From NCBI GenBank assembly GCA_016285885.1, contig JAEERP010000004.1, positions 1 through 64,000 on the forward strand: a stretch of 64,000 bases of DNA. The letters are read 5' to 3'. The notes beneath the pieces are model-generated. The model was not told where the DNA came from, made no database searches, and saw nothing but the letters and a program-made list of their open reading frames with translations. This document shows positions 1 to 64,000 of the stretch, in pieces (the stretch's first letter is position 1; each line of letters opens with the position of its first letter). The position numbers were made by a program, and so were the translations under genes. The stretch comes from Paludibacteraceae bacterium. GTDB lineage: Bacteria; Bacteroidota; Bacteroidia; Bacteroidales; Paludibacteraceae.

Positions 1-375
1 ACAGATAAAATTGTAAATTTGTAAAACTCGAAAGAAATAGATGTCCACAAGTCTATTGATTGGAACGTAATAAAACCATGCACGCCTTGTCAGCCCCCTG
101 TCACTGACAACGGCGAAGCCGTGCCAACCCCCAAGGAAAATGATGAGAAAAAAGCACGACAATATCCGCCTCTACCACGTCGATCACCTCGGCTCCACCT
201 CCCTCGTCACGGATGCGGAGGGGTTGATCACCCAGCACGTCGCCTACATCCCTTACGGCGAGGTCTTCGTCGAGCAACGCAACGGCTCTTGGAACACTCC
301 TTACCTCTTCAACGCCAAGGAGCTGGACGAAGAGACGGGGCTCTACTACTACGGGGCGAGGTATCTGGATCCTGC
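1..375 (+). repeat. Rhs cassette repeat, copy 1 (leader plus core)
   Basis: Copy 1 of a long direct repeat also found at about 1657-2103 and 3407-3868. It has a non-coding leader of about 140 bases followed by DNA coding for the Rhs core (DHLGSTSLVTD, YGARYLDP). Nucleotide identity to copies 2 and 3 is high until about 375 and is then lost, where the tip begins to vary. The window edge cuts the left end. The repeat is GC-rich compared with the AT-rich tip that follows, which suggests it is the recombining part. Confidence 0.85.
80..124 (+). other. Conserved hairpin in Rhs cassette leader, copy 1
   Basis: GCACG at 80-84 pairs with CGTGC at 120-124, and inside it TTGTCAG (87-93) pairs with CTGACAA (104-110) around a ten-base loop. 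The same nested inverted repeat sits at the same distance before the ATG in the other two cassettes. It could be a transcription attenuator, an RNA structure or a recombination site; nothing in the sequence decides between these. Confidence 0.6.
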
Positions 376-1156
376 GGGGGCGATGTGGTTGAGTGTGGAT
401 CCTATATTCCATGTGGGGGCTAGTCCTTATGCTTATTGTATGGGGAATCCTATCAAATTATTAGATCCTAATGGCAAAGAAGAATATTTTTCTGACGATG
501 GAACCCATTTGGGGAATGGAACTAACGCAGATGACGAATCAAAGTACGTCGTAACAAGTAAAGCAGATTCAAAATTGATTAAAAGAAACAAAAAAAACGG
601 AGGCACAACAGATGTAAAAGATTTAAATTCTGCGTACAAACTGCCAAGTGATGTGGTGTTAAGTGAGGCACTTGATGTATTGGAAAGAACGGGAGAAGAC
701 GGATATAGAGAACATAGTTCTTTGGTCGGGAAAAATGGTGAAATACATAAAGGTCAACCCGGAGAAGCTGTTACAAAAGACACAGAAACGGCGACAACAA
801 CATTTCCTTCCGTTACCGATGACAATGAAATAGAGGCTTCTATTCATTCTCATCCAACGAAATATTTTGCGTGGGAAGAAAGTGGATATTTGCGAAAGCG
901 TTCATGGAGTGCAACTGAAGCTAGTGATGTGGATGTCGCTCCGTTTTCTCGATATAATTGTAATATAATTGTCGGGAAAAAGGGTCATGCTAAATACATA
1001 CTCTCTGGAGCTAACTCAGTTCCTGCTTATGCGCCTATAGGTGTTGAGGATAACCGAGAAATGGGGATAGGCATATACGGAAGAAAAATTGAAACAGGGC
1101 AGAGTCCCGATTTGTGGTTAAATGAATCTGCCGTAAAAAAAATCCTAGGAAAATGA
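140..1156 (+). CDS. Orphan Rhs tip with JAB/JAMM-like C-terminal toxin domain
   Basis: 338 residues, far shorter than a complete Rhs protein: only the end of the Rhs core is present (residues 12-110, with DHLGST, YGARYLDP, LSVDP and LLDPNG). The variable tip (about 111-338) contains HSHP at 236-239 followed by S262-D263-V264-D265. This is the HxH...SxxD arrangement of JAB/JAMM metal-dependent peptidases, seen in polymorphic-toxin C-termini (Toxin-JAB1/DUF4329-like). An upstream glutamate in the GKNGEIHKG segment could complete the site. By inference it is a toxin fragment that is a donor or remnant rather than a self-delivering protein, because there is no signal peptide and no Rhs repeats. 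The ATG lies just after a conserved AAGGAAA and is kept in all three cassettes. The next gene overlaps it by four bases (ATGA), as in toxin-immunity pairs. Confidence 0.8.
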   Translation: MMRKKHDNIRLYHVDHLGSTSLVTDAEGLITQHVAYIPYGEVFVEQRNGSWNTPYLFNAKELDEETGLYYYGARYLDPAGAMWLSVDPIFHVGASPYAYCMGNPIKLLDPNGKEEYFSDDGTHLGNGTNADDESKYVVTSKADSKLIKRNKKNGGTTDVKDLNSAYKLPSDVVLSEALDVLERTGEDGYREHSSLVGKNGEIHKGQPGEAVTKDTETATTTFPSVTDDNEIEASIHSHPTKYFAWEESGYLRKRSWSATEASDVDVAPFSRYNCNIIVGKKGHAKYILSGANSVPAYAPIGVEDNREMGIGIYGRKIETGQSPDLWLNESAVKKILGK

Positions 1157-1605
1157 AAAAGATTTTTTTTGTTGTTCTGTTTCTACATTTCATTAGTTCA
1201 GCAAAATCGAATGATGAAAATTACCTTCATTTAGATTTTGTTATACTAGAGAATGGAGAATGTACAGGAGAAATTGACAGTTTTTTTTACTATAACAAAG
1301 TATCATGTTCTTATGTAAAAGTAAAAGAGTATGTACATCATTATGGTGGTGTAGATATATTGGCCGAGGATTATGAACATATAGTTCATTCTGACACTAT
1401 AATGTTTTTTATCAAATATCGAGATGAAGATAACGGAGTTAATTGGTCAGAGCCTATAAAAGTTCAAAACAAACCATACGCCTCTTTTTGTGTGGAATTA
1501 AAAGGCACTTTACGCAAAAAAAAGAGAAAAAGAATGTATTTTTTTGAAAAAAACATCAAAATGGGTTGTTCTCAAGTTAGTGCCGCAAAGGTAATAGAGC
1601 TATAA
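1153..1605 (+). CDS. Small exported protein, candidate immunity protein for the JAB-like tip
   Basis: 150 residues, no recognised family. The N-terminus (MKKIFFVVLFLHFISSAKS) is a signal peptide without a clear lipobox cysteine, so the product is probably periplasmic or secreted. The start codon overlaps the stop of the Rhs tip gene (ATGA), so the two are translationally coupled. Base composition is strongly AT-rich like the toxin tip and unlike the Rhs core, so the tip and this gene look like one transferred unit. The immunity role is inferred from position only. An export signal on an immunity protein would mean that protection is needed outside the cytoplasm. Confidence 0.6.
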   Translation: MKKIFFVVLFLHFISSAKSNDENYLHLDFVILENGECTGEIDSFFYYNKVSCSYVKVKEYVHHYGGVDILAEDYEHIVHSDTIMFFIKYRDEDNGVNWSEPIKVQNKPYASFCVELKGTLRKKKRKRMYFFEKNIKMGCSQVSAAKVIEL

Positions 1606-1656
1606 ATTCAACCAACAGCTATAATTCACCTCAAAAATTCATCAACAACAAATGCA

Positions 1657-2103
1657 TTGAGTGATTTGTAAAAACAAAAGGAATAGATGTCCATAAGTCT
1701 ATTGATTGGAACGAAATAAAACCACGCACGTTTTGTCAGCCCCCTGCCACTGACAACGGCGAAGCCGTGCCAACCCCCAAGGAAAATGATGAGAAAAAAG
1801 CACGACAATATCCGCCTCTACCACGTCGATCACCTCGGCTCCACCTCCCTCGTGACGGACATCGACGGCGAGATCACCCAACACGTCGCCTACATCCCTT
1901 ACGGTGAAATATTCGTCGAGCAGCGCAACGGCTCTTGGAACACCCCTTACCTCTTCAACGCCAAGGAACTGGACGAGGAGACGGGGCTCTACTACTACGG
2001 CGCACGCTACCTGGACCCAACCCATGCCGCTTGGCTCTCTGTCGATCCGTTGTTCGAGAAGTATGTGGGGATGACGCCGTATGGGTATTGTGCGGGGAAT
2101 CCA
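1657..2103 (+). repeat. Rhs cassette repeat, copy 2
   Basis: Second copy of the leader plus Rhs core. The leader starts near a GTAAAAACAAAAGGAATAG segment, and similarity to copy 3 continues through the YVGMTPY and CAGNPV codons at about 2103. It is more similar to copy 3 than to copy 1: both read DIDGEITQ, EIFVEQ and EKYVGMTPY. Confidence 0.85.
1726..1770 (+). other. Conserved hairpin in Rhs cassette leader, copy 2
   Basis: GCACG (1726-1730) pairs with CGTGC (1766-1770), with inner arms TTGTCAG (1733-1739) and CTGACAA (1750-1756). The loop differs from copy 1 by one base while both arms are unchanged. Confidence 0.6.
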
Positions 2104-2837
2104 GTGAAGATGGTGGCCCAGATGGGGAAGCCCCCAAATCACTTATTGAATATCGTGGGAATGGAGTATTCGGAATTAATAAAAGCAACCTATCTAACGC
2201 CACACAACGCCAGATGAATCTGGAGAATAATGATCCGAAATATTGGCGTCCTGGTGAAATAGGGGTGAATACAACGATTCTTTCGCTCTCTTTTAAACCA
2301 TACCGTTATGACGGGAAATTTCCCGGGATAGATCCTGCAGATAGAAATAGAACTCACACCGAATGGGTAGAACCTCCGCTTACTAAAAAAGGATTACCAG
2401 ACAAAAGGCATAAACCAGCGCATTATGTAACTTTCAATTATATGGGCAAAGCTCCGGTAGGAGGAAAAGCATTTGCCTATGGTACAATTGCTGTTGACCT
2501 TGTCATTGTGGCGTTCCAAAACATTCAGTCATATAAGATGTACTCAGATGTGACAAATTTGGACAAGCAAACGAAAGGTTTAATACGAGCATATGATATA
2601 GTACATAAATATGTCTCGGATGGAGGTTCCCTTCCTTCTGAGTATAATAATTCGGACGGATATGGGAAATTGGTTAATTATTTGTTTCAGGGTTCATCTG
2701 GTCTAAATGCACTTCAAGACCTTAAGGGACAATATCATATAGATGATACGATACAACAAATCGGCAATCAAATTTTAAAGGATAAAGGTCGATATGATGA
2801 GAAAAATGGCACATACAGGTTTTATATTGAGGATTAG
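1786..2837 (+). pseudogene. Orphan Rhs tip, unknown C-terminal domain, frameshifted
   Basis: The Rhs core starts at the ATG at 1786 and is intact to the codons for NPVKMV. Between 2116 and 2117 one base appears to be missing: restoring an A would give the usual VDPDGEAP, whereas the actual frame reads VAQMGKPP and stops at 2217. The restored frame stays open to a stop at 2837 and gives a tip of about 240 residues that I do not recognise (it contains NATQRQMN, DPKYWRPGE and YHIDDTIQQ). The break falls exactly at the core/tip junction. No slippery heptamer is visible, so programmed frameshifting is unlikely; a silent pseudogene or an assembly error fits better. The small lipoprotein gene downstream overlaps its end. 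Confidence 0.75.
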
Positions 2838-3285
2838 TATAGTTTTTTTGATTATTATGCAGGGTGTATTCTCTTCGTGCGATCACAGATTCAATACCAC
2901 AAAGAATATATGTGGAATTTGGGCTATACACGAAGATAGTTCCTATATGGAAAGAAGTGTTGTACCAGATTTAGTTGGGAATTTGCTATATATTTACAAG
3001 AAAGGTGTGTTACTACCAGCAAATGAATATTCGATAACAGGAGAAGACAACATGTCAATCGAGGAAAGACAAAAGAAGAGACAAGAACTAAATGTGTTAA
3101 GTGAAAAAGAGTCTGAAGGTACTTGGGATGTCATAGGTTCTACTCCAGATTCAGTGATTTTCATAGCTCCAAATCATCCTTTAAGTGGCAGATATAAAGT
3201 CCATATCTTTCAGGAGGATTTTCACGAATATATGATATTATCAAATGATTCGACTTATTTGTTCTGTTATAGGGCTGGCTACTAA
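2794..3285 (+). CDS. Small lipoprotein, candidate immunity protein for the second Rhs tip
   Basis: 163 residues from 2794; ATGs at 2797 and 2806 are also possible starts. The N-terminus has basic residues, a hydrophobic stretch (ILRISIVFLIIMQ) and a lipobox ending in GVFSSC, so it should be a lipoprotein. It overlaps the end of the frameshifted tip gene by 44 bases in another frame. The rest is unrecognised; it includes a GIWAIHED segment and ends in LFCYRAGY. It is AT-rich like the tip. Immunity function is inferred from position. The gene is intact although its putative toxin is not. Confidence 0.6.
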   Translation: MMRKMAHTGFILRISIVFLIIMQGVFSSCDHRFNTTKNICGIWAIHEDSSYMERSVVPDLVGNLLYIYKKGVLLPANEYSITGEDNMSIEERQKKRQELNVLSEKESEGTWDVIGSTPDSVIFIAPNHPLSGRYKVHIFQEDFHEYMILSNDSTYLFCYRAGY

Positions 3286-3406
3286 AGAAAGTCCCATTGT
3301 GTCGTCATCTCTTTGGGTTTAAAACTTCTCTGTAAAGCATAAATTATCCCTGCCAAGGATGCCTTGTGGGGGAAGTATAGTCCCTACAAAATTCAAACAA
3401 AAGAAC

Positions 3407-3868
3407 TACAGATAAAGATTGTAAATTTGTACAAACCCGAAAGGAATAGATGTCCATAAGTCTATTGATTGGAACGAAATAAAACCACGCACGTTTTGTC
3501 AGCCCCCTGTCACTGACAACGGCGAAGCCGTGCCAAACACCAAGGAAAATGGTGAGAAAAATGCACGACAATATCCGCCTCTACCACGCCGATCACCTCG
3601 GCTCCACCTCCCTCGTGACGGACATCGACGGCGAGATCACCCAACACGTCGCCTACATCCCTTACGGCGAAATATTCGTCGAGCAACGCAACGGCTCTTG
3701 GAACACCCCGTACCTCTTCAACGCCAAGGAACTCGACGAGGAGACGGGACTCTACTACTACGGCGCCCGCTATCTGGACCCGACCCATGCGACTTGGCTC
3801 TCTGTCGATCCGTTGTTCGAGAAGTATGTGGGGATGACGCCGTATAATTACTGTGCGGGGAATCCGGT
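3407..3868 (+). repeat. Rhs cassette repeat, copy 3
   Basis: Third copy of the leader plus core, beginning with the same ACAGATAAA(g)ATTGTAAATTTG segment as the start of copy 1 and extending to the CAGNPV codons. Compared with copy 2 it differs at scattered bases only. The first codons read ATG GTG instead of ATG ATG. Confidence 0.85.
3489..3533 (+). other. Conserved hairpin in Rhs cassette leader, copy 3
   Basis: GCACG (3489-3493) pairs with CGTGC (3529-3533) around the inner TTGTCAG/CTGACAA pair. It has the same spacing to the ATG as in copies 1 and 2. Confidence 0.6.
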
Positions 3869-4592
3869 GGGGTTATGCGACCCAACTGGGATGAGTATAG
3901 ATGATGCATCAAAAGAAGACTGGGATGATAAAAAATATAAATTGTCTTTAACAATATCTGACTTAAACAATAAACTTTCTAAGAAGAAAGACAAATTAAA
4001 AAAGAATGAAGCCGAAGGTAAAAATGTCAATGGACTGAAATCAGATATATCTACGATTGAAGAACGGCTGTCCTATTTAAACAGGAAGTATGATGATATG
4101 AGAAAAATGGAAGATGATGCAGACCAAGTATATGCATTGAGACATCTTCCCGATGTTCAGGAAGCAAAACTCACAATGGAGAATGGAGTAATCTACATTA
4201 ATTATATTGACGATGACAATTTCTTCCATGAATCCACACATGCTTCCCAATATATGGCTGGAGATTTTGGTTGGATTATAGGAAATAAACCTGATGCATT
4301 TTTCTTGGTTGACATTGAAGATGAAATAGAAGCATACAAGATGCAGTATGCATATAGTGGGGCCGTAGCTATTAGTAAGGTAAATCAAAAATATGTGCGT
4401 GGGTTGCTAGATGCGGGGGGAAGTAGCATATATAAAAATCTTCCATCCATGTCGATAGGTAAAAACTCTATTGCAACTGATTTAAATAGAGCATATCCCA
4501 ACATGAATGATATTCACAAGGATACTGGTGATGGGGATCCTAATCAAACAGTTGGCAGTTATTTGCGGAAACTATTGATATTTCATAAATGA
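3549..4592 (+). CDS. Orphan Rhs tip with HExxH metallopeptidase-like toxin domain
   Basis: 347 residues. Residues 8-115 are the Rhs core (DHLGSTSLVTD, YGARYLDP, LSVDPLF, CDPTG). The tip starts with a lysine/glutamate-rich region that looks coiled-coil (about 130-185) and then has H227-E228-S-T-H231, the zinc-binding HExxH of metallopeptidases. An acidic helix with E257, E259 and E261 (EIEAYKMQY) follows and could supply the third ligand. By inference it is a proteolytic toxin fragment. There are no Rhs repeats and no signal peptide, so it cannot deliver itself as encoded. It overlaps the next gene by four bases (ATGA). The tip is AT-rich and the core GC-rich. Confidence 0.8.
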   Translation: MVRKMHDNIRLYHADHLGSTSLVTDIDGEITQHVAYIPYGEIFVEQRNGSWNTPYLFNAKELDEETGLYYYGARYLDPTHATWLSVDPLFEKYVGMTPYNYCAGNPVGLCDPTGMSIDDASKEDWDDKKYKLSLTISDLNNKLSKKKDKLKKNEAEGKNVNGLKSDISTIEERLSYLNRKYDDMRKMEDDADQVYALRHLPDVQEAKLTMENGVIYINYIDDDNFFHESTHASQYMAGDFGWIIGNKPDAFFLVDIEDEIEAYKMQYAYSGAVAISKVNQKYVRGLLDAGGSSIYKNLPSMSIGKNSIATDLNRAYPNMNDIHKDTGDGDPNQTVGSYLRKLLIFHK

Positions 4593-5029
4593 AAAAGAAG
4601 ATAATAGTTATATTCATATTGATTGCATTGATGTCATCATGCAAAATGATCCATGACGGCTTTTATCATAGTGGAGACTCTTTATATGTATTCCATGATT
4701 CGGAATTTATTGCGATAGATAGTGGTCATATTGGATGCTTTGATTATACACGGGGAAAGTATAGGGCCAAAGGCAATAAACTTGTGTTTTATCATGATTC
4801 CGTATCAAGAAAATTGGGTGCTGTAGGCATTGATTCTTTGTTTAGATATAGCAGGCAAATGGGTATGTTTCTATGTTTTGTGGGGCATCATGGCGAAGAT
4901 ACTACGACGCTCAACAAAAGACGATTCGTTAAAAGATTGGTAAAAATTGACACTTTATCACAATACGAGAAAGAATGGGTGCAATTCTTAAAGAGCGACT
5001 CGGTATATAGTAAAACAATTGAATGGTAA
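4589..5029 (+). CDS. Small lipoprotein, candidate immunity protein for the HExxH tip
   Basis: 146 residues starting inside the stop codon of the toxin tip gene. The N-terminus (KKKIIVIFILIALMSSC) is a lipoprotein signal with lipobox LMSSC. No family is recognised in the body, which includes a DSLYVFHDSEF segment and a basic stretch NKRRFVKRLVK. Immunity is inferred from coupling to the toxin gene and from its AT-rich composition. Confidence 0.6.
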   Translation: MKKKIIVIFILIALMSSCKMIHDGFYHSGDSLYVFHDSEFIAIDSGHIGCFDYTRGKYRAKGNKLVFYHDSVSRKLGAVGIDSLFRYSRQMGMFLCFVGHHGEDTTTLNKRRFVKRLVKIDTLSQYEKEWVQFLKSDSVYSKTIEW

Positions 5030-5145
5030 TTGAGAGATGTTCGTGGCTATTGGCTGGCAAATTTGTATCACCATGGCTAAAAACTCTCACCATCGCTATG
5101 GCATAACGTCGTCTAATCCCTATCTTCGCGGAAAACAATGTTGGC

Positions 5146-8100
5146 ATGAGAGGATTTGTGGAGAGAGTGTTTCTCTATTTTAGGCGACACCGCTTGGTGT
5201 TCGGCGCATCGCTTTGCGCGGTGGTGGGCTTGCTGGCCGTGGCGGTGTGCCATGTGCGCTTCTCCGAAGACATCGGGAAGTTCTTGCCCAAGGATGCTCG
5301 CAATGAGCGGGCGGACCGTGCCTTCCGCCTTTTCAGCACTTCGAATAGGGTGATGGTCTACGTCTCGATGGCGGATTCCACACCGGCGGATTTCCCTCTC
5401 TTGGAACAGGCTGCGGCGGAGTTCTCCGAAGCGTTGCGTTCCGCCGACTCCTCAGTCTACACCTCTGATGTTTTCCTGAAAGCAGACCCGGAGAGGGTGC
5501 TGGAAACGATGGACTTCGTCTTGGCGAATCTGCCGTATTACCTTGAACCGGAGGATTATAAACGTATCGATAGCGTCTGGTCGGACAGTGCGTTGGCACG
5601 TGTCATGCTGGCAGACCGCAACCAACTGATGTCTCCTATGGGAGGCTTTGCGCAGGAGATCGTCTTGCGTGACCCGTTGCACCTCTCATCCCCCGTCCTG
5701 AACAAACTGAACGCATTGCGCCCTTCGGAGGGGGAGAACATGAGGAATGGTTATCTGTTGGACAAGGAGGGGCGGGCGATCATGGTGCCGGTCTCTTCTT
5801 CCCTGCCTTCCAGCGAGACGCAAAAGAACAAGCAGTGGATCGCCTCGATCGGTGAGGCCGCGCGATCGGTGATGGATAAGTACGAGGGTAGGGTGAATGT
5901 CTCGTACATCGGACCGGCGGTCATCTCCGTAGGCAATGCGGATCAGATCAAGAGGGACACAATATGGTCCACCGTCATCGCTTTGTCGCTGATTGTCATA
6001 CTGTTAATCTTGTTCTACCGTGACGTGCGGGCGATTCTCCTCATATTGTTCTCCATCGCTTTCGGCTCATTATTCGGGTTGGCTTTCATGGCGTTGCTGA
6101 AGGAGGATGTGTCGGTCATAGCGATCGGCATCGGTTCGGTCATCGTGGGTATTGCGGTGAATTATCCGTTGCATTTCCTGGCGCACCTCAAGGAGGGACA
6201 TACCCGCCAGGAGGCGATGCGTGACATCGTGGACCCGCTCGTGACGGGTAACATCACGACGGTGGGCGCCTTCCTCAGCCTCCTCTTCATCCGTTCGGAG
6301 GCGATGCGCGACATGGGACTCTTCGCCGCCTTGCTTCTGGTGGGTACGATTCTCTTCGTGCTCTTCGTGTTGCCTCATTTCTTCGCGGATAAGCTTTTCA
6401 AGGGCCGGACGGGTGGTAAACTGATGTTCGGCAAGATCGCTAATGTCCAGTTCGAGAAGAACAAGGTGGCGGTTTGCCTGATCGTCCTTCTGACCTTCCC
6501 GCTCCTCTATTTCAGCACCAAGACCCAGTTCGAGACGGATATGAACGCTATCAACTACATGACGCCCGACCAGCGTGTGCGGATGGCGAAGCTGACGAGT
6601 GAGACGGAGTCAGGCTTGTCGAAGAGCTTCTGTGTGGCGGAGGGCGGAACGATGGACGAGGCGTTGCGTCGTTACGAATCCGTGTGGGGCTCCATGGATA
6701 GTCTCTTGTCGGCTGGGACGATCTCCAAGGTGACGGGCATCAGTCTCTTCCTGCCTTCGAAGGAGATGCAGGAGAGACGGGCGACGGTATGGAACGATTA
6801 TTGGGCCAACCATCCTATGGCGTCGGATATGATCCGGAAGCAGGCTGTGGCCGCAGGTTTTGCGACGGAAGCGTTCGATCCCTTCCTCACGATGGTGGGG
6901 AAACGGTACGGCGTGGCGGAGGAGGATCATTTCGAACCTATCCTACGTTCCCTCGCCAAGAACTATGTGATGGAGGACGATGGGAGATGGTATGTCTATT
7001 CGATCATGGAGCATGAACAGGATGCCTCGGAGGTTATTGCGGCTTCGTTGGCGGGAAGGGATGAGTCACTCTCCTTCTTCGACGGACGCTCCATGCTGAA
7101 TAAGTTGGTGGATACTTTGTCGAGCGATTTCAACAATGTCCTCTTCCTATGCGGTTTCATCGTCTTCCTCTTCTTGCTGATCTCCTTTGGACGTTCCGAG
7201 TTGGCGCTTCTGGCGTTCGTCCCGCTGACGGTGGGATGGGTCTGGATCTTAGGGTTGATGGGTTTGCTAGATATGCGTTTCAACATCGTCAACATCATCC
7301 TCGCCACCTTCATCTTCGGGCAGGGCGATGACTATACCATCTTCGTCACGGAGGGCTTGATGCACGAGTACGCCTATGGGAAGAAGGTGCTGGCGTCGTA
7401 CAAGAATTCGGTGATGCTCTCCGCCCTGATCATGTTCATCGGAATCGGCACGCTCATCATCGCCAAGCATCCCGCCATGCGTTCGTTGGCGGAGGTGACG
7501 ATCGTGGGCATGTTCACCGTCATCCTGATGGCTTATTTCTTCCCGCCGTTGATATTCAATTGGTTAACTAAGTCTAAGGGCAAAAACAGACTCATGCCTA
7601 TCACGCTGAAGAACCTGCTGTTGACCATCGGTTGCTTTGCGGTTTTCTTTGTGGGGACGATCTACATGTCCCTTTTAGGATTCTTTGTTCTGACGATTGG
7701 AGGTAAGACGGAAAGTCATAAGGCATTCTATCACAGGCGGTTGTGTGGCATCTTCCGTGTGTTGGTTAAGCTGATGCCGGGCGTGGAGTGCCATGTGCAT
7801 AACCCGCAGGGGGAGACGCTCGATCGCCCTGGCATAATAGTTTGCAACCATCAGTCGCACCTGGACTTGCTCTATACATTGATTTTGAGCCCTAAGATTG
7901 TGTGCCTGACGAACAAGTGGGTATGGAATTGCCCGTTCTACGGGTGGATCATCCGTTATGCGGAGTTCCTGCCGGTTTCCGACGGGTTGGAGCAACACGA
8001 GGAGGAGTTGAAGGCTGCGATCGACAGGGGCTATTCCATCCTGATCTTCCCGGAGGGCACCCGTTCGGAGGATTGCTCCATCCTACGTTTCCACAAAGGC

Positions 8101-8664
8101 GCATTTCACCTTGCGGAGCGTTTCAATGTGGATATTATTCCTTTGCTGATCCATGGCATCGGACATTTCTTCCCCAAGAAGGAGTTCCTGTTGCGCAAGG
8201 GTAGGGTGGATGTGAAGTTCTTGCCGAGGATCTCACCGGAGCATCCTTTCCGAAAGGAGGTGAAGTCGCTGAAGAGCGCCCAGTTGACGCAACACTACTA
8301 TGAAGAAGAGTATGCGAAGTTCGCTTCTGAGCTCGAGACACCCGACTATTTCAGGGACTTGGTCTTGCATAATTATATCTACAAGGGACGTGCGGTGGAG
8401 CGCAACGCACGGCGCACATTAGAGGCGTTCGATTCCCTCTCCGCCAAGATTGCGGCATTGCCTGAGGAAGGGGAGGTGTCTCTCCGTGAGGAGGGGCAAG
8501 GAGAGTTCTCCCTGCTGGCGGCCCTGACGAAGAAACGGTTGCATATTGTGGCGGAGATGGATGACGAGAACCTGCTCGCCCTTGCCGACAATTGCGCTTC
8601 CAAACCGGCGAACCTGACCTATCGGTTGAAAGCAGGGGAGAGCCAATTGTCGTCACACACCTAA
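5146..8664 (+). CDS. MMPL/RND-type exporter fused to a PlsC-like acyltransferase
   Basis: 1172 residues. Residues 1-820 are an RND-superfamily MMPL exporter: an N-terminal membrane helix (about 13-35), a large periplasmic loop, a bundle of helices (about 275-420), a second loop and a second bundle (about 660-820) that includes GQGDDYTIFV. After two more hydrophobic segments comes an acyltransferase domain of the PlsC (1-acylglycerol-3-phosphate acyltransferase) type, with NHQSHLD (the HX4D motif, near residue 902) and FPEGTRS (near 970). Separate MMPL and acyltransferase genes occur in aryl-polyene/flexirubin clusters; here both are in one chain and no other cluster genes are adjacent. By inference it acylates and exports a lipid or acyl product at the inner membrane. 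Its end overlaps the convergent ATPase gene by 12 bases. Confidence 0.8.
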   Translation: MRGFVERVFLYFRRHRLVFGASLCAVVGLLAVAVCHVRFSEDIGKFLPKDARNERADRAFRLFSTSNRVMVYVSMADSTPADFPLLEQAAAEFSEALRSADSSVYTSDVFLKADPERVLETMDFVLANLPYYLEPEDYKRIDSVWSDSALARVMLADRNQLMSPMGGFAQEIVLRDPLHLSSPVLNKLNALRPSEGENMRNGYLLDKEGRAIMVPVSSSLPSSETQKNKQWIASIGEAARSVMDKYEGRVNVSYIGPAVISVGNADQIKRDTIWSTVIALSLIVILLILFYRDVRAILLILFSIAFGSLFGLAFMALLKEDVSVIAIGIGSVIVGIAVNYPLHFLAHLKEGHTRQEAMRDIVDPLVTGNITTVGAFLSLLFIRSEAMRDMGLFAALLLVGTILFVLFVLPHFFADKLFKGRTGGKLMFGKIANVQFEKNKVAVCLIVLLTFPLLYFSTKTQFETDMNAINYMTPDQRVRMAKLTSETESGLSKSFCVAEGGTMDEALRRYESVWGSMDSLLSAGTISKVTGISLFLPSKEMQERRATVWNDYWANHPMASDMIRKQAVAAGFATEAFDPFLTMVGKRYGVAEEDHFEPILRSLAKNYVMEDDGRWYVYSIMEHEQDASEVIAASLAGRDESLSFFDGRSMLNKLVDTLSSDFNNVLFLCGFIVFLFLLISFGRSELALLAFVPLTVGWVWILGLMGLLDMRFNIVNIILATFIFGQGDDYTIFVTEGLMHEYAYGKKVLASYKNSVMLSALIMFIGIGTLIIAKHPAMRSLAEVTIVGMFTVILMAYFFPPLIFNWLTKSKGKNRLMPITLKNLLLTIGCFAVFFVGTIYMSLLGFFVLTIGGKTESHKAFYHRRLCGIFRVLVKLMPGVECHVHNPQGETLDRPGIIVCNHQSHLDLLYTLILSPKIVCLTNKWVWNCPFYGWIIRYAEFLPVSDGLEQHEEELKAAIDRGYSILIFPEGTRSEDCSILRFHKGAFHLAERFNVDIIPLLIHGIGHFFPKKEFLLRKGRVDVKFLPRISPEHPFRKEVKSLKSAQLTQHYYEEEYAKFASELETPDYFRDLVLHNYIYKGRAVERNARRTLEAFDSLSAKIAALPEEGEVSLREEGQGEFSLLAALTKKRLHIVAEMDDENLLALADNCASKPANLTYRLKAGESQLSSHT

Positions 8665-9867
8665 GCCTTCGGTAAGGAAGCGGCGAAGGTGAAGATGAAT
8701 GATGCCGTTGTCGTCGTTGCGGCTTACGAGAGGTGTCATTGAAATGACGAATTTAGGGTAGTTATCATTTATTTTCCTTAAATTCCCAAACTCGCGTTCT
8801 CTGGTTTCATCGTTGGTGATTAGGTACGAAGCCTGTACATAAATGCGTTGACCTAATGGCTTTGTGCAGACGAAATCGATTTCACCCACTTGTAATTGTC
8901 CGATGAATACATGATATCCAAGTCGTAGAAGATGTAGGTAGACCACATTCTCTATCACTTTTTCGATATCGCCTTCTCTGGTGCCCCCCACAATCATGTT
9001 TCGTAGTCCGACATCACCAAAGAAGGTTTTCCGGTTGCTCTCGAAGATTCGTCGTCCATGTATATCATATCGGTTCACCATGTCAATCAAGTAAGCTTCC
9101 GCATAATATTCGGCGTAGTCCAGAATGACATTAGTCGAAATGGGTTGCTGTTGTGACTTCATGTATTTACTAATGCTTGTCGCCGAATTGATTTTACCAA
9201 CTGTATCTGCCAGAAAAGTGATGAATCTCTTCATGAATGTTATATTGCGGATATTGTGTCGTTCCACGACGTCTTTCAACATTACCGTGTCGAACACGCT
9301 GTGAAGATATTCCCAAACATGTTCTTCCTCTCCGAGCCCAATGAGTCGAAGCCCTGGAAGACCTCCGTAATTCAAGTAGGTAAGCAGGCTGTCTTCGTTG
9401 TCGTTTAATCTGTGGAACCGCAAAAACTCCAGATAGCTCAGCCCTTGCACTCTGATCTCTTCATATCTGCCAGCCAGTAATGTGCTCAATTCTCCGGAAA
9501 GCATTTTTGAATTGCTTCCTGTGATGATAACGTCCGTCTCTTCCTCAGTGCGGAAACTGCGTATTACATGCTCCCAACCATCCACTTCTTGTATTTCATC
9601 CACAAGGATGAAGTTGTGTTTCCCTTTGACAAAATGTTCGTCAATGTAATTGCCCAAATGCTCTTGGTTGGTGATGAATCCGAATTGACGTTTTTCTTTG
9701 TCGATGTAGATGATATTGGTGTTTTCGTCTTGTTGATGTCGAAGCACAAAATCTTTCAATACATAGCTCTTGCCCACACGTCTTTGCCCTGTGAGCACAA
9801 TGATGACTTCTTTCCCTAACCAAGAATCAACCTTGTTGGCATAATATTCACGTGTTATTATTTCCAT
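8653..9867 (-). CDS. AAA-type ATPase of the DUF4143 family
   Basis: 404 residues. Near the N-terminus is a Walker A motif (GQRRVGKSY), followed by a Walker B-like FILVDEIQEV and a GSNSKML sensor-like segment. The C-terminal half (EIDFVCTK, YVQASY) matches the nuclease-like DUF4143 domain usually found in this family, which is common as single genes in Bacteroidales. The cellular role is not established. The start at 9867 places the ATG directly against a TTGTCTATAG sequence that is repeated upstream in inverted forms (see 9867-9960). It is convergent with the MMPL/PlsC gene. Confidence 0.8.
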   Translation of the reverse strand: MEIITREYYANKVDSWLGKEVIIVLTGQRRVGKSYVLKDFVLRHQQDENTNIIYIDKEKRQFGFITNQEHLGNYIDEHFVKGKHNFILVDEIQEVDGWEHVIRSFRTEEETDVIITGSNSKMLSGELSTLLAGRYEEIRVQGLSYLEFLRFHRLNDNEDSLLTYLNYGGLPGLRLIGLGEEEHVWEYLHSVFDTVMLKDVVERHNIRNITFMKRFITFLADTVGKINSATSISKYMKSQQQPISTNVILDYAEYYAEAYLIDMVNRYDIHGRRIFESNRKTFFGDVGLRNMIVGGTREGDIEKVIENVVYLHLLRLGYHVFIGQLQVGEIDFVCTKPLGQRIYVQASYLITNDETREREFGNLRKINDNYPKFVISMTPLVSRNDDNGIIHLHLRRFLTEGLGV

Positions 9868-9960
9868 TGTCTATAGATTATGAATTATGCAAATGTAATG
9901 TTTTTGTTGTTTATAGACAATAAAAATAGCAACTTTTCTTTTCCGTTGTCTATGGACAAT
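9867..9960 (-). promoter_or_regulatory. Repeated TTGTC-N4-GACAA palindromes upstream of the ATPase gene
   Basis: Three related sites lie in the 95 bases before the ATPase start: TTGTCTATAG at 9867-9876 (half site), TTGTTTATAGACAA at 9907-9920 and TTGTCTATGGACAA at 9946-9959. The last two are near-perfect palindromes with a four-base centre. Such spacing suggests operator sites for a dimeric regulator, possibly controlling the ATPase gene. No regulator is identified. Confidence 0.45.
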
Positions 9961-10103
9961 GGTGGTTGTGTTGTCGAGTAAGGTTCCTTGCCGAAATGTA
10001 TAGGTGCAAAAACGAATGCTTCACCTCCCTATGTAGTCCGATTTATATCATAACGTTTATTTAGTTGCAAATCATTCATCTTTGAACTTTAAATTACATA
10101 AAA

Positions 10104-10280
10104 ATGGTATACGGTTACATCAGAGTCAGCAGCGACAAGCAGACGGTGGAGAACCAGCGATTTGGAATCAACAACTTTTGAGAGAGGGAATACCTGCACA
10201 TTGACGGTTGGATTGAAGAAACCATCTCTGCACAAAAACGTACAGCAAGCGACAATTGGATGTATTCCCGATTCATGTAA
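10104..10280 (+). pseudogene. Serine recombinase (resolvase/invertase) N-terminal relic
   Basis: The translation from the ATG begins MVYGYIRVSSDKQTVENQRF, the N-terminal signature of serine recombinases with the catalytic serine in YIRVSS. It is interrupted by an in-frame TGA about 25 codons in, and the same frame then continues with a recognisable segment (YLHIDGWIEETISA) until a TAA at 10278. The catalytic and DNA-binding remainder is missing. It resembles the start of Bacteroides DNA invertases that flip promoters. No intact inverted repeats or invertible segment were seen next to it. Confidence 0.75.
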
Positions 10281-10333
10281 ACTCCTTTGAAATGAACGTT
10301 TTATGATTTTTGTTAAAGAATTTTCGTGAAACA

Positions 10334-10365
10334 TTTGGCGGGATAGGAAATAAGCATTAACTTTG
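10334..10365 (+). promoter_or_regulatory. Bacteroidetes-type promoter of tRNA-Cys
   Basis: TTTG at 10334-10337 and TAACTTTG at 10358-10365, separated by 20 bases, match the TTTG/TAnnTTTG pattern of the primary sigma factor of Bacteroidetes. The tRNA starts 24 bases further on. Confidence 0.7.
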
Positions 10366-10388
10366 CACCCGTCAAAAACAAAAAATAA

Positions 10389-10459
10389 GGTTCCTTGGCC
10401 GAGTGGTTAGGTACCGGTCTGCAAAACCGTTTACAGCAGTTCGAATCTGCTAGGAACCT
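10389..10459 (+). tRNA. tRNA-Cys (GCA)
   Basis: 71 bases without encoded CCA. Acceptor arms GGTTCCT (10389-10395) and AGGAACC (10452-10458) pair perfectly. The anticodon loop CTGCAAA is closed by CGGT/ACCG and gives anticodon GCA. The T arm contains GTTCGAATC. A promoter precedes it and a terminator follows. Confidence 0.95.
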
Positions 10460-10463
10460 CAAT

Positions 10464-10505
10464 ACAAGCGAAATCTTTATGGTTTCGCTTGTTTCGTTTT
10501 TGTAC
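10464..10505 (+). terminator. Terminator after tRNA-Cys
   Basis: ACAAGCGAAA (10464-10473) pairs with TTTCGCTTGT (10483-10492) and is followed by a T-rich stretch. Confidence 0.8.
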
Positions 10506-10638
10506 TCCGTTATTATAAAATCTCCCTCCTAAAAATGGATAAATTACATCCGTAAGTTCAAAAAACATACGTTCTTCTTCCCCCAACCTGTCACATGTGG
10601 ATGTTTTATGCTAATTTCGCGGCAGATTTAATGCTTGA

Positions 10639-12948
10639 ATGGATATGTTTGAGAAAAACCCCTTGATGACGCGCTGTCGCTTCCGTAAGGTTTGTGTTCG
10701 CCTGCTGTGCATGATGACGCTCCTCTTCCCTTCGTATGTTTCCGCAGAGGAAAAGATGGAGGAGAACCTGGAGGAGATAGAGGTCTTGGTGGATATCGAT
10801 ATCAAGTATAGGGAGAAGTGGGTGGAGGAGTTGCCCGTTTCGTCCAGCACTTTCACGATGTCGAATCTGGAGTCCGGCGTGGTCTTCTCCTCCAAGGATA
10901 TCGCTACGTTCGTTCCGAATTTTCACCTGCCGGACTATGGTTCGCAGATTACCTCCTCCATCTACGTGCGCGGATTCGGTACACGGATCGAGCAGCCGGT
11001 GGTGGGTATGATCGTGGACAATGTGCCGATCCTCAACAAGAACGCTTTCGACATGGACCTTTTCGACCTCCAACGGGTGGAGTTCCTCCGCGGTCCGCAG
11101 GGCACGCTCTATGGTCGCAACACCATGTGCGGTCTGATGAATATCCACACCCTTTCCCCTTTCGCCTGCCAAGGCACACGTTTGTCCGCTGACTATTCCA
11201 CGGGCAATACGGCCCGGCTGAAAGCCTCCCTGTACCGTAAGCCTACGGATAAGTTCTCCTTCTCTATCGCAGCGAATGCCCAGCACACGGACGGACTCTT
11301 CATGAACACGTATAAGGATGAGCTGTGCGACCCATCCAATAGCCTTTCCCTGCGCAATCGGCTGATGTGGAGGCCCTACTTTTCCCTCTCTCTTGAGAAC
11401 AACCTATCCTTGGGGGTGCTGAAACAGGGCGGATATGCTTATGCGAAGGTCGAGGGCGACGACCGCCTCCCCGTCAGCTATAACGATGAGTGCAGCTACG
11501 AACGGTTCAACTTGAGTGACGGTTTCGTGCTTTCCCACAAGGGAGAACGTATGACGTTCTCTTCCGTCACGAGCTACCAGTTTCTGGACGATGGTATGCA
11601 CCTCGACCAGGATTTCCAACCCTCCTCCATCTTCACGTTGGAGCAACGTCAGCGGGAGCATGCGGCGACGCAGGAGGTCATCTTCCAATCCCTGCGGCAA
11701 GACAAGAAGTGGAAATGGAAGACGGGCGCCTTCGCTTTCCTGAAACATAATGACATGGCTGCCCCCGTCACGTTCAAGCGGGACGGTATCGACCAGCTGA
11801 TCCTTTCGAATGCCAATAACGGTATTCGTCACGTCTTCCCGGACGATAGATTGGACATCCTGGAGGATCAGTTTGTCGTGAACAGCGAGTTTGGTTTGCC
11901 GACGTACGGATGTGCCGCCTACCACCAGTCGGAGTTCAAGCTGCGGCGGTGGACCCTGACGATGGGGCTCCGCCTAGACTATGAGAAGGTGCGGATGACC
12001 TATGACAATGACGCGCGGTTGAATTACATCTTCACCCTCTTCATGAAAGATTACAAACCATTGGTTTCGCAGATGAACGGAGAGGCGGAGAAGACCTTCT
12101 TCGAGGTGTTGCCTAAGTTCTCCGTGCAGTATGACTGCGGAAGGAGGAACCATCTCTACGCCTACGTCGCCAAAGGCTACAAGGCGGGCGGATTCAATAC
12201 GCAGATCTTTTCGGATATCCTCCAAAATGCCCTGATGAACGATATGATGAGGGATTTGGGCGTGAGCTTCGACAATATGGGTGTGCCGGATTATGATCCC
12301 GCGAAGGCCATCTCGTATGACCCGGAGTATTGCTGGACCTATGAGTTGGGGGGACATTTCAGGGGAAGGAACATTGATTTGACAACCGACTTCGCCCTTT
12401 TCTACATCGACGCCCACGACCAACAATTGACCGTTTTCCCTGCGGGGAAGAGCACGGGACGCTTGATGACCAATGCCGGAAGAAGCCGTAGCTGCGGCGC
12501 CGAATTGTTCATGAACTACAAGGTGAAGAACCTGGACCTGACGGGCTCCTATGGCTATACCAACGCCCGGTTCGTCGATTACAACGATGGAAATCATCGC
12601 TACGATGGTAATTATGTCCCATTTTCTCCCCTGAATACCGTATCTTTGCAGGCCCTTTATACGTTCTATTTGAACAAGAGACTGATCGATCAGTTGGTGG
12701 CTTGCGCGGATTGGCATGGCGCCGGGAAGATATATTGGGACGAGGCGAATGAGGTCTCCCAAAAATTCTACTCACAGTTCGGTCTCTCCCTCGCACTGAA
12801 GAAGAAGCGTTTCACGCTGAAAGGATGGTGCAAGAACCTAGGGGATGCACGGTATGACACCTTCTACTTCGTCTCCATGGGCAACCGCTTCTGCCAGGTC
12901 GGCAAGCCGAGGAGGGTGGGGGTCTCTCTCTGTTATGAACTGAAATGA
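10639..12948 (+). CDS. TonB-dependent outer-membrane receptor
   Basis: 769 residues. A signal peptide is best read from an internal Met at residue 10 (hydrophobic VRLLCMMTLLFPSYVSA), so 10666 may be the true start. The plug domain runs from about 50 to 165, with SSIYVRGFGTRI, DNVPI and the typical RVEFLRGPQGTLYGRNT segment. The remainder is a beta-barrel with a KGYKAGGFN segment often seen in siderophore- or vitamin-type receptors. There is no SusD gene next to it and no N-terminal carboxypeptidase-like domain, so it is not a SusC. The ligand cannot be told. The lipoprotein gene 47 bases downstream may be co-transcribed. Confidence 0.85.
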   Translation: MDMFEKNPLMTRCRFRKVCVRLLCMMTLLFPSYVSAEEKMEENLEEIEVLVDIDIKYREKWVEELPVSSSTFTMSNLESGVVFSSKDIATFVPNFHLPDYGSQITSSIYVRGFGTRIEQPVVGMIVDNVPILNKNAFDMDLFDLQRVEFLRGPQGTLYGRNTMCGLMNIHTLSPFACQGTRLSADYSTGNTARLKASLYRKPTDKFSFSIAANAQHTDGLFMNTYKDELCDPSNSLSLRNRLMWRPYFSLSLENNLSLGVLKQGGYAYAKVEGDDRLPVSYNDECSYERFNLSDGFVLSHKGERMTFSSVTSYQFLDDGMHLDQDFQPSSIFTLEQRQREHAATQEVIFQSLRQDKKWKWKTGAFAFLKHNDMAAPVTFKRDGIDQLILSNANNGIRHVFPDDRLDILEDQFVVNSEFGLPTYGCAAYHQSEFKLRRWTLTMGLRLDYEKVRMTYDNDARLNYIFTLFMKDYKPLVSQMNGEAEKTFFEVLPKFSVQYDCGRRNHLYAYVAKGYKAGGFNTQIFSDILQNALMNDMMRDLGVSFDNMGVPDYDPAKAISYDPEYCWTYELGGHFRGRNIDLTTDFALFYIDAHDQQLTVFPAGKSTGRLMTNAGRSRSCGAELFMNYKVKNLDLTGSYGYTNARFVDYNDGNHRYDGNYVPFSPLNTVSLQALYTFYLNKRLIDQLVACADWHGAGKIYWDEANEVSQKFYSQFGLSLALKKKRFTLKGWCKNLGDARYDTFYFVSMGNRFCQVGKPRRVGVSLCYELK

Positions 12949-12995
12949 TAGGTTGAGTGTTATTTTAATTGTTTGATATATAATAGTTTGTGAAA

Positions 12996-13505
12996 ATGAA
13001 AAAGAGATTTTTTATCTTGTCAGTGATCGGATTGTTGTCGCTGGGTTTCGCTGCGTGTGGTAGCGATGATGAGGAAGAGGAAAATGGAAATAATCAAAAC
13101 AACGTTGTTCAAAACGGTGAAGATCCTTTCTTTTCCACCTCATATCTCGGTAAGATGCAGGTGGGTGCTGGCGAGTCCTCTTTCGTGAACGACTCCGCCG
13201 TGTGCGCTTACTCTGTTGAGGGGAAGGCCCTAGTGTTGTTGAACGCTAAATTGATGACGGGCATGCCAACCCTCGATACCATCAGGATGGATGGTGTTTC
13301 TTTCACGGAGAAATCGGTGGCTGATGTCACTTTCGCTGGAGAAAACATTGTTCCTACATGGAAGGGTAAACCTTTCGAGCAATATACGTTGACGTCGCTG
13401 CAGGGTTATGCTAAGAACGACTCCCTTGTCTTCTCATGTATGATGGGACAATTCCCGGTTGAATTTGCAGGCAAGTTGATTCAGACTGATATAATGACTC
13501 GGTAA
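12996..13505 (+). CDS. Lipoprotein, possibly calycin-like
   Basis: 169 residues from the ATG at 12996; a GTG two codons earlier is possible but less likely. The signal FILSVIGLLSLGFAAC ends in a lipobox (GFAAC), followed by a very acidic/Asn-rich linker (GSDDEEEENGN). The body is rich in beta-type sequence and resembles the calycin-like lipoproteins of Bacteroidales, but this is a weak match by eye. It follows the TonB receptor closely and precedes a terminator, so the two probably form an operon. Confidence 0.6.
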   Translation: MKKRFFILSVIGLLSLGFAACGSDDEEEENGNNQNNVVQNGEDPFFSTSYLGKMQVGAGESSFVNDSAVCAYSVEGKALVLLNAKLMTGMPTLDTIRMDGVSFTEKSVADVTFAGENIVPTWKGKPFEQYTLTSLQGYAKNDSLVFSCMMGQFPVEFAGKLIQTDIMTR

Positions 13506-13544
13506 CTTTATGCGGGAAGGAGTGGTCCTTCTCTATCATCTTTT

Positions 13545-13582
13545 ATGCCCGATGTGCGTTTCCCCGTGCATCGGGCGTTTCC
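13545..13582 (+). terminator. Terminator after the receptor/lipoprotein pair
   Basis: GCCCGATG and CATCGGGC arms enclose a loop of about 13 bases and are followed by a T-rich run (GTTTCCTTTT). The rest of the 330-base gap before the M23 gene is AT-rich and holds only a candidate promoter. Confidence 0.75.
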
Positions 13583-13736
13583 TTTTGTGGATTGTTATGT
13601 GTGTTTTCCTGCCCCGTTATTTATTAAAAAAAGTAAAATTGCCTTAAATATGCAAAAAAATGCCCCTCGTACAGCGCTTAAAGCGGGGTTATTATCGAAA
13701 ACATTATATCTTCGCGGTGGCGGATGGGGGCTTCGC

Positions 13737-13769
13737 TTATGCACATAGTGTGTTCCCTTTATAACTTTG
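13737..13769 (+). promoter_or_regulatory. Candidate promoter of the M23 peptidase gene
   Basis: TAACTTTG at 13762-13769 fits the TAnnTTTG box; a weak upstream TTAT(G) lies 21 bases before it. The leader to the ATG at 13838 would be about 60 bases. Confidence 0.4.
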
Positions 13770-13837
13770 TGGGCGTATGGTCAATTTGCGCCTGGTTGTT
13801 TATTTCAAGTAATCCCCGCCTAAGGTGAAACGTGCTT

Positions 13838-14734
13838 ATGAAGAGGTTATTTTTATTGGTATTTATTTACATCCCTTTCCTTGCCGTGGCGCAAGAGGGT
13901 GAGCAGGAAACAACGTTAACATTAGACTCTTTGTTGGTGGAGGATGAGACAGCGGATGAGGATTTGCTGTCCGATTCCATCAATTCGGATTGGAATAGCG
14001 AACGCTTCGTTTTTAATGACTCTATTCCTTGCGATTCCATGTATCATGGCATCTGGGACGGTACGCGTGTGAATCCATATCAGATACCGATCGACTCGGT
14101 GCCTGACTCTTTCTTGGTGGACTGCCGTGGCTTCTATCCTCCGAACGTGAATTTGGTCACCTCCGAGTGTGGCGAGCGTTGGGGTCGTTTCCATGCGGGT
14201 ACGGATATGCGTCTCAAGGTGGGCGACACGGTGCGTGCGGCTTTCGATGGCATGGTGCGCCTGACGCGTGTGGGCATGAAGAAGAAGGGTTACGGCTACT
14301 TCATCATGATCCGTCATTACAATGGCTTGGAGACGTTGTACGGACACCTCTCCAAGGTGCTGGTGGAACCTGGACAGAAGGTGAAGGCGGGTGACGTCAT
14401 CGCCCTTGGCGGTAACACGGGACGCTCCACAGGACCTCACCTCCATTTCGAGTTCCGCTACCTCGGCAACCCTATCAACCCACGTAAGCTGTTGGAGATG
14501 AAGGAGGACAGCGTCTATGCGAAGGCGGACACCTATCTGATCGAACGTAAATCCACTTTCAGCGACTATTACGCATACCTACATTCCCCTATTCGTTACC
14601 ACAAGGTGAGACAGGGAGATAATTTGGGACGAATCGCCAGGAAGTACCATACGACGGTCGCACGCCTATGCAAGCTGAACCATATCAAGAGCACGACGCT
14701 CTTGCGCGTGGGTAGGAAGTTGCGCGTGTCGTAA
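13838..14734 (+). CDS. Secreted M23 family peptidase with C-terminal LysM
   Basis: 298 residues from the ATG at 13838 (a GTG at 13832 also opens the frame). Signal peptide LFLLVFIYIPFLAVAQ. After an acidic linker, the LytM/M23 zinc endopeptidase domain covers about 100-220, with HAGTDMRL (HxxxD), a GYFIMIRHYNGLETLYGHLS segment and HLHFE (HxH). These supply the zinc ligands, so the enzyme should be active. The final about 45 residues are a LysM domain (VRQGDNLGRIARKY...LRVGRKLRV), a peptidoglycan-binding module. Role: cell-wall hydrolysis in the periplasm, probably in division or wall turnover. Single gene with its own promoter, followed by tRNA-Lys. Confidence 0.9.
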   Translation: MKRLFLLVFIYIPFLAVAQEGEQETTLTLDSLLVEDETADEDLLSDSINSDWNSERFVFNDSIPCDSMYHGIWDGTRVNPYQIPIDSVPDSFLVDCRGFYPPNVNLVTSECGERWGRFHAGTDMRLKVGDTVRAAFDGMVRLTRVGMKKKGYGYFIMIRHYNGLETLYGHLSKVLVEPGQKVKAGDVIALGGNTGRSTGPHLHFEFRYLGNPINPRKLLEMKEDSVYAKADTYLIERKSTFSDYYAYLHSPIRYHKVRQGDNLGRIARKYHTTVARLCKLNHIKSTTLLRVGRKLRVS

Positions 14735-14844
14735 ATCACAGAAAAATAGCAAATGGTAAATCGTTAAATAGTAGATACTTGTAGGTACCATGCCCGGTAA
14801 GTGAAATTTCCGTGATGCGGACCGGTGATTTTTCGGGGAAAATA

Positions 14845-14875
14845 TTTGCAAGTACAGAAAAAAGCGGTATCTTTG
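14845..14875 (+). promoter_or_regulatory. Bacteroidetes-type promoter of tRNA-Lys
   Basis: TTTG at 14845-14848 and TATCTTTG at 14868-14875 with 19 bases between them; the tRNA begins 33 bases downstream. Confidence 0.7.
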
Positions 14876-14907
14876 CACCGCCTTTGAAAAACAAGGCGAA
14901 TGAGGGA

Positions 14908-14983
14908 GAGCTAGTAGCTCAGCTGGTAGAGCACATCCCTTTTAAGGATGGGGTCTTGGGTTCGAGCCCCAACTGGCTCACCA
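14908..14983 (+). tRNA. tRNA-Lys (TTT)
   Basis: 76 bases including an encoded CCA (14981-14983). Acceptor arms GAGCTAG and CTGGCTC pair (one T-G). The anticodon loop CTTTTAA between CATCC and GGATG gives TTT. The D-arm AGCTCAGCTGGTAGAGC and T-arm GGTTCGAGCCC are standard. Confidence 0.96.
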
Positions 14984-15016
14984 AAGCGATCAAGGTTTCT
15001 TGGTCGCTTTTTTTTG
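14983..15016 (+). terminator. Terminator after tRNA-Lys
   Basis: AAAGCGATCAAG pairs with CTTGGTCGCTTT and is followed by a run of T. The stem starts at the last base of the tRNA. Confidence 0.8.
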
Positions 15017-15141
15017 TTATTTTCCGGGCATCTATCCCTTGATGTTGCTATTCTTCTTCCCTTCTATCCGTAATTCTTCCCCTTTTGTCTCTTTTTTGTC
15101 GTTTTTTGTTCTTAAATTTGTCTCCAAAATATGGGTTTGAC

Positions 15142-16356
15142 ATGAAATACTTAATCATACTCGGAGACGGTATGGCGGATGAGCCGATCGCCTCTTTAGG
15201 AAACAAAACGATTCTTCAGGCGGCGAACATCCCGACCATGGATATGTTGGCTAAATTGGGCCGCAATGGTCTTTTGTCGACGGTGCCTCCTGGATACCAT
15301 CCCGGAAGCGAGATAGCCAACCTCACAGTGCTTGGCTATGATGTGAGGAAGGTCTTCGAAGGCCGCGGCTCCTTGGAGGCCGCCAGCATGGGCGTGGACA
15401 TCGAGCCGGGCGAGATGGCGATGCGCTGCAACATCATCTGCGTGCAGGACGGTAAGATAAAAAACCACTCCGCAGGCCATATCTCCAACGAGGAGGCCTG
15501 CCAATTGATCAACTACCTTAACGAGGAGCTGGGAGACGACAAGGTGCGTTTCTTCCCTGGCGTCTCCTACCGTCACTTGCTGAAGGTGAAGGGTGGAGAC
15601 AAACGGGTCTCTTGTACTCCTCCCCACGATGTGCCGGGCACTCCGTTCAAGGATGTCATGGTGAAGGCGGACTGCCCAGAGGCGGAGCAGACCGCGAAGT
15701 TATTGAACGATTTGATCCTCCGCTCCATGGAGATCTTGCCTAAACATCCGGTCAACATGAAACGTGTGGCGGAGGGGAAAGATCCCGCCAATAGCATCTG
15801 GCCTTGGTCGGCCGGCTACAAGCCTAGCATGAAGACGTTGATGGAGACCTACGGGCTGAAAAGCGGTGCGGTCATCTCTGCTGTCGACCTGATCCGCGGC
15901 ATCGGTGTCTACGCCGGACTGAAATCCATCGAGGTGGAGGGCGCCACTGGCTTGTACGACACCAACTATGAGGGCAAGGCGCAGGCGACTATCGATGCGC
16001 TGAAGGAGAATGACTTGGTCTACCTCCACATCGAGGCGAGCGACGAGGCGGGCCACGAGGGTAATGTCGAGCTGAAACTGAAGACGGTGGAGTACCTGGA
16101 GAATAGGGTGGTGAAGCCAATTTACGAGGAGGTCTCCAAATGGAAGGAACCGGTGACGATCGCTATCTTGCCGGACCATCCGACGCCTTGTAGGCTGAAA
16201 ACGCATATCTCCGCCCCAATTCCGTTCCTGATCTACTATCCGGGCATCGAGCCGGATGCGGTGGACCGCTATGATGAGGAGTCGGCGAAGAAGGGTGCCT
16301 ATGGCCTCTTGGAGGGAGATGAATTCATGAAGGCGCTATTAAACCAAACTATATAA
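15142..16356 (+). CDS. apgM: Cofactor-independent phosphoglycerate mutase, archaeal (ApgM) type
   Basis: 404 residues from the ATG at 15142; an upstream in-frame ATG at 15085 adds an unlikely extension, since all the homology starts at KYLIILGDGMAD. The enzyme interconverts 3- and 2-phosphoglycerate in glycolysis/gluconeogenesis without 2,3-bisphosphoglycerate. The alkaline-phosphatase-like metal site is visible in GDGMAD (N-terminus), GSEIANLTVLGYD (with the serine expected to be phosphorylated), HIEASDEAGHEG and LPDHPTPC. The length is normal for the family. A TAAATTTG box at 15113-15120 may be its promoter. Two lipoprotein genes follow at 11 and 0 bases, so they are probably co-transcribed. 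Confidence 0.92.
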   Translation: MKYLIILGDGMADEPIASLGNKTILQAANIPTMDMLAKLGRNGLLSTVPPGYHPGSEIANLTVLGYDVRKVFEGRGSLEAASMGVDIEPGEMAMRCNIICVQDGKIKNHSAGHISNEEACQLINYLNEELGDDKVRFFPGVSYRHLLKVKGGDKRVSCTPPHDVPGTPFKDVMVKADCPEAEQTAKLLNDLILRSMEILPKHPVNMKRVAEGKDPANSIWPWSAGYKPSMKTLMETYGLKSGAVISAVDLIRGIGVYAGLKSIEVEGATGLYDTNYEGKAQATIDALKENDLVYLHIEASDEAGHEGNVELKLKTVEYLENRVVKPIYEEVSKWKEPVTIAILPDHPTPCRLKTHISAPIPFLIYYPGIEPDAVDRYDEESAKKGAYGLLEGDEFMKALLNQTI

Positions 16357-16367
16357 ATTTAGTGGAT

Positions 16368-16709
16368 ATGAAAAAACTTTTCATTTTGGCTTTGTTGTCC
16401 GCTTTGCTGGTCTCCTGCAAGGATTCGCCTAGCAAGGTGGCTAAGAAGTTCTCCCAGGCTGTCGCTACTGGACAGGTGGAAGAGGCGAAGAAATATTGTA
16501 CGGAAAGTACGGGTAAGATACTGGATATGTCTGCCGCTTGGGGAGGCTTGAAGGAGAACCCGAACTACAAAATGAATATCTTGCGCGATTCGATCGTCGA
16601 CAACCTCGCTTTCGTCTTCTACACGGAGGACGACAGTGACAAGGAGCAGGTGATGAAGCTGAACAAGATCAATGGGGAGTGGAAAGTCTCTATGAGTGGC
16701 AAAAAATAA
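16368..16709 (+). CDS. DUF4878-type lipoprotein
   Basis: 113 residues from the ATG at 16368. The lipobox LLVSC follows a short hydrophobic signal. The body (KVAKKFSQAVATGQVEEAKKYC ... NKINGEWKVSMS, shown in part) matches the small NTF2-like DUF4878 lipoproteins of Bacteroidetes. Function unknown, predicted to sit on a membrane facing the periplasm. It follows apgM by 11 bases, and its stop codon overlaps the next start (TAATG). Confidence 0.75.
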   Translation: MKKLFILALLSALLVSCKDSPSKVAKKFSQAVATGQVEEAKKYCTESTGKILDMSAAWGGLKENPNYKMNILRDSIVDNLAFVFYTEDDSDKEQVMKLNKINGEWKVSMSGKK

Positions 16710-17332
16710 TGCCTTCCTCTTTCCCTGGCGTCTTATTGGCGGTGGGGTGTCTCGTCGCATCCGCATGTTCTAGTCCGTCGGGCGGCTCGCCATCGGACGG
16801 ACTCCCTTCTTTCGAGGCTGACTCCATGCGGAGCGGTGATTTGGTATGTCGGTTGGGCAACGGCTATTTCTCAGGCATCTTCAGACGTTTTTCGGGCGAT
16901 TCCGAGCGTTTCTCCCACATTGGGGTCTTCCATCGTGAGGGAGACTCCTGTTTCGTGATCCATGCGGATGCGGATGAGTTGACGGGCATCGGTTCCGTGA
17001 AAAGAGAGCCTCTGTCTGAATTCTTGCGAGGCTCTCACGACCATCAATTTTACCGATTCACCGTTGATTCGATTCGCTCGGGTGTCGATTCGCTCGCTCT
17101 TGGTTATTCCGTTCGAGGAGTCCCTTTCGATACCGATTTCGACCTCTCCAGTGATTCCTCCCTTTATTGCACGGAACTGGTGGCTGTTGCCATCAATGGG
17201 GCGGCTCAAAATGACACAGTGGTCTCTCCCTTCTCGCTGACGAAGACCTTCCTGTATTATAGGATCGATGACATTTTGCATTGCGGATTGCTCGAGGTTT
17301 CGCCCGTTTCGGGAGATTCCATCGGACAATAA
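16709..17332 (+). CDS. YiiX/NlpC-P60-like cysteine hydrolase, lipoprotein
   Basis: 207 residues from the ATG at 16709, which overlaps the previous stop. Lipoprotein signal ending in LVASAC. The segment SGDLVCRLGNG with a following FSHIGVFH matches the conserved Asp and His region, and LYCTELV carries the cysteine, in the order expected for permuted YiiX/YebB-like NlpC/P60 hydrolases (His before Cys). Probable role: hydrolysis of amide bonds in cell envelope components in the periplasm. Third gene of the apgM operon. Confidence 0.75.
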   Translation: MPSSFPGVLLAVGCLVASACSSPSGGSPSDGLPSFEADSMRSGDLVCRLGNGYFSGIFRRFSGDSERFSHIGVFHREGDSCFVIHADADELTGIGSVKREPLSEFLRGSHDHQFYRFTVDSIRSGVDSLALGYSVRGVPFDTDFDLSSDSSLYCTELVAVAINGAAQNDTVVSPFSLTKTFLYYRIDDILHCGLLEVSPVSGDSIGQ

Positions 17333-17440
17333 TTTGTTATCCTTCTGCTCATATTCTATTTTGGGGTCGTATTGAATCATTAATACGCACAATGTTTGAT
17401 ACATATTCATCGTTTTTATCGACTTTATGTGCATAATTAA

Positions 17441-17472
17441 TTTGCAAATTCTTGATATAAATGGTATATTTG
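17441..17472 (+). promoter_or_regulatory. Promoter of the DUF3472-like gene
   Basis: TTTG at 17441-17444 and TATATTTG at 17465-17472 with 20 bases between. The leader of about 150 bases to the ATG at 17627 contains a direct repeat, TTTAGGGTAGTT, at 17481-17492 and 17504-17515. The rest of the gap from 17333 is AT-rich with no gene. Confidence 0.6.
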
Positions 17473-17626
17473 TCATTGTGTTTAGGGTAGTTTAATGCAT
17501 GCATTTAGGGTAGTTATATCTATCAATATTCTATCCGTTTAAATGTTCATTTTAAAGGGGTGCTTGGGAATTATGGACTTCGCCCATTCATCCTTTTTTG
17601 TAGTGAGTCCAAAAAAATTTTACTGT

Positions 17627-19660
17627 ATGTTTAAAAATTGTTTAGCGTTGGGGATGCGAGCTTGTGCCGTAGGCTTGCTATCTCTGGGTTTTGTTAATGC
17701 CAGTGCGGCGGACGAGGGGGTAAAGTTGCCTGCTATTATCCTTAACTGCGATGACCAAGATGGTTACTCAAATCTTGATCAAAGATTGTCGGATATGGTT
17801 ATTTCTACGATTAAGGTAAAGGACGCTGCAAACTCCACTTATTATTGTGCGATGCAGTGGGGATTGAGCCACGTGAAGGACGACGGAACGGTTGAGACCG
17901 AGGAGTGCGGATATACCGGCTTGCAGCAGTTGGACAACGGTAAGCGTATCGCTATTTTCTCTAACTGGAATCCGAAGGTTAGATGGAACGGAGAGGCTAT
18001 CGCTTCTTCTAGCTCTAAGTTTATCGGTGACGGTACGGTGACGATTACGGTCGGCAACGAGACGTTGAAGACGTTTGACAGGTCTTGGGACAAGTTGAAG
18101 GGCGATTACGTTTATTGCTTCAGCAATGATGGTATTGTCCGTTTCTATACCTATGAGAACGGTACAGAACCAAGCGTAAGGGTTGAAAACAACCAGGTGA
18201 TTGCGAGCGACAACATGGAGCTTTTGTTCCAATCAACTGAAAGCACGGTTATCTCTTACGAGCAAGCCAACGAGATCTCTTACGGAATCCAGCCGTTCTC
18301 TGGCGAGGGTAGAGGATTGCAATCTTTCTACAACTTGGACTGGAACACGGATAGCTGGTATACGTTCGTGACGAAGTTCTGGCAGGATGGCGATAACACG
18401 AAGATCGGTTTGTGGGTGCTTGACCATAGCGGAGAGAAGTGGCACCACTTCCTCACGATGATCTATCCTGAGCGTAATGTCTATGCCACATCTTCTTTCG
18501 GTTCATTCCTTGAGACCTTCGCGGTTACGGATGGTTCTGTAAGATCCATGTATGCTGCGCCTAGATTCGCTCGTCTCCTTTCTGGTGAGTATTATTACAA
18601 AGGAAATGGCTATGTTTATGCTTCCGGTAGCGGTCCTGAGTTCCATGAGAACTATGTGGCTCGCAAAGAGAACGCTACGTACTTCATACAGGCAGGTGGC
18701 ACTGAGGATGACCACTCAGAGCTCGACCGTCGTCAGACCATTGAATATGAGACCTTCACCTCTGCTGATTATGCGCTTGAGGGTCTTCGCTTCTTCTCTC
18801 CGATCACAGTGGAGTCTATCGCTTATGAGAATGGTTCCCTTGTATGGGAAGTCGCTTCAGACAAGGCTCCTCAGTTCTCTTACGAGTACAAGGTTTCAAA
18901 GATCATAAGAACGGATGATCAACTCTATTTCGAGCCTGTTTTCGAGGGTTCTGCTATCGATCCTGATTGCAGAAGCAAGGAGATCGACCTCTATTCTTTG
19001 GCTCCTGGACAATATGACGTGCAACTCACGTTGTATGACATCGCCGGCAACAAGTACACCACTGCTTTCCCTTGGAATGTGGAGGAGGTTGAGGAGAACT
19101 CTTGCGTTGAGTTGATGAACGGCTTTACCGCTCAATACGGTAGCTTGCTTGTTGATGTGCCTATCGAGCACAACAACACGGACGTTGACCTCAGAATCGA
19201 GGATGCTGAGGGTAACGTGGTTTCTCAATTCACCAGCCCTATGAGCGTTGGCTATGGCCAAAACTCTGCTGTTCTTCAATTGAACACTCAAAACCTCTCT
19301 GTGACGGGCGAGTACTACTTCACAGCTACTGTGGATGATAAGGCTTGTAAGTCTAAGTTCTCTGTCATCAATGGTGTATACGATGGTGACGAGCCTGTCG
19401 CTGACAATGTTCAGGGCATCAAGTACATCTATGCTAACTGGAGTAGCGCAGTGCTTGGCTTCGAGGCTTTGGAAGAGGCTGACGCTGTCGTTTCCATCTC
19501 TTCTATCTGGGGTTGGACGGCTAAGACGGAGACTATCCACTTGCAGAAAGGTTTGAACTCTTATGAGATCAACTGCAATGGTTTGTCTGTTGGCCAAACT
19601 TTCTCTGTTAAGGTGGTTGTAAATGGCGCAACATATAGCGAGATGTTTATCGTTAAATAA
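17627..19660 (+). CDS. Secreted DUF3472-like protein
   Basis: 677 residues from the ATG at 17627, which gives a clean signal peptide (GMRACAVGLLSLGFVNASA); the frame is open from 17543 but the extra 28 residues do not look like a leader. The middle (about 200-330, with SGEGRGLQSFYNLDW, WYTFVTKFWQDGDN and SFGSFLETFAV) resembles DUF3472, found in secreted Bacteroidetes proteins. The C-terminal third has repeated Ig-like beta segments (DLRIEDAEGNVVSQF). No catalytic motif is recognised. Single gene with a good promoter and a strong terminator. It may bind or process carbohydrate, but the sequence does not show this. Confidence 0.65.
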   Translation: MFKNCLALGMRACAVGLLSLGFVNASAADEGVKLPAIILNCDDQDGYSNLDQRLSDMVISTIKVKDAANSTYYCAMQWGLSHVKDDGTVETEECGYTGLQQLDNGKRIAIFSNWNPKVRWNGEAIASSSSKFIGDGTVTITVGNETLKTFDRSWDKLKGDYVYCFSNDGIVRFYTYENGTEPSVRVENNQVIASDNMELLFQSTESTVISYEQANEISYGIQPFSGEGRGLQSFYNLDWNTDSWYTFVTKFWQDGDNTKIGLWVLDHSGEKWHHFLTMIYPERNVYATSSFGSFLETFAVTDGSVRSMYAAPRFARLLSGEYYYKGNGYVYASGSGPEFHENYVARKENATYFIQAGGTEDDHSELDRRQTIEYETFTSADYALEGLRFFSPITVESIAYENGSLVWEVASDKAPQFSYEYKVSKIIRTDDQLYFEPVFEGSAIDPDCRSKEIDLYSLAPGQYDVQLTLYDIAGNKYTTAFPWNVEEVEENSCVELMNGFTAQYGSLLVDVPIEHNNTDVDLRIEDAEGNVVSQFTSPMSVGYGQNSAVLQLNTQNLSVTGEYYFTATVDDKACKSKFSVINGVYDGDEPVADNVQGIKYIYANWSSAVLGFEALEEADAVVSISSIWGWTAKTETIHLQKGLNSYEINCNGLSVGQTFSVKVVVNGATYSEMFIVK

Positions 19661-19685
19661 TCGCTTTTATCGTTGCTTGATTTTA

Positions 19686-19711
19686 GGCGGGGATTTTTCC
19701 CCGCCTTTTTT
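19686..19711 (+). terminator. Strong terminator after the DUF3472-like gene
   Basis: GGCGGGGA and TCCCCGCC flank a short T loop and are followed by TTTTTT. Between it and 19915 there is about 200 bases with no feature seen. Confidence 0.9.
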
Positions 19712-19915
19712 GTCCTCTGTGGGGAGGTTTCTTCTCCGTGTGATGTCGTATGTCTTCTTGGCGGAGAAAATGCGTTAGAGGGGACGTGACGGCCCTTCTT
19801 CGCCCCTTGAACGTTTCGTGTGGTCTTCTTCCTGAAAGGATCTGCCGTAGAATGGTGGTGCGGATCGTTGCCCTCCCCAAAGAATTGTCGCCAGGATTTG
19901 GTCAGTTCAGACCAT

Positions 19916-19944
19916 AAAAAAAGTGCGCCAAATCATTGACGCAC
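19916..19944 (-). terminator. Terminator of the arginine operon
   Basis: On the minus strand, GTGCGTCA and TGGCGCAC arms (one mismatch) around a six-base loop are followed by TTTTTTT. It lies just after the argG stop at 19973. Confidence 0.8.
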
Positions 19945-19972
19945 CTTCTTTTCGTAATTCTTATAGGGGTTA

Positions 19973-21181
19973 TTATATGTCTTTCCCTTCCTCCTTGTGG
20001 TTGGCGTAGTATACGCGAAGAGGGGTGGAAGTTACCTTGATAAAGCCCTTCGCCTCCTCTGAGGTCCAACCCTTGTTCATTTCGCCGTACTCGCCGAACT
20101 TGGTCTTTACAAGGTCGTCCTTTGAGTCGACGCCTACAGTAGAGAAGGAGAGTGGACGGAGTTCCAGTTTCACCTCTCCGTTGACGTGGCGTTGTGAGCT
20201 TTCCAACATGGCCTCGATATCCCTCATCACTGGTTCGAGGTACTGGGACTCATGAAGGAACATGCCGTACCAGTTAGCCACTTGGTCTTTCCAATATTGT
20301 TGCCACTTGGAGAGGGTGTATTTCTCCAAGAATTTATGTGCGCCGATGATCAGCATAGGAGCGGCGGCCTCGAAGCCCACACGGCCCTTGATGCCGATGA
20401 TGGTGTCGCCCACGTGCATGTCACGTCCGATACCGTAAGCCGAACCGATCTCCTCGATCTTTTGGATGCAGGCGATCTTGTCGGTGAACTTCTCACCATT
20501 GACGGAGCAGATCTCACCCTTCTCGAAACCGATGGTGAGGTACTCGCTACCGGTCTTCTTCACTTGCTTCAGGTAAGCGCTCTCAGGCAATCCCTCGCGT
20601 GAGTCAAGGATCTCGCCTCCGCAGATGGAGGTTCCCCAGATGCCCACGTTGTAGGAATATTTCAGTTTGGTCCAGTCAGCGGCGAATCCGTGCTGGTTCA
20701 AGTAATCGATCTCATATTGGCGGGTGAGCGCCATGTCGCGTGTCAGTGTGATGATCTCCACGCCTGGAGCCATCACGAGGAAGGTCATGTCGAAACGCAC
20801 TTGGTCGTTGCCGGCACCGGTGGAACCGTGAGCGATGGCGTCGGCGCCGATCTCGTTCGCATAGCGTGCGATGGCCATGCCTTGGAAGATACGCTCGGAA
20901 GACACGGAAATAGGGTAGGTGCCGTTTCTGAGCACGTTACCGAAGACCATGTACTTCAAGCTCTTCGCGTAGTACTCTTGGGTGACATCCAATGTCACGT
21001 ATTTGACAGCGCCCAGCTTGTAGGCGTTCTCTTCGTTCTGCTTCAATTGCTCGGCGCTGAATCCGCCTGTGTTGGCGCATGCGGCGTATACATCATATCC
21101 CTTTTCTTTCGCAAGGTACATGACGGTGAAAGAGGTGTCGAGACCTCCGCTAAATGCAACTACTACTTTTTTATTAGCCAT
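19973..21181 (-). CDS. argG: Argininosuccinate synthase
   Basis: 402 residues. Joins citrulline and aspartate with ATP in arginine synthesis, in the cytoplasm. The ATP pyrophosphatase loop AFSGGLDTS is at residues 9-17; SVSSERIFQ, HGSTGAGNDQVRFD and a SICGGEILDSREG segment are further conserved parts. Length normal. Last gene of the minus-strand group argR-GNAT-argG, starting 24 bases after the GNAT gene and followed by a terminator. Repression by the ArgR encoded two genes upstream is expected but not shown. Confidence 0.95.
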   Translation of the reverse strand: MANKKVVVAFSGGLDTSFTVMYLAKEKGYDVYAACANTGGFSAEQLKQNEENAYKLGAVKYVTLDVTQEYYAKSLKYMVFGNVLRNGTYPISVSSERIFQGMAIARYANEIGADAIAHGSTGAGNDQVRFDMTFLVMAPGVEIITLTRDMALTRQYEIDYLNQHGFAADWTKLKYSYNVGIWGTSICGGEILDSREGLPESAYLKQVKKTGSEYLTIGFEKGEICSVNGEKFTDKIACIQKIEEIGSAYGIGRDMHVGDTIIGIKGRVGFEAAAPMLIIGAHKFLEKYTLSKWQQYWKDQVANWYGMFLHESQYLEPVMRDIEAMLESSQRHVNGEVKLELRPLSFSTVGVDSKDDLVKTKFGEYGEMNKGWTSEEAKGFIKVTSTPLRVYYANHKEEGKDI

Positions 21182-21205
21182 ATTTCGAAATGTATATTTT
21201 AATTC

Positions 21206-21799
21206 CTAGATTTTGATGTTAGGGTCTTTGGCGAGTTCCCTCTCCGCCATCTCCACGCTCAATGGCTCGTGCGGATCGAACAACATGCCGGTGCAGATGC
21301 AGTAGCGTCTGCCTGTGCGTTGGAGCACGTCGTAGTTGACACAACCCTGACAACCCTTCCAAAATGTATCGTCTTCCGTTAGATCGGCGAATGTCACGGG
21401 GAGGTATCCCAATTGGGTGTTCAGCTTCATCACGGCGGCGCCTGATGTTAGACTGAAGATCTTTGCTTCCGGCCATCTCTTGCGCGCCAATGTGAATGTG
21501 TGGTGTTTGATGCGGCGCGCCAAACCTCTTCCGCGGAATTTCTCTGGGACGATGAGGCCTGAAGTGGTGACGTATTTCTTGTCCTCCCACGTCTCGATGT
21601 AACTGAATCCGGCGAATTCATCTCCACACAAAGCGATGATCGCTTTCCCCTCAAGCATCTTCTGCTTCACGTATTCGGGGTCACGTTTCGCGATTCCAGT
21701 CCCACGTACTTTGGCTGCCTTTTCTATTGTGTCCAATATCGTGTCAACGTAGCCCAAATGCCTTTCGTCGGCAACCATGATTTCAATTTCCTGATCCAT
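21206..21799 (-). CDS. GNAT family N-acetyltransferase in the arginine operon
   Basis: 198 residues from the ATG at 21799. The frame opens at 21853, but that start would overlap argR by 29 bases, and the GNAT homology starts after MDQEIEIMVADE. The acetyl-CoA loop is seen in PEKFRGRGLARRI, followed by a LNTQLGYLPV segment. The C-terminus has clustered cysteines (CQGCVNYDVLQRTGRRYCIC). Its place between argR and argG suggests an N-acetylation step in arginine synthesis, or a related role in Bacteroidetes, which make arginine through modified intermediates. This is inferred from context. Confidence 0.75.
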   Translation of the reverse strand: MDQEIEIMVADERHLGYVDTILDTIEKAAKVRGTGIAKRDPEYVKQKMLEGKAIIALCGDEFAGFSYIETWEDKKYVTTSGLIVPEKFRGRGLARRIKHHTFTLARKRWPEAKIFSLTSGAAVMKLNTQLGYLPVTFADLTEDDTFWKGCQGCVNYDVLQRTGRRYCICTGMLFDPHEPLSVEMAERELAKDPNIKI

Positions 21800-21824
21800 T
21801 TCTTCTGTCTGAAATACGATTGAA

Positions 21825-22295
21825 TTATTTAATTGAAGGGATGAACTGAGCAAGAGACTCTGTCACCTCTTTTTTTGTTTTATCCTCTTTCGTCACAGCG
21901 ATGATGGTGTCTTCCCCCGCCACTGTGCCAATTATCACGTCTTTGGCCTTGTCGTCTATCTCGTAGGCTAAACTACTGGCGTAGCCCGGCCTTGTATGCA
22001 ACACCGCTATGTTGCCGGAAAACTCTATCGATAGGAGTGCGTTCCCCATTGGGAAGTCGTTCCCGAGGCTCTTGTTCTCCTCTTGTACGCTCCTGGTCGG
22101 TAGTTGATAGAGATACTCCCCTTTCGAGTTGGTCGTCTTCGAGACCTTCAACTGCTTCAGGTCGCGGGAGAGTGTGGCCTGCGTCAGTTCAAATCCTTCC
22201 TTGAAGAGACGCTGAAGTAACTCCTCTTGACTCCCCACAACCGAGGTGGAGATGATCTCTTGTATGGCAGCAAACCTTTTTACCTTGTTTTTCAC
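21825..22295 (-). CDS. argR: Arginine repressor
   Basis: 156 residues. N-terminal winged helix DNA-binding domain (SQEELLQRLFKEGFELTQATLSRD...LKQLKV) and a C-terminal arginine-binding oligomerisation domain with GTVAGEDTIIAV. Arginine-dependent hexameric repressor of arginine genes. First gene of argR-GNAT-argG on the minus strand, so it probably regulates itself and this operon. Confidence 0.93.
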   Translation of the reverse strand: MKNKVKRFAAIQEIISTSVVGSQEELLQRLFKEGFELTQATLSRDLKQLKVSKTTNSKGEYLYQLPTRSVQEENKSLGNDFPMGNALLSIEFSGNIAVLHTRPGYASSLAYEIDDKAKDVIIGTVAGEDTIIAVTKEDKTKKEVTESLAQFIPSIK

Positions 22296-22320
22296 TGTCT
22301 TATCGCTTTAATTTTCACAT

Positions 22321-22366
22321 GCGTGGATCTTTGGTGGAATAATTATCCGTCCACGCTGCAAAATTA
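22321..22366 (-). promoter_or_regulatory. Candidate argR promoter and leader hairpin
   Basis: On the minus strand TAATTTTG (22359-22366) fits the TAnnTTTG box; an upstream TTTG at the right spacing is not clear. The leader then contains GCGTGGA...TCCACGC (22350-22356 with 22321-22327), a possible hairpin. No convincing ARG box was identified by eye. Confidence 0.4.
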
Positions 22367-22469
22367 TGCAAATATTGTGAATGATAAGAGTTCTTGTGCA
22401 TAAAAATTGATTGATATGTTAAAAATATGCAATCAAACGTATCTTTATACCTTTTATATCCGTTCTTAT

Positions 22470-22730
22470 CTATGGTACGGGGTCATAGCCGCTGCCGCCC
22501 CATGGGTTGCACTTCAATATCCTTTTTATGGCTAGCCAGGATCCTTTGAAGACGCCATGCTTCTTCACGGCCTGAATAGCATATTCCGAACATGTTGGCG
22601 TGAACCGGCAACATGGGGGAAAGAGGGGCGATATGCATCTCCTGTAAAAGTATACGGGGAGTAGCACAATCGTCTGAATGATCCTATTCACCGTGATAGG
22701 CTCCTTATTTTTGTTCGAGTCGCTTCCCAT
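22470..22730 (-). CDS. yidD: Membrane protein insertion efficiency factor YidD
   Basis: 86 residues. Contains the family signature [20 protein letters not shown] and ends in [13 protein letters not shown] small protein that associates with the inner membrane and assists YidC-dependent membrane insertion. It overlaps the end of rnpA by 26 bases, the usual gene order. Confidence 0.93.
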
Positions 22731-23109
22731 CCTTCCCTTTTAGAATTTGGTCCAAGACCCTTCTCATGCGTTTCTCCACGAATGCCTGGGACTCTATCGT
22801 GTCTCCACTGTAGGTGATGGCGATCTGCATCGTCGCGCCTGCTTCCTTCATCGTGTCACATAGCGCATGCTTGTTTTTGCGGTATGCTTCCCGCATCAGC
22901 CTTTTGATTCTGTTTCTGTCCACTGCGTGCTTGAACCTGCGTTTGGGCGCATTGACGAGGCAACGGACGGGTACGGACTCCTCGGACACTTCCTTGTACT
23001 GCGCGCGGAACGGATATAGGAAGAAGCTTTCGCCTGTCTTGTACAGCTCGTCGATGGCTGTCTTCCCACAGAGGTGTTCCTCTTTTCCGAATGTGTATCG
23101 TCGTTCCAT
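22705..23109 (-). CDS. rnpA: Ribonuclease P protein component
   Basis: 134 residues. Signature [16 protein letters not shown] in the RNA-binding helix, with an RFKHAVDRN segment before it. Binds RNase P RNA and helps process tRNA 5' ends. Lies between hemD (54 bases upstream, separated by a terminator) and yidD. Confidence 0.94.
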
Positions 23110-23130
23110 CGCTATCGTTCCCTTTGTCGT

Positions 23131-23159
23131 GAAAAAAGTCCAGACGCATGTCCGGACTT
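23131..23159 (-). terminator. Terminator between hemD and rnpA
   Basis: On the minus strand AAGTCCGGAC and GTCTGGACTT form a stem followed by a T run. It lies directly after the hemD stop, so rnpA-yidD either needs its own promoter or depends on read-through. Confidence 0.75.
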
Positions 23160-23163
23160 CCTT

Positions 23164-23949
23164 CTATTTCTTTTTATTGCACTCCTTCAAGAACAAATCC
23201 AATGCCGCCGGCATGGATGGCGCATCGGGGGTGGGTGCCTCCACGTTGACGGTTAACCCTGCGTCTTTCGCCGCTTTCACGGCTGTCGCGCCCAAGCATC
23301 CGATACAGATGTCTCCTTGCTTGAAATCAGGGAAGTTCTTGAACAAGGAGGTGATTCCTGATGGGCTGAAGAATACGAGCATATCGTAGTTGAAGTCAGG
23401 GTCGTTGGTGAAATCCGTGCTGACGGTCTTGTACATCACGCCCTTCGTGAAGTTGGCGCCGATCTCTTCCATCATCGCAAGGATGTCGTCTTTGTGGTCC
23501 TCAGACACCGATTTGTTCGCGTCGTATACATCTGCGACAGACACGAGGAACTTCTCGTCCAGGTGCTTTGCGACGACAGGAATCAAATCTTCCAGTTTGT
23601 TGGATGTGCCGAAAAATACTTTCCTTTTGCGATACTGGATGTACTTCTGGAGGTAAAGCGCGATGGCTTCCGAGACGCAAAAGTACTTCATCGTCTCTGG
23701 TACGGTCACCCTCATCTCCGTGCATAATCTAAAGAAGTGGTCAATAGCCGCCTTCGCGGTGAATACTATCGCTGTATAGTCCAAAATCGCGATTTTCTGT
23801 TGACGGAATTCTTTAGCCAACACTGGTTCTACCTTAATGAATGGTTTGAAGTCGATTTTCACCCCATATTTTGTTTCCAAGTCAAAATAGGGTGACTTTT
23901 CAGTCGCCGGTTTGGGTTGTGAAACCAAGATACGTTTAATTCTTGCCAT
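23164..23949 (-). CDS. hemD: Uroporphyrinogen-III synthase
   Basis: 261 residues. Two-domain HemD pattern: DYTAIVFTAKAAIDHF in the first half, and FFSPSGITSLF, CIGCLGATAVKAAKDAGL and VNVEAPTPDAPSM in the second. Closes hydroxymethylbilane to uroporphyrinogen III in haem/corrin synthesis, in the cytoplasm. Starts 22 bases after the DUF4271 gene, the usual partner in Bacteroidales. Confidence 0.88.
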   Translation of the reverse strand: MARIKRILVSQPKPATEKSPYFDLETKYGVKIDFKPFIKVEPVLAKEFRQQKIAILDYTAIVFTAKAAIDHFFRLCTEMRVTVPETMKYFCVSEAIALYLQKYIQYRKRKVFFGTSNKLEDLIPVVAKHLDEKFLVSVADVYDANKSVSEDHKDDILAMMEEIGANFTKGVMYKTVSTDFTNDPDFNYDMLVFFSPSGITSLFKNFPDFKQGDICIGCLGATAVKAAKDAGLTVNVEAPTPDAPSMPAALDLFLKECNKKK

Positions 23950-23971
23950 TTTCTCTTTGTGTTTTTTTAAG

Positions 23972-24895
23972 TTATTTTACCCAGACCATTAACCCCTGCA
24001 CAAGGACAAGGGTGGGTAAAATTTCTAGCGTGCAAAGGTACAAAATCAAATAGAAAATCGAGGTTAATCCGTTAAAAAAAATAGAAACAATCTTGTATAT
24101 GTATAATAATACGGCCGCTACGCATAGCCCGCAGCCTATTGTCAGCGCATATGTCGCGATGGTGTGGTTCGTGAAGGCGGTCAGCAACACGATGGGGAAA
24201 AGAGACATGCAGAATGCGAAACAGATGGTCGCATAGGAGTGCCGGACAACCCGGAATGTGCTCTTGTCATAGAATATGCTGCAGATGTAATGGATGCTCA
24301 GTAGCTTGAAGGCCACGTATCCGATAAAGAGCAGTAGGGTGATGCCCAATGTGTGTATGATGTGCTGGTCCTCGTAGTGGAAGAGGTTGGTCCTTACGAA
24401 CTGACAGAACAATGTGACGGTCGAGAAGGATAGTATGGTCATGGCCGCCTTGAAACCGAACTCGTCCGTGATCCTGTCGGAGAAGACGTTGCTACGGTTT
24501 TTGGGGTAGAAAAACTCCCTCGTCGCCTGTATGATGTAGGAGAATCTCATGGATAGCACCATGCCGAATCCCCAAAAGAGAATCAACATCAGGGGGATGA
24601 ACCAGATCTCCTGTTGGATGGTGGAGGGTAGCTCTACGCCATTTAGCCTTGGCACTTCGCCCAGGAATTTTTTCTCCCTCATCGGGGTCGCCTCATCTAT
24701 TTTCTTCTGGATCTCCGCTTGCATCTCCTCGAAGGTGGGGATGAGCCGGATGGTTGAGTCGTTCAGGAACTTTTCGATTTCCTGCTCTTCCATCTGCTTT
24801 ATCTCCTTCTCGGATATACACACAAAGGGAAGCGCATCTTTTTGTGGTGCGCCTCCCTCTATGGTGTCTTGCAGATGCAGAAGAAGTGGATCCAT
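23972..24895 (-). CDS. DUF4271 membrane protein
   Basis: 307 residues. An acidic N-terminal part (KEIKQMEEQEIEKFLND) is followed by about six membrane segments (for example FIPLMLILFWGFGMVLSM, TLGITLLLFIGYVAF, YALTIGCGLCVAAVLLYIY). The arrangement before hemD is typical of the DUF4271 family. No biochemical role is established. Inner membrane. Confidence 0.8.
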   Translation of the reverse strand: MDPLLLHLQDTIEGGAPQKDALPFVCISEKEIKQMEEQEIEKFLNDSTIRLIPTFEEMQAEIQKKIDEATPMREKKFLGEVPRLNGVELPSTIQQEIWFIPLMLILFWGFGMVLSMRFSYIIQATREFFYPKNRSNVFSDRITDEFGFKAAMTILSFSTVTLFCQFVRTNLFHYEDQHIIHTLGITLLLFIGYVAFKLLSIHYICSIFYDKSTFRVVRHSYATICFAFCMSLFPIVLLTAFTNHTIATYALTIGCGLCVAAVLLYIYKIVSIFFNGLTSIFYLILYLCTLEILPTLVLVQGLMVWVK

Positions 24896-24963
24896 CTTTA
24901 CTTCTTGTCGAATATGTCATTCGCCCCTTGGGGGACGACGATCTTGCTCGTTAAAATTGCTCG

Positions 24964-25353
24964 TTAAAAATTGGCGCGGATGCTCTCCGCGATTTTCTCC
25001 ATCTCTTCGGTGGACAATTGTTGCTTCTTGGTGAAGTTCAAATCGCTCTCCTTTGTGATGGGAATGAGATGGACGTGCGTGTGTGGCACTTCCAATCCTA
25101 CGACCGCCACGGAGATCCTTTTGCATGGAACCGCCTTCTCGATGGCTTTCGCCACTCTCTTCGAGAATAGCATCAGCCCCGACAATGTCTGGTCGTCGAG
25201 GTGGAAGATATAATCGTCCTCAATCTTCGGAACGACTAATGTGTGTCCCTTTTGCACTGGGTTGATGTCCAGGAAGGCGAAGTAGTTCTCGTCCTCCGCG
25301 ATCTTATAACATGGGATCTCTCCCTTGATGATTTTCGTGAATATTGTTGCCAT
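24964..25353 (-). CDS. HIT family hydrolase
   Basis: 129 residues. Histidine triad HTHVHLIPI near the C-terminus with the nucleotide-binding part GHTLVVPK upstream. Hydrolase or transferase acting on nucleotide phosphoramidates/dinucleotides. 22 bases after greA, likely the same operon. Confidence 0.92.
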   Translation of the reverse strand: MATIFTKIIKGEIPCYKIAEDENYFAFLDINPVQKGHTLVVPKIEDDYIFHLDDQTLSGLMLFSKRVAKAIEKAVPCKRISVAVVGLEVPHTHVHLIPITKESDLNFTKKQQLSTEEMEKIAESIRANF

Positions 25354-25375
25354 GTTCCTTGCCTCTTTTTAGACT

Positions 25376-25846
25376 TTAGAAAGATATGCTTACCACCTCG
25401 AAAGGAATCTTGCCGGCAGGCACGTTCACTTCCACCACGTCGCCCACTTTCTTGCCGAGCAATGCTTGCGCGATCGGTGTGTTGACGGCCAATTTGCCCT
25501 CTTTGAGGTTCGCCTCATGCTCCGAAACCAACGTGTAGGTCATGGTGGCTCCGTTCTTCTTGTTCTTGATCTGAACCTTGTTCAGCAGTTGGACAACATC
25601 CGTGTTGAGCCTGGACGCATCGATGATTTTCGCGTTCAATATCTTTTCCTTGAGCAGTGAAATCTTGGACTCCAGAAGTCCCTGTGCCTCTTTCGCCGCA
25701 TCGTATTCCGCATTCTCGGATAGGTCGCCCTTGTCGCGGGCTTCCGCTATTTGTTTGGAGATGTTCGGACGTTCCACAGTTTCCATGTGCTTTAACTCCT
25801 CCATCATCTTGTTGTACCCTTCTTCGGTAACATAAGAAACAGCCAT
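25376..25846 (-). CDS. greA: Transcription elongation factor GreA
   Basis: 156 residues. N-terminal coiled coil with the conserved tip (EARDKGDLSENAEYDAAKEAQ) and the C-terminal FKBP-like domain (GDVVEVNVPAGKIPFEVVSI). Stimulates transcript cleavage by stalled RNA polymerase. First gene of the greA-HIT group. Confidence 0.94.
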   Translation of the reverse strand: MAVSYVTEEGYNKMMEELKHMETVERPNISKQIAEARDKGDLSENAEYDAAKEAQGLLESKISLLKEKILNAKIIDASRLNTDVVQLLNKVQIKNKKNGATMTYTLVSEHEANLKEGKLAVNTPIAQALLGKKVGDVVEVNVPAGKIPFEVVSISF

Positions 25847-26018
25847 GATATACTATTTAAAGGTTTGTATTTGTGTTATTTACTATCGTCTGCTTTTCGA
25901 TACGGCATAACAAAAAGAATCCCGACTTTCATCGGAACTCCTCGAGTATTGTCGCACGTGTCATTTCTGACATAGCAAAGGTAGTTTATCTTTTTTACTT
26001 TTCCAAATTAATTGGTTC

Positions 26019-26049
26019 TTTGCAGAAAAAACTTGATTTATTAGTTTCG
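26019..26049 (+). promoter_or_regulatory. Candidate promoter of the 26072 gene
   Basis: TTTG at 26019-26022 and TAGTTTCG at 26042-26049, 19 bases apart; the second box differs from TAnnTTTG by one base. Confidence 0.45.
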
Positions 26050-26071
26050 CGGTGGGATAGCGAGGTATACC

Positions 26072-26869
26072 ATGTACGAGAAAGCGGTAAATTTTTACAA
26101 TCGGTTGCTGGGGATGTGGAATTCCGTCTTGCGGTGGGGCTTGAAGTTGCCCTTCTCCAAGGTGGATAGGGAGCGTTATCTGCGCCGTGTCTTCTCCAAA
26201 CATGTGGCGGACGAGGTTCAGATGACGGTCTTGCTGGACGAGAGGCCTTCCGTCGTGTTGCCCGATTGCCTCATCGAGGAGGTGGTGAAGAAGGAGATCC
26301 ACCGCCACGCCTTGTGGGTGACGCTCGTCTCCTTGGTGTGCGCCATCCCGCCTGATGGCTGGCTGATGTGGGTGCTGATCTTGGTGGACTTCGTGCAGTT
26401 CCAGGTGTTCGTCTTCATCATCCTGCAGAAGATGTTGTACATCTACGGGTGCAAAGAGCTCCATGTGCAGGACTCCTTGAAGGAGGAGCGGTCGCTGGAT
26501 GTGATGATGCTGATGATTTCGGTGGTGATGATAGGCAAGAGCCAGGTGAGACGTCTCGCGAAGTCGGCTTTCGGCTTGGCGGTCAAACAGGTGATCCAAC
26601 GGTTCGCCGCCCGTCTGATGACGAGGCTGGTGGTGCTGAACTTCCTGCGGCAGATGGCTAAATGGTTCGGCATCGTCCTGACGAAGGAGATGGTGGTCGC
26701 CGGGCTCTCCATGATCGTGCCTCTGATATGCGCCCTGATTTCAGGACTGATCTCTTTGTGGTTGTTTATGCCGATGGTGAAAAAACTACATCGTCATCTC
26801 CGGGAGTTGTCCAATGAAGGCAAAGATCCCGTGGAGGTGACGATGCAGGAGTGCTTGTCCGCCCGTTAG
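26072..26869 (+). CDS. Unrecognised membrane-associated protein
   Basis: 265 residues, no family recognised. Hydrophobic segments at about 80-125 (HALWVTLVSLVCAIPPDGW and MWVLILVDFVQFQVFVFIIL, nearly adjacent), near 150 (MMLMISVVMIGKS) and at 215-245 (VVAGLSMIVPLICALISGLI, LWLFMPM). Between them lie basic helices (RRLAKSAFGLAVKQ). It ends in a soluble tail. The layout recalls EcsC-like proteins, but no key motif is confirmed. Its last four bases overlap the convergent DsrE-like gene. Confidence 0.6.
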   Translation: MYEKAVNFYNRLLGMWNSVLRWGLKLPFSKVDRERYLRRVFSKHVADEVQMTVLLDERPSVVLPDCLIEEVVKKEIHRHALWVTLVSLVCAIPPDGWLMWVLILVDFVQFQVFVFIILQKMLYIYGCKELHVQDSLKEERSLDVMMLMISVVMIGKSQVRRLAKSAFGLAVKQVIQRFAARLMTRLVVLNFLRQMAKWFGIVLTKEMVVAGLSMIVPLICALISGLISLWLFMPMVKKLHRHLRELSNEGKDPVEVTMQECLSAR

Positions 26870-27291
26870 AAGGTAAGCACGATCTGATTCTTTTTCACAA
26901 GGTTATATAGGTCTTCGATGCAAGTCACCTTGCAGATTTTCGACCCCTCTTTCTTGCGGTTCTGCAGGCATGTCTTGCAGCCCATGATGACGCCGCCTTG
27001 GTCGATGAAGTTGTCCACCTGACTCTTGATGTTCTCATCCTTCTCCATCATCTCCTCCACCTCGACGCCTTTGCCCAAGAGGAATATCTCCACCTGGTTG
27101 TCCCACTCCTGCGCGTAGTTGGCGAAGCGGAATGCGTTGAAGACGGTCTCCGTATCGTTGGAATACATGACGATGCCTATGCTCTTAGGCTCTTGCGGGT
27201 CGTTGTATTTGATGTCCTTTTTTAATGCTTGGGCGGAGAGGCTCATGACCCCTGCGAGAAAGAAGATGGTCAGTAAGAGTATTTTCTTCAT
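26866..27291 (-). CDS. Exported DsrE-like protein
   Basis: 141 residues. Signal peptide ILLLTIFFLAGVMSLSAQA. The fold is suggested by SIGIVMYSNDTETVFNAFRFA and FLLGKGVEVEEM, and by a cysteine region GCKTCLQNRKKEGSKIC, as in DsrE/DsrF/TusD sulfur-relay relatives. Export is notable, since classical DsrE proteins are cytoplasmic. Lies 11 bases after the AraC-type regulator gene and is probably co-transcribed with it. Confidence 0.75.
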   Translation of the reverse strand: MKKILLLTIFFLAGVMSLSAQALKKDIKYNDPQEPKSIGIVMYSNDTETVFNAFRFANYAQEWDNQVEIFLLGKGVEVEEMMEKDENIKSQVDNFIDQGGVIMGCKTCLQNRKKEGSKICKVTCIEDLYNLVKKNQIVLTF

Positions 27292-27302
27292 GATTCCACG
27301 AT

Positions 27303-28187
27303 TTAAAATGATTTTGTCCTGTATTCTATTGGTGAGTCACCCACGTACTTGCGGAAATAGCGGCAGAAGAACGACGGGTTTTGGAAATTCAGCTCGTTGG
27401 ATATCTGTTTGATGGTCATGTTGGTGTTTTTCAGCAACACCTTCGCCTCTTGGATGAGGAATCCTTGTATGGTCTCGCTCGGTGTCTTGTTGACCGCCTG
27501 CTTGACGGCCATCGAAAGGTATTTCGGGGAGATGCACAGCTTGTCGGCATAGAAGGCGACGGAGTGCTCCACCTTGAAGTTCTGGCTGGCGAGTTGGAAG
27601 AAGTTCTGGAAGATCTGCATCTCCCTTGTCATGTACGATTTCTGGGAGTCTTCCTTGATGCATGCGTTGCAGAGTTCGTGAAGGAAGGATACGATTTGCA
27701 GTTTGATGACCTCTCTGCGGTACCGGTTACTCGTGTCGTTGCAACAGTCCGCCAGTTTCTTGATGTAGGAGAGGATCATCTGCCCGTCCGCTTCCGTGAC
27801 ATGGTTGTTGACCGTCCGGATCATGGCGTCCAGGGAGTTCCAGATGGCGGAGCAGAGGGATATCACCTCTTTGCCGTATTTCTGGGAGAAGACAAGAAAG
27901 GTCGCCTTGGGGGAGTTTATTTCGTTGATGTTCAGCACACAGTCTGGCGTGAGCAACATGACGTTGTTGGCGCTGACGTCGTAATTGATGGTGTTGATGG
28001 ATATTTGCGCACCCCCTGAAATACAGAAGGCCACCACAAAGTTTTTCATGCGCACCGGATAGGATGGCTTAGGTATCTGGTATATGTCGTTGTTGTTTAC
28101 TACCATAACCTCTTCATCCAAGAAGGCTAGGGTGGGTATCTTCTTGAAATCTTGAATCGTAATTATGTTCAATTTTTCTTGCTTCAT
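27303..28187 (-). CDS. AraC family transcriptional regulator
   Basis: 294 residues. An N-terminal cupin-like sensing part (FVVAFCISGGAQISI) and a C-terminal double helix-turn-helix of AraC type (LCISPKYLSMAVKQAVNKTP, then MTIKQISNELNFQNPSFFCR and a YFRKYVGDSPIEYR tail). Divergent from the acyl carrier protein gene across about 167 bases and followed by the DsrE-like gene. Its ligand and targets are unknown. Confidence 0.9.
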   Translation of the reverse strand: MKQEKLNIITIQDFKKIPTLAFLDEEVMVVNNNDIYQIPKPSYPVRMKNFVVAFCISGGAQISINTINYDVSANNVMLLTPDCVLNINEINSPKATFLVFSQKYGKEVISLCSAIWNSLDAMIRTVNNHVTEADGQMILSYIKKLADCCNDTSNRYRREVIKLQIVSFLHELCNACIKEDSQKSYMTREMQIFQNFFQLASQNFKVEHSVAFYADKLCISPKYLSMAVKQAVNKTPSETIQGFLIQEAKVLLKNTNMTIKQISNELNFQNPSFFCRYFRKYVGDSPIEYRTKSF

Positions 28188-28354
28188 TGCAAAAATATCC
28201 TAGATATGGCACAAATATAGACATAATTTTCATTTTTGGGTTTGATAAGTTGAAGTTTGTGTCATAAACAATGAATATTGTGTCTTTGTTTTTTCGTATA
28301 TAAAGAGGAAATTTGCATCGTTAATATATGAAGTCTAATTAAATAAAAGATACG

Positions 28355-28594
28355 ATGGACAAAAACGAATTAATTGAAAAAGTGAATAGGGTGTTGGCCG
28401 ATGAATTTGAGGTCGAGGTTTCTGAAATTTCAGAGGACAAGAATATCAAGGAAACTTTGAACTTGGATAGTTTGAGCTTGGTCGACTTGGTCGCTTTGAT
28501 AGAGGAGGAGTTCAGTGTGAAGATCCAAGGCTCTGAGATGTCTTCTATTCAAACATTCGGAAATTTATACGATTATCTCGCCAATAAGGCTTAA
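28355..28594 (+). CDS. Acyl carrier protein (solitary)
   Basis: 79 residues. The phosphopantetheine attachment site is S39 in NLDSLSLVDLV, with the usual acidic helix EEEFSVKI after it. Carries acyl chains as thioesters. It is not next to fatty acid genes here, so it may be a specialised carrier rather than the main AcpP. Divergent from an AraC regulator, which may control it. A strong terminator follows. Confidence 0.88.
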   Translation: MDKNELIEKVNRVLADEFEVEVSEISEDKNIKETLNLDSLSLVDLVALIEEEFSVKIQGSEMSSIQTFGNLYDYLANKA

Positions 28595-28628
28595 AGTATA
28601 AATCTAAAGCATGACGAATTGTTTATGC

Positions 28629-28661
28629 AAGGTGCCGGTGATGTCGCCGGCACCTTTTTTT
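28629..28661 (+). terminator. Terminator after the acyl carrier protein gene
   Basis: AAGGTGCCGG pairs with CCGGCACCTT around an eight-base loop and is followed by a T run. Confidence 0.9.
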
Positions 28662-28727
28662 GTTGTGTCTGGTGCTCCCTGTCCTTCTCCAAACAGGGGG
28701 TTGGTTGAAAAATAGGAGAATCGCATC

Positions 28728-29327
28728 CTACTTGTGGTTCGCAGTCTTATACGATTTAAATGTCCGTACTAATTTATTCCCTTTGTAGATGGCAGTGATA
28801 TAGATATTATCCTTGAAGTTGAGATCCGAATACTCCTCGCCCGTTAAGGAAAAGAATCTCTTTTCATATTGGTCTTCTTCTGAATGGATCATATTCAATG
28901 ATGTCTCATTCTTGTAATAAACTGTTCTATTCGTCTGTATAGGTGTTTCTCCCCTTTCTGTGTCATGGTAGATATAAAAATCAATATTTTTTATCGATTC
29001 ATATGGGTTTTTTTCACTTGGATTGAATTTAAACGTTACAAAAGTGGAATATAATAATTTTTGTTCCGTAACGTGGAATTCTGATAATTCATTATAGATA
29101 TAGCTCGTGTACATCGTTCCTGTCGCCACCATATATATATGATCATACACTTTCAAATCTGCGGAAGTATAAAAGGTGACAATCGCAGAGTCTTGGTTTT
29201 CTGACAAAAACATGTTCGCACCCCAAATAGAATCCGTACGTTCTACCGGTATATCTTGTCCCCAGCATATATTGGTACTAAGGAGCATAATACTCATGAT
29301 GGGTATCAGTTTCTTCGCTATTTTCAT
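28728..29327 (-). CDS. Exported protein of unknown function, possibly an orphan immunity protein
   Basis: 199 residues. Signal peptide LIPIMSIMLLSTNICWGQ. The body is AT-rich and rich in Tyr/Thr (TFYTSADLKVYDHIYMVA, TSYIYNELSEFHV) without a recognised family. It lies downstream, on the same strand, of the Rhs/Rpn relics at 29582-30135, the place where an immunity gene would sit after an Rhs gene. Its composition and export signal resemble the candidate immunity genes at 1153 and 58626. The function is an inference from position. Confidence 0.5.
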   Translation of the reverse strand: MKIAKKLIPIMSIMLLSTNICWGQDIPVERTDSIWGANMFLSENQDSAIVTFYTSADLKVYDHIYMVATGTMYTSYIYNELSEFHVTEQKLLYSTFVTFKFNPSEKNPYESIKNIDFYIYHDTERGETPIQTNRTVYYKNETSLNMIHSEEDQYEKRFFSLTGEEYSDLNFKDNIYITAIYKGNKLVRTFKSYKTANHK

Positions 29328-29581
29328 ATCTGTATAATTTTAATGAAACATTAAATGAATTATTGAACGCACAAGGAAATGTCCGTTTCGCAGTTCATCG
29401 CCCTCATCCGCCACAACACTGCATTCGTCGACATCATCAAGATAGCAACACGCTGTCCGCATCCCCTTTTGCCTTTTTTTATTTCTCTTAGAAATACTTT
29501 TATATATTTTGTTTGCGAATATAGGTGTTTTGGGGTATGTCGCTATAGATTTTCCAATTTTTGTATGTTTTTATGTTTATG

Positions 29582-29680
29582 TTAGCCTATTTCGCCACAC
29601 TTCTTCTCATCCGCCGCTAACACGTTCCCCTGCGGGTCGCGCATGTAGTAGGTGGTCACGATTCTGTTGAGGGGAGACAT
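29582..29680 (-). pseudogene. Rhs-like fragment A
   Basis: A 32-codon frame whose translation contains TTYYMRDPQGNVLAADEKK, the Rhs/YD-repeat core phrase. It overlaps the stop of the Rpn relic (TAATG). There are no repeats or tip after it. It shares TTYYMxDPQGNV with fragment B at 29950-30135, so the two may be duplicated pieces of one Rhs gene. The stretch 29328-29581 contains nothing recognised. Confidence 0.6.
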
Positions 29681-29937
29681 TACAGATTTTCTATTTCCTC
29701 TTTAGTGAGCCCCGTCGCTTTGGAGATGGTTTCCACATCTACTCCCAACGCCTTGAGATTTTTAGCGCTACGAAGCTTCTCGTTTCGCTCGCCTTCTGCT
29801 CGTCCTTCTGCTCGTCCCTCTGCTCGTCCTTTCTTCTCCGCAGTAGAGAGAACATTGCTAAAGTCCCAGAAAACCTTGAGGCTCTCTTCGTACTCCGCAC
29901 GGTCCATATTGGGTGAAGCTATTCCAGGCATGCACAT
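29680..29937 (-). pseudogene. Rpn-family nuclease/transposase C-terminal relic
   Basis: 85 residues matching only the C-terminus of Rpn/PD-(D/E)XK recombination-promoting nucleases: EYEESLKVFWDFSNVLSTAEKKGRAEG-like sequence, then a KNLKALGVDVETI tail that ends in TGLTKEEIENL. The catalytic N-terminal part is absent. It contains tandem GRAE repeats encoded by short repeated DNA (about 29805-29835). It lies between two Rhs fragments. Confidence 0.65.
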
Positions 29938-29949
29938 GTTTTTCTTTTT

Positions 29950-30135
29950 TTAGTCAACTGAACAAAGATACAACTTGTTCGGGAATAAAGCAATTGGGTT
30001 TAAAGGTACATTGCCCTGCGGGTCGCACATGTAGTAGGTGGTGACACTTTTCTCTTTATCCGTTGCCATATTCTTGTTAATCACCGTCTTCGAGATACGG
30101 TTGCCCATAGCGTCATTATTTACATTCATTTTCAT
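29950..30135 (-). pseudogene. Rhs-like fragment B
   Basis: 61-residue frame with NDAMGNRISKTVINKN and TTYYMCDPQGNV, which are Rhs repeat/core phrases of a family different from the large Rhs proteins at 47-64 kb. The sequence after PQGNV no longer matches Rhs. No start or export signal belongs to it. Confidence 0.65.
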
Positions 30136-30160
30136 GTCTGTTAATTTAAGTTTTATTTTC

Positions 30161-30200
30161 TTAACTTAGCAACTGGTTCGAAAAAGCGGCAGTATTATAG
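30161..30200. repeat. 40-bp repeat, copy A (partner at 57875-57914)
   Basis: Nearly identical to 57875-57914: both read TTAa/gTTAGCAACT, then a GTTCGAAAA core and GCGGCAGTATTATA, with three or four differences. Both copies lie about 150-220 bases to the right of an Rpn-family relic on the minus strand, in the same orientation, so the repeat is probably part of the 5' region of that element. Confidence 0.7.
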
Positions 30201-30212
30201 CGATGGTGTTAT

Positions 30213-30980
30213 TCATCTCACGTGTGCGAAATCCTGCACGCAGAAGTACTTGTATTTCCAACCATCGTATTTCCTGATCACAACGCCTATGCGGTTGTAC
30301 TCTTTCGACTGTAAGCCGAGGATGGCTTTTCTGTGTCCGAGATTTTCCAGGTTTTCATCAACCAACAATTGAACTAAAAACTCTAACGCCGCATTAGTGG
30401 CCGATGATTTCGCCGCTATGTTTTCCGCTGTTGCGATAGCGTTAGGGATAATTCCCCTCAACCTATCCGAGGATGTCGCTCCGTTGGATGAGGTGTGACT
30501 GAAGAAATGGTTGGTGCCCATGTCTTCCGCATGGTTCGACGCAGTTCCGTAAAGCTCCTTTGCCGGAAGGAGAAGCGTTTTGTTTTTGATCCCTTCCAAG
30601 TCCCTATAGAGCGATTCGATGTATTCGCTGGTCTTTCCCTTGAAGTAAGGTTGGAGGTACTCTTGGGCGAAGCGTTTCCCGTCTATTCTGGCGAGGTTGC
30701 ACATCTTGAGCATCTCTTTCTCCTCCTGGGTCATGTAATTAGCTTCGGCGGCGGTGTTGGCACGTTTCATCTCCTCTTCGGTGAAAAGGCTGGTCACTTT
30801 CACTTCGGGCTTCTCTTCGTCCTGCACCTCCGTGGTTTCTTCCTTTCCCTTCGTGTTATCCTCCGTCTTCTCCTGGTGTTCAGGGAAGTCCTCCCAGATG
30901 TCTTTTTCTTCCTTGCAGGAGCTGCAAGCCCACTGGAGAAGGAGGAGGGGTATGCTTAGTAGTATTATATGCTTTTTCAT
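30213..30980 (-). CDS. CAP-domain lipoprotein
   Basis: 255 residues from the ATG at 30980. The frame is open further upstream, but the first 65 residues lack homology, while the internal start gives the lipoprotein signal ILLSIPLLLLQWAC. After an acidic linker (about 30-60) comes a CAP (SCP/PR1-like) domain with NHAEDMGTNHFFSHTSSNG, GHRKAILG and a C-terminal VQDFAHV. Role unknown; predicted on the cell surface or in the periplasm. Next to, but not clearly part of, the two-component system gene. Confidence 0.8.
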   Translation of the reverse strand: MKKHIILLSIPLLLLQWACSSCKEEKDIWEDFPEHQEKTEDNTKGKEETTEVQDEEKPEVKVTSLFTEEEMKRANTAAEANYMTQEEKEMLKMCNLARIDGKRFAQEYLQPYFKGKTSEYIESLYRDLEGIKNKTLLLPAKELYGTASNHAEDMGTNHFFSHTSSNGATSSDRLRGIIPNAIATAENIAAKSSATNAALEFLVQLLVDENLENLGHRKAILGLQSKEYNRIGVVIRKYDGWKYKYFCVQDFAHVR

Positions 30981-31131
30981 GGTATTGGTTATTAGAGAGG
31001 TGGCTCTGCTCTGTTTCTCGTTCCGCGAGGGAGAACAGATTGCCCTGGGCGGAATCGTTGCGTTTTCCCATGAATATAGTGAAAATTTTCTGATTCGCCA
31101 AATTTTTTGGATGCGTTTTCGGTGGATAGGA

Positions 31132-34100
31132 TTATTTTTGGTTCGCCTTAGATGGCAGGTATCCGAAGAAATCACGGAATTTCTTCGTGAAGTAGGATGG
31201 ATCGTTGAATCCTACCTCGTAGGCCACGTCAGACACGTTAGCATCCGAGTGGATGTCCTGCAACATTTTCAGCGCGGTGTTCAGCCTGTATTCGGTGAGC
31301 ACCTCCAACGGTGTCTTCCCTGTCATGGAGCGTATCTTCCTGTTGAGGGTCGGCTGGCTGACGGCCATGCCCTTGGCGAGGTCTTCCACGGCTGTCTGGC
31401 TGTCGGTGTATTTCTCCTTGATGACCTCCAAGAATGTTTTCAGGAATGGGTTGATGCCTTCCGACGATGTCTCTCCTCCTTCCGTCTCTTTCCCGCTCTC
31501 CTTGCAAAGGTAGTCACTGAGTATCTTCTTTTGGTGCTTTTGCCTGATATCCAATATGTTGGTTAGCTTGAGGAGTAGCTCGGATTGGCTGAATGGCTTG
31601 GCGATGTAGTCGATGGCTCCGCTGAGGAGGCCAAGGAGACGGTCGCTCTCTTCGTTCTTGGCCGAGATGAATAGGATAGGGATGTGCTTCGTCTTTGGGT
31701 GTTGCCCCAATGCCTGGCTCATCTCGATACCGTTCATGTTTGGCATCTCCACATCGCTGAGGATGACGTCTGGTTGTTGCTCCTCCGCTATCTCCAAGGC
31801 TTCCTTGCCATCCTTGGCCACGATGGTCTGCAGGTATTCGCCCATCATGTTCTTGATGTTGTTGCAGATGAGCGGATCGTCGTCTACGATCAATAGGGTG
31901 TTGCCTTCCAGGATGCTTCTGTCGATGGTCAATTCGGGTTGCTTCTCTGTAGGCTTGTCATTGATTCCTAGTTCTTTATGTGACAATGGGATGCAGATGC
32001 GGATGCTCGTTCCTTCGCCTTGCTTGCTGCTGATGGAGAGGGTTCCGTTGTTGCGTGTGATGTAGTCTTGGCAGATTCGCAGACCAAGGCCTGTCCCCTT
32101 CTCGTTTTCTGTGCCTGGAGTGGTGATGTTGCCGTTGTTACGGATCTGTTGTAGCTGTTCTTCGCTCATGCCTACGCCGGAGTCTGATATCTCGATGAGG
32201 GCTTTCTCTCCTTCTTGCCACCCTTTGACGCGGATGGTGCCTCCCCTTGGTGTGAATTTGATGGCGTTGCTCAGCACGTTGCGGATGGCGGTGCCCATCA
32301 TCCTCGAGTCGGCGAAGGCGTAGTGGCTCAGGCTGAAGTGTTGCTCTAGGGTGATCTTCTTGTCCTCCATCATGCCCTTGAGGAGCAACACGACATTGTT
32401 GGTGACGAACCTGAGGTCGATGTCGCTCGGATGGCAGAGTATCTCGTCTCGTTTGGACTTCGCCCAATCCAGGAGCTTCAGCATCTCTCGCTGTAGCGTC
32501 AGCGAGGATTGGTAGGTGTCTCCGATGAGGCTGCGTTTGTCCGCGTCGTTCATCTGCTTCTCTTTCCCTATCCAGGTCTCGAGGGCTCCCACGATGGCGA
32601 ACATAGGGTTCTTCAGGTCATGGGCGATGACGGAGATCAGTCGGTCTTTGTCCTGCAATGCTTGTTTGAGCTCTGTGGTGCGCTCGTCCACTTTTTTCTG
32701 GAGCACAATCTGCTCTTCCTCTAACTTGCGCATCCTTCTCCTGAAGATGAGGAGGATGGCTGAGAAGATGAGGAGGGTCATGAGCAGGCGGAACCACCAG
32801 GTGGACCACCATGGCGGGAGCACTTGTATCTTCATGGATATCCTTTTCCCTTCGCAATCTATGTGTGGACGAAAGGCTTCCACCTCCAGTGTGTAATCGC
32901 CTGTAGGGATGTGGTTGAAGTTGATGTGCCTTGAGTTGTCCAGTACGATCCAATCGTCCTGCATGCCTATTAGTCGGTAGCGGAGTTTCACCTTGTTGGA
33001 TCTGGCGTGGTCGATGACGTCCACGGTGATGGAGATGTCGGTCATGCCGTGTTCGAGGATGAGCTCTCGTGTTTGGGCCATGTTGCCGTGCGTCAGGACG
33101 GATGTGCCGGGTGTGACCTTCTTTCGGGAGATATAGAGCTCGGAGAAGGCCATGTGCCTGATGGCGGTGTCTGGCACGATGTGGCTAGGGTCGAAGGTGT
33201 AGAAGCCACCGTTGGTGCCGAAGTAGATCCTTCCTCGTGAGTCTCTGAATCCAGCCTTGATGTAGAAGAAGGATTGAGAGATGTCGTTGTAGTCACCCTG
33301 CAGGTGGTGGTATTCTCTCTTGTCGCAGTCGAAGGCGATGATTCCGTCGAACGAAGCCGCCCAGAATTTGCCGGAAAGGTCTTGTGTGATGATGCGGTAG
33401 AAGTAGTTGGGGAGGAAATCCAGCAGTTGGACATCCTTGCCGTTGTTGTCGTAGCGGTAGATACCATGATTGCTGGTGGCGTAGAGGTTACCCTCCGGGT
33501 CGCAGGTGGCGTCGAAGATGACGAGCGGGTCGTGCGATTTGTTCATGAAGAGTTCGGGGTGGATGGCTCGGGTGTTCTTTCCTTCGACTTGCCACAGCAT
33601 GTTGGTGGAGAGCACCCATAGGGTGGAGTCTTTGCCGGGTATCACCTTGGCGATCCATTTGCTGACGATGTCGGGGAACGAGTCGTCGTGCAGGCAGATC
33701 TTGTTCCATGCCTGATCTTTCAGGTACAGGTCGTCGTTGGCGGAGCAGGCCCACAACTTCCCGTCCTTGGTCTTCCCGACGCTAAAGAACATCTGTACAG
33801 GGTTGGTGATCCCATTGAAATCGATTGATTGGACATCCCCGTTATGTGGGTTGAAGTCCAGCAACCCCGCTCCCCAAGTCGAAGCGATGACATGGTCTCC
33901 GTCGCTATATATGCCCGTGACATTGTTGTTGGGCAGGCTGTGGTGCTTGATCTCCTGCATGTTCTTGGAAATGCTGTAGATGCCGTCACCGTCCGTTCCC
34001 ACATAGATGGTGCCGTCCTTGCCTTCCTGGAAGGAGGAGCATACTTCTGTCGGGAAGCCTATGTCGCCCGAGAAGGTGACGCTCTCTTCCCCTCTCTTGC

Positions 34101-35109
34101 TGTAGGACCATATGCCTGAGTTTTGTGTTCCCAACCATATCTCTCCGTTGATTCCCTTGGCTAACCCGTATATCTTTTTGATTTCGTTCTGCGTTTCCCC
34201 GTAAGGTACGAGGTTCTTAAAGCGGGCGTTGGGGGATATGGGGTCGTCGGTGAACCATAGTCCGTCACCGTCCGTGGCGAACCAGTAACGTCCATCGTCC
34301 GTTTGTATCATCTTCATGACGCTATGGAATGGCAGCGCTATTTTTTGCAGTTCGCCGACTTCCTCGGATGAGGTGTCCACGAGCCATATCTCGTTGTTGA
34401 GGAAGGTGATGGCCACTTTCCCATTGCCTAAAGGAATGATATTGGAGACATATCCGCAACCATCGTGCTCCATGTCGAAGAGATGGACTTTGTTCCCTTG
34501 CTCGTCGATGACGTGGAGTTTATTGATGGCTCCGATCCAAAAGCGCTTCCTTTTGTCCACATACATGGTGTTGACGAAGTCTATTTTCAGTGCGTCGAAG
34601 GCGGGGAACTTGGAGTTGAATGAGTCTGTCGTCTTGTCGTAGTGGTAGACTCCTCCGTTGGTCTGTAGGTATTGTTCGCCCTCTTCGGAGATGTAGACGG
34701 CTCTGACTTGCGTGTAGCCGATGCTGTCCAATTCGGCGGGCATCCTGTCGATGAAATCGTCCTTTTTTCTGTCGTACTCTTGAAACACGCCACTGAATCC
34801 GCCTACTGCGATTCGGTCATGGCCGAGGTGGCCGACGTACATGATGTCGTTGCGGTGTAGGTTAGGGTAGTCTTTCTTCTGATGGTGCTTGAAGTTGATT
34901 CCGTCGAACCGTTCCAATCCGAAGTCTGTGGCGATCCACACGAAGCCGGTGGAGTCTTGCACGAGGTTGAACACTCGATTGGAGGCTAATCCGTCCTTGG
35001 TGGTGAAATGTTCGAAACGGGCGTACTCCTTCGTCTCCGTGGCATGAATCATTCCTTGGAGTGTTACGAGCATGAATAGTGTTATGATACATTTCACCGT
35101 GTTTTTCAT
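31132..35109 (-). CDS. Hybrid two-component system sensor/regulator (HTCS)
   Basis: 1325 residues, the usual HTCS length. Signal peptide; two-component propeller repeats in the periplasm (such as DSTGFVWIATDFGLERF and GTNGGFYTF), then a Y_Y_Y domain (about 700-760) and one membrane segment (about 775-792). Inside: a histidine kinase with SVIAHDLKNPMF (phospho-His near residue 828), an ATPase with NVLSNAIKFTPRG, a receiver (IVDDDPLICNN; phospho-Asp in DVILSDVEMPN, about residue 1115) and a C-terminal AraC-type helix-turn-helix. Such proteins sense an oligosaccharide and activate its utilisation genes. The neighbours (GH43, CE1 and another esterase) point to xylan/arabinoxylan oligosaccharides. 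Confidence 0.93.
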   Translation of the reverse strand: MKNTVKCIITLFMLVTLQGMIHATETKEYARFEHFTTKDGLASNRVFNLVQDSTGFVWIATDFGLERFDGINFKHHQKKDYPNLHRNDIMYVGHLGHDRIAVGGFSGVFQEYDRKKDDFIDRMPAELDSIGYTQVRAVYISEEGEQYLQTNGGVYHYDKTTDSFNSKFPAFDALKIDFVNTMYVDKRKRFWIGAINKLHVIDEQGNKVHLFDMEHDGCGYVSNIIPLGNGKVAITFLNNEIWLVDTSSEEVGELQKIALPFHSVMKMIQTDDGRYWFATDGDGLWFTDDPISPNARFKNLVPYGETQNEIKKIYGLAKGINGEIWLGTQNSGIWSYSKRGEESVTFSGDIGFPTEVCSSFQEGKDGTIYVGTDGDGIYSISKNMQEIKHHSLPNNNVTGIYSDGDHVIASTWGAGLLDFNPHNGDVQSIDFNGITNPVQMFFSVGKTKDGKLWACSANDDLYLKDQAWNKICLHDDSFPDIVSKWIAKVIPGKDSTLWVLSTNMLWQVEGKNTRAIHPELFMNKSHDPLVIFDATCDPEGNLYATSNHGIYRYDNNGKDVQLLDFLPNYFYRIITQDLSGKFWAASFDGIIAFDCDKREYHHLQGDYNDISQSFFYIKAGFRDSRGRIYFGTNGGFYTFDPSHIVPDTAIRHMAFSELYISRKKVTPGTSVLTHGNMAQTRELILEHGMTDISITVDVIDHARSNKVKLRYRLIGMQDDWIVLDNSRHINFNHIPTGDYTLEVEAFRPHIDCEGKRISMKIQVLPPWWSTWWFRLLMTLLIFSAILLIFRRRMRKLEEEQIVLQKKVDERTTELKQALQDKDRLISVIAHDLKNPMFAIVGALETWIGKEKQMNDADKRSLIGDTYQSSLTLQREMLKLLDWAKSKRDEILCHPSDIDLRFVTNNVVLLLKGMMEDKKITLEQHFSLSHYAFADSRMMGTAIRNVLSNAIKFTPRGGTIRVKGWQEGEKALIEISDSGVGMSEEQLQQIRNNGNITTPGTENEKGTGLGLRICQDYITRNNGTLSISSKQGEGTSIRICIPLSHKELGINDKPTEKQPELTIDRSILEGNTLLIVDDDPLICNNIKNMMGEYLQTIVAKDGKEALEIAEEQQPDVILSDVEMPNMNGIEMSQALGQHPKTKHIPILFISAKNEESDRLLGLLSGAIDYIAKPFSQSELLLKLTNILDIRQKHQKKILSDYLCKESGKETEGGETSSEGINPFLKTFLEVIKEKYTDSQTAVEDLAKGMAVSQPTLNRKIRSMTGKTPLEVLTEYRLNTALKMLQDIHSDANVSDVAYEVGFNDPSYFTKKFRDFFGYLPSKANQK

Positions 35110-35290
35110 CCTATTGTGCTAATCGACTTCGTAAATATACCTTTTTTTTGAAATGATAGCATTGAAATTCCCTTCTTTGTTGTGGTTTCTTGGTTGAAAT
35201 ATGGGGCAAAATGCATGAGGACATTTAGTCTACGGCTCAACCATCGATTTTCTTCCGCTTCGTCTGTGTTGTGATGAGGTGTAATACAAC

Positions 35291-35317
35291 AAAGGCACAG
35301 AACATGTCCGTGCCTTT
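35291..35317 (-). terminator. Candidate terminator after the 35356 esterase gene
   Basis: AAAGGCAC and GTGCCTTT arms on either side of an 11-base loop; the T run is weak (TTGTT). Confidence 0.5.
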
Positions 35318-35355
35318 GTCCACCACTATAAGCAAATAAAGATGAAAAACGACCC

Positions 35356-36621
35356 TTATTTGATGAATTTAAAGCTTCCACCGTTGCTAGTTCTAACGAT
35401 GTATGCGCCTTGACATAATGAAGAGATATCCACACCTTCAGCATCCAATATGCCAGACATGAGGATCTTTCCTGAGATGTCTGTCAGGTTGAAGTTGGTT
35501 GCCTCGGCATTGTCGTTGCAGATGTAGAGTCTGTCGTTGTCTACACAGATGCTCTTGTTGAATGCAAAGATGTCGATTACGCCTGACAACTCTGCTTCTT
35601 CGCCTTCTGAAGAACTATGAGCGGCAATGGCGGCTGCCTTTTTCTCTTTAATCTTGTTGAGGAACTTAATCATGTCGCCGGTCAAGCTGCCTTCCACGCC
35701 GTGGCCACCTCCGTGAGGATGGTATTCGCAATCCTGAACATTGTTCTTTATGAGGTTGTCATAGAATATCTTACCCTCGCATTGTGGCACGATATTGTCG
35801 CTAGAGCCATGTGCCACGAATACAGGTGCGTCCGTCTCGTCGATGAAGGTGTTAGCACCAAGCAAGGCGTGCTTGTCTGGGCATGTGCGGTCGTTGCAAC
35901 CACCTACCATATCGTTCTCTGGTGCCATTTGGATAGGGTTGCCGCATCCTTTGTCTCGACAATCCACTGGACCAGACCAGTCGCATACCGCATCCACCCA
36001 GCTGCTCTCGTTGGTGTATCTACCAAGATCACCCTCGATGTTCATGGTTGCGGAGCCATAGGTGTAGTTGTCCTTCACGTTTCTGGTCACACCCATCAAG
36101 GATGCCAAGTGACCTCCTGAAGAGAAACCGGACACCGCGATGAAGGAGGTATCTACGCCCAACTCTTGTGCGTTACCGCGCAAGTAGCGGACAACCGCCT
36201 TGATATCGTTGATTTGCGCAGGGTAAAGCGCGTCGTTGTAGGTTCTATGGTTAGGGGTCACAAGGATATATCCTGCTCCCAAAGCTGCAGTACCTACAGT
36301 ACCCAAGTCTGCGGAACCCTTGGAGTTGTTACTTCCCCATGCACTACCGTAGATATGGATAAGTACTGGGTGGGTTGCCTTTCCGTCATCTTTCGGGAAA
36401 TAAACGTCCATCTTGTGTCCGACATGGTTATCTCCCACATAATCAATGTCGCCCTTCTTTTGATAGTCACCGATGTTGCCGGAGTTGCCGCTGCCTTCAC
36501 CACCGAAGTTGAAGCCGCCGCCGCCCCATTGGCCGCCGCCGCCCCATTGGCCACCGCCGCCCCATTGGGCGAACGCATTCATACTACAAAGACTTAATGC
36601 TAAAATTAAAATCCTTTTCAT
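35356..36621 (-). CDS. Secreted alpha/beta esterase, xylan-esterase-like, with C-terminal sorting-type tail
   Basis: 421 residues from the ATG at 36621 (upstream codons open from 36702 lack a leader). Signal peptide ILILALSLCSMNAFA, then three QWGGGG repeats. The alpha/beta hydrolase has an oxyanion region HIYGSAWGS, nucleophile GFSSGGHLAS (near residue 164), acid in HGSSDNIVP and His in GGGHGVEG. It resembles the acetyl/feruloyl esterases acting on xylan (BD-FAE group). The last about 70 residues (TNFNLTDISGKILMSG, YIVRTSNGG, FKFIK) look like a type-A T9SS sorting domain. Own terminator; same strand as the sensor gene downstream. Confidence 0.78.
   Translation of the reverse strand: MKRILILALSLCSMNAFAQWGGGGQWGGGGQWGGGGFNFGGEGSGNSGNIGDYQKKGDIDYVGDNHVGHKMDVYFPKDDGKATHPVLIHIYGSAWGSNNSKGSADLGTVGTAALGAGYILVTPNHRTYNDALYPAQINDIKAVVRYLRGNAQELGVDTSFIAVSGFSSGGHLASLMGVTRNVKDNYTYGSATMNIEGDLGRYTNESSWVDAVCDWSGPVDCRDKGCGNPIQMAPENDMVGGCNDRTCPDKHALLGANTFIDETDAPVFVAHGSSDNIVPQCEGKIFYDNLIKNNVQDCEYHPHGGGHGVEGSLTGDMIKFLNKIKEKKAAAIAAHSSSEGEEAELSGVIDIFAFNKSICVDNDRLYICNDNAEATNFNLTDISGKILMSGILDAEGVDISSLCQGAYIVRTSNGGSFKFIK
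36514..36567 (-). repeat. Triplicate QWGGGG-coding repeat
   Basis: Three 18-base units code for QWGGGG directly after the signal peptide cleavage site of the esterase. They are nearly identical at DNA level, so unit number can change by slippage without shifting the frame. Confidence 0.8.
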
Positions 36622-36870
36622 GATAGTAAAATTTAAAGTTCGTTTAATTAATTGTAATGTTTGAAATCCTATACATTCTACTCTTAGAAAACAACATCGC
36701 AAATTTATGGTCGACTGGCAATATTCTTCGGTAATATGGAATCATAAACTAGAAAATTTCGATTACGGGGTGCCTGGATTTGATGATTGTATTTTCTGCT
36801 TTTTAAATGCAAATAATTTTAAATTAGAATGTTATGTTGATTGAATCGTTGCTGTGAGCCTCTTGGGGAT

Positions 36871-36905
36871 AAAAAAAAGAGCCATGGGTTATTTGCCATG
36901 GCTCT
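36871..36905 (-). terminator. Terminator after the GH43 gene at 36932
   Basis: On the minus strand AGAGCCATGG and CCATGGCTCT flank an eight-base loop and are followed by eight T. The rest of 36622-36931 is AT-rich with no gene. Confidence 0.9.
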
Positions 36906-36931
36906 GTCGAAAAAACAGATAGTGAACGTTG

Positions 36932-39556
36932 TTATTTTATGCTTATTTTTTTTGTCGATATGCTTTTCTCTGTTTCTATGCGGAGGAGGTAAACGCCTAT
37001 CGGGAGGTCTGCTGTTTGTATCCTGCCGTTTGTGGAAGTGCGGAGTGTTTGCCCGTTTAGGCTAAGTATCTCGCATCCGAGGATTCTGTCTGGAGCGAAT
37101 ATGTTGATCTGCCCGTCACTTGTCTCGTATGATATGCGTATCTCTGCATCGTTTTCGCTGGTTCCTGTCGGTTCGATGATCGTGACGCGGGCGCTTTGGG
37201 CGAAGATGGTCTCCTCGATGCTCCTTTCGGAACTTTTATCGATGGAAACGGCGGAATTGATCTCCTTGCCGATTCTGAAGTAATCAAAATCGGCGTATCC
37301 ATCGGTATTTTTTGTCCCGAAGTGGAACAGACCGTAACGGTAACCTGTGAAGTGGGTCAGCTCGTACCTCATCTGTAGCGTGTTGCCGAACTTCGTCCAT
37401 GTGTTGCCGTCTTTGCTGTAGTAGAAGGTGGCTTGGTCTTTTTGCCCTTGGAAGTTCATGTCGATCCGTAGGTATACTTCGTCTTGGTTCAGCGGAACGG
37501 ACTCTATCACCTCTCCCTTGTTGGACATGATGATGCTTTTAGATCCATTGCTTACGCGGACGCCCGCGAATCCGTAATATTCTTGCAAGGCTACCAATCC
37601 GGCGCAGTCACCCTCCTTCATGCCTCTGGTGTCCAGTTTGGTCCAGCCTGAGCACTGGGGTCCGAAGGAACGTTGCGTCAGTGTGTTTTTAGTGCTGACT
37701 ACATCCTTGTCCGTCCGTTGGTTGGTCAGACGTAGCTTGCCGTCGAGGATCTTCCAGTTGCGTGGGTCGGGGTTGTGGTTCCACTGCCACTCCAAGGCGA
37801 GTTCCTCCTCTTCGAATTCATCGGACGTGACGATTCCGTACCCCTCCTCTTGCGACGCTTTGACATTTAGGGTGGAAGGCACCTTGCCGTTGTTCCCTAA
37901 GATCGGCCAGTCGTTAGACCAGGAGACGGGAAGGAGGTAAGGGATTCTACCGACCGAACCATTGTCGCGGAAAAACATGCCGTACCAATCTCCCTCCGGT
38001 GTGTCGAAGATGCCTCCTTGGGCGACACCATTGTCTTGCAGCAACACTTTGCCCTCGAATGAGCCATTCAATGATTTGGAACGGTAGCAAAGCACGGAGC
38101 GGCATGAACCGGCTGGCCATGAGATTAGGAAGATGTAGTAGTAACCGCCCTTCTTCATGACCTGCGAGCCCTCACATTCGACGTAGAAATTGGAGCCGGC
38201 TATGGAGGCTGGCTTGCTGAGGAGCGTGCGCGAATTGCCCTGTGGCCTTTTGCCGTCGGATGAGAGCTCCACGATGCTGATGTTGCCGGAACCATATATC
38301 ACGTAGATCTTGCCGTCATCATCTAACAAGAGGGAAGGGTCGTGGTAGAAGGGCAGGGTGGTCGATTCCCACTCTCCGCCTAGGATGTCCTTCGTCCAGG
38401 CGAGGTGGGTCTTGTTGGTCGTGTAGGAGGGGGTCAGTACATACCATGTGCCATCCTTGTATTTGATGCTGCTGGCCCAAGACCCCTTGCCATAGGCGTT
38501 CTTGCCGTTCTCCATGTTGAGCTCGTTCGTCTGTCCGTTGTCCAGCGCTTGGTGGGCGTAGTTGACGGTGCGCCAACGTACCAAGTCTTTGGAGGCCATG
38601 ATGGGTGCGCCCGGGTTCATGTGCATGGTGGTGCTGACCATGTAGTAGGTGTCTTCCACCCTGATGACGGATACGTCGGGCACGTCCGCCCAGATGATAG
38701 GGTTGCTGACGGTATGGTTTTCTCCGTCGAAATCGGAAGGGATGAGCCCGCTTCCTCCGCTGACCTTCACCTGCGAAAGGGTGTAATAGCCGCTTTGTCC
38801 GACATAATCGTCGGGTATGCTCGACACGAAAGAACCATGGCACCTAACCCCCTCTTTCAGCAAAACGGTATCCCCTTGGTCATTGACCCAGTTCAGATTA
38901 TACTTCTCCACGTTTTCGTCGTTGGTCGTCCATGAGACAGTGAAGGGTACGCCTGCGCTGACTTGTGACGTTGAGGCTGGCGAAGTGAATCGGTACGCTA
39001 TTTCTTCGTCTTTGGGGCGGAAGGATATCTTGTCTATGTTGCAGTAGTCGGACTCTATGTAAAGGCGAAGGGTATGCCTGCCGGCCGTTATGGCGGAGGT
39101 GTTCCCCGATATCCGTTTATAGTTGGTCCACGACCCCGTGTTGGGTACTACGATGGCGGGCGTGATGGCTTCCCCATCGATCAGCAGAGAGAAGCTTGAC
39201 CCGTCAAGGCCAGAGGCTACGATGGCGGAGTAGGTGTATTCGGTGCTTTGTCCCACCTCTATGGTGTAATCCATCCATTCACCTTTTTTGGTCCATCCGA
39301 TGACGAACCCGCCATTGCTGCTGGTGTCGATGTCCACACCCACGTCAGGGCGATAGGCACCTCCGTCGTTTATACTGTCTTCGTCATGGTATGACGACCC
39401 CTCTTCCCCCTTGTCGAAGTCTTCCACTTCGATGGTGCCGGGAATAGGAATTGCTCCATCGCCATAAGGTGCGGGGGCTTTACCGTACGCTTCCCCCAAC
39501 CCAATGGAGAGGAAGCACAAAGCGGTGAGGCTTTGTCTCAAAATGGTCTTTTTCAT
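36932..39556 (-). CDS. Secreted GH43 glycosidase with N-terminal CBM6
   Basis: 874 residues. Signal peptide (LTALCFLSIGLGEAYG). CBM6 about 35-180 (IEVEDFDKGEEGSSYHDED, GWTKKGEWMDYTIEV, IESDYCNIDKISF), an Ig-like linker to about 265, and a GH43 five-bladed propeller about 285-600: catalytic base Asp in WADVPDVSVI, second Asp in FYHDPSLLLDDDG and acid Glu in VECEGSQV. A concanavalin-like domain (about 600-785) follows, as in GH43_12-type beta-xylosidases/arabinofuranosidases. The tail (NIFAPDRILGCEILSLNG...KKISIK) resembles a T9SS sorting domain. Probable role: removal of arabinose or xylose from arabinoxylan outside the cell. Confidence 0.88.
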   Translation of the reverse strand: MKKTILRQSLTALCFLSIGLGEAYGKAPAPYGDGAIPIPGTIEVEDFDKGEEGSSYHDEDSINDGGAYRPDVGVDIDTSSNGGFVIGWTKKGEWMDYTIEVGQSTEYTYSAIVASGLDGSSFSLLIDGEAITPAIVVPNTGSWTNYKRISGNTSAITAGRHTLRLYIESDYCNIDKISFRPKDEEIAYRFTSPASTSQVSAGVPFTVSWTTNDENVEKYNLNWVNDQGDTVLLKEGVRCHGSFVSSIPDDYVGQSGYYTLSQVKVSGGSGLIPSDFDGENHTVSNPIIWADVPDVSVIRVEDTYYMVSTTMHMNPGAPIMASKDLVRWRTVNYAHQALDNGQTNELNMENGKNAYGKGSWASSIKYKDGTWYVLTPSYTTNKTHLAWTKDILGGEWESTTLPFYHDPSLLLDDDGKIYVIYGSGNISIVELSSDGKRPQGNSRTLLSKPASIAGSNFYVECEGSQVMKKGGYYYIFLISWPAGSCRSVLCYRSKSLNGSFEGKVLLQDNGVAQGGIFDTPEGDWYGMFFRDNGSVGRIPYLLPVSWSNDWPILGNNGKVPSTLNVKASQEEGYGIVTSDEFEEEELALEWQWNHNPDPRNWKILDGKLRLTNQRTDKDVVSTKNTLTQRSFGPQCSGWTKLDTRGMKEGDCAGLVALQEYYGFAGVRVSNGSKSIIMSNKGEVIESVPLNQDEVYLRIDMNFQGQKDQATFYYSKDGNTWTKFGNTLQMRYELTHFTGYRYGLFHFGTKNTDGYADFDYFRIGKEINSAVSIDKSSERSIEETIFAQSARVTIIEPTGTSENDAEIRISYETSDGQINIFAPDRILGCEILSLNGQTLRTSTNGRIQTADLPIGVYLLRIETEKSISTKKISIK

Positions 39557-39649
39557 AATTTGCTTACAATAATTAATACAATAAATACATGCTCAAATCT
39601 GCTCGCTTACAGGTGATGGTTCGGTTTATGATTGGTCGGTTTATGGTTG

Positions 39650-39686
39650 AAAAATGCGGGCGGAAGAACGCTTCCCTCCGCCCGCA
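39650..39686 (-). terminator. Terminator of the three-gene esterase/GH43 operon
   Basis: TGCGGGCGGA and TCCGCCCGCA arms with a 12-base loop, followed on the minus strand by a T-rich run (ATTTTTC). It lies just after the stop at 39697. Confidence 0.85.
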
Positions 39687-39696
39687 TTGAAAAATC

Positions 39697-41451
39697 TTAT
39701 TCTACGATGACGATGCGGGATCGTTCGTTTTGTTTAGTTCTGGCGATGTATGCGCCAGCGTTGAATCCGATGTTCTTGAGTCTATCTGCGATAGCGTTCT
39801 CGCGAACCGTGATTGTCTTGATGTAGACGCCTTGCATGGTGTAGATGTCGTACTCCATCTCGGCCTCTTGGGAGATGAGGTTGTTAACACCTACGTCGCT
39901 GTGCTCGTTGACAGCCTTGAACTCAACCTTGTCGATATTGACATAGTCAGCCTCGATTGACACCTTGAGGATGTGCTTGCCTTTCTCGATTTCGCCAGTC
40001 TTTCCGGTGTACTCTCTGAACGTTTTCCAGTCGCCTGAGTTCTTGACGCTGATAGCCTCTGAAATAGCCTTGTCGTCGATGTAGAGCTTAAAGGAAGATC
40101 CGTCGCTACCGGAAGCCGCGTATGCAGTCCAAGTGTACTCGTCGTCGTACTTCACCTCCAACGTGTATTCCGTCCATTCGCCAGCCTTGGTCCATCCGAT
40201 GGCATACTCGCCTTTGTTGAACTCCTCGATGTCCACACCATCCTTGCGGTATCCATCGCCTTCGTTTTGTTCGTCGCTGTCATGGAAGGCCATGCCTTCG
40301 CCACCCTCGTCGTAGTTCTCCATCTCCACAGCGCCAGGCAATACACTTGCCACGCCCTTGTAAGGAGATTGTGGAGCTTTCACTTCGAAATTCTTCTTGG
40401 AGGTGTAGCTCTTTCCTTTGCTGTCGGTCATGACCACGCTAAACTCATACTTGCCGATCTCCAAATCCTCGACTGTCACCTCGAATGGTTCGCCGGTTAC
40501 GGTCTTGATCAGGTTATTACCCTGATAGAACTCGATGGATTTCAAGTTAGTGCCTTCCGGCAGGGTAGCCTTAGCCGTCAAAGTGACAGTGGCAGGAGCC
40601 TCACCGATAGTTGGTGATAGGGAGAGGGAAACGCCAGTGGATGCGTATTTGCCGCAACCAGTTGTATATTGCTGGAAGAAAGTCCAAAGAGCTTTGGAGG
40701 TGTTGAAGCCGTTGTTGGATGGCTCATGGTCACGTCCATTGACGGAGTAGAGTACCACTTCCGTTTCGCAGTCTCCGCCTGTGTAGCGTTGCTCTGAGTA
40801 GCCGTTACCTGTTTTCTCCACAGGAGTCATGTTACATTTCATCGCTTGCGCATACTTCTTCATGTTGTCTTTGATACCACTATAAGGCATTGTGCCGTCG
40901 GCTGTTCCGTGCACGTGGCAAATTGGAACAGGGCGGGAGCTGGCAGTGCTTCCGCCCATCAGGTTGTATCCGGAGATTGGTCCGAAAGCGGCGATTTTGT
41001 CGGCCGCCTTGTTGATCATGTAGTAGGTGAATGCACCTCCCAAGGAGAATCCTGACAAATAGACGCGCGTCTCGTCGATGTTGTAGCTCTTCTTCATCTC
41101 TTCGATGATGTCCAGCATGAAATTCACGTCACTCATGCCGTCAAGATCCCAACCTGTGTCGAAGCCCATTCCCCATGCTTTTCCCGCTATTCCGACTGGA
41201 TAAACCACTACGAAGTTGGCTGTGTCCGCGAAACTAGGCCATTGGGTCTGTTGCTTCTGGTAGTTGTAGTCTTGGTTCATTCCGTGACATGAAATGATCA
41301 AAGGTCGGTTGTCTGTGAGACAATCCGGCACGTAGAGGAAATACTGTCGGTTCTTCCCTCCCGTCTGAATACTTTTCAAACCATTGAATTTTGCGGCTAT
41401 AGCAACCACGCTAAAGATTGCCGCAATTAATAAAATAAACGTTCTTTTCAT
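39697..41451 (-). CDS. Secreted CE1/PHB-depolymerase-type esterase with CBM6 (copy 2 of a tandem pair)
   Basis: 584 residues. Signal peptide FILLIAAIFSVVAIAA. The esterase (about 25-265) has YVPDC, HGMNQD, nucleophile GFSLGG (near residue 134), HGTADGTMPY and NGRDHEPSNNG. This is the arrangement of CE1 feruloyl/acetyl-xylan and related polyester depolymerase enzymes. An Ig-like domain (about 280-370) and a CBM6 (about 375-525: VEMENYDEGGEGMAFHDSD, WTEYTLEV) follow, then a T9SS-like sorting tail. It is clearly homologous to the gene immediately upstream at 41478-43217, with the CBM6 part especially close. Third gene of the operon starting at 45731. Confidence 0.87.
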   Translation of the reverse strand: MKRTFILLIAAIFSVVAIAAKFNGLKSIQTGGKNRQYFLYVPDCLTDNRPLIISCHGMNQDYNYQKQQTQWPSFADTANFVVVYPVGIAGKAWGMGFDTGWDLDGMSDVNFMLDIIEEMKKSYNIDETRVYLSGFSLGGAFTYYMINKAADKIAAFGPISGYNLMGGSTASSRPVPICHVHGTADGTMPYSGIKDNMKKYAQAMKCNMTPVEKTGNGYSEQRYTGGDCETEVVLYSVNGRDHEPSNNGFNTSKALWTFFQQYTTGCGKYASTGVSLSLSPTIGEAPATVTLTAKATLPEGTNLKSIEFYQGNNLIKTVTGEPFEVTVEDLEIGKYEFSVVMTDSKGKSYTSKKNFEVKAPQSPYKGVASVLPGAVEMENYDEGGEGMAFHDSDEQNEGDGYRKDGVDIEEFNKGEYAIGWTKAGEWTEYTLEVKYDDEYTWTAYAASGSDGSSFKLYIDDKAISEAISVKNSGDWKTFREYTGKTGEIEKGKHILKVSIEADYVNIDKVEFKAVNEHSDVGVNNLISQEAEMEYDIYTMQGVYIKTITVRENAIADRLKNIGFNAGAYIARTKQNERSRIVIVE

Positions 41452-41477
41452 GATAAAATGTATTAATGTATTTTGGG

Positions 41478-43217
41478 TTATTTAAGAATGATCACTTCCG
41501 ATTGTGTACCTCCTTTCTGCCTAACAGCGTAAGAGCCCTTCGCAAAGTTCTTCGCCTTAAGAGCATCCTCGACGCTCGTTCCGGAGATATTGATAACATC
41601 AATTAATGTACCGTTCAATGAGTATACTTCATATTCACCATCTATATTTTCGCTATTTTCTATTGTGAGGAGACCCGTCTCAACGTGTTCGTTGACCGCC
41701 TTGAACTCTACCTTGTCGATGTTTACATAATCGGCCTCGATACCCACCTTGAGGATATGTTTTCCTTTGGAGAGTGATCCCGTCTTACCGGTATACTCCC
41801 TGAAGGTCTGCCAGTCACCTGAGTTCTTGACGCTGATAGCTTCTGAGATAGCCTCGTTGTCGATGTAGAGTTTGAAGGAAGATCCGTCGCTTCCGGAAGC
41901 TGCGTAGGCGGTCCATGTGTACTCGTCGTCGTACTTCACCTCCAACGTGTATTCCACCCATTCTCCCTTTTTCGTCCATCCGAGCGCGTATTTCCCAGTT
42001 TCGAACTCTTCGAGGTCCACGCCTTCGCTCTTACGATAGGAGTTGCCCTCATTCTTGTCGTCGCTGTCGTGGTAAGCCATGCCCTCGCCACCTTCGTCAT
42101 AGTTCTCCATCTCCACGGCGCCAGGCAATACACTTGCCACACCGTTGTAAGGGGCTTGCGGCGCCTTCACCTCGAACGATTTCTTGGCGGAGTTGTAGGT
42201 CTTCCCTTGGTTGTCCGTCATGACGGCGCTGAACTCGTATTTGCCGATCTCCAAGTCCGCAACGCTCACCTCGAATGGTTCGTTGGTTACGGTCTCAATC
42301 AGATTGCTCCCTTGATAGAACTCGATGGACTTCACGCTTACGCCTTCCGGCAAGGTGGCCTTGGCGGTCAAAGTGATAGTCGCTGGAGCCTCTCCGATGC
42401 TCTCGGAGAGAGAGAGGGAAACCCCTGTGGCGTTAATCTTGCCACATCCATTCGTGTAGTTACGGAAGAAATCCCACAAAGCCTTCGTGGTGTGGAACCC
42501 GTTGTTGGTCGGCTCGTGGTCACGGCCTTGTACGGAGTAGAGGATCACCTCTGTTTCGCAGTCACCGTTCTTGTAATGGGTTTTCTTACAGATATTGTTG
42601 GCTTGCGTCACCTCAGGTGTGGGGTCGCAGTTGTCCTTGTTGGCGAATCCTTTGATGATGGTTTCGATGCCGTTGTAGTTGACGACGCTGTCGCTCGTTC
42701 CGTGCACGTGACATATTGGCACAGGGCGAGAACAATCATAGTTTGCTCCCCACAGATTGTAGCCGGAAATCGGTCCGAAGGCGGCGAACTTGTCCGCCAC
42801 ATTGTTGATGATATGGTAGGTCAACATACCACCCATGGAGAACCCAGTGATGTAGACGCGGCTCTCGTCTATCTTGTAGTCTTGGGACATCTTTTTGATG
42901 ATGTCCAGCATGAAGTTGATGTCGGTCATTCCGTTGATGTCCCATTGCGTGCCATCCGACTGAGGATATACCACAGCAAAATTTGCGGTATCAGCGACCT
43001 TCTCCCATTGTGCCATACCCTTCTGGTAGGCGATGTCCTGGTTCATGCCATGCACGGATATGACCAAAGGCCTATTTTCCGTATAGCAATCAGGCACATA
43101 GATGAAAACCTCCCTCGATTTCCCTCCTGTTTGGATGTGCGTTGTCTGACTGTATTTTGCGGCCGTAGCAACCACGCTAAAGAATACCGCAATGATAAGC
43201 AAAAATGTTTTTTTCAT
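41478..43217 (-). CDS. Secreted CE1/PHB-depolymerase-type esterase with CBM6 (copy 1 of a tandem pair)
   Basis: 579 residues. Same architecture as 39697-41451: signal peptide, esterase domain with HGMNQD, GFSMGG (near residue 126), HVHGTSDSVVN and GRDHEPTNNG, an Ig-like domain, CBM6 (VEMENYDEGGEGMAYHDSD, WVEYTLEV) and a sorting-type tail (YEVYSLNGTLIDV). The esterase halves differ more than the CBM6 halves. 30 bases after the GH43 gene and 26 bases before its copy, so one transcript is likely. Role: cleaving ester-linked acetyl or feruloyl groups so that GH43 enzymes can act. Confidence 0.87.
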   Translation of the reverse strand: MKKTFLLIIAVFFSVVATAAKYSQTTHIQTGGKSREVFIYVPDCYTENRPLVISVHGMNQDIAYQKGMAQWEKVADTANFAVVYPQSDGTQWDINGMTDINFMLDIIKKMSQDYKIDESRVYITGFSMGGMLTYHIINNVADKFAAFGPISGYNLWGANYDCSRPVPICHVHGTSDSVVNYNGIETIIKGFANKDNCDPTPEVTQANNICKKTHYKNGDCETEVILYSVQGRDHEPTNNGFHTTKALWDFFRNYTNGCGKINATGVSLSLSESIGEAPATITLTAKATLPEGVSVKSIEFYQGSNLIETVTNEPFEVSVADLEIGKYEFSAVMTDNQGKTYNSAKKSFEVKAPQAPYNGVASVLPGAVEMENYDEGGEGMAYHDSDDKNEGNSYRKSEGVDLEEFETGKYALGWTKKGEWVEYTLEVKYDDEYTWTAYAASGSDGSSFKLYIDNEAISEAISVKNSGDWQTFREYTGKTGSLSKGKHILKVGIEADYVNIDKVEFKAVNEHVETGLLTIENSENIDGEYEVYSLNGTLIDVINISGTSVEDALKAKNFAKGSYAVRQKGGTQSEVIILK

Positions 43218-43247
43218 GGTAAAATGTATTAATGGTTATTTCAATGG

Positions 43248-45731
43248 TCATTTAAGCATTATTAGTTCAGACTGCATACTGTCCAATTGGCGGACCACAT
43301 ATAATCCGTTCGCGATTTGGTATGCCTTGAGTCCATCCTCAATGGTGGTTCCAGAGATGTTGTAGACACCTATCTTGGTTCCCAACATTGAGTATACTTC
43401 GTATTCACCATTTGCTACTTTATTGCTCTTCGCGATAAAGATGCCTGTCTCGTCATGGTCGTTGACGGCCTTGAACTCGATGTAGTCGATGTTGGCGTAG
43501 TCTCCTTCTATCTCAATCTTCAGAATATGCTTCCCCTCTTCCAATTGAGTGGTGGTTCCCTCCACAAATGAGTAGGTCTTCCAGTCTTCCCCTTGAGGCA
43601 CTTCGATGGTTCCGCCTGCGATGTCCTTTCCGTCCATGCTCATGTTGAATGCGGAACCGCTCGCACCTGAGGCAACCTTCGCCGCCCATGTGTAGGTGTC
43701 GGTGTATTTGACGTTGACGGTATATTCTATCCATTCGCCCTTGGCCGTCCAACCCAATACGTAGCCGCCTTCTCCGTTGCTGTCGATGTCCACGCCTTCG
43801 TCGGCTCTGAAGTCACTGTTCTCAGCACCCTGGTTCTCGGCTTCGTTGTCTTCATAGGCATAGCCTGCGCCACCGACATCGTAGCGCTCCGCCTCCACTT
43901 TCCCTGGCAATTCCTGGGCGATGCCCTCGTATGGACCTTGCGCCAAACGTGCGCTGATCGTCACTGTAGGCGACTCGAATGTCTTGCCTGCGTTGTTGGT
44001 CAGGATAGCGTGGAACTCATATTTTCCTGGCTCCGGTATCTCGTACTCGAAGGTGTAAGGTGCTTCTGTCGCACTGCCGACCAACTCTTCTCCTAAGTAG
44101 TAGTCAGTCTTAGTGATTCCCTCCTCTGACGTCTTGACGGTCAATGAGATAGTAGCGGGAGCCTCTACACTGTTCTCCGAAGCGATGATGGAGACGTCAG
44201 CCTTCTTGCACATCCAGTAGTCGAACTCGAAGTCGCCTGAGTAGATGAAGAAGATGTCGGAGACACCCGAAATCGCTTTCGTGAGTGTCGCAGTCACCTC
44301 TTGCAGTTGTCCGTTGGTGTTAGGTACTGAAATATAACCGATTACATCTCCGTCCACTTTCCCTTTACAAATCTTGATGGCACCCTCTTTCTTGGAGGAT
44401 ACGTAAGCTGAGATGATGCTTGCGCCCTCGCCGAAGTCCACACCGGCCACACCGGTCCAGTTTCCTGCGCCACCCGTGGTCACCAACATATTGGAACCAC
44501 CGTTCTTCGTGTCGATTCCGGCCATCCATGCCATGGTCTCAGCCTCCACCTTGTCGAATGGGTTCACGTACTGGACCTGTTCCACGCCGGAGCGGGTTCC
44601 CTTCGCCTTGTTGAAGGTTGCGGTGTTCTCGTCCACCGAAAGGTAATCGATGTTGGTGGAGCGGTAGCCGAGGTCTTTTCCTCCAAGCCTTGAATCCTTC
44701 ATTTGGAGAAGCAATGCGTGGTAGGCAATATACCACTTGTCCTTGAACTTAAAGGCGGCGTGGTGGTTGTTTCCGCCACTGCCTTGGAAGAACTCGCTAT
44801 GGTTAGGCAGGAACATTCCCTTGTAGGTGAATGGTCCCATCGGGTTGTTGCTGGTCATGTAGCAGATTTGCGCGTTGCTCATAGGGTTGCCTGTGCAATC
44901 CCAGTTGGAGCAATAGCTGTACACGTAGGTGTTCCCCACCTTGTTCGCACCGGCATCCTCGAAGAGGTAAGGTGGATTGATGGCTTTTGGGCTTCCATCC
45001 AAGCTGGTGTAGTTCGAGCCCAATTTCACGACACGTGCGGTTCCTGGGTCTGACTCTTTCCCTTTAGGCACACCTCCACCGAAGTAGAGGTAGGCGGTTC
45101 CGTCGTCGTCCATGAGGACGGCCGGATCGAAGAGCCACGTCACCGTGTTGCAGGTTGGCGTACGGCTGGAGACCAATTCGGCTCCGATAGGGTCCGTCCA
45201 AGGCCCGTAAGGCGTGTCGCTGGTGACAACACCGATACCGCTACCGTTGTTGGCGAAGTAGAGGAAGAATTTCTCTTTTTCCACCTCCTTGCCATTCTCC
45301 TTCACCTTTACTTTGGCGTGCATGGCGGTAGGTGCCCATGAGCAGTTCGCCCATCTGGCAGCGCCCGAGCTTCCTGCGATAGCCATGACACCATGGTCGG
45401 TCCAGTTGACCATATCTTTGGAGGAGATACAGTTAATCGTATGGATCTGTTCGTATGAGTTTGTCACGATGCTGTTGCCGCTGTATTTGAAGTTATCGCT
45501 GGTCATGTAGACGAACACCTCGTCGTCGTAGACCATTGCGTATGGGTCCGCACCATATCGTTGAGTCATCAACGGGTTATGGTCGGATTGTGGTTTGTAT
45601 CCGGATGCCGCACGCACTCCGCTGAAATAGCTCTCAGGGTTTGCGTTTTGGGCAAATATATTGGCAGACATGGCTACACAAGCACATGCCACAATACCTT
45701 TGCCGAGTAAGTTTTGAAATGTGTTCTTCAT
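43248..45731 (-). CDS. Secreted GH43 arabinoxylan-type glycosidase with CBM6 modules
   Basis: 827 residues from the ATG at 45731; 16 upstream codons open to 45779 are not a leader. Signal sequence IVACACVAMSANIFA. GH43 propeller about 40-380 with base Asp in GADPYAMVYDD (near residue 63), FDPAVLMDDDG (near 204) and acid Glu in YLFEDAG (near 258). This pattern resembles AXH-type arabinofuranohydrolases. After it come a CBM6-like region (VEAETMAWMAGI), an Ig-like domain, a second CBM6 (VEAERYDVGGAGYAYEDNE, WIEYTVNVKYTD) and a T9SS-like tail (YEVYSMLGTKIGVYNI). First gene of the operon with the two esterases. Confidence 0.88.
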   Translation of the reverse strand: MKNTFQNLLGKGIVACACVAMSANIFAQNANPESYFSGVRAASGYKPQSDHNPLMTQRYGADPYAMVYDDEVFVYMTSDNFKYSGNSIVTNSYEQIHTINCISSKDMVNWTDHGVMAIAGSSGAARWANCSWAPTAMHAKVKVKENGKEVEKEKFFLYFANNGSGIGVVTSDTPYGPWTDPIGAELVSSRTPTCNTVTWLFDPAVLMDDDGTAYLYFGGGVPKGKESDPGTARVVKLGSNYTSLDGSPKAINPPYLFEDAGANKVGNTYVYSYCSNWDCTGNPMSNAQICYMTSNNPMGPFTYKGMFLPNHSEFFQGSGGNNHHAAFKFKDKWYIAYHALLLQMKDSRLGGKDLGYRSTNIDYLSVDENTATFNKAKGTRSGVEQVQYVNPFDKVEAETMAWMAGIDTKNGGSNMLVTTGGAGNWTGVAGVDFGEGASIISAYVSSKKEGAIKICKGKVDGDVIGYISVPNTNGQLQEVTATLTKAISGVSDIFFIYSGDFEFDYWMCKKADVSIIASENSVEAPATISLTVKTSEEGITKTDYYLGEELVGSATEAPYTFEYEIPEPGKYEFHAILTNNAGKTFESPTVTISARLAQGPYEGIAQELPGKVEAERYDVGGAGYAYEDNEAENQGAENSDFRADEGVDIDSNGEGGYVLGWTAKGEWIEYTVNVKYTDTYTWAAKVASGASGSAFNMSMDGKDIAGGTIEVPQGEDWKTYSFVEGTTTQLEEGKHILKIEIEGDYANIDYIEFKAVNDHDETGIFIAKSNKVANGEYEVYSMLGTKIGVYNISGTTIEDGLKAYQIANGLYVVRQLDSMQSELIMLK

Positions 45732-45769
45732 GACGTATGGTTTTAAATTTCTGTTTTCCTTTTTTCTCG

Positions 45770-45799
45770 GATGACACACTTGTCATCGGTGCAAAAGTA
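45770..45799 (-). promoter_or_regulatory. Promoter of the GH43-esterase operon with inverted repeat
   Basis: On the minus strand TACTTTTG (45792-45799) fits TAnnTTTG, with no clear TTTG upstream, as is common for activated promoters. Directly after it, around the expected transcript start, GATGACA (45770-45776) and TGTCATC (45781-45787) form an inverted repeat with a four-base centre. It could be a regulator site or an RNA stem. Confidence 0.45.
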
Positions 45800-45983
45800 T
45801 TCATGAAAACTACATATCTCTGTGAATTAAAATTCAAATAATAGGATTTTTTTTTCACAAATCCATCCCTTTTCAATTCACAGTACCTTAAAAGTGTTGC
45901 ATTTCAGTGAATTAATCCAAAAATGCTACGAATCACTTGTTTTCTTAGTTGAAAGATCTTCTGCCACAAAAATATACAAATTT

Positions 45984-46469
45984 TCACACATCCAAACTTC
46001 TCGTCGATTTTTCATCTAATTTTTGCAACAATTTTTTCATGGTTTCTCCTAAAACAGGGTGTGTGAATTCGGGAGCGATCTCCGCCATAGGACGTAAAAC
46101 GAAGTCTCTTTGTTCGATGAGCGGGTGGGGGATTGTGAGGTTATCGCCATGGTAGATTATGTCGTCGTAGAAGAGGATGTCGACATCGATGATCCGGTCT
46201 TCGTACCCCTCCTTGGTGTGTACCCTTCCCATCTCCCGCTCGATGGCCTTGGCGATGTCCAGACATTTCTGGGGCTCTATTTCCGTCTCAATCTGGATGA
46301 CGGCGTTCAGGAAGGTGTTGGGGGACTCAAATCCCCATGGCTCCGTCTCGTACAGGGAGGACAATATGCGCAAGTTGCCCATCACGGATCCGATGATGAT
46401 CGTCGCATCCGTGATGTTCTTCTTTTTGTCTCCGATATTGGTGCCGAGCCCGAGATAGACGGTTGCCAT
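45984..46469 (-). CDS. folK: 2-amino-4-hydroxy-6-hydroxymethyldihydropteridine diphosphokinase
   Basis: 161 residues. Signatures GLGTNIGDKKKNI, TEPWGFESPNTFLNAVIQIET and DRIIDVDILFYDD, then PHPLIEQRDFVLRPMAEIAP. Transfers pyrophosphate from ATP to the pterin in folate synthesis. 12 bases after purE, probably one transcript. Confidence 0.93.
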   Translation of the reverse strand: MATVYLGLGTNIGDKKKNITDATIIIGSVMGNLRILSSLYETEPWGFESPNTFLNAVIQIETEIEPQKCLDIAKAIEREMGRVHTKEGYEDRIIDVDILFYDDIIYHGDNLTIPHPLIEQRDFVLRPMAEIAPEFTHPVLGETMKKLLQKLDEKSTRSLDV

Positions 46470-46481
46470 GAGGGGAAGTGC

Positions 46482-46988
46482 TTAGTTCGTTTTGAAGTTG
46501 TATTTCACCTCTGCGAGTTCGGAGTTCGCCTTCACTATCTTCTCCTTCAGGCCTTCCTTGTACTTTGCGAGCTTGTCGGCTAAGTTCTTGTCGCTGAGTG
46601 CCATCATCTCGACGGCCAATATGGCGGCGTTCTGCGCACCGTTCACGCCCATTGTCGCCACAGGTATTCCCGGAGGCATTTGGATGATGGAGAGCATGGC
46701 GTCCAGTCCGTCCAACATGCCCTTGATAGGCACTCCGATGACGGGCAACGTCGTGCTGGCGGCGATGACGCCCGGCAATGCGGCGGCCATTCCTGCACCT
46801 GCGATGATCACTTTTATGCCTCTTCCTTTGGCGGAACGGGCGAATTCTTCCACTTCGTCGGGCGTCCTATGGGCGGAGAGTGCGTTCATTTCGAAAGGCA
46901 CTTCCATATCGTCCAGGAATTTGGCGGCTTTCTCCATGACCGGAAGGTCTGAGGTGCTGCCCATGATGATGCTAACCAATGCGTTCAT
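46482..46988 (-). CDS. purE: N5-carboxyaminoimidazole ribonucleotide mutase
   Basis: 168 residues from the ATG at 46988; the frame extends to 47057 but homology starts at ALVSIIMGSTSDLPVM. Other signatures: NALSAHRTPDE and GAGMAAALPGVIAASTTLPV. Converts N5-CAIR to CAIR in purine synthesis. Cytoplasm. It is the first gene after the large Rhs gene and belongs to a different functional group, so the Rhs gene lacks a downstream immunity gene. Confidence 0.95.
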   Translation of the reverse strand: MNALVSIIMGSTSDLPVMEKAAKFLDDMEVPFEMNALSAHRTPDEVEEFARSAKGRGIKVIIAGAGMAAALPGVIAASTTLPVIGVPIKGMLDGLDAMLSIIQMPPGIPVATMGVNGAQNAAILAVEMMALSDKNLADKLAKYKEGLKEKIVKANSELAEVKYNFKTN

Positions 46989-47226
46989 TTTCTTATGTTT
47001 AGCTATTATGTTTGTGTATAACGTTTGTTCGGTTAATCCATGAACAAAAGTAGACAATTATTTCCTGAACGCAAAGGATTTTTGTTGCTGGAAGGGTTGC
47101 GTGCGTGTGGTGGCCTATGATGAAACTTTTCGATGTGTGATGAAAATATAGTAAGACATAGTCCTCCTAACAGACATGATATTGCATACAGAATATCCTC
47201 CATTACAAGTTTTTATAATGTAATAA

Positions 47227-50200
47227 TTATTTCTCCTCTTTTTTTGCCATATTTATTAATTCATCTGTCATTTTATCAAGAACAACGTCGCGAATTATTT
47301 GTTTCCCATTATTAGGCTTCCCAAGTTTTTTAGAAGTGGATATAGCTCCGGCATCTCCGACGCCTTGCGTTACAGCATTATAAATATTTCCTTCTATAAG
47401 ATCACCAATAAAATGACAGCCATCCGCAACATAACCACTTGCGGTGCCAAATTCTTTAGCTGCACCACCAATAGGAGCACCAAATCCTGTAGCTGTAGAA
47501 ACTACAGCTACACCATCAGCAACATCGCTAGAGAGTTCAGCCATATCTCCAAACTTATGAAACATAGCGCCAACTTCTTTTCGTCCACCAGGACAAAATC
47601 CTCCTTGATTAGCAGCATCATAATTTCCCTCTTCAAATATCGATCCATCTTCTAACCACTCCATAAAATTCCACGCTACATTATGGTTGTTTCCCTTTGT
47701 TCCTTCAAATTTTTTTGCCTCAACAACAATTTCTATACCTGATTCCGTTTGATTAACTGATACGGTCTCGACACTTGCTGAATTATAACCATTTTTATTT
47801 ACCCACTTTTGGACCTTGCCTCCGTTCTTTTCTGCATATTCTCTTGCTTTTCGAACATTTCTGTCTTCCCAAGGTTCATTCCCATCCGGATCCACTAATC
47901 TAATCGGATTCCCCATGCAATAGTTATACGGGCTCATCCCCACATATTTTTCGAACATAGGGTCCACACTCAGCCAACGGGTATCCTTCGGGTTGAGGTA
48001 GCGTGCGCCGTAGTAGTAGAGACCGGTCTCCTCGTCGAGTTCCTTGGCGTTGAAGAGGTAAGGGGTGTTCCACACGCCGTTGCGCTCCTCGATGAAGACC
48101 TCGCCGTACGGGATGTAGGCGACGTGCTGGGTCACCTCTCCGTCGGCATCCGTCACGAGTGCGGTGCTACCCAAGTGGTCAGGGTGGTAGAAGAAGATAT
48201 TACCCTCGATGTCGGTCTTTTCTGCTACGGATGAAGGATCAGAGCTCTCCAATTCGTCAAGAGGTGTATTGCCGCAACAGAAGGATCTGTTTTCCTTCCA
48301 ATCCTCGTTCTTCTCCAGGTTGTTGGTCACGCCGAACTCCTTGTATCGACCTTCTATTTGATCGTTCAGCGTATCGTACTTGCTGCTGTAGTCGATCTTA
48401 CGGATGCCGGCACCCGCCATCTCCACACGTCTTGGATCGGCGCCGAAGCTGCCGAAGTCGCCTATCTTGCTGGCGATGCGTTCCGTTCCGGCGTAGATGT
48501 GCTTGGTGTACTCGCCTCCGTTCTTCAGTACGAGGTACGGTGAGACGTAGGCCACGAATTTGGCGTCGAACTTCTTCTCATCGCCCGCACTTGATCCGTT
48601 GATGTAGAGTTCCTCCATGCCCGCCGACATCTTGACGGTGCGCTCACCGTTGGCATCGTAGAAGTAGTTGGAGACGTGCCCGTTGTCGTTGATGGCCAAG
48701 AGGCGGTTCTCTTCGTCCCAAAGCAGTTGTCGGAGGTTGGCCTGCGGCAACTCCTCCACACCCTCCTTGGCCTTCTTGCCTGTCGCCACTTGGGTCTGGT
48801 TGCCGTTTGCGTCGAAGGCGTACTCGCTGCGGGTGTTCACGATCTTGTCGTCTTCCACTGGTGCTTCCGGATCTTCACCATCCTCCACAGCTACACGGTA
48901 CTCGCTGACGGATATGGAGAGGAGGCGGAACGGATCGTTGTTCTCCCTGTCGTATTGGTACTTCAAGTCATGTCTCGCCTTCAGCGTTCCTGGGAACTGC
49001 AGGTTGGTCTGCTCCACGTCCAACTTCTTGGAGGTCACGTTGTAGAGTTCGTCGTAGGCCATGAGGAGGTTGTACTTCGCACTCTTCCCATCCGCTCCGC
49101 CAAATGTTCCGCTGGCTTTGACCAGACGGTTCCAAGCGTCGTAGGTGTATTCATGTGTGACACCGCCGCCGATGGTCTTGCCATCCTTGGTTTTCTGCGC
49201 CTTACCCTCATTCTCCAATTTCGTGACATTGTCGAGGTTGTCATAGGAATAGGTATTGTTCATGATGTTACCCTCCTGGTTCGACACAACGAGGTTTTTA
49301 AGTCTACTACGTTCATTGGAGTATTTGTATTTCGTCTCCACGCCGTTGCCATATTTCAAGTATTTCCTCTGCTCGTATTTGTCGTACCCGATCTCCTCGA
49401 CATAGTCGTAGGTGAAATCCTTCTTGCCGGAAACGGAAGAGAGGAGACCGCCAAGGTTGTATCGGTAAGAGACGATTTCTCCGTCCGGGTAGGTCATGGT
49501 CTGGATACGGTTGTGGCTGTCGTACGTCCACTCGGTGGTGTAGGTGGCCACGGCCTGGTTCGGGATGACGAGGGTGCGTCGCTGCTTGGTCACCTCGCCC
49601 ATGCGTCCGTAGAAGAACTCGGTGGCGCCGGAGCCGTCCTCGATAAGGGCGAGACGTCCCACGCGGTTGTGCGGTGCGTTCACGCCTCCGTAGGTGTAGG
49701 TGACGTTGTTCCCTGGATGGTTAGGGTATTCCACACCCTCTAATCTGTTCTTGGCATATCTGTAGGTGATGAACTTGTTCACCTCCGCAAGGTTTGGCGT
49801 CTGCTTCTTTACCATGTTGCCCGCCACGTCGTAGACGAAGGTGGTGAGACCCGCGGAAGGGTGTTCGACGCTCAGCTTGCGGCCCGCCATGTCGTAGGTG
49901 TAGGAGGTCTTGTTCTGGGCGGCATCGGTCACGGAAAGGAGTTGTCCGATCGGGTCGAACACATAGTGGATGGCATAAACTTTCTGCTCCATGGACTCGG
50001 AGTCCTCGCCCTCCATCTTTTTGTAGTCGCGTGCGGTGCGGACGGTCTGTCCTGCGCCGTTGGTGTAGGTGTATTGTTCGTTCTTCTTAGGGTCTGTTAT
50101 TGTGGCCTTCATGAGCCCGTCCTCTATGGAATAGTCCATTTCTGTTACGGATGGCACTCCTTTTAATTCCAAATTCTCATCTCCGCTTTCGTCTCCCGGC

Positions 50201-53200
50201 AACGTCTGCGATAGCGGGCGGTCGATGGCGTCGAAGGTGGAAGATTTGAGCAGTTCGTTGTTGAACGGGATTATATTTGTGGCGTCAGCAAGTTCGCAAG
50301 TATTCGGGTGATAAGTCTCGATGGTTCTGCCGAGGGCGTCGTACTTGACACGTCCGGAGACGATCATCTTTTCTCCCTTTCCATGGATTTCCGCATCCTT
50401 CTTCACCTGGTACGGGCGTCCGAGACCATCCACGTGGGTGACTGTTTGCAACGGATTGTCAGGATGCTGCGGGTCGTAATGGTTGGTCACGGCATAGGAA
50501 CTCTTATAATCCTCACCCAGAACATACTTGTATGTGATGGTGTAAGGCACGCCGTCGCTTTGCTCGTTCGGTGCGACAATGGTGTCGGTGCGGCCGAGGT
50601 CGTCGATATGGTAGCGCACGGTGTACCCGTTCATGCCACGCACGGTGCGAGGGATACCGTAACGGTAGTCGTAGTCCTCCATCTCGCTGTGGTATCCGAA
50701 GGCGTCGGTGACGCGCTCCGGGTACATGTGGTACTTCCGGTCGTATTCGTACTCGAAGAAGGAACTATCCTTCGCAGGCTCTATCTCCTTTTCCGAATTC
50801 ATCTCCTCCGTAGGGAATGTGCGGCGAACCATGTTACCATATTGGTCGTACTTGAAGTTAAACACGGCCTTCTTGTCCCCGTCTAGGTGCTGCACCATCT
50901 GGGTCATGGCCGTAGGGGTATGTTTGTCTTTGTATTCGGCGGTCACCTTGCGATAGAGCGTTCCGTCGGTTCCCTTGACTTCGACACTGGTGGCTAAGCC
51001 CAGTTTCTGGTCGGAATATTGGATGACGTCGTCATAACCCCAATTGCCGTCCTTGTCTTGAACCAAATCCCTGAAGCTGTAGGCCGAGAGGTTACCGTAG
51101 CTCTTCGTGTAGTCGTAGGTCTCGTGGGTCAGTTCCAGACCATCCTGCTCTTTCGCCTCATATGCGGTGGTCTTCTTCTCCTTAGGGGCGGAGAAGAGGG
51201 AGATTCCATCCGTGATTTGTTTCAGGTCGTTCAGCTGGGATCCGCCGGTGATGCTATAGTGTGCGTAGGCGGTGCTATTCTCCTTGAACTTGATCTCCTT
51301 CGTTTCCCCGGTGTTTTCATCCTTGGCATAGCCGACCACAAGGTTGTGGATCGGTGCGCCTGCGGTGAGGTAGTGTTGCACGTCGTACTCCGCGATGACG
51401 GAGCGGACAGGGTTGCCCTGTTCGTCCACGTTGGTGGTGGTCACCTTACCGAAACCGAGGAACTCACGTTCGCGGCGGTCACGCTTACCGTTCTCGTAGC
51501 TGAAGGTTGTCCTCATGGCCGGGTTTATGCCCGTCGCGTCGTTGACGGTCAGCGCGGACATGGCCCACTTGCCGCCCGGGTGGTCGGTCGTCGGTGTCGT
51601 GTGCGCGTACTCGATGGTGAACTTTCCGCCGAATGGGTTGGTCACGGACTCGAGCTTGTTGGTGGCACCGATACGAGAATAGCGAACACGAAGACTATTA
51701 AAATCTTCAGAGCTAACCATGTCTGCAAAACCATCACCATCCACATCCTGGTAGGAGAAATGCTCACCGGACAAGCCGACACCAACGCTACCGCCTCCAG
51801 AACCAGAGAATTTCACAGGAACCATAACTATCTGAACAGTGACAGAGACTGTCGCATTCGCATTGGTGGAAGCAGATGTCGAAGACGTGCTGCTCAGCTG
51901 ATTCAATCGACTCCACGTATATGGAGATGTGAACCCACTTCCCGTATTAAATTGCACTTTCGAACCAGTCCCTTCAACCATCACAAGATCAGGCAACCCA
52001 TCACTATTAACATCTCGCAAATCGTACACCGTTTTCGCATCCGTTCTATTCACACTCACACCAGCAGAGAAACTGGACGCACCAATATCAACACACACTC
52101 CTAGTCCCTTATCCGACGAACTGGATTTCCTGATAAATCCAGCGTCGAACGAGAATGGTCCCACGAAAGAGTAGCCCGTATTATATGCGACAGATAGTTG
52201 TCCATCATTGACGGCCACCTTGTCAGGAAGACCATCACCATTCATATCCACCATGGTGAAATGGGTTATATCGTAAGCATACGCATTAAAATTAGCACTA
52301 ACAGAGGCCTGAGCTTTATTAAACGATATTGCATTTAGCTGTACCTTATTCCCGTTGTTTTCCGCACGTCCACCAGCGGACTTACCGCCATTCGGTTCGT
52401 AATGTTGCGGCATGCCTCCCAATCCAAATGTGAGAGCATCACTTATGCTAAAATCTGTACAATTGCCCTTATAGCTCTTTCCATCAAATCCTCCCACCGA
52501 ATTGGTATACTGTACCTTCTTGCTAGTCACAATGTCCGGATAGCCATCTCCATTCAAATCCGTGAATATCTGCGTAGCACCACCCTTACCGTCAGACTTA
52601 CTACCCGTCAAATTCACACCGAAAGCACCACCACCCAACATTTCCGTGTTGCTGGAACTTTCAGAAAGAACAGGGATAGCGAATGCAGGGGATCCTTTCC
52701 CATCATCAACTATAGACGCCAAAGCTTTCTGCATTTTCTTCAATGGATCCTCCACGATAACATGTTGCTCGCCCAAACGTGAGCTATGCATCGAATCCGC
52801 ACAAACGTAACAGTTCGGATCCTGACCTATCCAACCCTGGCTTTGGGCATCAGGTCGCAACGGCACAAACGTCATATCATCCAATCCATACGTTGTTCCA
52901 TCTTCCTTCTTCGGGAGATTCCCATCCGCATCTGGTTTAAACATATCAATCAACACCTGCAAACCCAATTCATCCGTTCTTATTGGTGTTTTGCATCGTT
53001 CATCCCCTGTCGCACTATATGCGAACATTCCCCAACCTTTGTACATCGGTCCAAAACCGTTATCGGACACTTTCGAATACATGTTCACAGAGAATGTCTC
53101 GTCATATACATTGTTCCTTTCCTCGATTTTATTGCCAGCCTCGTCTTCCGTGATGGAGACAAGCGTGTCCACATAAAATCTAAGTTGCGCATTCTCATCC

Positions 53201-56200
53201 GCATAATCGTCAAAGTCATAATAGAATTCGAACCACACCTTTTCCCCAGACTCGTATGTCAAATCCTTATACGGATATACAAACGGAGGATCGAAACTTT
53301 GTGATTGAGTGTTGTATTTGAACGTGTATGAGGCTATTTTCTCCTTCTCTGTTCCTTTAAGAGACAAACGGACAGTATAATCCTTATCCATCCTTTTCAG
53401 AACTGGGCTTACCCTCAAACTGTCAACGGCCTTCTCATCAAGATTCGGCAGAACATATGGTGCGGACACATGGTTGACACTATTCGAATAATGCATATAC
53501 GAAACAATCATTTTTTCGTCCTTGTCCGATTTCCCATCGCCGGAAACGTAATGAATCGACGGATTCCAAGAAAGGTCCTCGACTGCCACATTCGTATTCG
53601 AGTACAATTCAAATACAATATTGGAAAGGAACACATCATGCCCTGTTTCGTCATTATGTTTTCTGTATGACAGCAAATCGATTCCGCCCAGGTCTATATC
53701 CTCATCGGCTTCTTCGTTCCAAGCAAATGTGTGTTTGTAAATAGTATCCCTTAAGAAATCTGGATTAAGTTCCTCCTCGTATACGATCTTTGGATTGCCG
53801 GATTCATCCACCGTTTCTATTTTCTTTGTCAACAACGAATCCGAATACAAAATAACACGGGCAACGACATCATCAGAGAGCAAAGGTTTCTTGAATCTGC
53901 CTTGCAACGTTGCGGATTCGTAAACTGGAGTACCACTCTTTGTCGACGAATCGACGATTGCCACTGAACTGGCAGTGAACAACAATTGGTCCGCAACAGA
54001 ATACTTCCCGTAGGATTTGCCTTCTGGATCCGTCCCTTTTTCTTCCACATATGTAACAGTAGGAGTCCACAACACAACATCGTTCTCTCCGTTGGCGAAT
54101 TTCTGATTACCGGACTGGACACGGAAATAAATCTTGTCACCCTTTTTCACTCCACAACTTCCAGTGGCATCAACAGTTTCTCCATCGCCTAAATGGGAAG
54201 GAGACATTACATATTCGCCGTTTTTTTGTATCGAAACATATACACCGTCTCGATTATCGGACAGTGTGGTACCCTCCTTCTGCACCAATTTCACAGTTCC
54301 GCCTATCTCGATCGTTCCTTCAAATGGCGCACACCAAACCCTTACAATATCCTGAAGCGGAGATTCCTTAGCTTTCTGTTCTTGCTTTTCTTGCAGTTGC
54401 TTCTGCAACTCAGCCATTTCTTCCGCATTCTCACTGTCGAAAGAGAGTTCTATATTGCCCGAAACATGGAGCGGATTCGCCGTACCATCACTAGATACCT
54501 CAAAAACCGGTTTCCCATCAACCAACCTATTGAAATAGACACTCCCATTATTTACCAAATCGACAAAACCATCGGAATTGACATCGGAGAAGTAGACATC
54601 CGTCTCAGACTCGGAACTATTATAATCCCCGCCTCCCACAAATATGGCAGGGCCCCATCCAAGATGGACTTTTCCTCCAAATCCGTTTGATTTATTCACA
54701 CTGTGCGAGATGGAAGAAATACCGTTGACCCGCTCCTCATTGCTGAAAGTGCCATCTGCATTTTGCGCCATGTAATACACTTTATCATCCCTCACATATA
54801 CCTTATCTGGCAACCCATCTCCATTCAAGTCTATAAACGAGGAGATGCCGTTCGACTCAGTTCGACCATGGGTGTAACTGACACCGCCCGTCATACTTTT
54901 AGTCGGGCTATAATCTCCCAATCCACCGCCAACATAGGTATTGAAGGAGCCTGAGACAGAATGGTTACCTCCCAATGCAGTGACATTACTTCCCGTTGCT
55001 TCATTGATAATATCCTTTAATTTCTCAATGATACTATTGCCATCACTACTACATGAGATGGTTTTCTCTGCGCCATCGAAAAAGGGATCGTATATAGCAC
55101 TTCCATTCTGGATATCCATTCCCTCGCTATTCTTAGTACCCTTGCTATATTCCATTTTATGGGAAGTAAAGGCATTTTTCTTGCTATCCAGTTGAAAGAT
55201 GTCACGCAACAAGTTTACACCGAACAAGCCGACCTCATAATCGAACTTATACCCTCTCAAATACTTACCTTCGAAATAGATGTCCACACTTTCCAACAAT
55301 TTGTTCGACGAAGTAAGATATCCATAACGCGCATCACTTCGTTTAATGTTTTTCTCCACTCCATTATTCAGCACCACGACAGTATGCGGAGTCTCCCCTG
55401 CATTTCCCGCAACCACGGAATCCAAATAGAGAGCGGTGGAATAGAGACCTTCGGCACTTTGCTCAAAATCTGTCCGATACTTGTATTCCACATAGTCTCC
55501 ATGAATCTCCTCTATACGGGTCAACCTCCACTCCGAGATGACCGTGTCATATTTTTCATTATATTGATTATTTCCCATGACAACACCAACGATGGTGGTG
55601 TCCTTCGTCACATCGCCATACTCGTCCTTCGTCTCCGTGATTTTGTAAGCACCATAGGTGTACTTCGTACCTCGACGGTCAGTCACCTCCCAGATGTAGT
55701 TCGATGGTTTGTCACCGATACGCACAATCTCCGAAAAGGCGTTTTCCTTGCGGGGATAGAACCTCACCTTGCCACTCTTACGTTCCTTGCCCAGATTACG
55801 ATGCGCCAAACCGATGCCATCCTCCAGGAGCATCTGCCCGTCCATCACGTAGGTCTCCGTCTCAGTTCCCGGATTATATCTCGGCACACCCCAACGGGTA
55901 TCGACCGTGATGGATGAGGTGGAAAGGTTCCAGCCTTCGCCCAGCCATCCGCTACCAGCGTCGCTGCTGTATTGGATCGACAGGTTCGGTGCCATGCCGT
56001 TGCGTGCCGGTGGCATCTCTAAACTGTAGGAGAGGGAAGCGGTACCATTGTTGTTGGCTTGAGGAGCTTCGATCATCTGTACCTTCGTCGTAGGGTCGGC
56101 GGCCTGCAGGTCGCTCATCATGGTCGGTGTGAAACCCTGCGTCTCAGGAGACTCCGGCGCTTGGATCACACCGTTGATCATGTCGGTGAAGTGGGTGGTG

Positions 56201-56664
56201 TGGGAGATGATTGTGCGGTGCGCACGGTCCACGCTGTCGCGTTGTAGCGCTATCCAATGTCCCTGTTGCTCGTCATAGTAGTAGGTTCGGATATCGTTCT
56301 CCGTGTAGCCGCTCGGAATCTTCGTGCGGTCGTAGCCCAGCACCACTTTGGCGCCCTTCCCGCTGAAGTGTTCTCCGTGAGGCAGGAATCGGTAGCCTGA
56401 GAAACTGTCCGTCACATTGGTCATGCCGCGGTCCAGTTTCGGGAGTTGGGACTCCCCGATGGAGGAGATGAAGATCTCCATGTTTTCCTTCATCACGCCT
56501 TCTCCCACCTCTAGGGTCGCCGTTGGCGCTTTCAGTTTGCCGGACTTGGACTTTTCCAGCAACTGGGATTGGTGGAAAACATTGCTTTCAGAACCATTAG
56601 CCATCGTGTATGGCATACATACCAATCCGATTACGGTAACCCAAACTTTAAATAAACGCATCAT
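47227..56664 (-). CDS. Very large Rhs/Tc-toxin-like protein (SpvB + FG-GAP + Rhs repeats + unknown tip)
   Basis: 3145 residues. Signal peptide VWVTVIGLVCMPYTMA. An SpvB/TcB-like N-terminal domain has its core about 205-265 (SYSLEMPPARNGMAPNLSI, SGWLGEGWNL). A middle region about 600-1660 has several FG-GAP/VCBS motifs (DLNGDGLPDKV, DVNSDGFVDLV, DLNGDGYPDIV, DVDGDGFADM). Rhs repeats run from about 1690 to 2820, and the Rhs core from about 2825 (HPDHLGSTALVTD, YGARYLNP) to RLVDPDG at about 2922. The 220-residue tip is unrecognised and has Gly/Ala-rich hydrophobic segments (VADGVAVVSTATGFGAPIGG, GYVADGCHFIGDLI). It looks like TcB and TcC of Tc toxins in one chain: a shell that encloses and releases the tip. 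No immunity gene follows. Confidence 0.88.
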   Translation of the reverse strand: MMRLFKVWVTVIGLVCMPYTMANGSESNVFHQSQLLEKSKSGKLKAPTATLEVGEGVMKENMEIFISSIGESQLPKLDRGMTNVTDSFSGYRFLPHGEHFSGKGAKVVLGYDRTKIPSGYTENDIRTYYYDEQQGHWIALQRDSVDRAHRTIISHTTHFTDMINGVIQAPESPETQGFTPTMMSDLQAADPTTKVQMIEAPQANNNGTASLSYSLEMPPARNGMAPNLSIQYSSDAGSGWLGEGWNLSTSSITVDTRWGVPRYNPGTETETYVMDGQMLLEDGIGLAHRNLGKERKSGKVRFYPRKENAFSEIVRIGDKPSNYIWEVTDRRGTKYTYGAYKITETKDEYGDVTKDTTIVGVVMGNNQYNEKYDTVISEWRLTRIEEIHGDYVEYKYRTDFEQSAEGLYSTALYLDSVVAGNAGETPHTVVVLNNGVEKNIKRSDARYGYLTSSNKLLESVDIYFEGKYLRGYKFDYEVGLFGVNLLRDIFQLDSKKNAFTSHKMEYSKGTKNSEGMDIQNGSAIYDPFFDGAEKTISCSSDGNSIIEKLKDIINEATGSNVTALGGNHSVSGSFNTYVGGGLGDYSPTKSMTGGVSYTHGRTESNGISSFIDLNGDGLPDKVYVRDDKVYYMAQNADGTFSNEERVNGISSISHSVNKSNGFGGKVHLGWGPAIFVGGGDYNSSESETDVYFSDVNSDGFVDLVNNGSVYFNRLVDGKPVFEVSSDGTANPLHVSGNIELSFDSENAEEMAELQKQLQEKQEQKAKESPLQDIVRVWCAPFEGTIEIGGTVKLVQKEGTTLSDNRDGVYVSIQKNGEYVMSPSHLGDGETVDATGSCGVKKGDKIYFRVQSGNQKFANGENDVVLWTPTVTYVEEKGTDPEGKSYGKYSVADQLLFTASSVAIVDSSTKSGTPVYESATLQGRFKKPLLSDDVVARVILYSDSLLTKKIETVDESGNPKIVYEEELNPDFLRDTIYKHTFAWNEEADEDIDLGGIDLLSYRKHNDETGHDVFLSNIVFELYSNTNVAVEDLSWNPSIHYVSGDGKSDKDEKMIVSYMHYSNSVNHVSAPYVLPNLDEKAVDSLRVSPVLKRMDKDYTVRLSLKGTEKEKIASYTFKYNTQSQSFDPPFVYPYKDLTYESGEKVWFEFYYDFDDYADENAQLRFYVDTLVSITEDEAGNKIEERNNVYDETFSVNMYSKVSDNGFGPMYKGWGMFAYSATGDERCKTPIRTDELGLQVLIDMFKPDADGNLPKKEDGTTYGLDDMTFVPLRPDAQSQGWIGQDPNCYVCADSMHSSRLGEQHVIVEDPLKKMQKALASIVDDGKGSPAFAIPVLSESSSNTEMLGGGAFGVNLTGSKSDGKGGATQIFTDLNGDGYPDIVTSKKVQYTNSVGGFDGKSYKGNCTDFSISDALTFGLGGMPQHYEPNGGKSAGGRAENNGNKVQLNAISFNKAQASVSANFNAYAYDITHFTMVDMNGDGLPDKVAVNDGQLSVAYNTGYSFVGPFSFDAGFIRKSSSSDKGLGVCVDIGASSFSAGVSVNRTDAKTVYDLRDVNSDGLPDLVMVEGTGSKVQFNTGSGFTSPYTWSRLNQLSSTSSTSASTNANATVSVTVQIVMVPVKFSGSGGGSVGVGLSGEHFSYQDVDGDGFADMVSSEDFNSLRVRYSRIGATNKLESVTNPFGGKFTIEYAHTTPTTDHPGGKWAMSALTVNDATGINPAMRTTFSYENGKRDRREREFLGFGKVTTTNVDEQGNPVRSVIAEYDVQHYLTAGAPIHNLVVGYAKDENTGETKEIKFKENSTAYAHYSITGGSQLNDLKQITDGISLFSAPKEKKTTAYEAKEQDGLELTHETYDYTKSYGNLSAYSFRDLVQDKDGNWGYDDVIQYSDQKLGLATSVEVKGTDGTLYRKVTAEYKDKHTPTAMTQMVQHLDGDKKAVFNFKYDQYGNMVRRTFPTEEMNSEKEIEPAKDSSFFEYEYDRKYHMYPERVTDAFGYHSEMEDYDYRYGIPRTVRGMNGYTVRYHIDDLGRTDTIVAPNEQSDGVPYTITYKYVLGEDYKSSYAVTNHYDPQHPDNPLQTVTHVDGLGRPYQVKKDAEIHGKGEKMIVSGRVKYDALGRTIETYHPNTCELADATNIIPFNNELLKSSTFDAIDRPLSQTLPGDESGDENLELKGVPSVTEMDYSIEDGLMKATITDPKKNEQYTYTNGAGQTVRTARDYKKMEGEDSESMEQKVYAIHYVFDPIGQLLSVTDAAQNKTSYTYDMAGRKLSVEHPSAGLTTFVYDVAGNMVKKQTPNLAEVNKFITYRYAKNRLEGVEYPNHPGNNVTYTYGGVNAPHNRVGRLALIEDGSGATEFFYGRMGEVTKQRRTLVIPNQAVATYTTEWTYDSHNRIQTMTYPDGEIVSYRYNLGGLLSSVSGKKDFTYDYVEEIGYDKYEQRKYLKYGNGVETKYKYSNERSRLKNLVVSNQEGNIMNNTYSYDNLDNVTKLENEGKAQKTKDGKTIGGGVTHEYTYDAWNRLVKASGTFGGADGKSAKYNLLMAYDELYNVTSKKLDVEQTNLQFPGTLKARHDLKYQYDRENNDPFRLLSISVSEYRVAVEDGEDPEAPVEDDKIVNTRSEYAFDANGNQTQVATGKKAKEGVEELPQANLRQLLWDEENRLLAINDNGHVSNYFYDANGERTVKMSAGMEELYINGSSAGDEKKFDAKFVAYVSPYLVLKNGGEYTKHIYAGTERIASKIGDFGSFGADPRRVEMAGAGIRKIDYSSKYDTLNDQIEGRYKEFGVTNNLEKNEDWKENRSFCCGNTPLDELESSDPSSVAEKTDIEGNIFFYHPDHLGSTALVTDADGEVTQHVAYIPYGEVFIEERNGVWNTPYLFNAKELDEETGLYYYGARYLNPKDTRWLSVDPMFEKYVGMSPYNYCMGNPIRLVDPDGNEPWEDRNVRKAREYAEKNGGKVQKWVNKNGYNSASVETVSVNQTESGIEIVVEAKKFEGTKGNNHNVAWNFMEWLEDGSIFEEGNYDAANQGGFCPGGRKEVGAMFHKFGDMAELSSDVADGVAVVSTATGFGAPIGGAAKEFGTASGYVADGCHFIGDLIEGNIYNAVTQGVGDAGAISTSKKLGKPNNGKQIIRDVVLDKMTDELINMAKKEEK

Positions 56665-56993
56665 ATTTTTCTATTCGATTCTCTTTCCTCATCCAACCTC
56701 TTTTGCCAAAGGGGACAATTTTATTGACATTGAATGATTAATACTTTTCTTTTGTTTTTTATATTTTGCAAAGTTGCAAAAAAAATATATATTAATCACA
56801 AAAAAAATGAAATTTGTGTTCGAAATATATATTGATTGCATATGTCAATTGCTTTTGGGGATTCAAACATCCCATCAATACTCAATTTAACATTTCCATA
56901 TGTATGTGTCGCGGATGTTTTTCTATTGTGTACCAATAGGGTAGGGGTGCTCTTTGTCACCCTTATTCCTCATTGCCGAATAAGAGTTTTCAA
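56665..56993. other. Upstream region of the large Rhs gene
   Basis: AT-rich, no gene seen. On the minus strand CAACTTTG (56769-56776) with a TTTG about 22 bases earlier is a weak promoter candidate for the Rhs gene. Confidence 0.35.
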
Positions 56994-57180
56994 TCAATGT
57001 GTAAGACTCCTCCATACGAAGTATACCAAACTTATAATAAGACAGATGGAAATAACTTCAGGAATCTCTTCGACACATATAGAATCATGCCTCCTACTGG
57101 GAAAGATAAAGAGAAGTACAGTTCCTAGTACAGACAATAAAAACACTTAGTAATATAATATTTAACAAATTTCTTTTCAT
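56994..57180 (-). pseudogene. Possible small membrane protein, frameshifted
   Basis: From the ATG at 57180 the frame reads KRNLLNIILLSVF and then diverges. If one base is added or removed near the GTTTTTATTG run, the other frame continues with LLSVLGTVLLFIFPSRRH and EVISICLIISLVYFVWRSL to a TGA at 56994. Together this gives a two-segment hydrophobic protein of about 62 residues. It could be a broken immunity-like gene left between the two large Rhs genes. Low certainty. Confidence 0.3.
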
Positions 57181-57195
57181 TTCTTGTGAGGCATT

Positions 57196-57720
57196 TTATG
57201 TCTTGTTCACTTGCACATTGAAACACCTTTTCTGGGTTCGGGATAGTTCGACCGAACTTAACAGATTTTGTTGTTTTTTTAATAGTAGTAACTTGACAAA
57301 ATACATAGGCGAAAGATTGTAATCCCATAGTTTCATGTCAACCGCCCCCCTTTGCTCTTGTCCCTTGATGGCGAAGGAGGGGTAATAGATGGATCGGTCT
57401 ACGAAATAATTTTGTCCCGCCTTTTGTATTTCGGTGGTGAAATGTTCGTCAGCGGTTGCCCTGCAATAGACGTCGTAGATGGCTTGTTGTTTGCTTACGG
57501 CTTTGGCGAGTTGTTCGCTATTCATGTGGGTCAGGTCTGCGATTTCTTTGTCTCCTTGCAGATTGAGCAGGCAGTTTTGGAAACTGATAAGTAAATCCCT
57601 GCTCGCCTCCGTACTGAAAATCTTTTTGAAGGCGAAATTAATGTGGAAGTTTATGTGGCGACTAATCGCTATCCTGGATATGCATATGTTCTTCTTTAGT
57701 CAGCGGGAAAAACTGCAAAT
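57196..57720 (-). pseudogene. Rpn-family nuclease/transposase relic, N-terminal part
   Basis: Minus-strand translation gives FAFKKIFSTEASRDLL, then LLNLQGDKEIADLTHMNSEQ and QQAIYDVYCRATADEHF, and then TTEIQKAGQNYFVDRSIYYP. This is the catalytic half of Rpn/PD-(D/E)XK recombination-promoting nucleases (D in YDVYC; E-x-Q/K in TEIQKA). No start codon is visible before FAFKKIF, and after IKGQEQRG the sequence no longer follows the family and stops at 57196. The C-terminal half is thus lost here, while a C-terminal half alone survives at 29680-29937. Confidence 0.7.
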
Positions 57721-57874
57721 TTTTATGAACTTTCACATAGGGTCAAATTGTTCTTTGAATGCAGAGATGTCCTATGCAAATTATAGTATAGATGCTACTT
57801 AAAAGAACTTAGGCTAGGGTGGCTGAGAAGTGCTACGCTTTGCCTCATTATTTTGTTGGATTTAAGTTAGTTGT

Positions 57875-57914
57875 CTTAAGTTAGCAACTTGTTCGAAAAG
57901 GCGGCAGTATTATA
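57875..57914. repeat. 40-bp repeat, copy B (partner at 30161-30200)
   Basis: Partner of the 30161-30200 repeat, lying about 155 bases upstream of the Rpn relic at 57196-57720 in the same relative orientation as copy A and its relic. Confidence 0.7.
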
Positions 57915-57918
57915 ATTC

Positions 57919-58491
57919 TCAATTCTGCTTTTTTGCAATACGGGGTTTACCATGGAAAAATAGGATACCTCCAAAAAACAGAAGAAAGATGCTATAACCT
58001 ATTATGAAAGATGGAGCATACTTAGACAAAAGGGCACTTCTTCGTAATTTGGGTAATTGTTTTTCATCTAATGTGAAATCATCATCTACTTGAGCTAAGA
58101 GATTCTCTTCCACATAATTTCTAAAATCAGATAATTCTTTTTTTGACATATTACTTAAAATACCACCACCCTCATCTACGCCCATTTTTTTATAATTACG
58201 GAATTCAACTTGACAAATATTATCAAACTTTCTAATAATAAAATCAATACTCATGGACAGTTCCTTTGCAAAAACATTGAACTTGGTCGCATTATTAAGT
58301 TCATACACATCTTCAGATATAAATTTACCTTTACCCATGATTTTTAAAAAATCATGGGTAACTACTTCATATCTTGCCACTTTATATTCATAGACCAAGC
58401 TTGAACATTGAGGATGATAAGAATACAAAGCAACAAATGTAAATGGCCATAAACAACAAAGAATGGAAAAAAGAACAACAAGTTTTCTCAT
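57919..58491 (-). CDS. Two-helix membrane protein of unknown function
   Basis: 190 residues. Membrane segments at the N-terminus (VVLFSILCCLWPFTFVALYS) and near the C-terminus (FIIGYSIFLLFFGGILFF), with about 115 residues between them that should face the periplasm (GKGKFISEDVYELNN, DEGGGILSNMSKKELSDFR) and a short basic cytoplasmic tail. No family recognised. AT-rich. It is the second gene after the partial Rhs gene on the same strand, separated from the 58626 gene by about 130 bases. It may be another immunity gene or a partner of the first; this is inferred from position. Confidence 0.55.
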   Translation of the reverse strand: MRKLVVLFSILCCLWPFTFVALYSYHPQCSSLVYEYKVARYEVVTHDFLKIMGKGKFISEDVYELNNATKFNVFAKELSMSIDFIIRKFDNICQVEFRNYKKMGVDEGGGILSNMSKKELSDFRNYVEENLLAQVDDDFTLDEKQLPKLRRSALLSKYAPSFIIGYSIFLLFFGGILFFHGKPRIAKKQN

Positions 58492-58625
58492 GCAAATTAT
58501 CTATTAAAATTTGCCCTTTCAGGGCGCTGAGGGAGAGGTGTTTGTTAGACGGATGTTTCGTAAAGATTTTAAAGTTGGGGGTGTGTGAGAAATTGTCTGC
58601 GTGAATACACTGGGAGAAATCCTTT

Positions 58626-59225
58626 TTAGTGGCAAATCGAATCTGGCAAATTATATACCTTGAATCTCAAAGGTTCTTCTTTCCTTCTTTTTTTTATACC
58701 ACCAATAGGAGTTGATTTTCCTATATGATATGTCATTTTGTAAATAGGATATGATGAATATGGGAATACAGGGGACTTCGTCTCATCATGGGCATATGGA
58801 TAATACATTAATTGTACTTCATCTAAATCTGTGCAATATCCTGCGTCAAACAAAAAATCACAACGACTATTGAATGAGAACACATAAAAAGTCACATGTA
58901 AATAATGTTCGTCCTCAATTATGCTGTAAATTGAATCGTATTTAATATAATCTATACCAATTTCATCATAACTTGTTTTTTTTATACTAACAGAGTCTAA
59001 ATATAGACCCACATATCGCAAAGTCATATTTCCTATTGTATGACCTAAAATAGAACTTTTACATATCATATGCATTGGGTACTCATCCAATGCTATGGTA
59101 TCCACAAAAAATTTATCGCTGTTATAATCATATTGTTTGTAAAAAACAGTATCTTTTTGTGAAGAGAATACATTATTGTAACATATAAAAAACAAATTGA
59201 CAAATAAAATTATTTTACGAATCAT
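58626..59225 (-). CDS. Exported protein, candidate immunity protein for the Cys/His Rhs tip
   Basis: 199 residues. Hydrophobic signal (KIILFVNLFFICYNNVFSS) and then a Tyr/Asp-rich body without a known family (TVFYKQYDYNSDKFFVDT, YYPYAHDETKSPVFPYSSY). It starts one base after the stop of the partial Rhs gene (TAA A ATG), the close coupling expected of immunity genes, and is AT-rich like the tip. The role is inferred from position. Confidence 0.6.
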   Translation of the reverse strand: MIRKIILFVNLFFICYNNVFSSQKDTVFYKQYDYNSDKFFVDTIALDEYPMHMICKSSILGHTIGNMTLRYVGLYLDSVSIKKTSYDEIGIDYIKYDSIYSIIEDEHYLHVTFYVFSFNSRCDFLFDAGYCTDLDEVQLMYYPYAHDETKSPVFPYSSYPIYKMTYHIGKSTPIGGIKKRRKEEPLRFKVYNLPDSICH

Positions 59226-59226
59226 T

Positions 59227-62200
59227 TTATCTCCTTCTATATCTTACAGAATAATTATTAGGGTTATTATAATTATATGTATGGGTTTGTATAGAATTGG
59301 AATAACGAACTTTCAGACGTCCATCTTTTGATCGATAGTCACCTGCTGGTGAACTGTCCCATTTAATATAAGAATGTTGTGGAACATTATTTCCTCTTGA
59401 AAAAAACGTGATAACATCATATTGTTGAATATCGCCTTGAGCTTGCTGATATTCATCATTTATTATGGTAGACACGGCATTACCTTGAATCCAAACTTGA
59501 CCTTTGGCATAGGCAAGTCCATGACAATTTGATCTAAAGGCAGAAATATACTCCTGTGCTATACTTCTACCAGCCATACTACCTAAACTTTTTTGTAATT
59601 TTTCGTTTCCAAGAAGTTCTTGAGGGGCTCCTATGGGTTCTCGTGTCTTACGATCCACCTGAGTTATCGTTAAAGATACGAGTTGAAATGCAGGAACTCT
59701 ATTACCTTGTTTAGTTGTAACAAATCCAGGTTGATACAGTGCGTTAGTTTGATAAACCTTGTTATCAGTAGTTGTTAAATAAGAAACTTCATCAGGACCA
59801 TTTAAACTTTGACTTCCACTTGCAACAAGTGACTGAGTAAGATCTGGTACAAATACCACATCTCCGTCTGGTGTTGTATTTAGTGTTCCATCAGGATCCA
59901 CCAACCGTACCGGATTCCCTGAACAATAATTATACGGACTCATCCCCACATACTTCTCAAACAGTGGATCGACGCTAATCCACCTTGTGTCCTTAGGATT
60001 CAAGTAGCGGGCACCGTAGTAGTACATGCCGGTCTCTTCGTCCAACTCCTTGGCGTTGAAGAGGTAAGGGGTGTTCCACACGCCGTTGCGCTCCTCGATG
60101 AAGACCTCGCCGTAAGGGATGTAGGCGACGTGCTGGGTCACCTCCCCGTCGGCATCCGTCACGAGTGCGGTGCTACCCAAATGGTCGGGATGGTAGAAGA
60201 AGATGTTGGCCTCAGCCTTCGTGTTCTCCACGACGGACGATGGATCATTTCCTTCCATCTCTTCGAGCGGTTTGTCACCACAACAGAAGGAGGCATTGTC
60301 ATCGTAATCCTTGTTCTCCTTCAGATTATATGATACACAGAACGTGTCGTAGTTCGCCTTGAGTTGTTCACCCAACGCCTTATATTTGCCACCATAATTG
60401 ATGTCTCGGATGCTCTCGCCAGCCTTCTCCACACGTCTCGGGTCGGCTCCAAAACTCTCGAAGTCGCCTATCTTGCTGGCGATACGTTCCGTGCCGGCAT
60501 AGATGTGTTTGGTGTACTCACCGCCGTTCTTCAGCACGAGGTAAGGCGATACGTAGGCCACGAACTTGGCGCCGAACTTCTTCTCATCGCCCGCACTTGA
60601 CCCGTTGATGTAGAGCTCTTCCATGCCCGCCGACATCTTGACGGTGCGCTCACCGTTGGCGTCGTAGAAGTAGTTGGATACGTGCCCGTTGTCGTTGATG
60701 GCCAAGAGACGGTTATCTTCGTCCCAAAGCAGTTGTCGGAGGTTGGCCTGCGGCAACTCCTCCACGCCCTCCTTGGCCTCCTTGCCCGTCGCCACTTGGG
60801 TTTGGTTACCGTTTGCGTCGAAGGCATACTCGCTACGGGTGTTCACGATCTTGTCGGCGGTCACCTCCGCTGCAGTCTCTTCATCGTCTGCCACACGGTA
60901 CTCGCTGGCGGAGACGGAGAGGAGGCGGAACGGATCGTTGTTCTCCCTGTCGTATTGGTACTTCAAGGTATGGCCCGCCTTCAGCGTGCCTGGGAACTGC
61001 AGGTTGGTCTGCTCCACGTCCAACTTCTTGGAGGTCACGTTGTAGAGTTCGTCGTAGGCCATGAAGAGGTCATACTTCGCGTTCTTGTCGTCCGCCCCGC
61101 TGAATGTTCCGTGGGCCTCGACCAAGCGGTTCCAAGCGTCGTAGGTGTAGTTGTGTGTGACGCCACCACCGATGGTCTTGCCGTCCTTGGTATGCTGCGC
61201 CATGCCCTTGTTCACCAGCTTCGTGATGTTGTCGAGTTGGTCGTAGGAGTACGTGTTGTCCATGATGTTCCCCTTCTGGTTCGACACGACGAGGGTACCC
61301 AGTCTGCGACGTTCGTTGGAGTAGCCATAGTTCGTCTCCACCCCGTTGCCGTACTTCATGTATTTCTTCTGCTCGTATTCGTCGTACCCGATCTCCTCGA
61401 CGTAGTCGTAGGTGTAGTCCTTCTTTCCGGATACGGAGGAGAGGAGACCTCCGAGGTTGTATCGGTAAGAGACGATTTCTCCGTCCGGGTAGGTCATGGT
61501 CTGGATACGGTTGTGGCTGTCGTACGTCCACTCTGTGGTGTAGGTGGCCACGGCCTGGTTAGGGATGACGAGCGTGCGTCGTTGTTTGGTCACCTCGCCC
61601 ATGCGTCCGTAGAAGAACTCTGTGGCGCCGGAACCGTCCTCGATGAGGGCGAGACGTCCCACGCGGTTGTGCGGTGCGTTCACGCCACCATAGGTGTAGG
61701 TGACGTTGTTCTCCTCATGTTTAGGGTATTTCACGCTCTCCAGACGGTTCTTCTTGTAGGTGTATTGGATGGATGCCCCCTCTTCTGCCAGGTTCGGGGT
61801 CTGCTTCTCCACCATGTTGCCCGCCACGTCGTAGGCGAATGTGGTGAGACCTGCAGAAGGGTGCTCGACGCTCAGCTTGTGTCCCGCCATATCGTAGGTG
61901 TATGTGGTCTTGTTCTGGGCGGCATCGGTCACGGAGAGGAGTTGTCCGATCGGGTCGTACGCATAGTTGATGGCATAAACTTTCTCCTCCATGGACTCGG
62001 AGTTCTCACCTTCCATTCTTTTGTAGTCGCGTGCGGTGCGGACGGTCTGTCCCGCACCGTTGGTGTAGGTGTATTGCTCGTTGCCTTTAGGGTCTATCGC
62101 TGTGGTCTTCATGAGCCCATCCTCGATGGAATAGTTCATTTTCGACACGGCATCGCCTTGCGATTCCTCATCGTTGCTCTCGTCGCCCGGCAATGTCTGC

Positions 62201-64000
62201 GTCAGCGGACGGTCGATGGCGTCGAAAGTGGAGTCCACGAGTAGTTTCCCGCTAAATTCAACTATCTCAGTCGCTTTTGCGAGATTGCAGGTGGTAGGGT
62301 GATAAATTTTAATGGTTCTACCGAGGGCATCGTATTGGGTGCGTCCTGAGACGATCATCTTCTCGCCCTCACCCTGGATCTCCGCATCCTTCTTCACCTG
62401 GTACGGGCGTCCGAGACCATCCACGTGAGTGACGGTCTGCAACGGATTGTCCGGATGCTGCGGGTCGTAATGGTTGGTCACGGCATAGGAACTCTTATAA
62501 TCCGACCCCAGGATGTATTTGTATGCGATGGTGTAAGGCACGCCGTCGCTTTGCTCGTTCGGTGCGACAATGGTGTCGGTACGACCGAGGTTGTCGATGT
62601 GGTAGTGTACGGTGTACCCGTTCATGCCACGCACGGTGCGAGGAATACCGTAGCGGTAGTCGTAGTCCTCCATCTCGCTGTGGTATCCGAAGGCGTCGGT
62701 GACGCGCTCCGGGTACATGTGGTACTTCCGGTCGTACTCGTACTCGAAGAAGGAGCTGTCCTTCGCACTAGATGCCCCTTCGGTCGGGAAGGTGCGGCGG
62801 ATCATGTTACCGAACTCGTCGTATTTGAAGTTAGACACGGCCGGATTCTCTCCCACATATTGCGTCATTTGGGTCATGGCCGTAGGAGTACGATTGTCAT
62901 TGTATTGGGCGGTCACCTTACGGTAGAGTGTCCCGTCGGTTCCCTTGACCTCGACACTGGTGGCCAAGCCTTTTTCCATATTTTTCTCTCCTTCGTATAG
63001 GATGACGTCGTCATAACCCCAATTGCCGTTTTTGTCTTGTGTCAAATCCCTGAAACTGTAGGCCGAGAGGTTACCATAACTCTTCGTATAGTCGTAGGTC
63101 TCGTGGGTCAACTCTAGTCCATCTTGGTTGTTCGCCTCATAAGCGGTGGTCTTCTTCTCTTTAGGGGCGGAGAAGAGGGAGATTCCATCCGTGATTTGTT
63201 TCAGGTCGTTCAGTTGGGAACCGCCGGTGATGCTATAGTGGGCGTAGGCGGTGTTATCCTCCTTGAACTTGATTTCCTTCGTTTCCCCCGTGTTTTCATC
63301 CTTGGCATAGCCGACCACGAGGTTGCGGATCGGTGCGCCCGCGGTGAGGTAATGCTGCACGTCATACTCGGCAATGACGGAGCGGACAGGGTTACCATTC
63401 TCGTCCAAGTTGGTGGTCGTCACCTTACCGAAGCCGAGGAACTCACGTTCACGACGGTCACGCTTACCATTCTCGTAGGAGAAGAGGCTCTTCATATCCG
63501 GGTTCATACCCGTCGCGTCGCTGACAGTCAGGGATGACATGGCCCACTTACCGCCCGGATGGTCGGTCGTCGGCGTCGTATGCGCATATTCGATGGTAAA
63601 CTTACCACCAAACGGATTGGTTACGGAACTCAACTTGTTGGTGGCACCAATGCGGGAGTAAGAGATATGCAAGTCCTCGTCACCACCCAAAGGAGCCGTC
63701 ACGTAATCCATAAATCCATCTCCATCCATGTCTCGATAGGAAAGGAGCTCACCATTCATGCCAATGCTTCCAGAGCCACCGCCAGAACCAGAAATCTTCA
63801 CGAGGAAGACAGGTACAGAGACAGTCAACGTACCGTTAATGGACATGGAAGCGGAGAAAGAGGAACTCAACCAGCCCTCCGCCTTCTTCGTATCCCAAGG
63901 GATGGAACTATTATCTTCGAAGCCACACCCCATGTTCATCTTCACAACACCAGACCTTCCATCGACATAATCCGGCAATCCGTCACCATTCACGTCACGG
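59227..64000 (-). CDS. Large Rhs/Tc-toxin-like protein with papain/NlpC-like tip (N-terminus beyond the window)
   Basis: About 1590 residues are visible; the frame continues past the right edge (it already reads DVNGDGLPDYV there). Part of the FG-GAP region, the full Rhs repeat region and the Rhs core (HPDHLGSTALVTD, YGARYLNPKDTRW, RLVDPDG) are nearly identical to the protein at 47227-56664. The last about 220 residues are different. They contain SNCHGLAYAKGQVWI (Cys 98 residues before the end), DVITFF and NVPQHSYI (His about 48 before the end), an arrangement of Cys and His seen in papain-like/NlpC-type toxin and enzyme domains. By inference a peptidase, amidase or related toxin. Next gene one base downstream. 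Confidence 0.85.
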   Translation of the reverse strand, partial: RDVNGDGLPDYVDGRSGVVKMNMGCGFEDNSSIPWDTKKAEGWLSSSFSASMSINGTLTVSVPVFLVKISGSGGGSGSIGMNGELLSYRDMDGDGFMDYVTAPLGGDEDLHISYSRIGATNKLSSVTNPFGGKFTIEYAHTTPTTDHPGGKWAMSSLTVSDATGMNPDMKSLFSYENGKRDRREREFLGFGKVTTTNLDENGNPVRSVIAEYDVQHYLTAGAPIRNLVVGYAKDENTGETKEIKFKEDNTAYAHYSITGGSQLNDLKQITDGISLFSAPKEKKTTAYEANNQDGLELTHETYDYTKSYGNLSAYSFRDLTQDKNGNWGYDDVILYEGEKNMEKGLATSVEVKGTDGTLYRKVTAQYNDNRTPTAMTQMTQYVGENPAVSNFKYDEFGNMIRRTFPTEGASSAKDSSFFEYEYDRKYHMYPERVTDAFGYHSEMEDYDYRYGIPRTVRGMNGYTVHYHIDNLGRTDTIVAPNEQSDGVPYTIAYKYILGSDYKSSYAVTNHYDPQHPDNPLQTVTHVDGLGRPYQVKKDAEIQGEGEKMIVSGRTQYDALGRTIKIYHPTTCNLAKATEIVEFSGKLLVDSTFDAIDRPLTQTLPGDESNDEESQGDAVSKMNYSIEDGLMKTTAIDPKGNEQYTYTNGAGQTVRTARDYKRMEGENSESMEEKVYAINYAYDPIGQLLSVTDAAQNKTTYTYDMAGHKLSVEHPSAGLTTFAYDVAGNMVEKQTPNLAEEGASIQYTYKKNRLESVKYPKHEENNVTYTYGGVNAPHNRVGRLALIEDGSGATEFFYGRMGEVTKQRRTLVIPNQAVATYTTEWTYDSHNRIQTMTYPDGEIVSYRYNLGGLLSSVSGKKDYTYDYVEEIGYDEYEQKKYMKYGNGVETNYGYSNERRRLGTLVVSNQKGNIMDNTYSYDQLDNITKLVNKGMAQHTKDGKTIGGGVTHNYTYDAWNRLVEAHGTFSGADDKNAKYDLFMAYDELYNVTSKKLDVEQTNLQFPGTLKAGHTLKYQYDRENNDPFRLLSVSASEYRVADDEETAAEVTADKIVNTRSEYAFDANGNQTQVATGKEAKEGVEELPQANLRQLLWDEDNRLLAINDNGHVSNYFYDANGERTVKMSAGMEELYINGSSAGDEKKFGAKFVAYVSPYLVLKNGGEYTKHIYAGTERIASKIGDFESFGADPRRVEKAGESIRDINYGGKYKALGEQLKANYDTFCVSYNLKENKDYDDNASFCCGDKPLEEMEGNDPSSVVENTKAEANIFFYHPDHLGSTALVTDADGEVTQHVAYIPYGEVFIEERNGVWNTPYLFNAKELDEETGMYYYGARYLNPKDTRWISVDPLFEKYVGMSPYNYCSGNPVRLVDPDGTLNTTPDGDVVFVPDLTQSLVASGSQSLNGPDEVSYLTTTDNKVYQTNALYQPGFVTTKQGNRVPAFQLVSLTITQVDRKTREPIGAPQELLGNEKLQKSLGSMAGRSIAQEYISAFRSNCHGLAYAKGQVWIQGNAVSTIINDEYQQAQGDIQQYDVITFFSRGNNVPQHSYIKWDSSPAGDYRSKDGRLKVRYSNSIQTHTYNYNNPNNYSVRYRRR

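Follow-up and report, generated by a model that had tools for sequence, protein, structure and literature searches.

The three tandem units at the left end of the window (the 64,000 nucleotides of contig JAEERP010000004.1, here C12, from the Paludibacteraceae bacterium genome GCA_016285885.1, here G000) probably form the 3' end of an array, array A, within a polymorphic-toxin island of gut Bacteroidales. From contig joins we infer the order array B, tyrosine recombinase, four genes, full-length rhs gene, array A and a presumed MMPL-type gene of the window, with array B running the opposite way behind the recombinase. In each spare cassette a leader and start codon precede a fragment of Rhs core, which is followed by a toxin tip and its immunity gene, and a row of such cassettes would stand behind a full-length Rhs toxin gene. 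Homologous recombination between cores would allow blocks of tip and immunity gene to be gained, lost or relocated, an exchange displayed by draft genomes of relatives (labelled G001 and so on). The arrays look like an actively kept shield combined with a stock of spare parts.

Units of the window array

The units lie at 24-1605, 1664-3285 and 3408-5029, all on the forward strand. Their leader and core DNA is 90.4% identical between units 1 and 2 (356 bp), 89.8% between units 1 and 3 (374 bp) and 94.4% between units 2 and 3 (445 bp), and TIGR03696 matches units 1, 2 and 3 at 74.1, 66.4 and 72.2 bits (cut-off 32.5), bearing out the first-pass annotation's description of three tandem leader, core, tip and immunity units. 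A Pfam search of the three gave no match above the cut-offs, and no signal peptide was seen in them by eye. An ATG and an AAGGAA stand at the identical place in each. GC content is 58-59% in the cores, 39% in the tip of unit 1 and 35% in that of unit 3. Contig C12 ends at position 1 of the window, which truncates the array; the three units are part of a larger set that comprises 14 core-bearing and four leader-only units in G000.

In unit 1, a promoter-like TAnnTTTG (14-21) directly precedes the shared stretch. The leader (24-139) contains a 39-bp element (87-125) followed by AAGGAAA, and leads to the start codon and core (140-451), the toxin tip (452-1156) and the immunity gene (1153-1605), whose start overlaps the toxin stop as ATGA. 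Unit 3 has the same arrangement, with leader 3408-3548 (element 3496-3534), start codon and core 3549-3866, tip 3867-4592 and an immunity gene (4589-5029) that again begins in an ATGA overlap and has a lipoprotein-like N-terminus by eye. Unit 2 (leader 1664-1785, element 1733-1771) has a start codon and core at 1786-2217, where the frame stops, and its tip runs on in a different frame (2214-2837), so its toxin is broken. An intact paralogue of this toxin is found on another contig (C34:35662-36777; 79% amino acid identity over 221 codons of the piece). The unit 2 immunity gene (2794-3285) overlaps the end of the tip and its frame is open.

A full-length rhs gene with the same core

Contig C34, outside the window, carries a full-length rhs gene (10902-20150) that has the same core (VTDIDGEITQHVAYIPYGEVFVEQRNGSW) and seven units behind it. 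The core of this gene is 82-94% identical to those of the 14 cassettes, with identical runs of up to 66 nt, as against 73-85% for the cores of the three long rhs genes on C12. One of these (47230-56670, reverse strand; SpvB, TcdB_midN and RHS repeats) has a core 75-85% identical to the island cassettes; a second of this other group begins at 59230, also on the reverse strand, and continues past 64000 to C12:68739. In a tree that left out two cut units, the C34 core shares a branch (support 92/83) with 12 of the island cassettes and with others from G009 and G008, and the C12 long-gene cores fall apart from the C34 core and the island cassettes. The first-pass annotation had predicted a matching long gene outside the window, to its left. 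The gene is there on C34; its position to the left is probable from array ends and flanks.

Leader and start codon

The 39-bp element matches 18 times in G000, always inside these arrays, and a reversed-pattern control matches nowhere. Its copies belong to the 14 core-bearing units (three of them in the window), where it lies 79-82 nt ahead of the core in every case, and to the four units from which the core has been cut away. The leader reads as the element, then AAGGAA, then an ATG in frame with the core. All 14 core units of G000 have the in-frame ATG; AAGGAA ahead of the common ATG was called by script in 11, and the alignment shows it in the remaining three, for which the script had chosen an earlier ATG. 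Outside G000, 37 of 71 units have an in-frame ATG and many G010 and G050 units have none; the start codon is therefore not a feature of all units. None of the four long rhs genes matches the leader, which disposes of the concern, raised at first pass, that it might be an ordinary interior part of complete rhs genes. The leader is an inter-cassette segment.

A search for sigma-70-like sites found no excess. TAnnTTTG occurs in only six of 14 leaders, five of which share descent; across 200 shuffles the mean is 0.74 and six is never reached. The leader copies of the window show weak RNA folding (z -0.7 to -2.1). The leader would supply a translation start, and the immunity gene would be made by coupled translation. 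For 10 of the 12 complete units a script places the immunity start -50 to +16 nt from the toxin stop; coordinates give -41 (unit 2) and +6 for the other two.

How cassettes move

Two natural recombinants indicate that exchange of tip and immunity blocks takes place in the cores, as the first reading of the window had supposed; both come from draft genomes of relatives rather than from G000. In the first, G050_C88, positions 1-650 are 98-100% identical to G010_C165 and positions 901-2400 are 98-100% identical to G010_C157, with the core between them (701-900) at 78-90%. In the second, G002_C72 and G007_C9 are 96-100% identical through the leader and the start of the core, after which core identity drops to 78-92%; no match between their tips appears among those listed. 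These contigs are drafts with repeated cores, in which misassembly or misbinning is possible. If the window array also grew by core recombination, as we infer, each moved block would bring along the leader of the next cassette, and for this reason all units would have the same leader.

A tyrosine recombinase at the array head might instead insert or shuffle cassettes at the 39-bp element, in a rAID- or integron-like manner, using direct repeats at the head, with immunity-only (rAID-type) arrays arising by toxin loss. This is judged unlikely, though it is the strongest competitor. The recombinase (domains Arm-DNA-bind_5 and Phage_int_SAM_5) accompanies an array in five of the 16 genomes of the genus, including orthologues of 49-68% amino acid identity in four of the other 15 (the G010 row has one stop). 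A cassette core lies on the opposite strand of the recombinase's contig in four of the five; by eye, the G014 and G010 contigs end after the core's first codons. The G007 contig breaks at the junction of recombinase and array; as far as that break, G002 matches it at 98.6% identity. Also in favor of a recombinase-driven process are AGTMAC repeats about 11 bp apart at the array head (by eye), a sharp onset of conservation at TTGTCAG in several units with unrelated upstream sequence, and the constant place of the element across units with different core joints. However, the change-over in the observed exchange falls in the cores, and the point where the 3' homology of cassettes stops varies widely relative to the next element (-210 to +109). 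Moreover, no such recombinase was found on some of the array stretches read, such as G009_C33 and G009_C22. The protein scores 52 bits against the integron-integrase cut-off of 265, and 32 against 435 with a second integron model, and was rejected as an IntI-type integrase. With regard to attC-like folded sites, the element stem has mismatches in relatives by eye, and the 60 copies listed, inspected in the same way, gave no clear case of compensatory change.

Toxin tips and immunity genes

The tip of unit 1 has an SIHSH motif invariant across three aligned sequences, which we take to be JAB-peptidase-like; this tip has no Pfam match above the cut-off and no convincing PDB sequence match, and its structure model is unreliable (pLDDT 42). 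The tip of unit 3 appears zinc-peptidase-like, given that HE.TH..Q and D..DE..AY are invariant across four aligned sequences; its model (pLDDT 83) gave no significant fold match.

Immunity genes are under purifying selection, including where the toxin has been lost. Eleven immunity pairs have no stops and dN/dS values of 0.12-0.47, and in four of them the toxin beside the G000 gene is gone. The immunity gene of unit 2 gives 0.29 and 0.20 against two paralogues, and that of unit 3 has a 171-bp match (85%) in an immunity-like array of G009. Five toxin comparisons range from 0.23 to 0.69, one resting on 17 codons, and are too few for a comparison with the immunity genes. These dN/dS values and the toxin-less units indicate that selection maintains the immunity genes, as protection from the toxins of sisters and rivals, and that they can persist once their own toxin is gone. 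The toxins would be a secondary stock, which could plausibly be loaded, in principle, onto the full-length C34 gene via the common core.

The first-pass annotation had called the cassettes silent-looking, and a pure donor store of unexpressed units, whose sole role is to furnish the full-length gene with tips, would fit the core shared with C34 and its long identical runs; excerpts of PMC3967940 describe an experimental precedent in Salmonella. The conserved ATG and AAGGAA and the purifying selection on immunity genes argue against silence and make such a store improbable. It also leaves unexplained why the four units with the core cut away retain the leader, and no recent donor event appears among the pairs listed: across 27 full-length tip rows, no listed full-length/orphan pair exceeds 56% identity, in a filtered comparison with one genome per species that recent moves would escape. 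Functionless, decaying debris of past displacement is a still poorer account. The broken toxin of unit 2, the four coreless units and the variable 3' homology ends would suit decay, but toxin frames are open in 11 of 12 complete units and immunity frames in all 12, and immunity dN/dS stays below 0.5.

Chromosomal site

The right flank of the island (5052-8664, forward strand) contains the gene at 5146-8664, presumed MMPL-type from its sequence, which adjoins the insertion. The island is absent from this site in G001, G004, G005, G013 and G012. Sequences matching the flanks on C1 (to ~12693) and C12 (from ~5052-5090) are adjacent in G001, G004, G005 and G013, save for one unrelated gene, and are 228 bp apart in G012, pointing to a single insertion. 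Array ends, flanks and G009 indicate that C34 probably sits between C1 and C12, to the left of the window, and that the three C12 units continue the C34 array. C1, C12 and C34 each end inside a cassette, as an assembly artefact of repeated sequence might produce, but this is the least credible reading: cores differ among themselves by 2-21% and tips differ, the truncated units at either end of C34 match the first units of C12 and C1 at only 90-92% identity and are therefore different copies, and related arrays are found in other genomes.

Relation to known systems

The arrays are best classed as a variant form of Rhs C-terminal displacement that shades into immunity arrays of the rAID kind. 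Excerpts of earlier work describe dissociated tips in Rhs displacement (PMC2935791) and orphan rhs-CT/rhsI modules (PMC3150448, PMC3967940). Like those, G000 has a full-length rhs gene sharing its core with the array behind it, in which GC-poor units join a partial core and AT-rich tip to an immunity gene; cores are proposed or shown there to provide homology for exchange. The excerpts describe orphans usually without initiation signals (typical, not required) and with partial cores of varying length, whereas G000 units have an in-frame ATG and AAGGAA, one standard 5' joint and leader in all 14, and a second, opposite array beside a recombinase.

The rAID (recombinase-associated acquired interbacterial defence) systems of gut Bacteroidales, as excerpted from PMC12247911, share with G000 a tyrosine recombinase next to the array and short orphan immunity genes of low GC content in one orientation; their conserved intergenic sequence may have a counterpart in the 39-bp element. 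In contrast to their toxin-less orphan arrays, most G000 units keep toxins and Rhs cores (14 core-bearing against four coreless leader units) and a full-length rhs gene is present; in G009_C22, an immunity-like array, the stretch read lacks such a recombinase. Neisseria maf islands with mafB-CT cassettes also place toxin C-terminal/immunity cassettes, some with an initiation codon, behind a full-length toxin gene, but the toxin family is another one and the excerpts of PMC4287609 mention neither a common leader nor a recombinase. Polyimmunity loci (Zhang 2012, PMC3482391) are tandem immunity genes, several near XerC/D-type recombinases and also in Bacteroidetes; in the excerpted account they are never interrupted by toxin cassettes, whereas G000 mixes both under one leader and array.

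This locus combines two known arrangements, arrays of orphan Rhs tips and orphan immunity arrays associated with a recombinase. The natural recombinants offer testable breakpoints for cassette movement in gut Bacteroidales. Because toxin-bearing and toxin-less units have the same leader, the path from weapon stock to shield is traceable stepwise in living relatives.

Cassette arrays on three contigs

Rhs orphan units form an array at the left end of C12, the contig that holds the window, and the window starts inside it. Three units precede position 5029, each composed of a leader, an Rhs core, an AT-rich toxin tip and an overlapping immunity gene. The toxin of unit 2 is broken, its core frame stopping at 2217 and its tip continuing in a different frame; an intact paralogue is found elsewhere in the same genome (G000). 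Functions of the tips may be guessed at the motif level, from HSHP in unit 1 and HESTH in unit 3. The first-pass annotation had described a three-unit array; these units stand, but the genome holds 14 core-bearing units and four further ones that keep the leader and have had the core cut away; three of these now lead an immunity-like gene, and the fourth a frame of 601 codons. Queries with leader plus core gave 22 matches in G000, four of them the cores of long rhs genes, and the leader alone gave 18, the sites lying at the C12 left end, the C1 right end and both ends of C34.

C34 carries a single full-length rhs gene of 3083 codons with an array (A) behind it. Genes upstream of it encode a SpvB/Rhs-repeat protein of 1688 aa, two products without domain matches, one that ends in a T9SS sorting tail, and a tyrosine recombinase; a second array (B) begins ∼150 bp from the recombinase on the opposite strand. 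In four relatives (G001, G004, G005 and G013), the counterparts of C1 (to ∼12693) and C12 (from ∼5052-5090) are parted by one unrelated gene only, and in G012 they lie 228 bp apart (G011 aligned on the C12 side only), so that one insertion has the C1 right end on one side and the C12 left end on the other. The array ends, together with another relative, G009, lead us to infer that C34 sits between these two contigs. The C34 array head is found in G009 at the MMPL-type gene that flanks the island in the window, and the stretch read there contains neither recombinase nor full-length rhs.

The expectation that a full-length rhs gene with a matching core would lie outside the window is borne out by the C34 gene: its core agrees with those of the cassettes at 82-94% of positions, without a single difference over runs of up to 66 nt; the cores of the C12 long genes reach 73-85%. 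In a tree of 52 cores, with weak support on 29 of its 49 inner branches and a bootstrap that had not settled, the C34 gene groups with 12 cassettes of the island and others from G009 and G008 (92/83), and the C12 long genes stand apart.

The leader and its conserved element

The leader is absent from all four long rhs genes, whose matches begin at the core; for these genes the annotation's own counter-case, that the leader is an ordinary interior part of every complete rhs gene, fails. Conservation within the leader is highest in a 39-bp element running from TTGTCAG to GCCGTGCC; several units have nothing in common upstream of TTGTCAG. Searches with a 24-base piece of the element, allowing up to three mismatches, gave 18 matches in G000, every one in arrays, and 36 in the genus, spread over 8 of 16 genomes; the reversed piece gave none. 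In relatives, the element precedes units with other core joints or immunity-like genes alone, and a few copies lie outside any array. In all 14 G000 units, small length changes notwithstanding, the element is followed by AAGGAA and then by an ATG that shares the reading frame of the core. An in-frame ATG occurs in only 37 of 71 units outside G000, marking the start codon as a trait of some lineages.

Three tandem full-length rhs genes of 3147-3194 codons occupy window positions 47230-64000 and C12 to 79566, with cores 87-91% alike; the one scanned contains FG-GAP, SpvB, TcdB_midN and RHS repeats, and no element copy lies near the three. Rhs genes of other groups are present on C6, C33 and C35, none matched by the leader. 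Elsewhere in the window, a tandem gene duplication may account for direct repeats at positions 40000-43000, which measure 243-258 nt (74-84%) and are spaced ∼1790 apart.

Exchange of cassettes

The proposal that the core is the recombination region gains support from two natural recombinants in draft relatives, which place exchange within the cores. Contig C88 of G050 combines two G010 contigs in these draft assemblies: it is 98-100% identical to them on either side of a core at 78-90%. Similarly, the head cassettes of the drafts G002 and G007 are 96-100% identical through the leader and core start, diverge within the core (78-92%) and end in tips without a listed match between them. Exchange of this kind from core to core, involving circles, was proposed by Jackson 2009. 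Cassette blocks of G050 C88 (L211/L212) and G010 (L060, L072) agree at 97-99% across genomes placed in two different genera, reflecting recent transfer or misbinning.

Loading of tips onto a full-length gene, also proposed, finds no support among 255 tip rows (27 full-length, 184 orphan and 44 truncated at the 5' end, with some genes counted in two collections): none of the listed pairs of a full-length and an orphan tip was more than 56% identical. This comparison, on draft genomes, one per species, left out near-identical copies between collections, matches that were shorter than 60 residues or stopped short of residue 70, and pairs in which neither member came from a G-numbered genome.

The tyrosine recombinase occurs in 5 of 16 genus genomes, G000 included, and in one of 393 sampled order genomes, G000 itself. 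Four of the five have a cassette core starting on the contig that carries the recombinase, on the opposite strand; for two of them this is a reading by eye of the few codons left before the contig stops. In G007, the contig is broken at that point. The recombinase may move cassettes or just the island; the change-overs observed speak for ordinary homologous recombination. A search with integron models ruled out an integron integrase. Beside the recombinase, at 33782-33809 of C34, AGTMAC direct repeats ∼11 bp apart are possible arm-type binding sites, seen by eye also in G002, G007, G014 and partly G010.

Immunity genes

Eleven immunity pairs are stop-free, with dN/dS of 0.12-0.47, or 0.17-0.47 for the ten left when one with saturated dS is set aside; four involve a G000 gene that has lost its toxin. 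For toxins or long frames, the five comparisons gave 0.23-0.69; one of them covers 17 codons, and the set is too small for a contrast with immunity. By eye, many immunity proteins (window 2794, 4589 and others) have a lipoprotein-like start, with a hydrophobic stretch and a Cys, which suggests that the toxins act in the periplasm or envelope.

In G009 (contig C22, 8927-18854), 14 immunity-like ORFs, picked by hand, lie on one strand at 28-41% GC among three copies of the element. Matches to G000 immunity genes extend over 700-790 bp at 86-94% in three stretches; a fourth, shorter stretch matches the immunity gene of window unit 3. This array is like recombinase-associated acquired interbacterial defence (rAID); the stretch read holds no recombinase.

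Relation to known arrays

The island likewise resembles rAID, but lacks its immunity-only feature. Among the titles and abstract openings listed by searches of open-licence literature, none describes such a leader or island. A pair of orphan units in Dysgonomonas sp. PF1-14 (L095, 13159-13580 and 14751-15171) has ∼425 bp in common (91.8%); this stretch takes in a strong hairpin that precedes the core, and the leader is of the same kind as that of G000 but unrelated to it. The locus suggests a repeated origin of leaders shared between cassettes. The named relatives are mostly metagenome-assembled genomes of gut Bacteroidales (Paludibacteraceae and others). Structurally, the island belongs to the Rhs orphan-tip arrays, of which its standard leader with a start codon, two opposed arrays and recombinase make it a variant.
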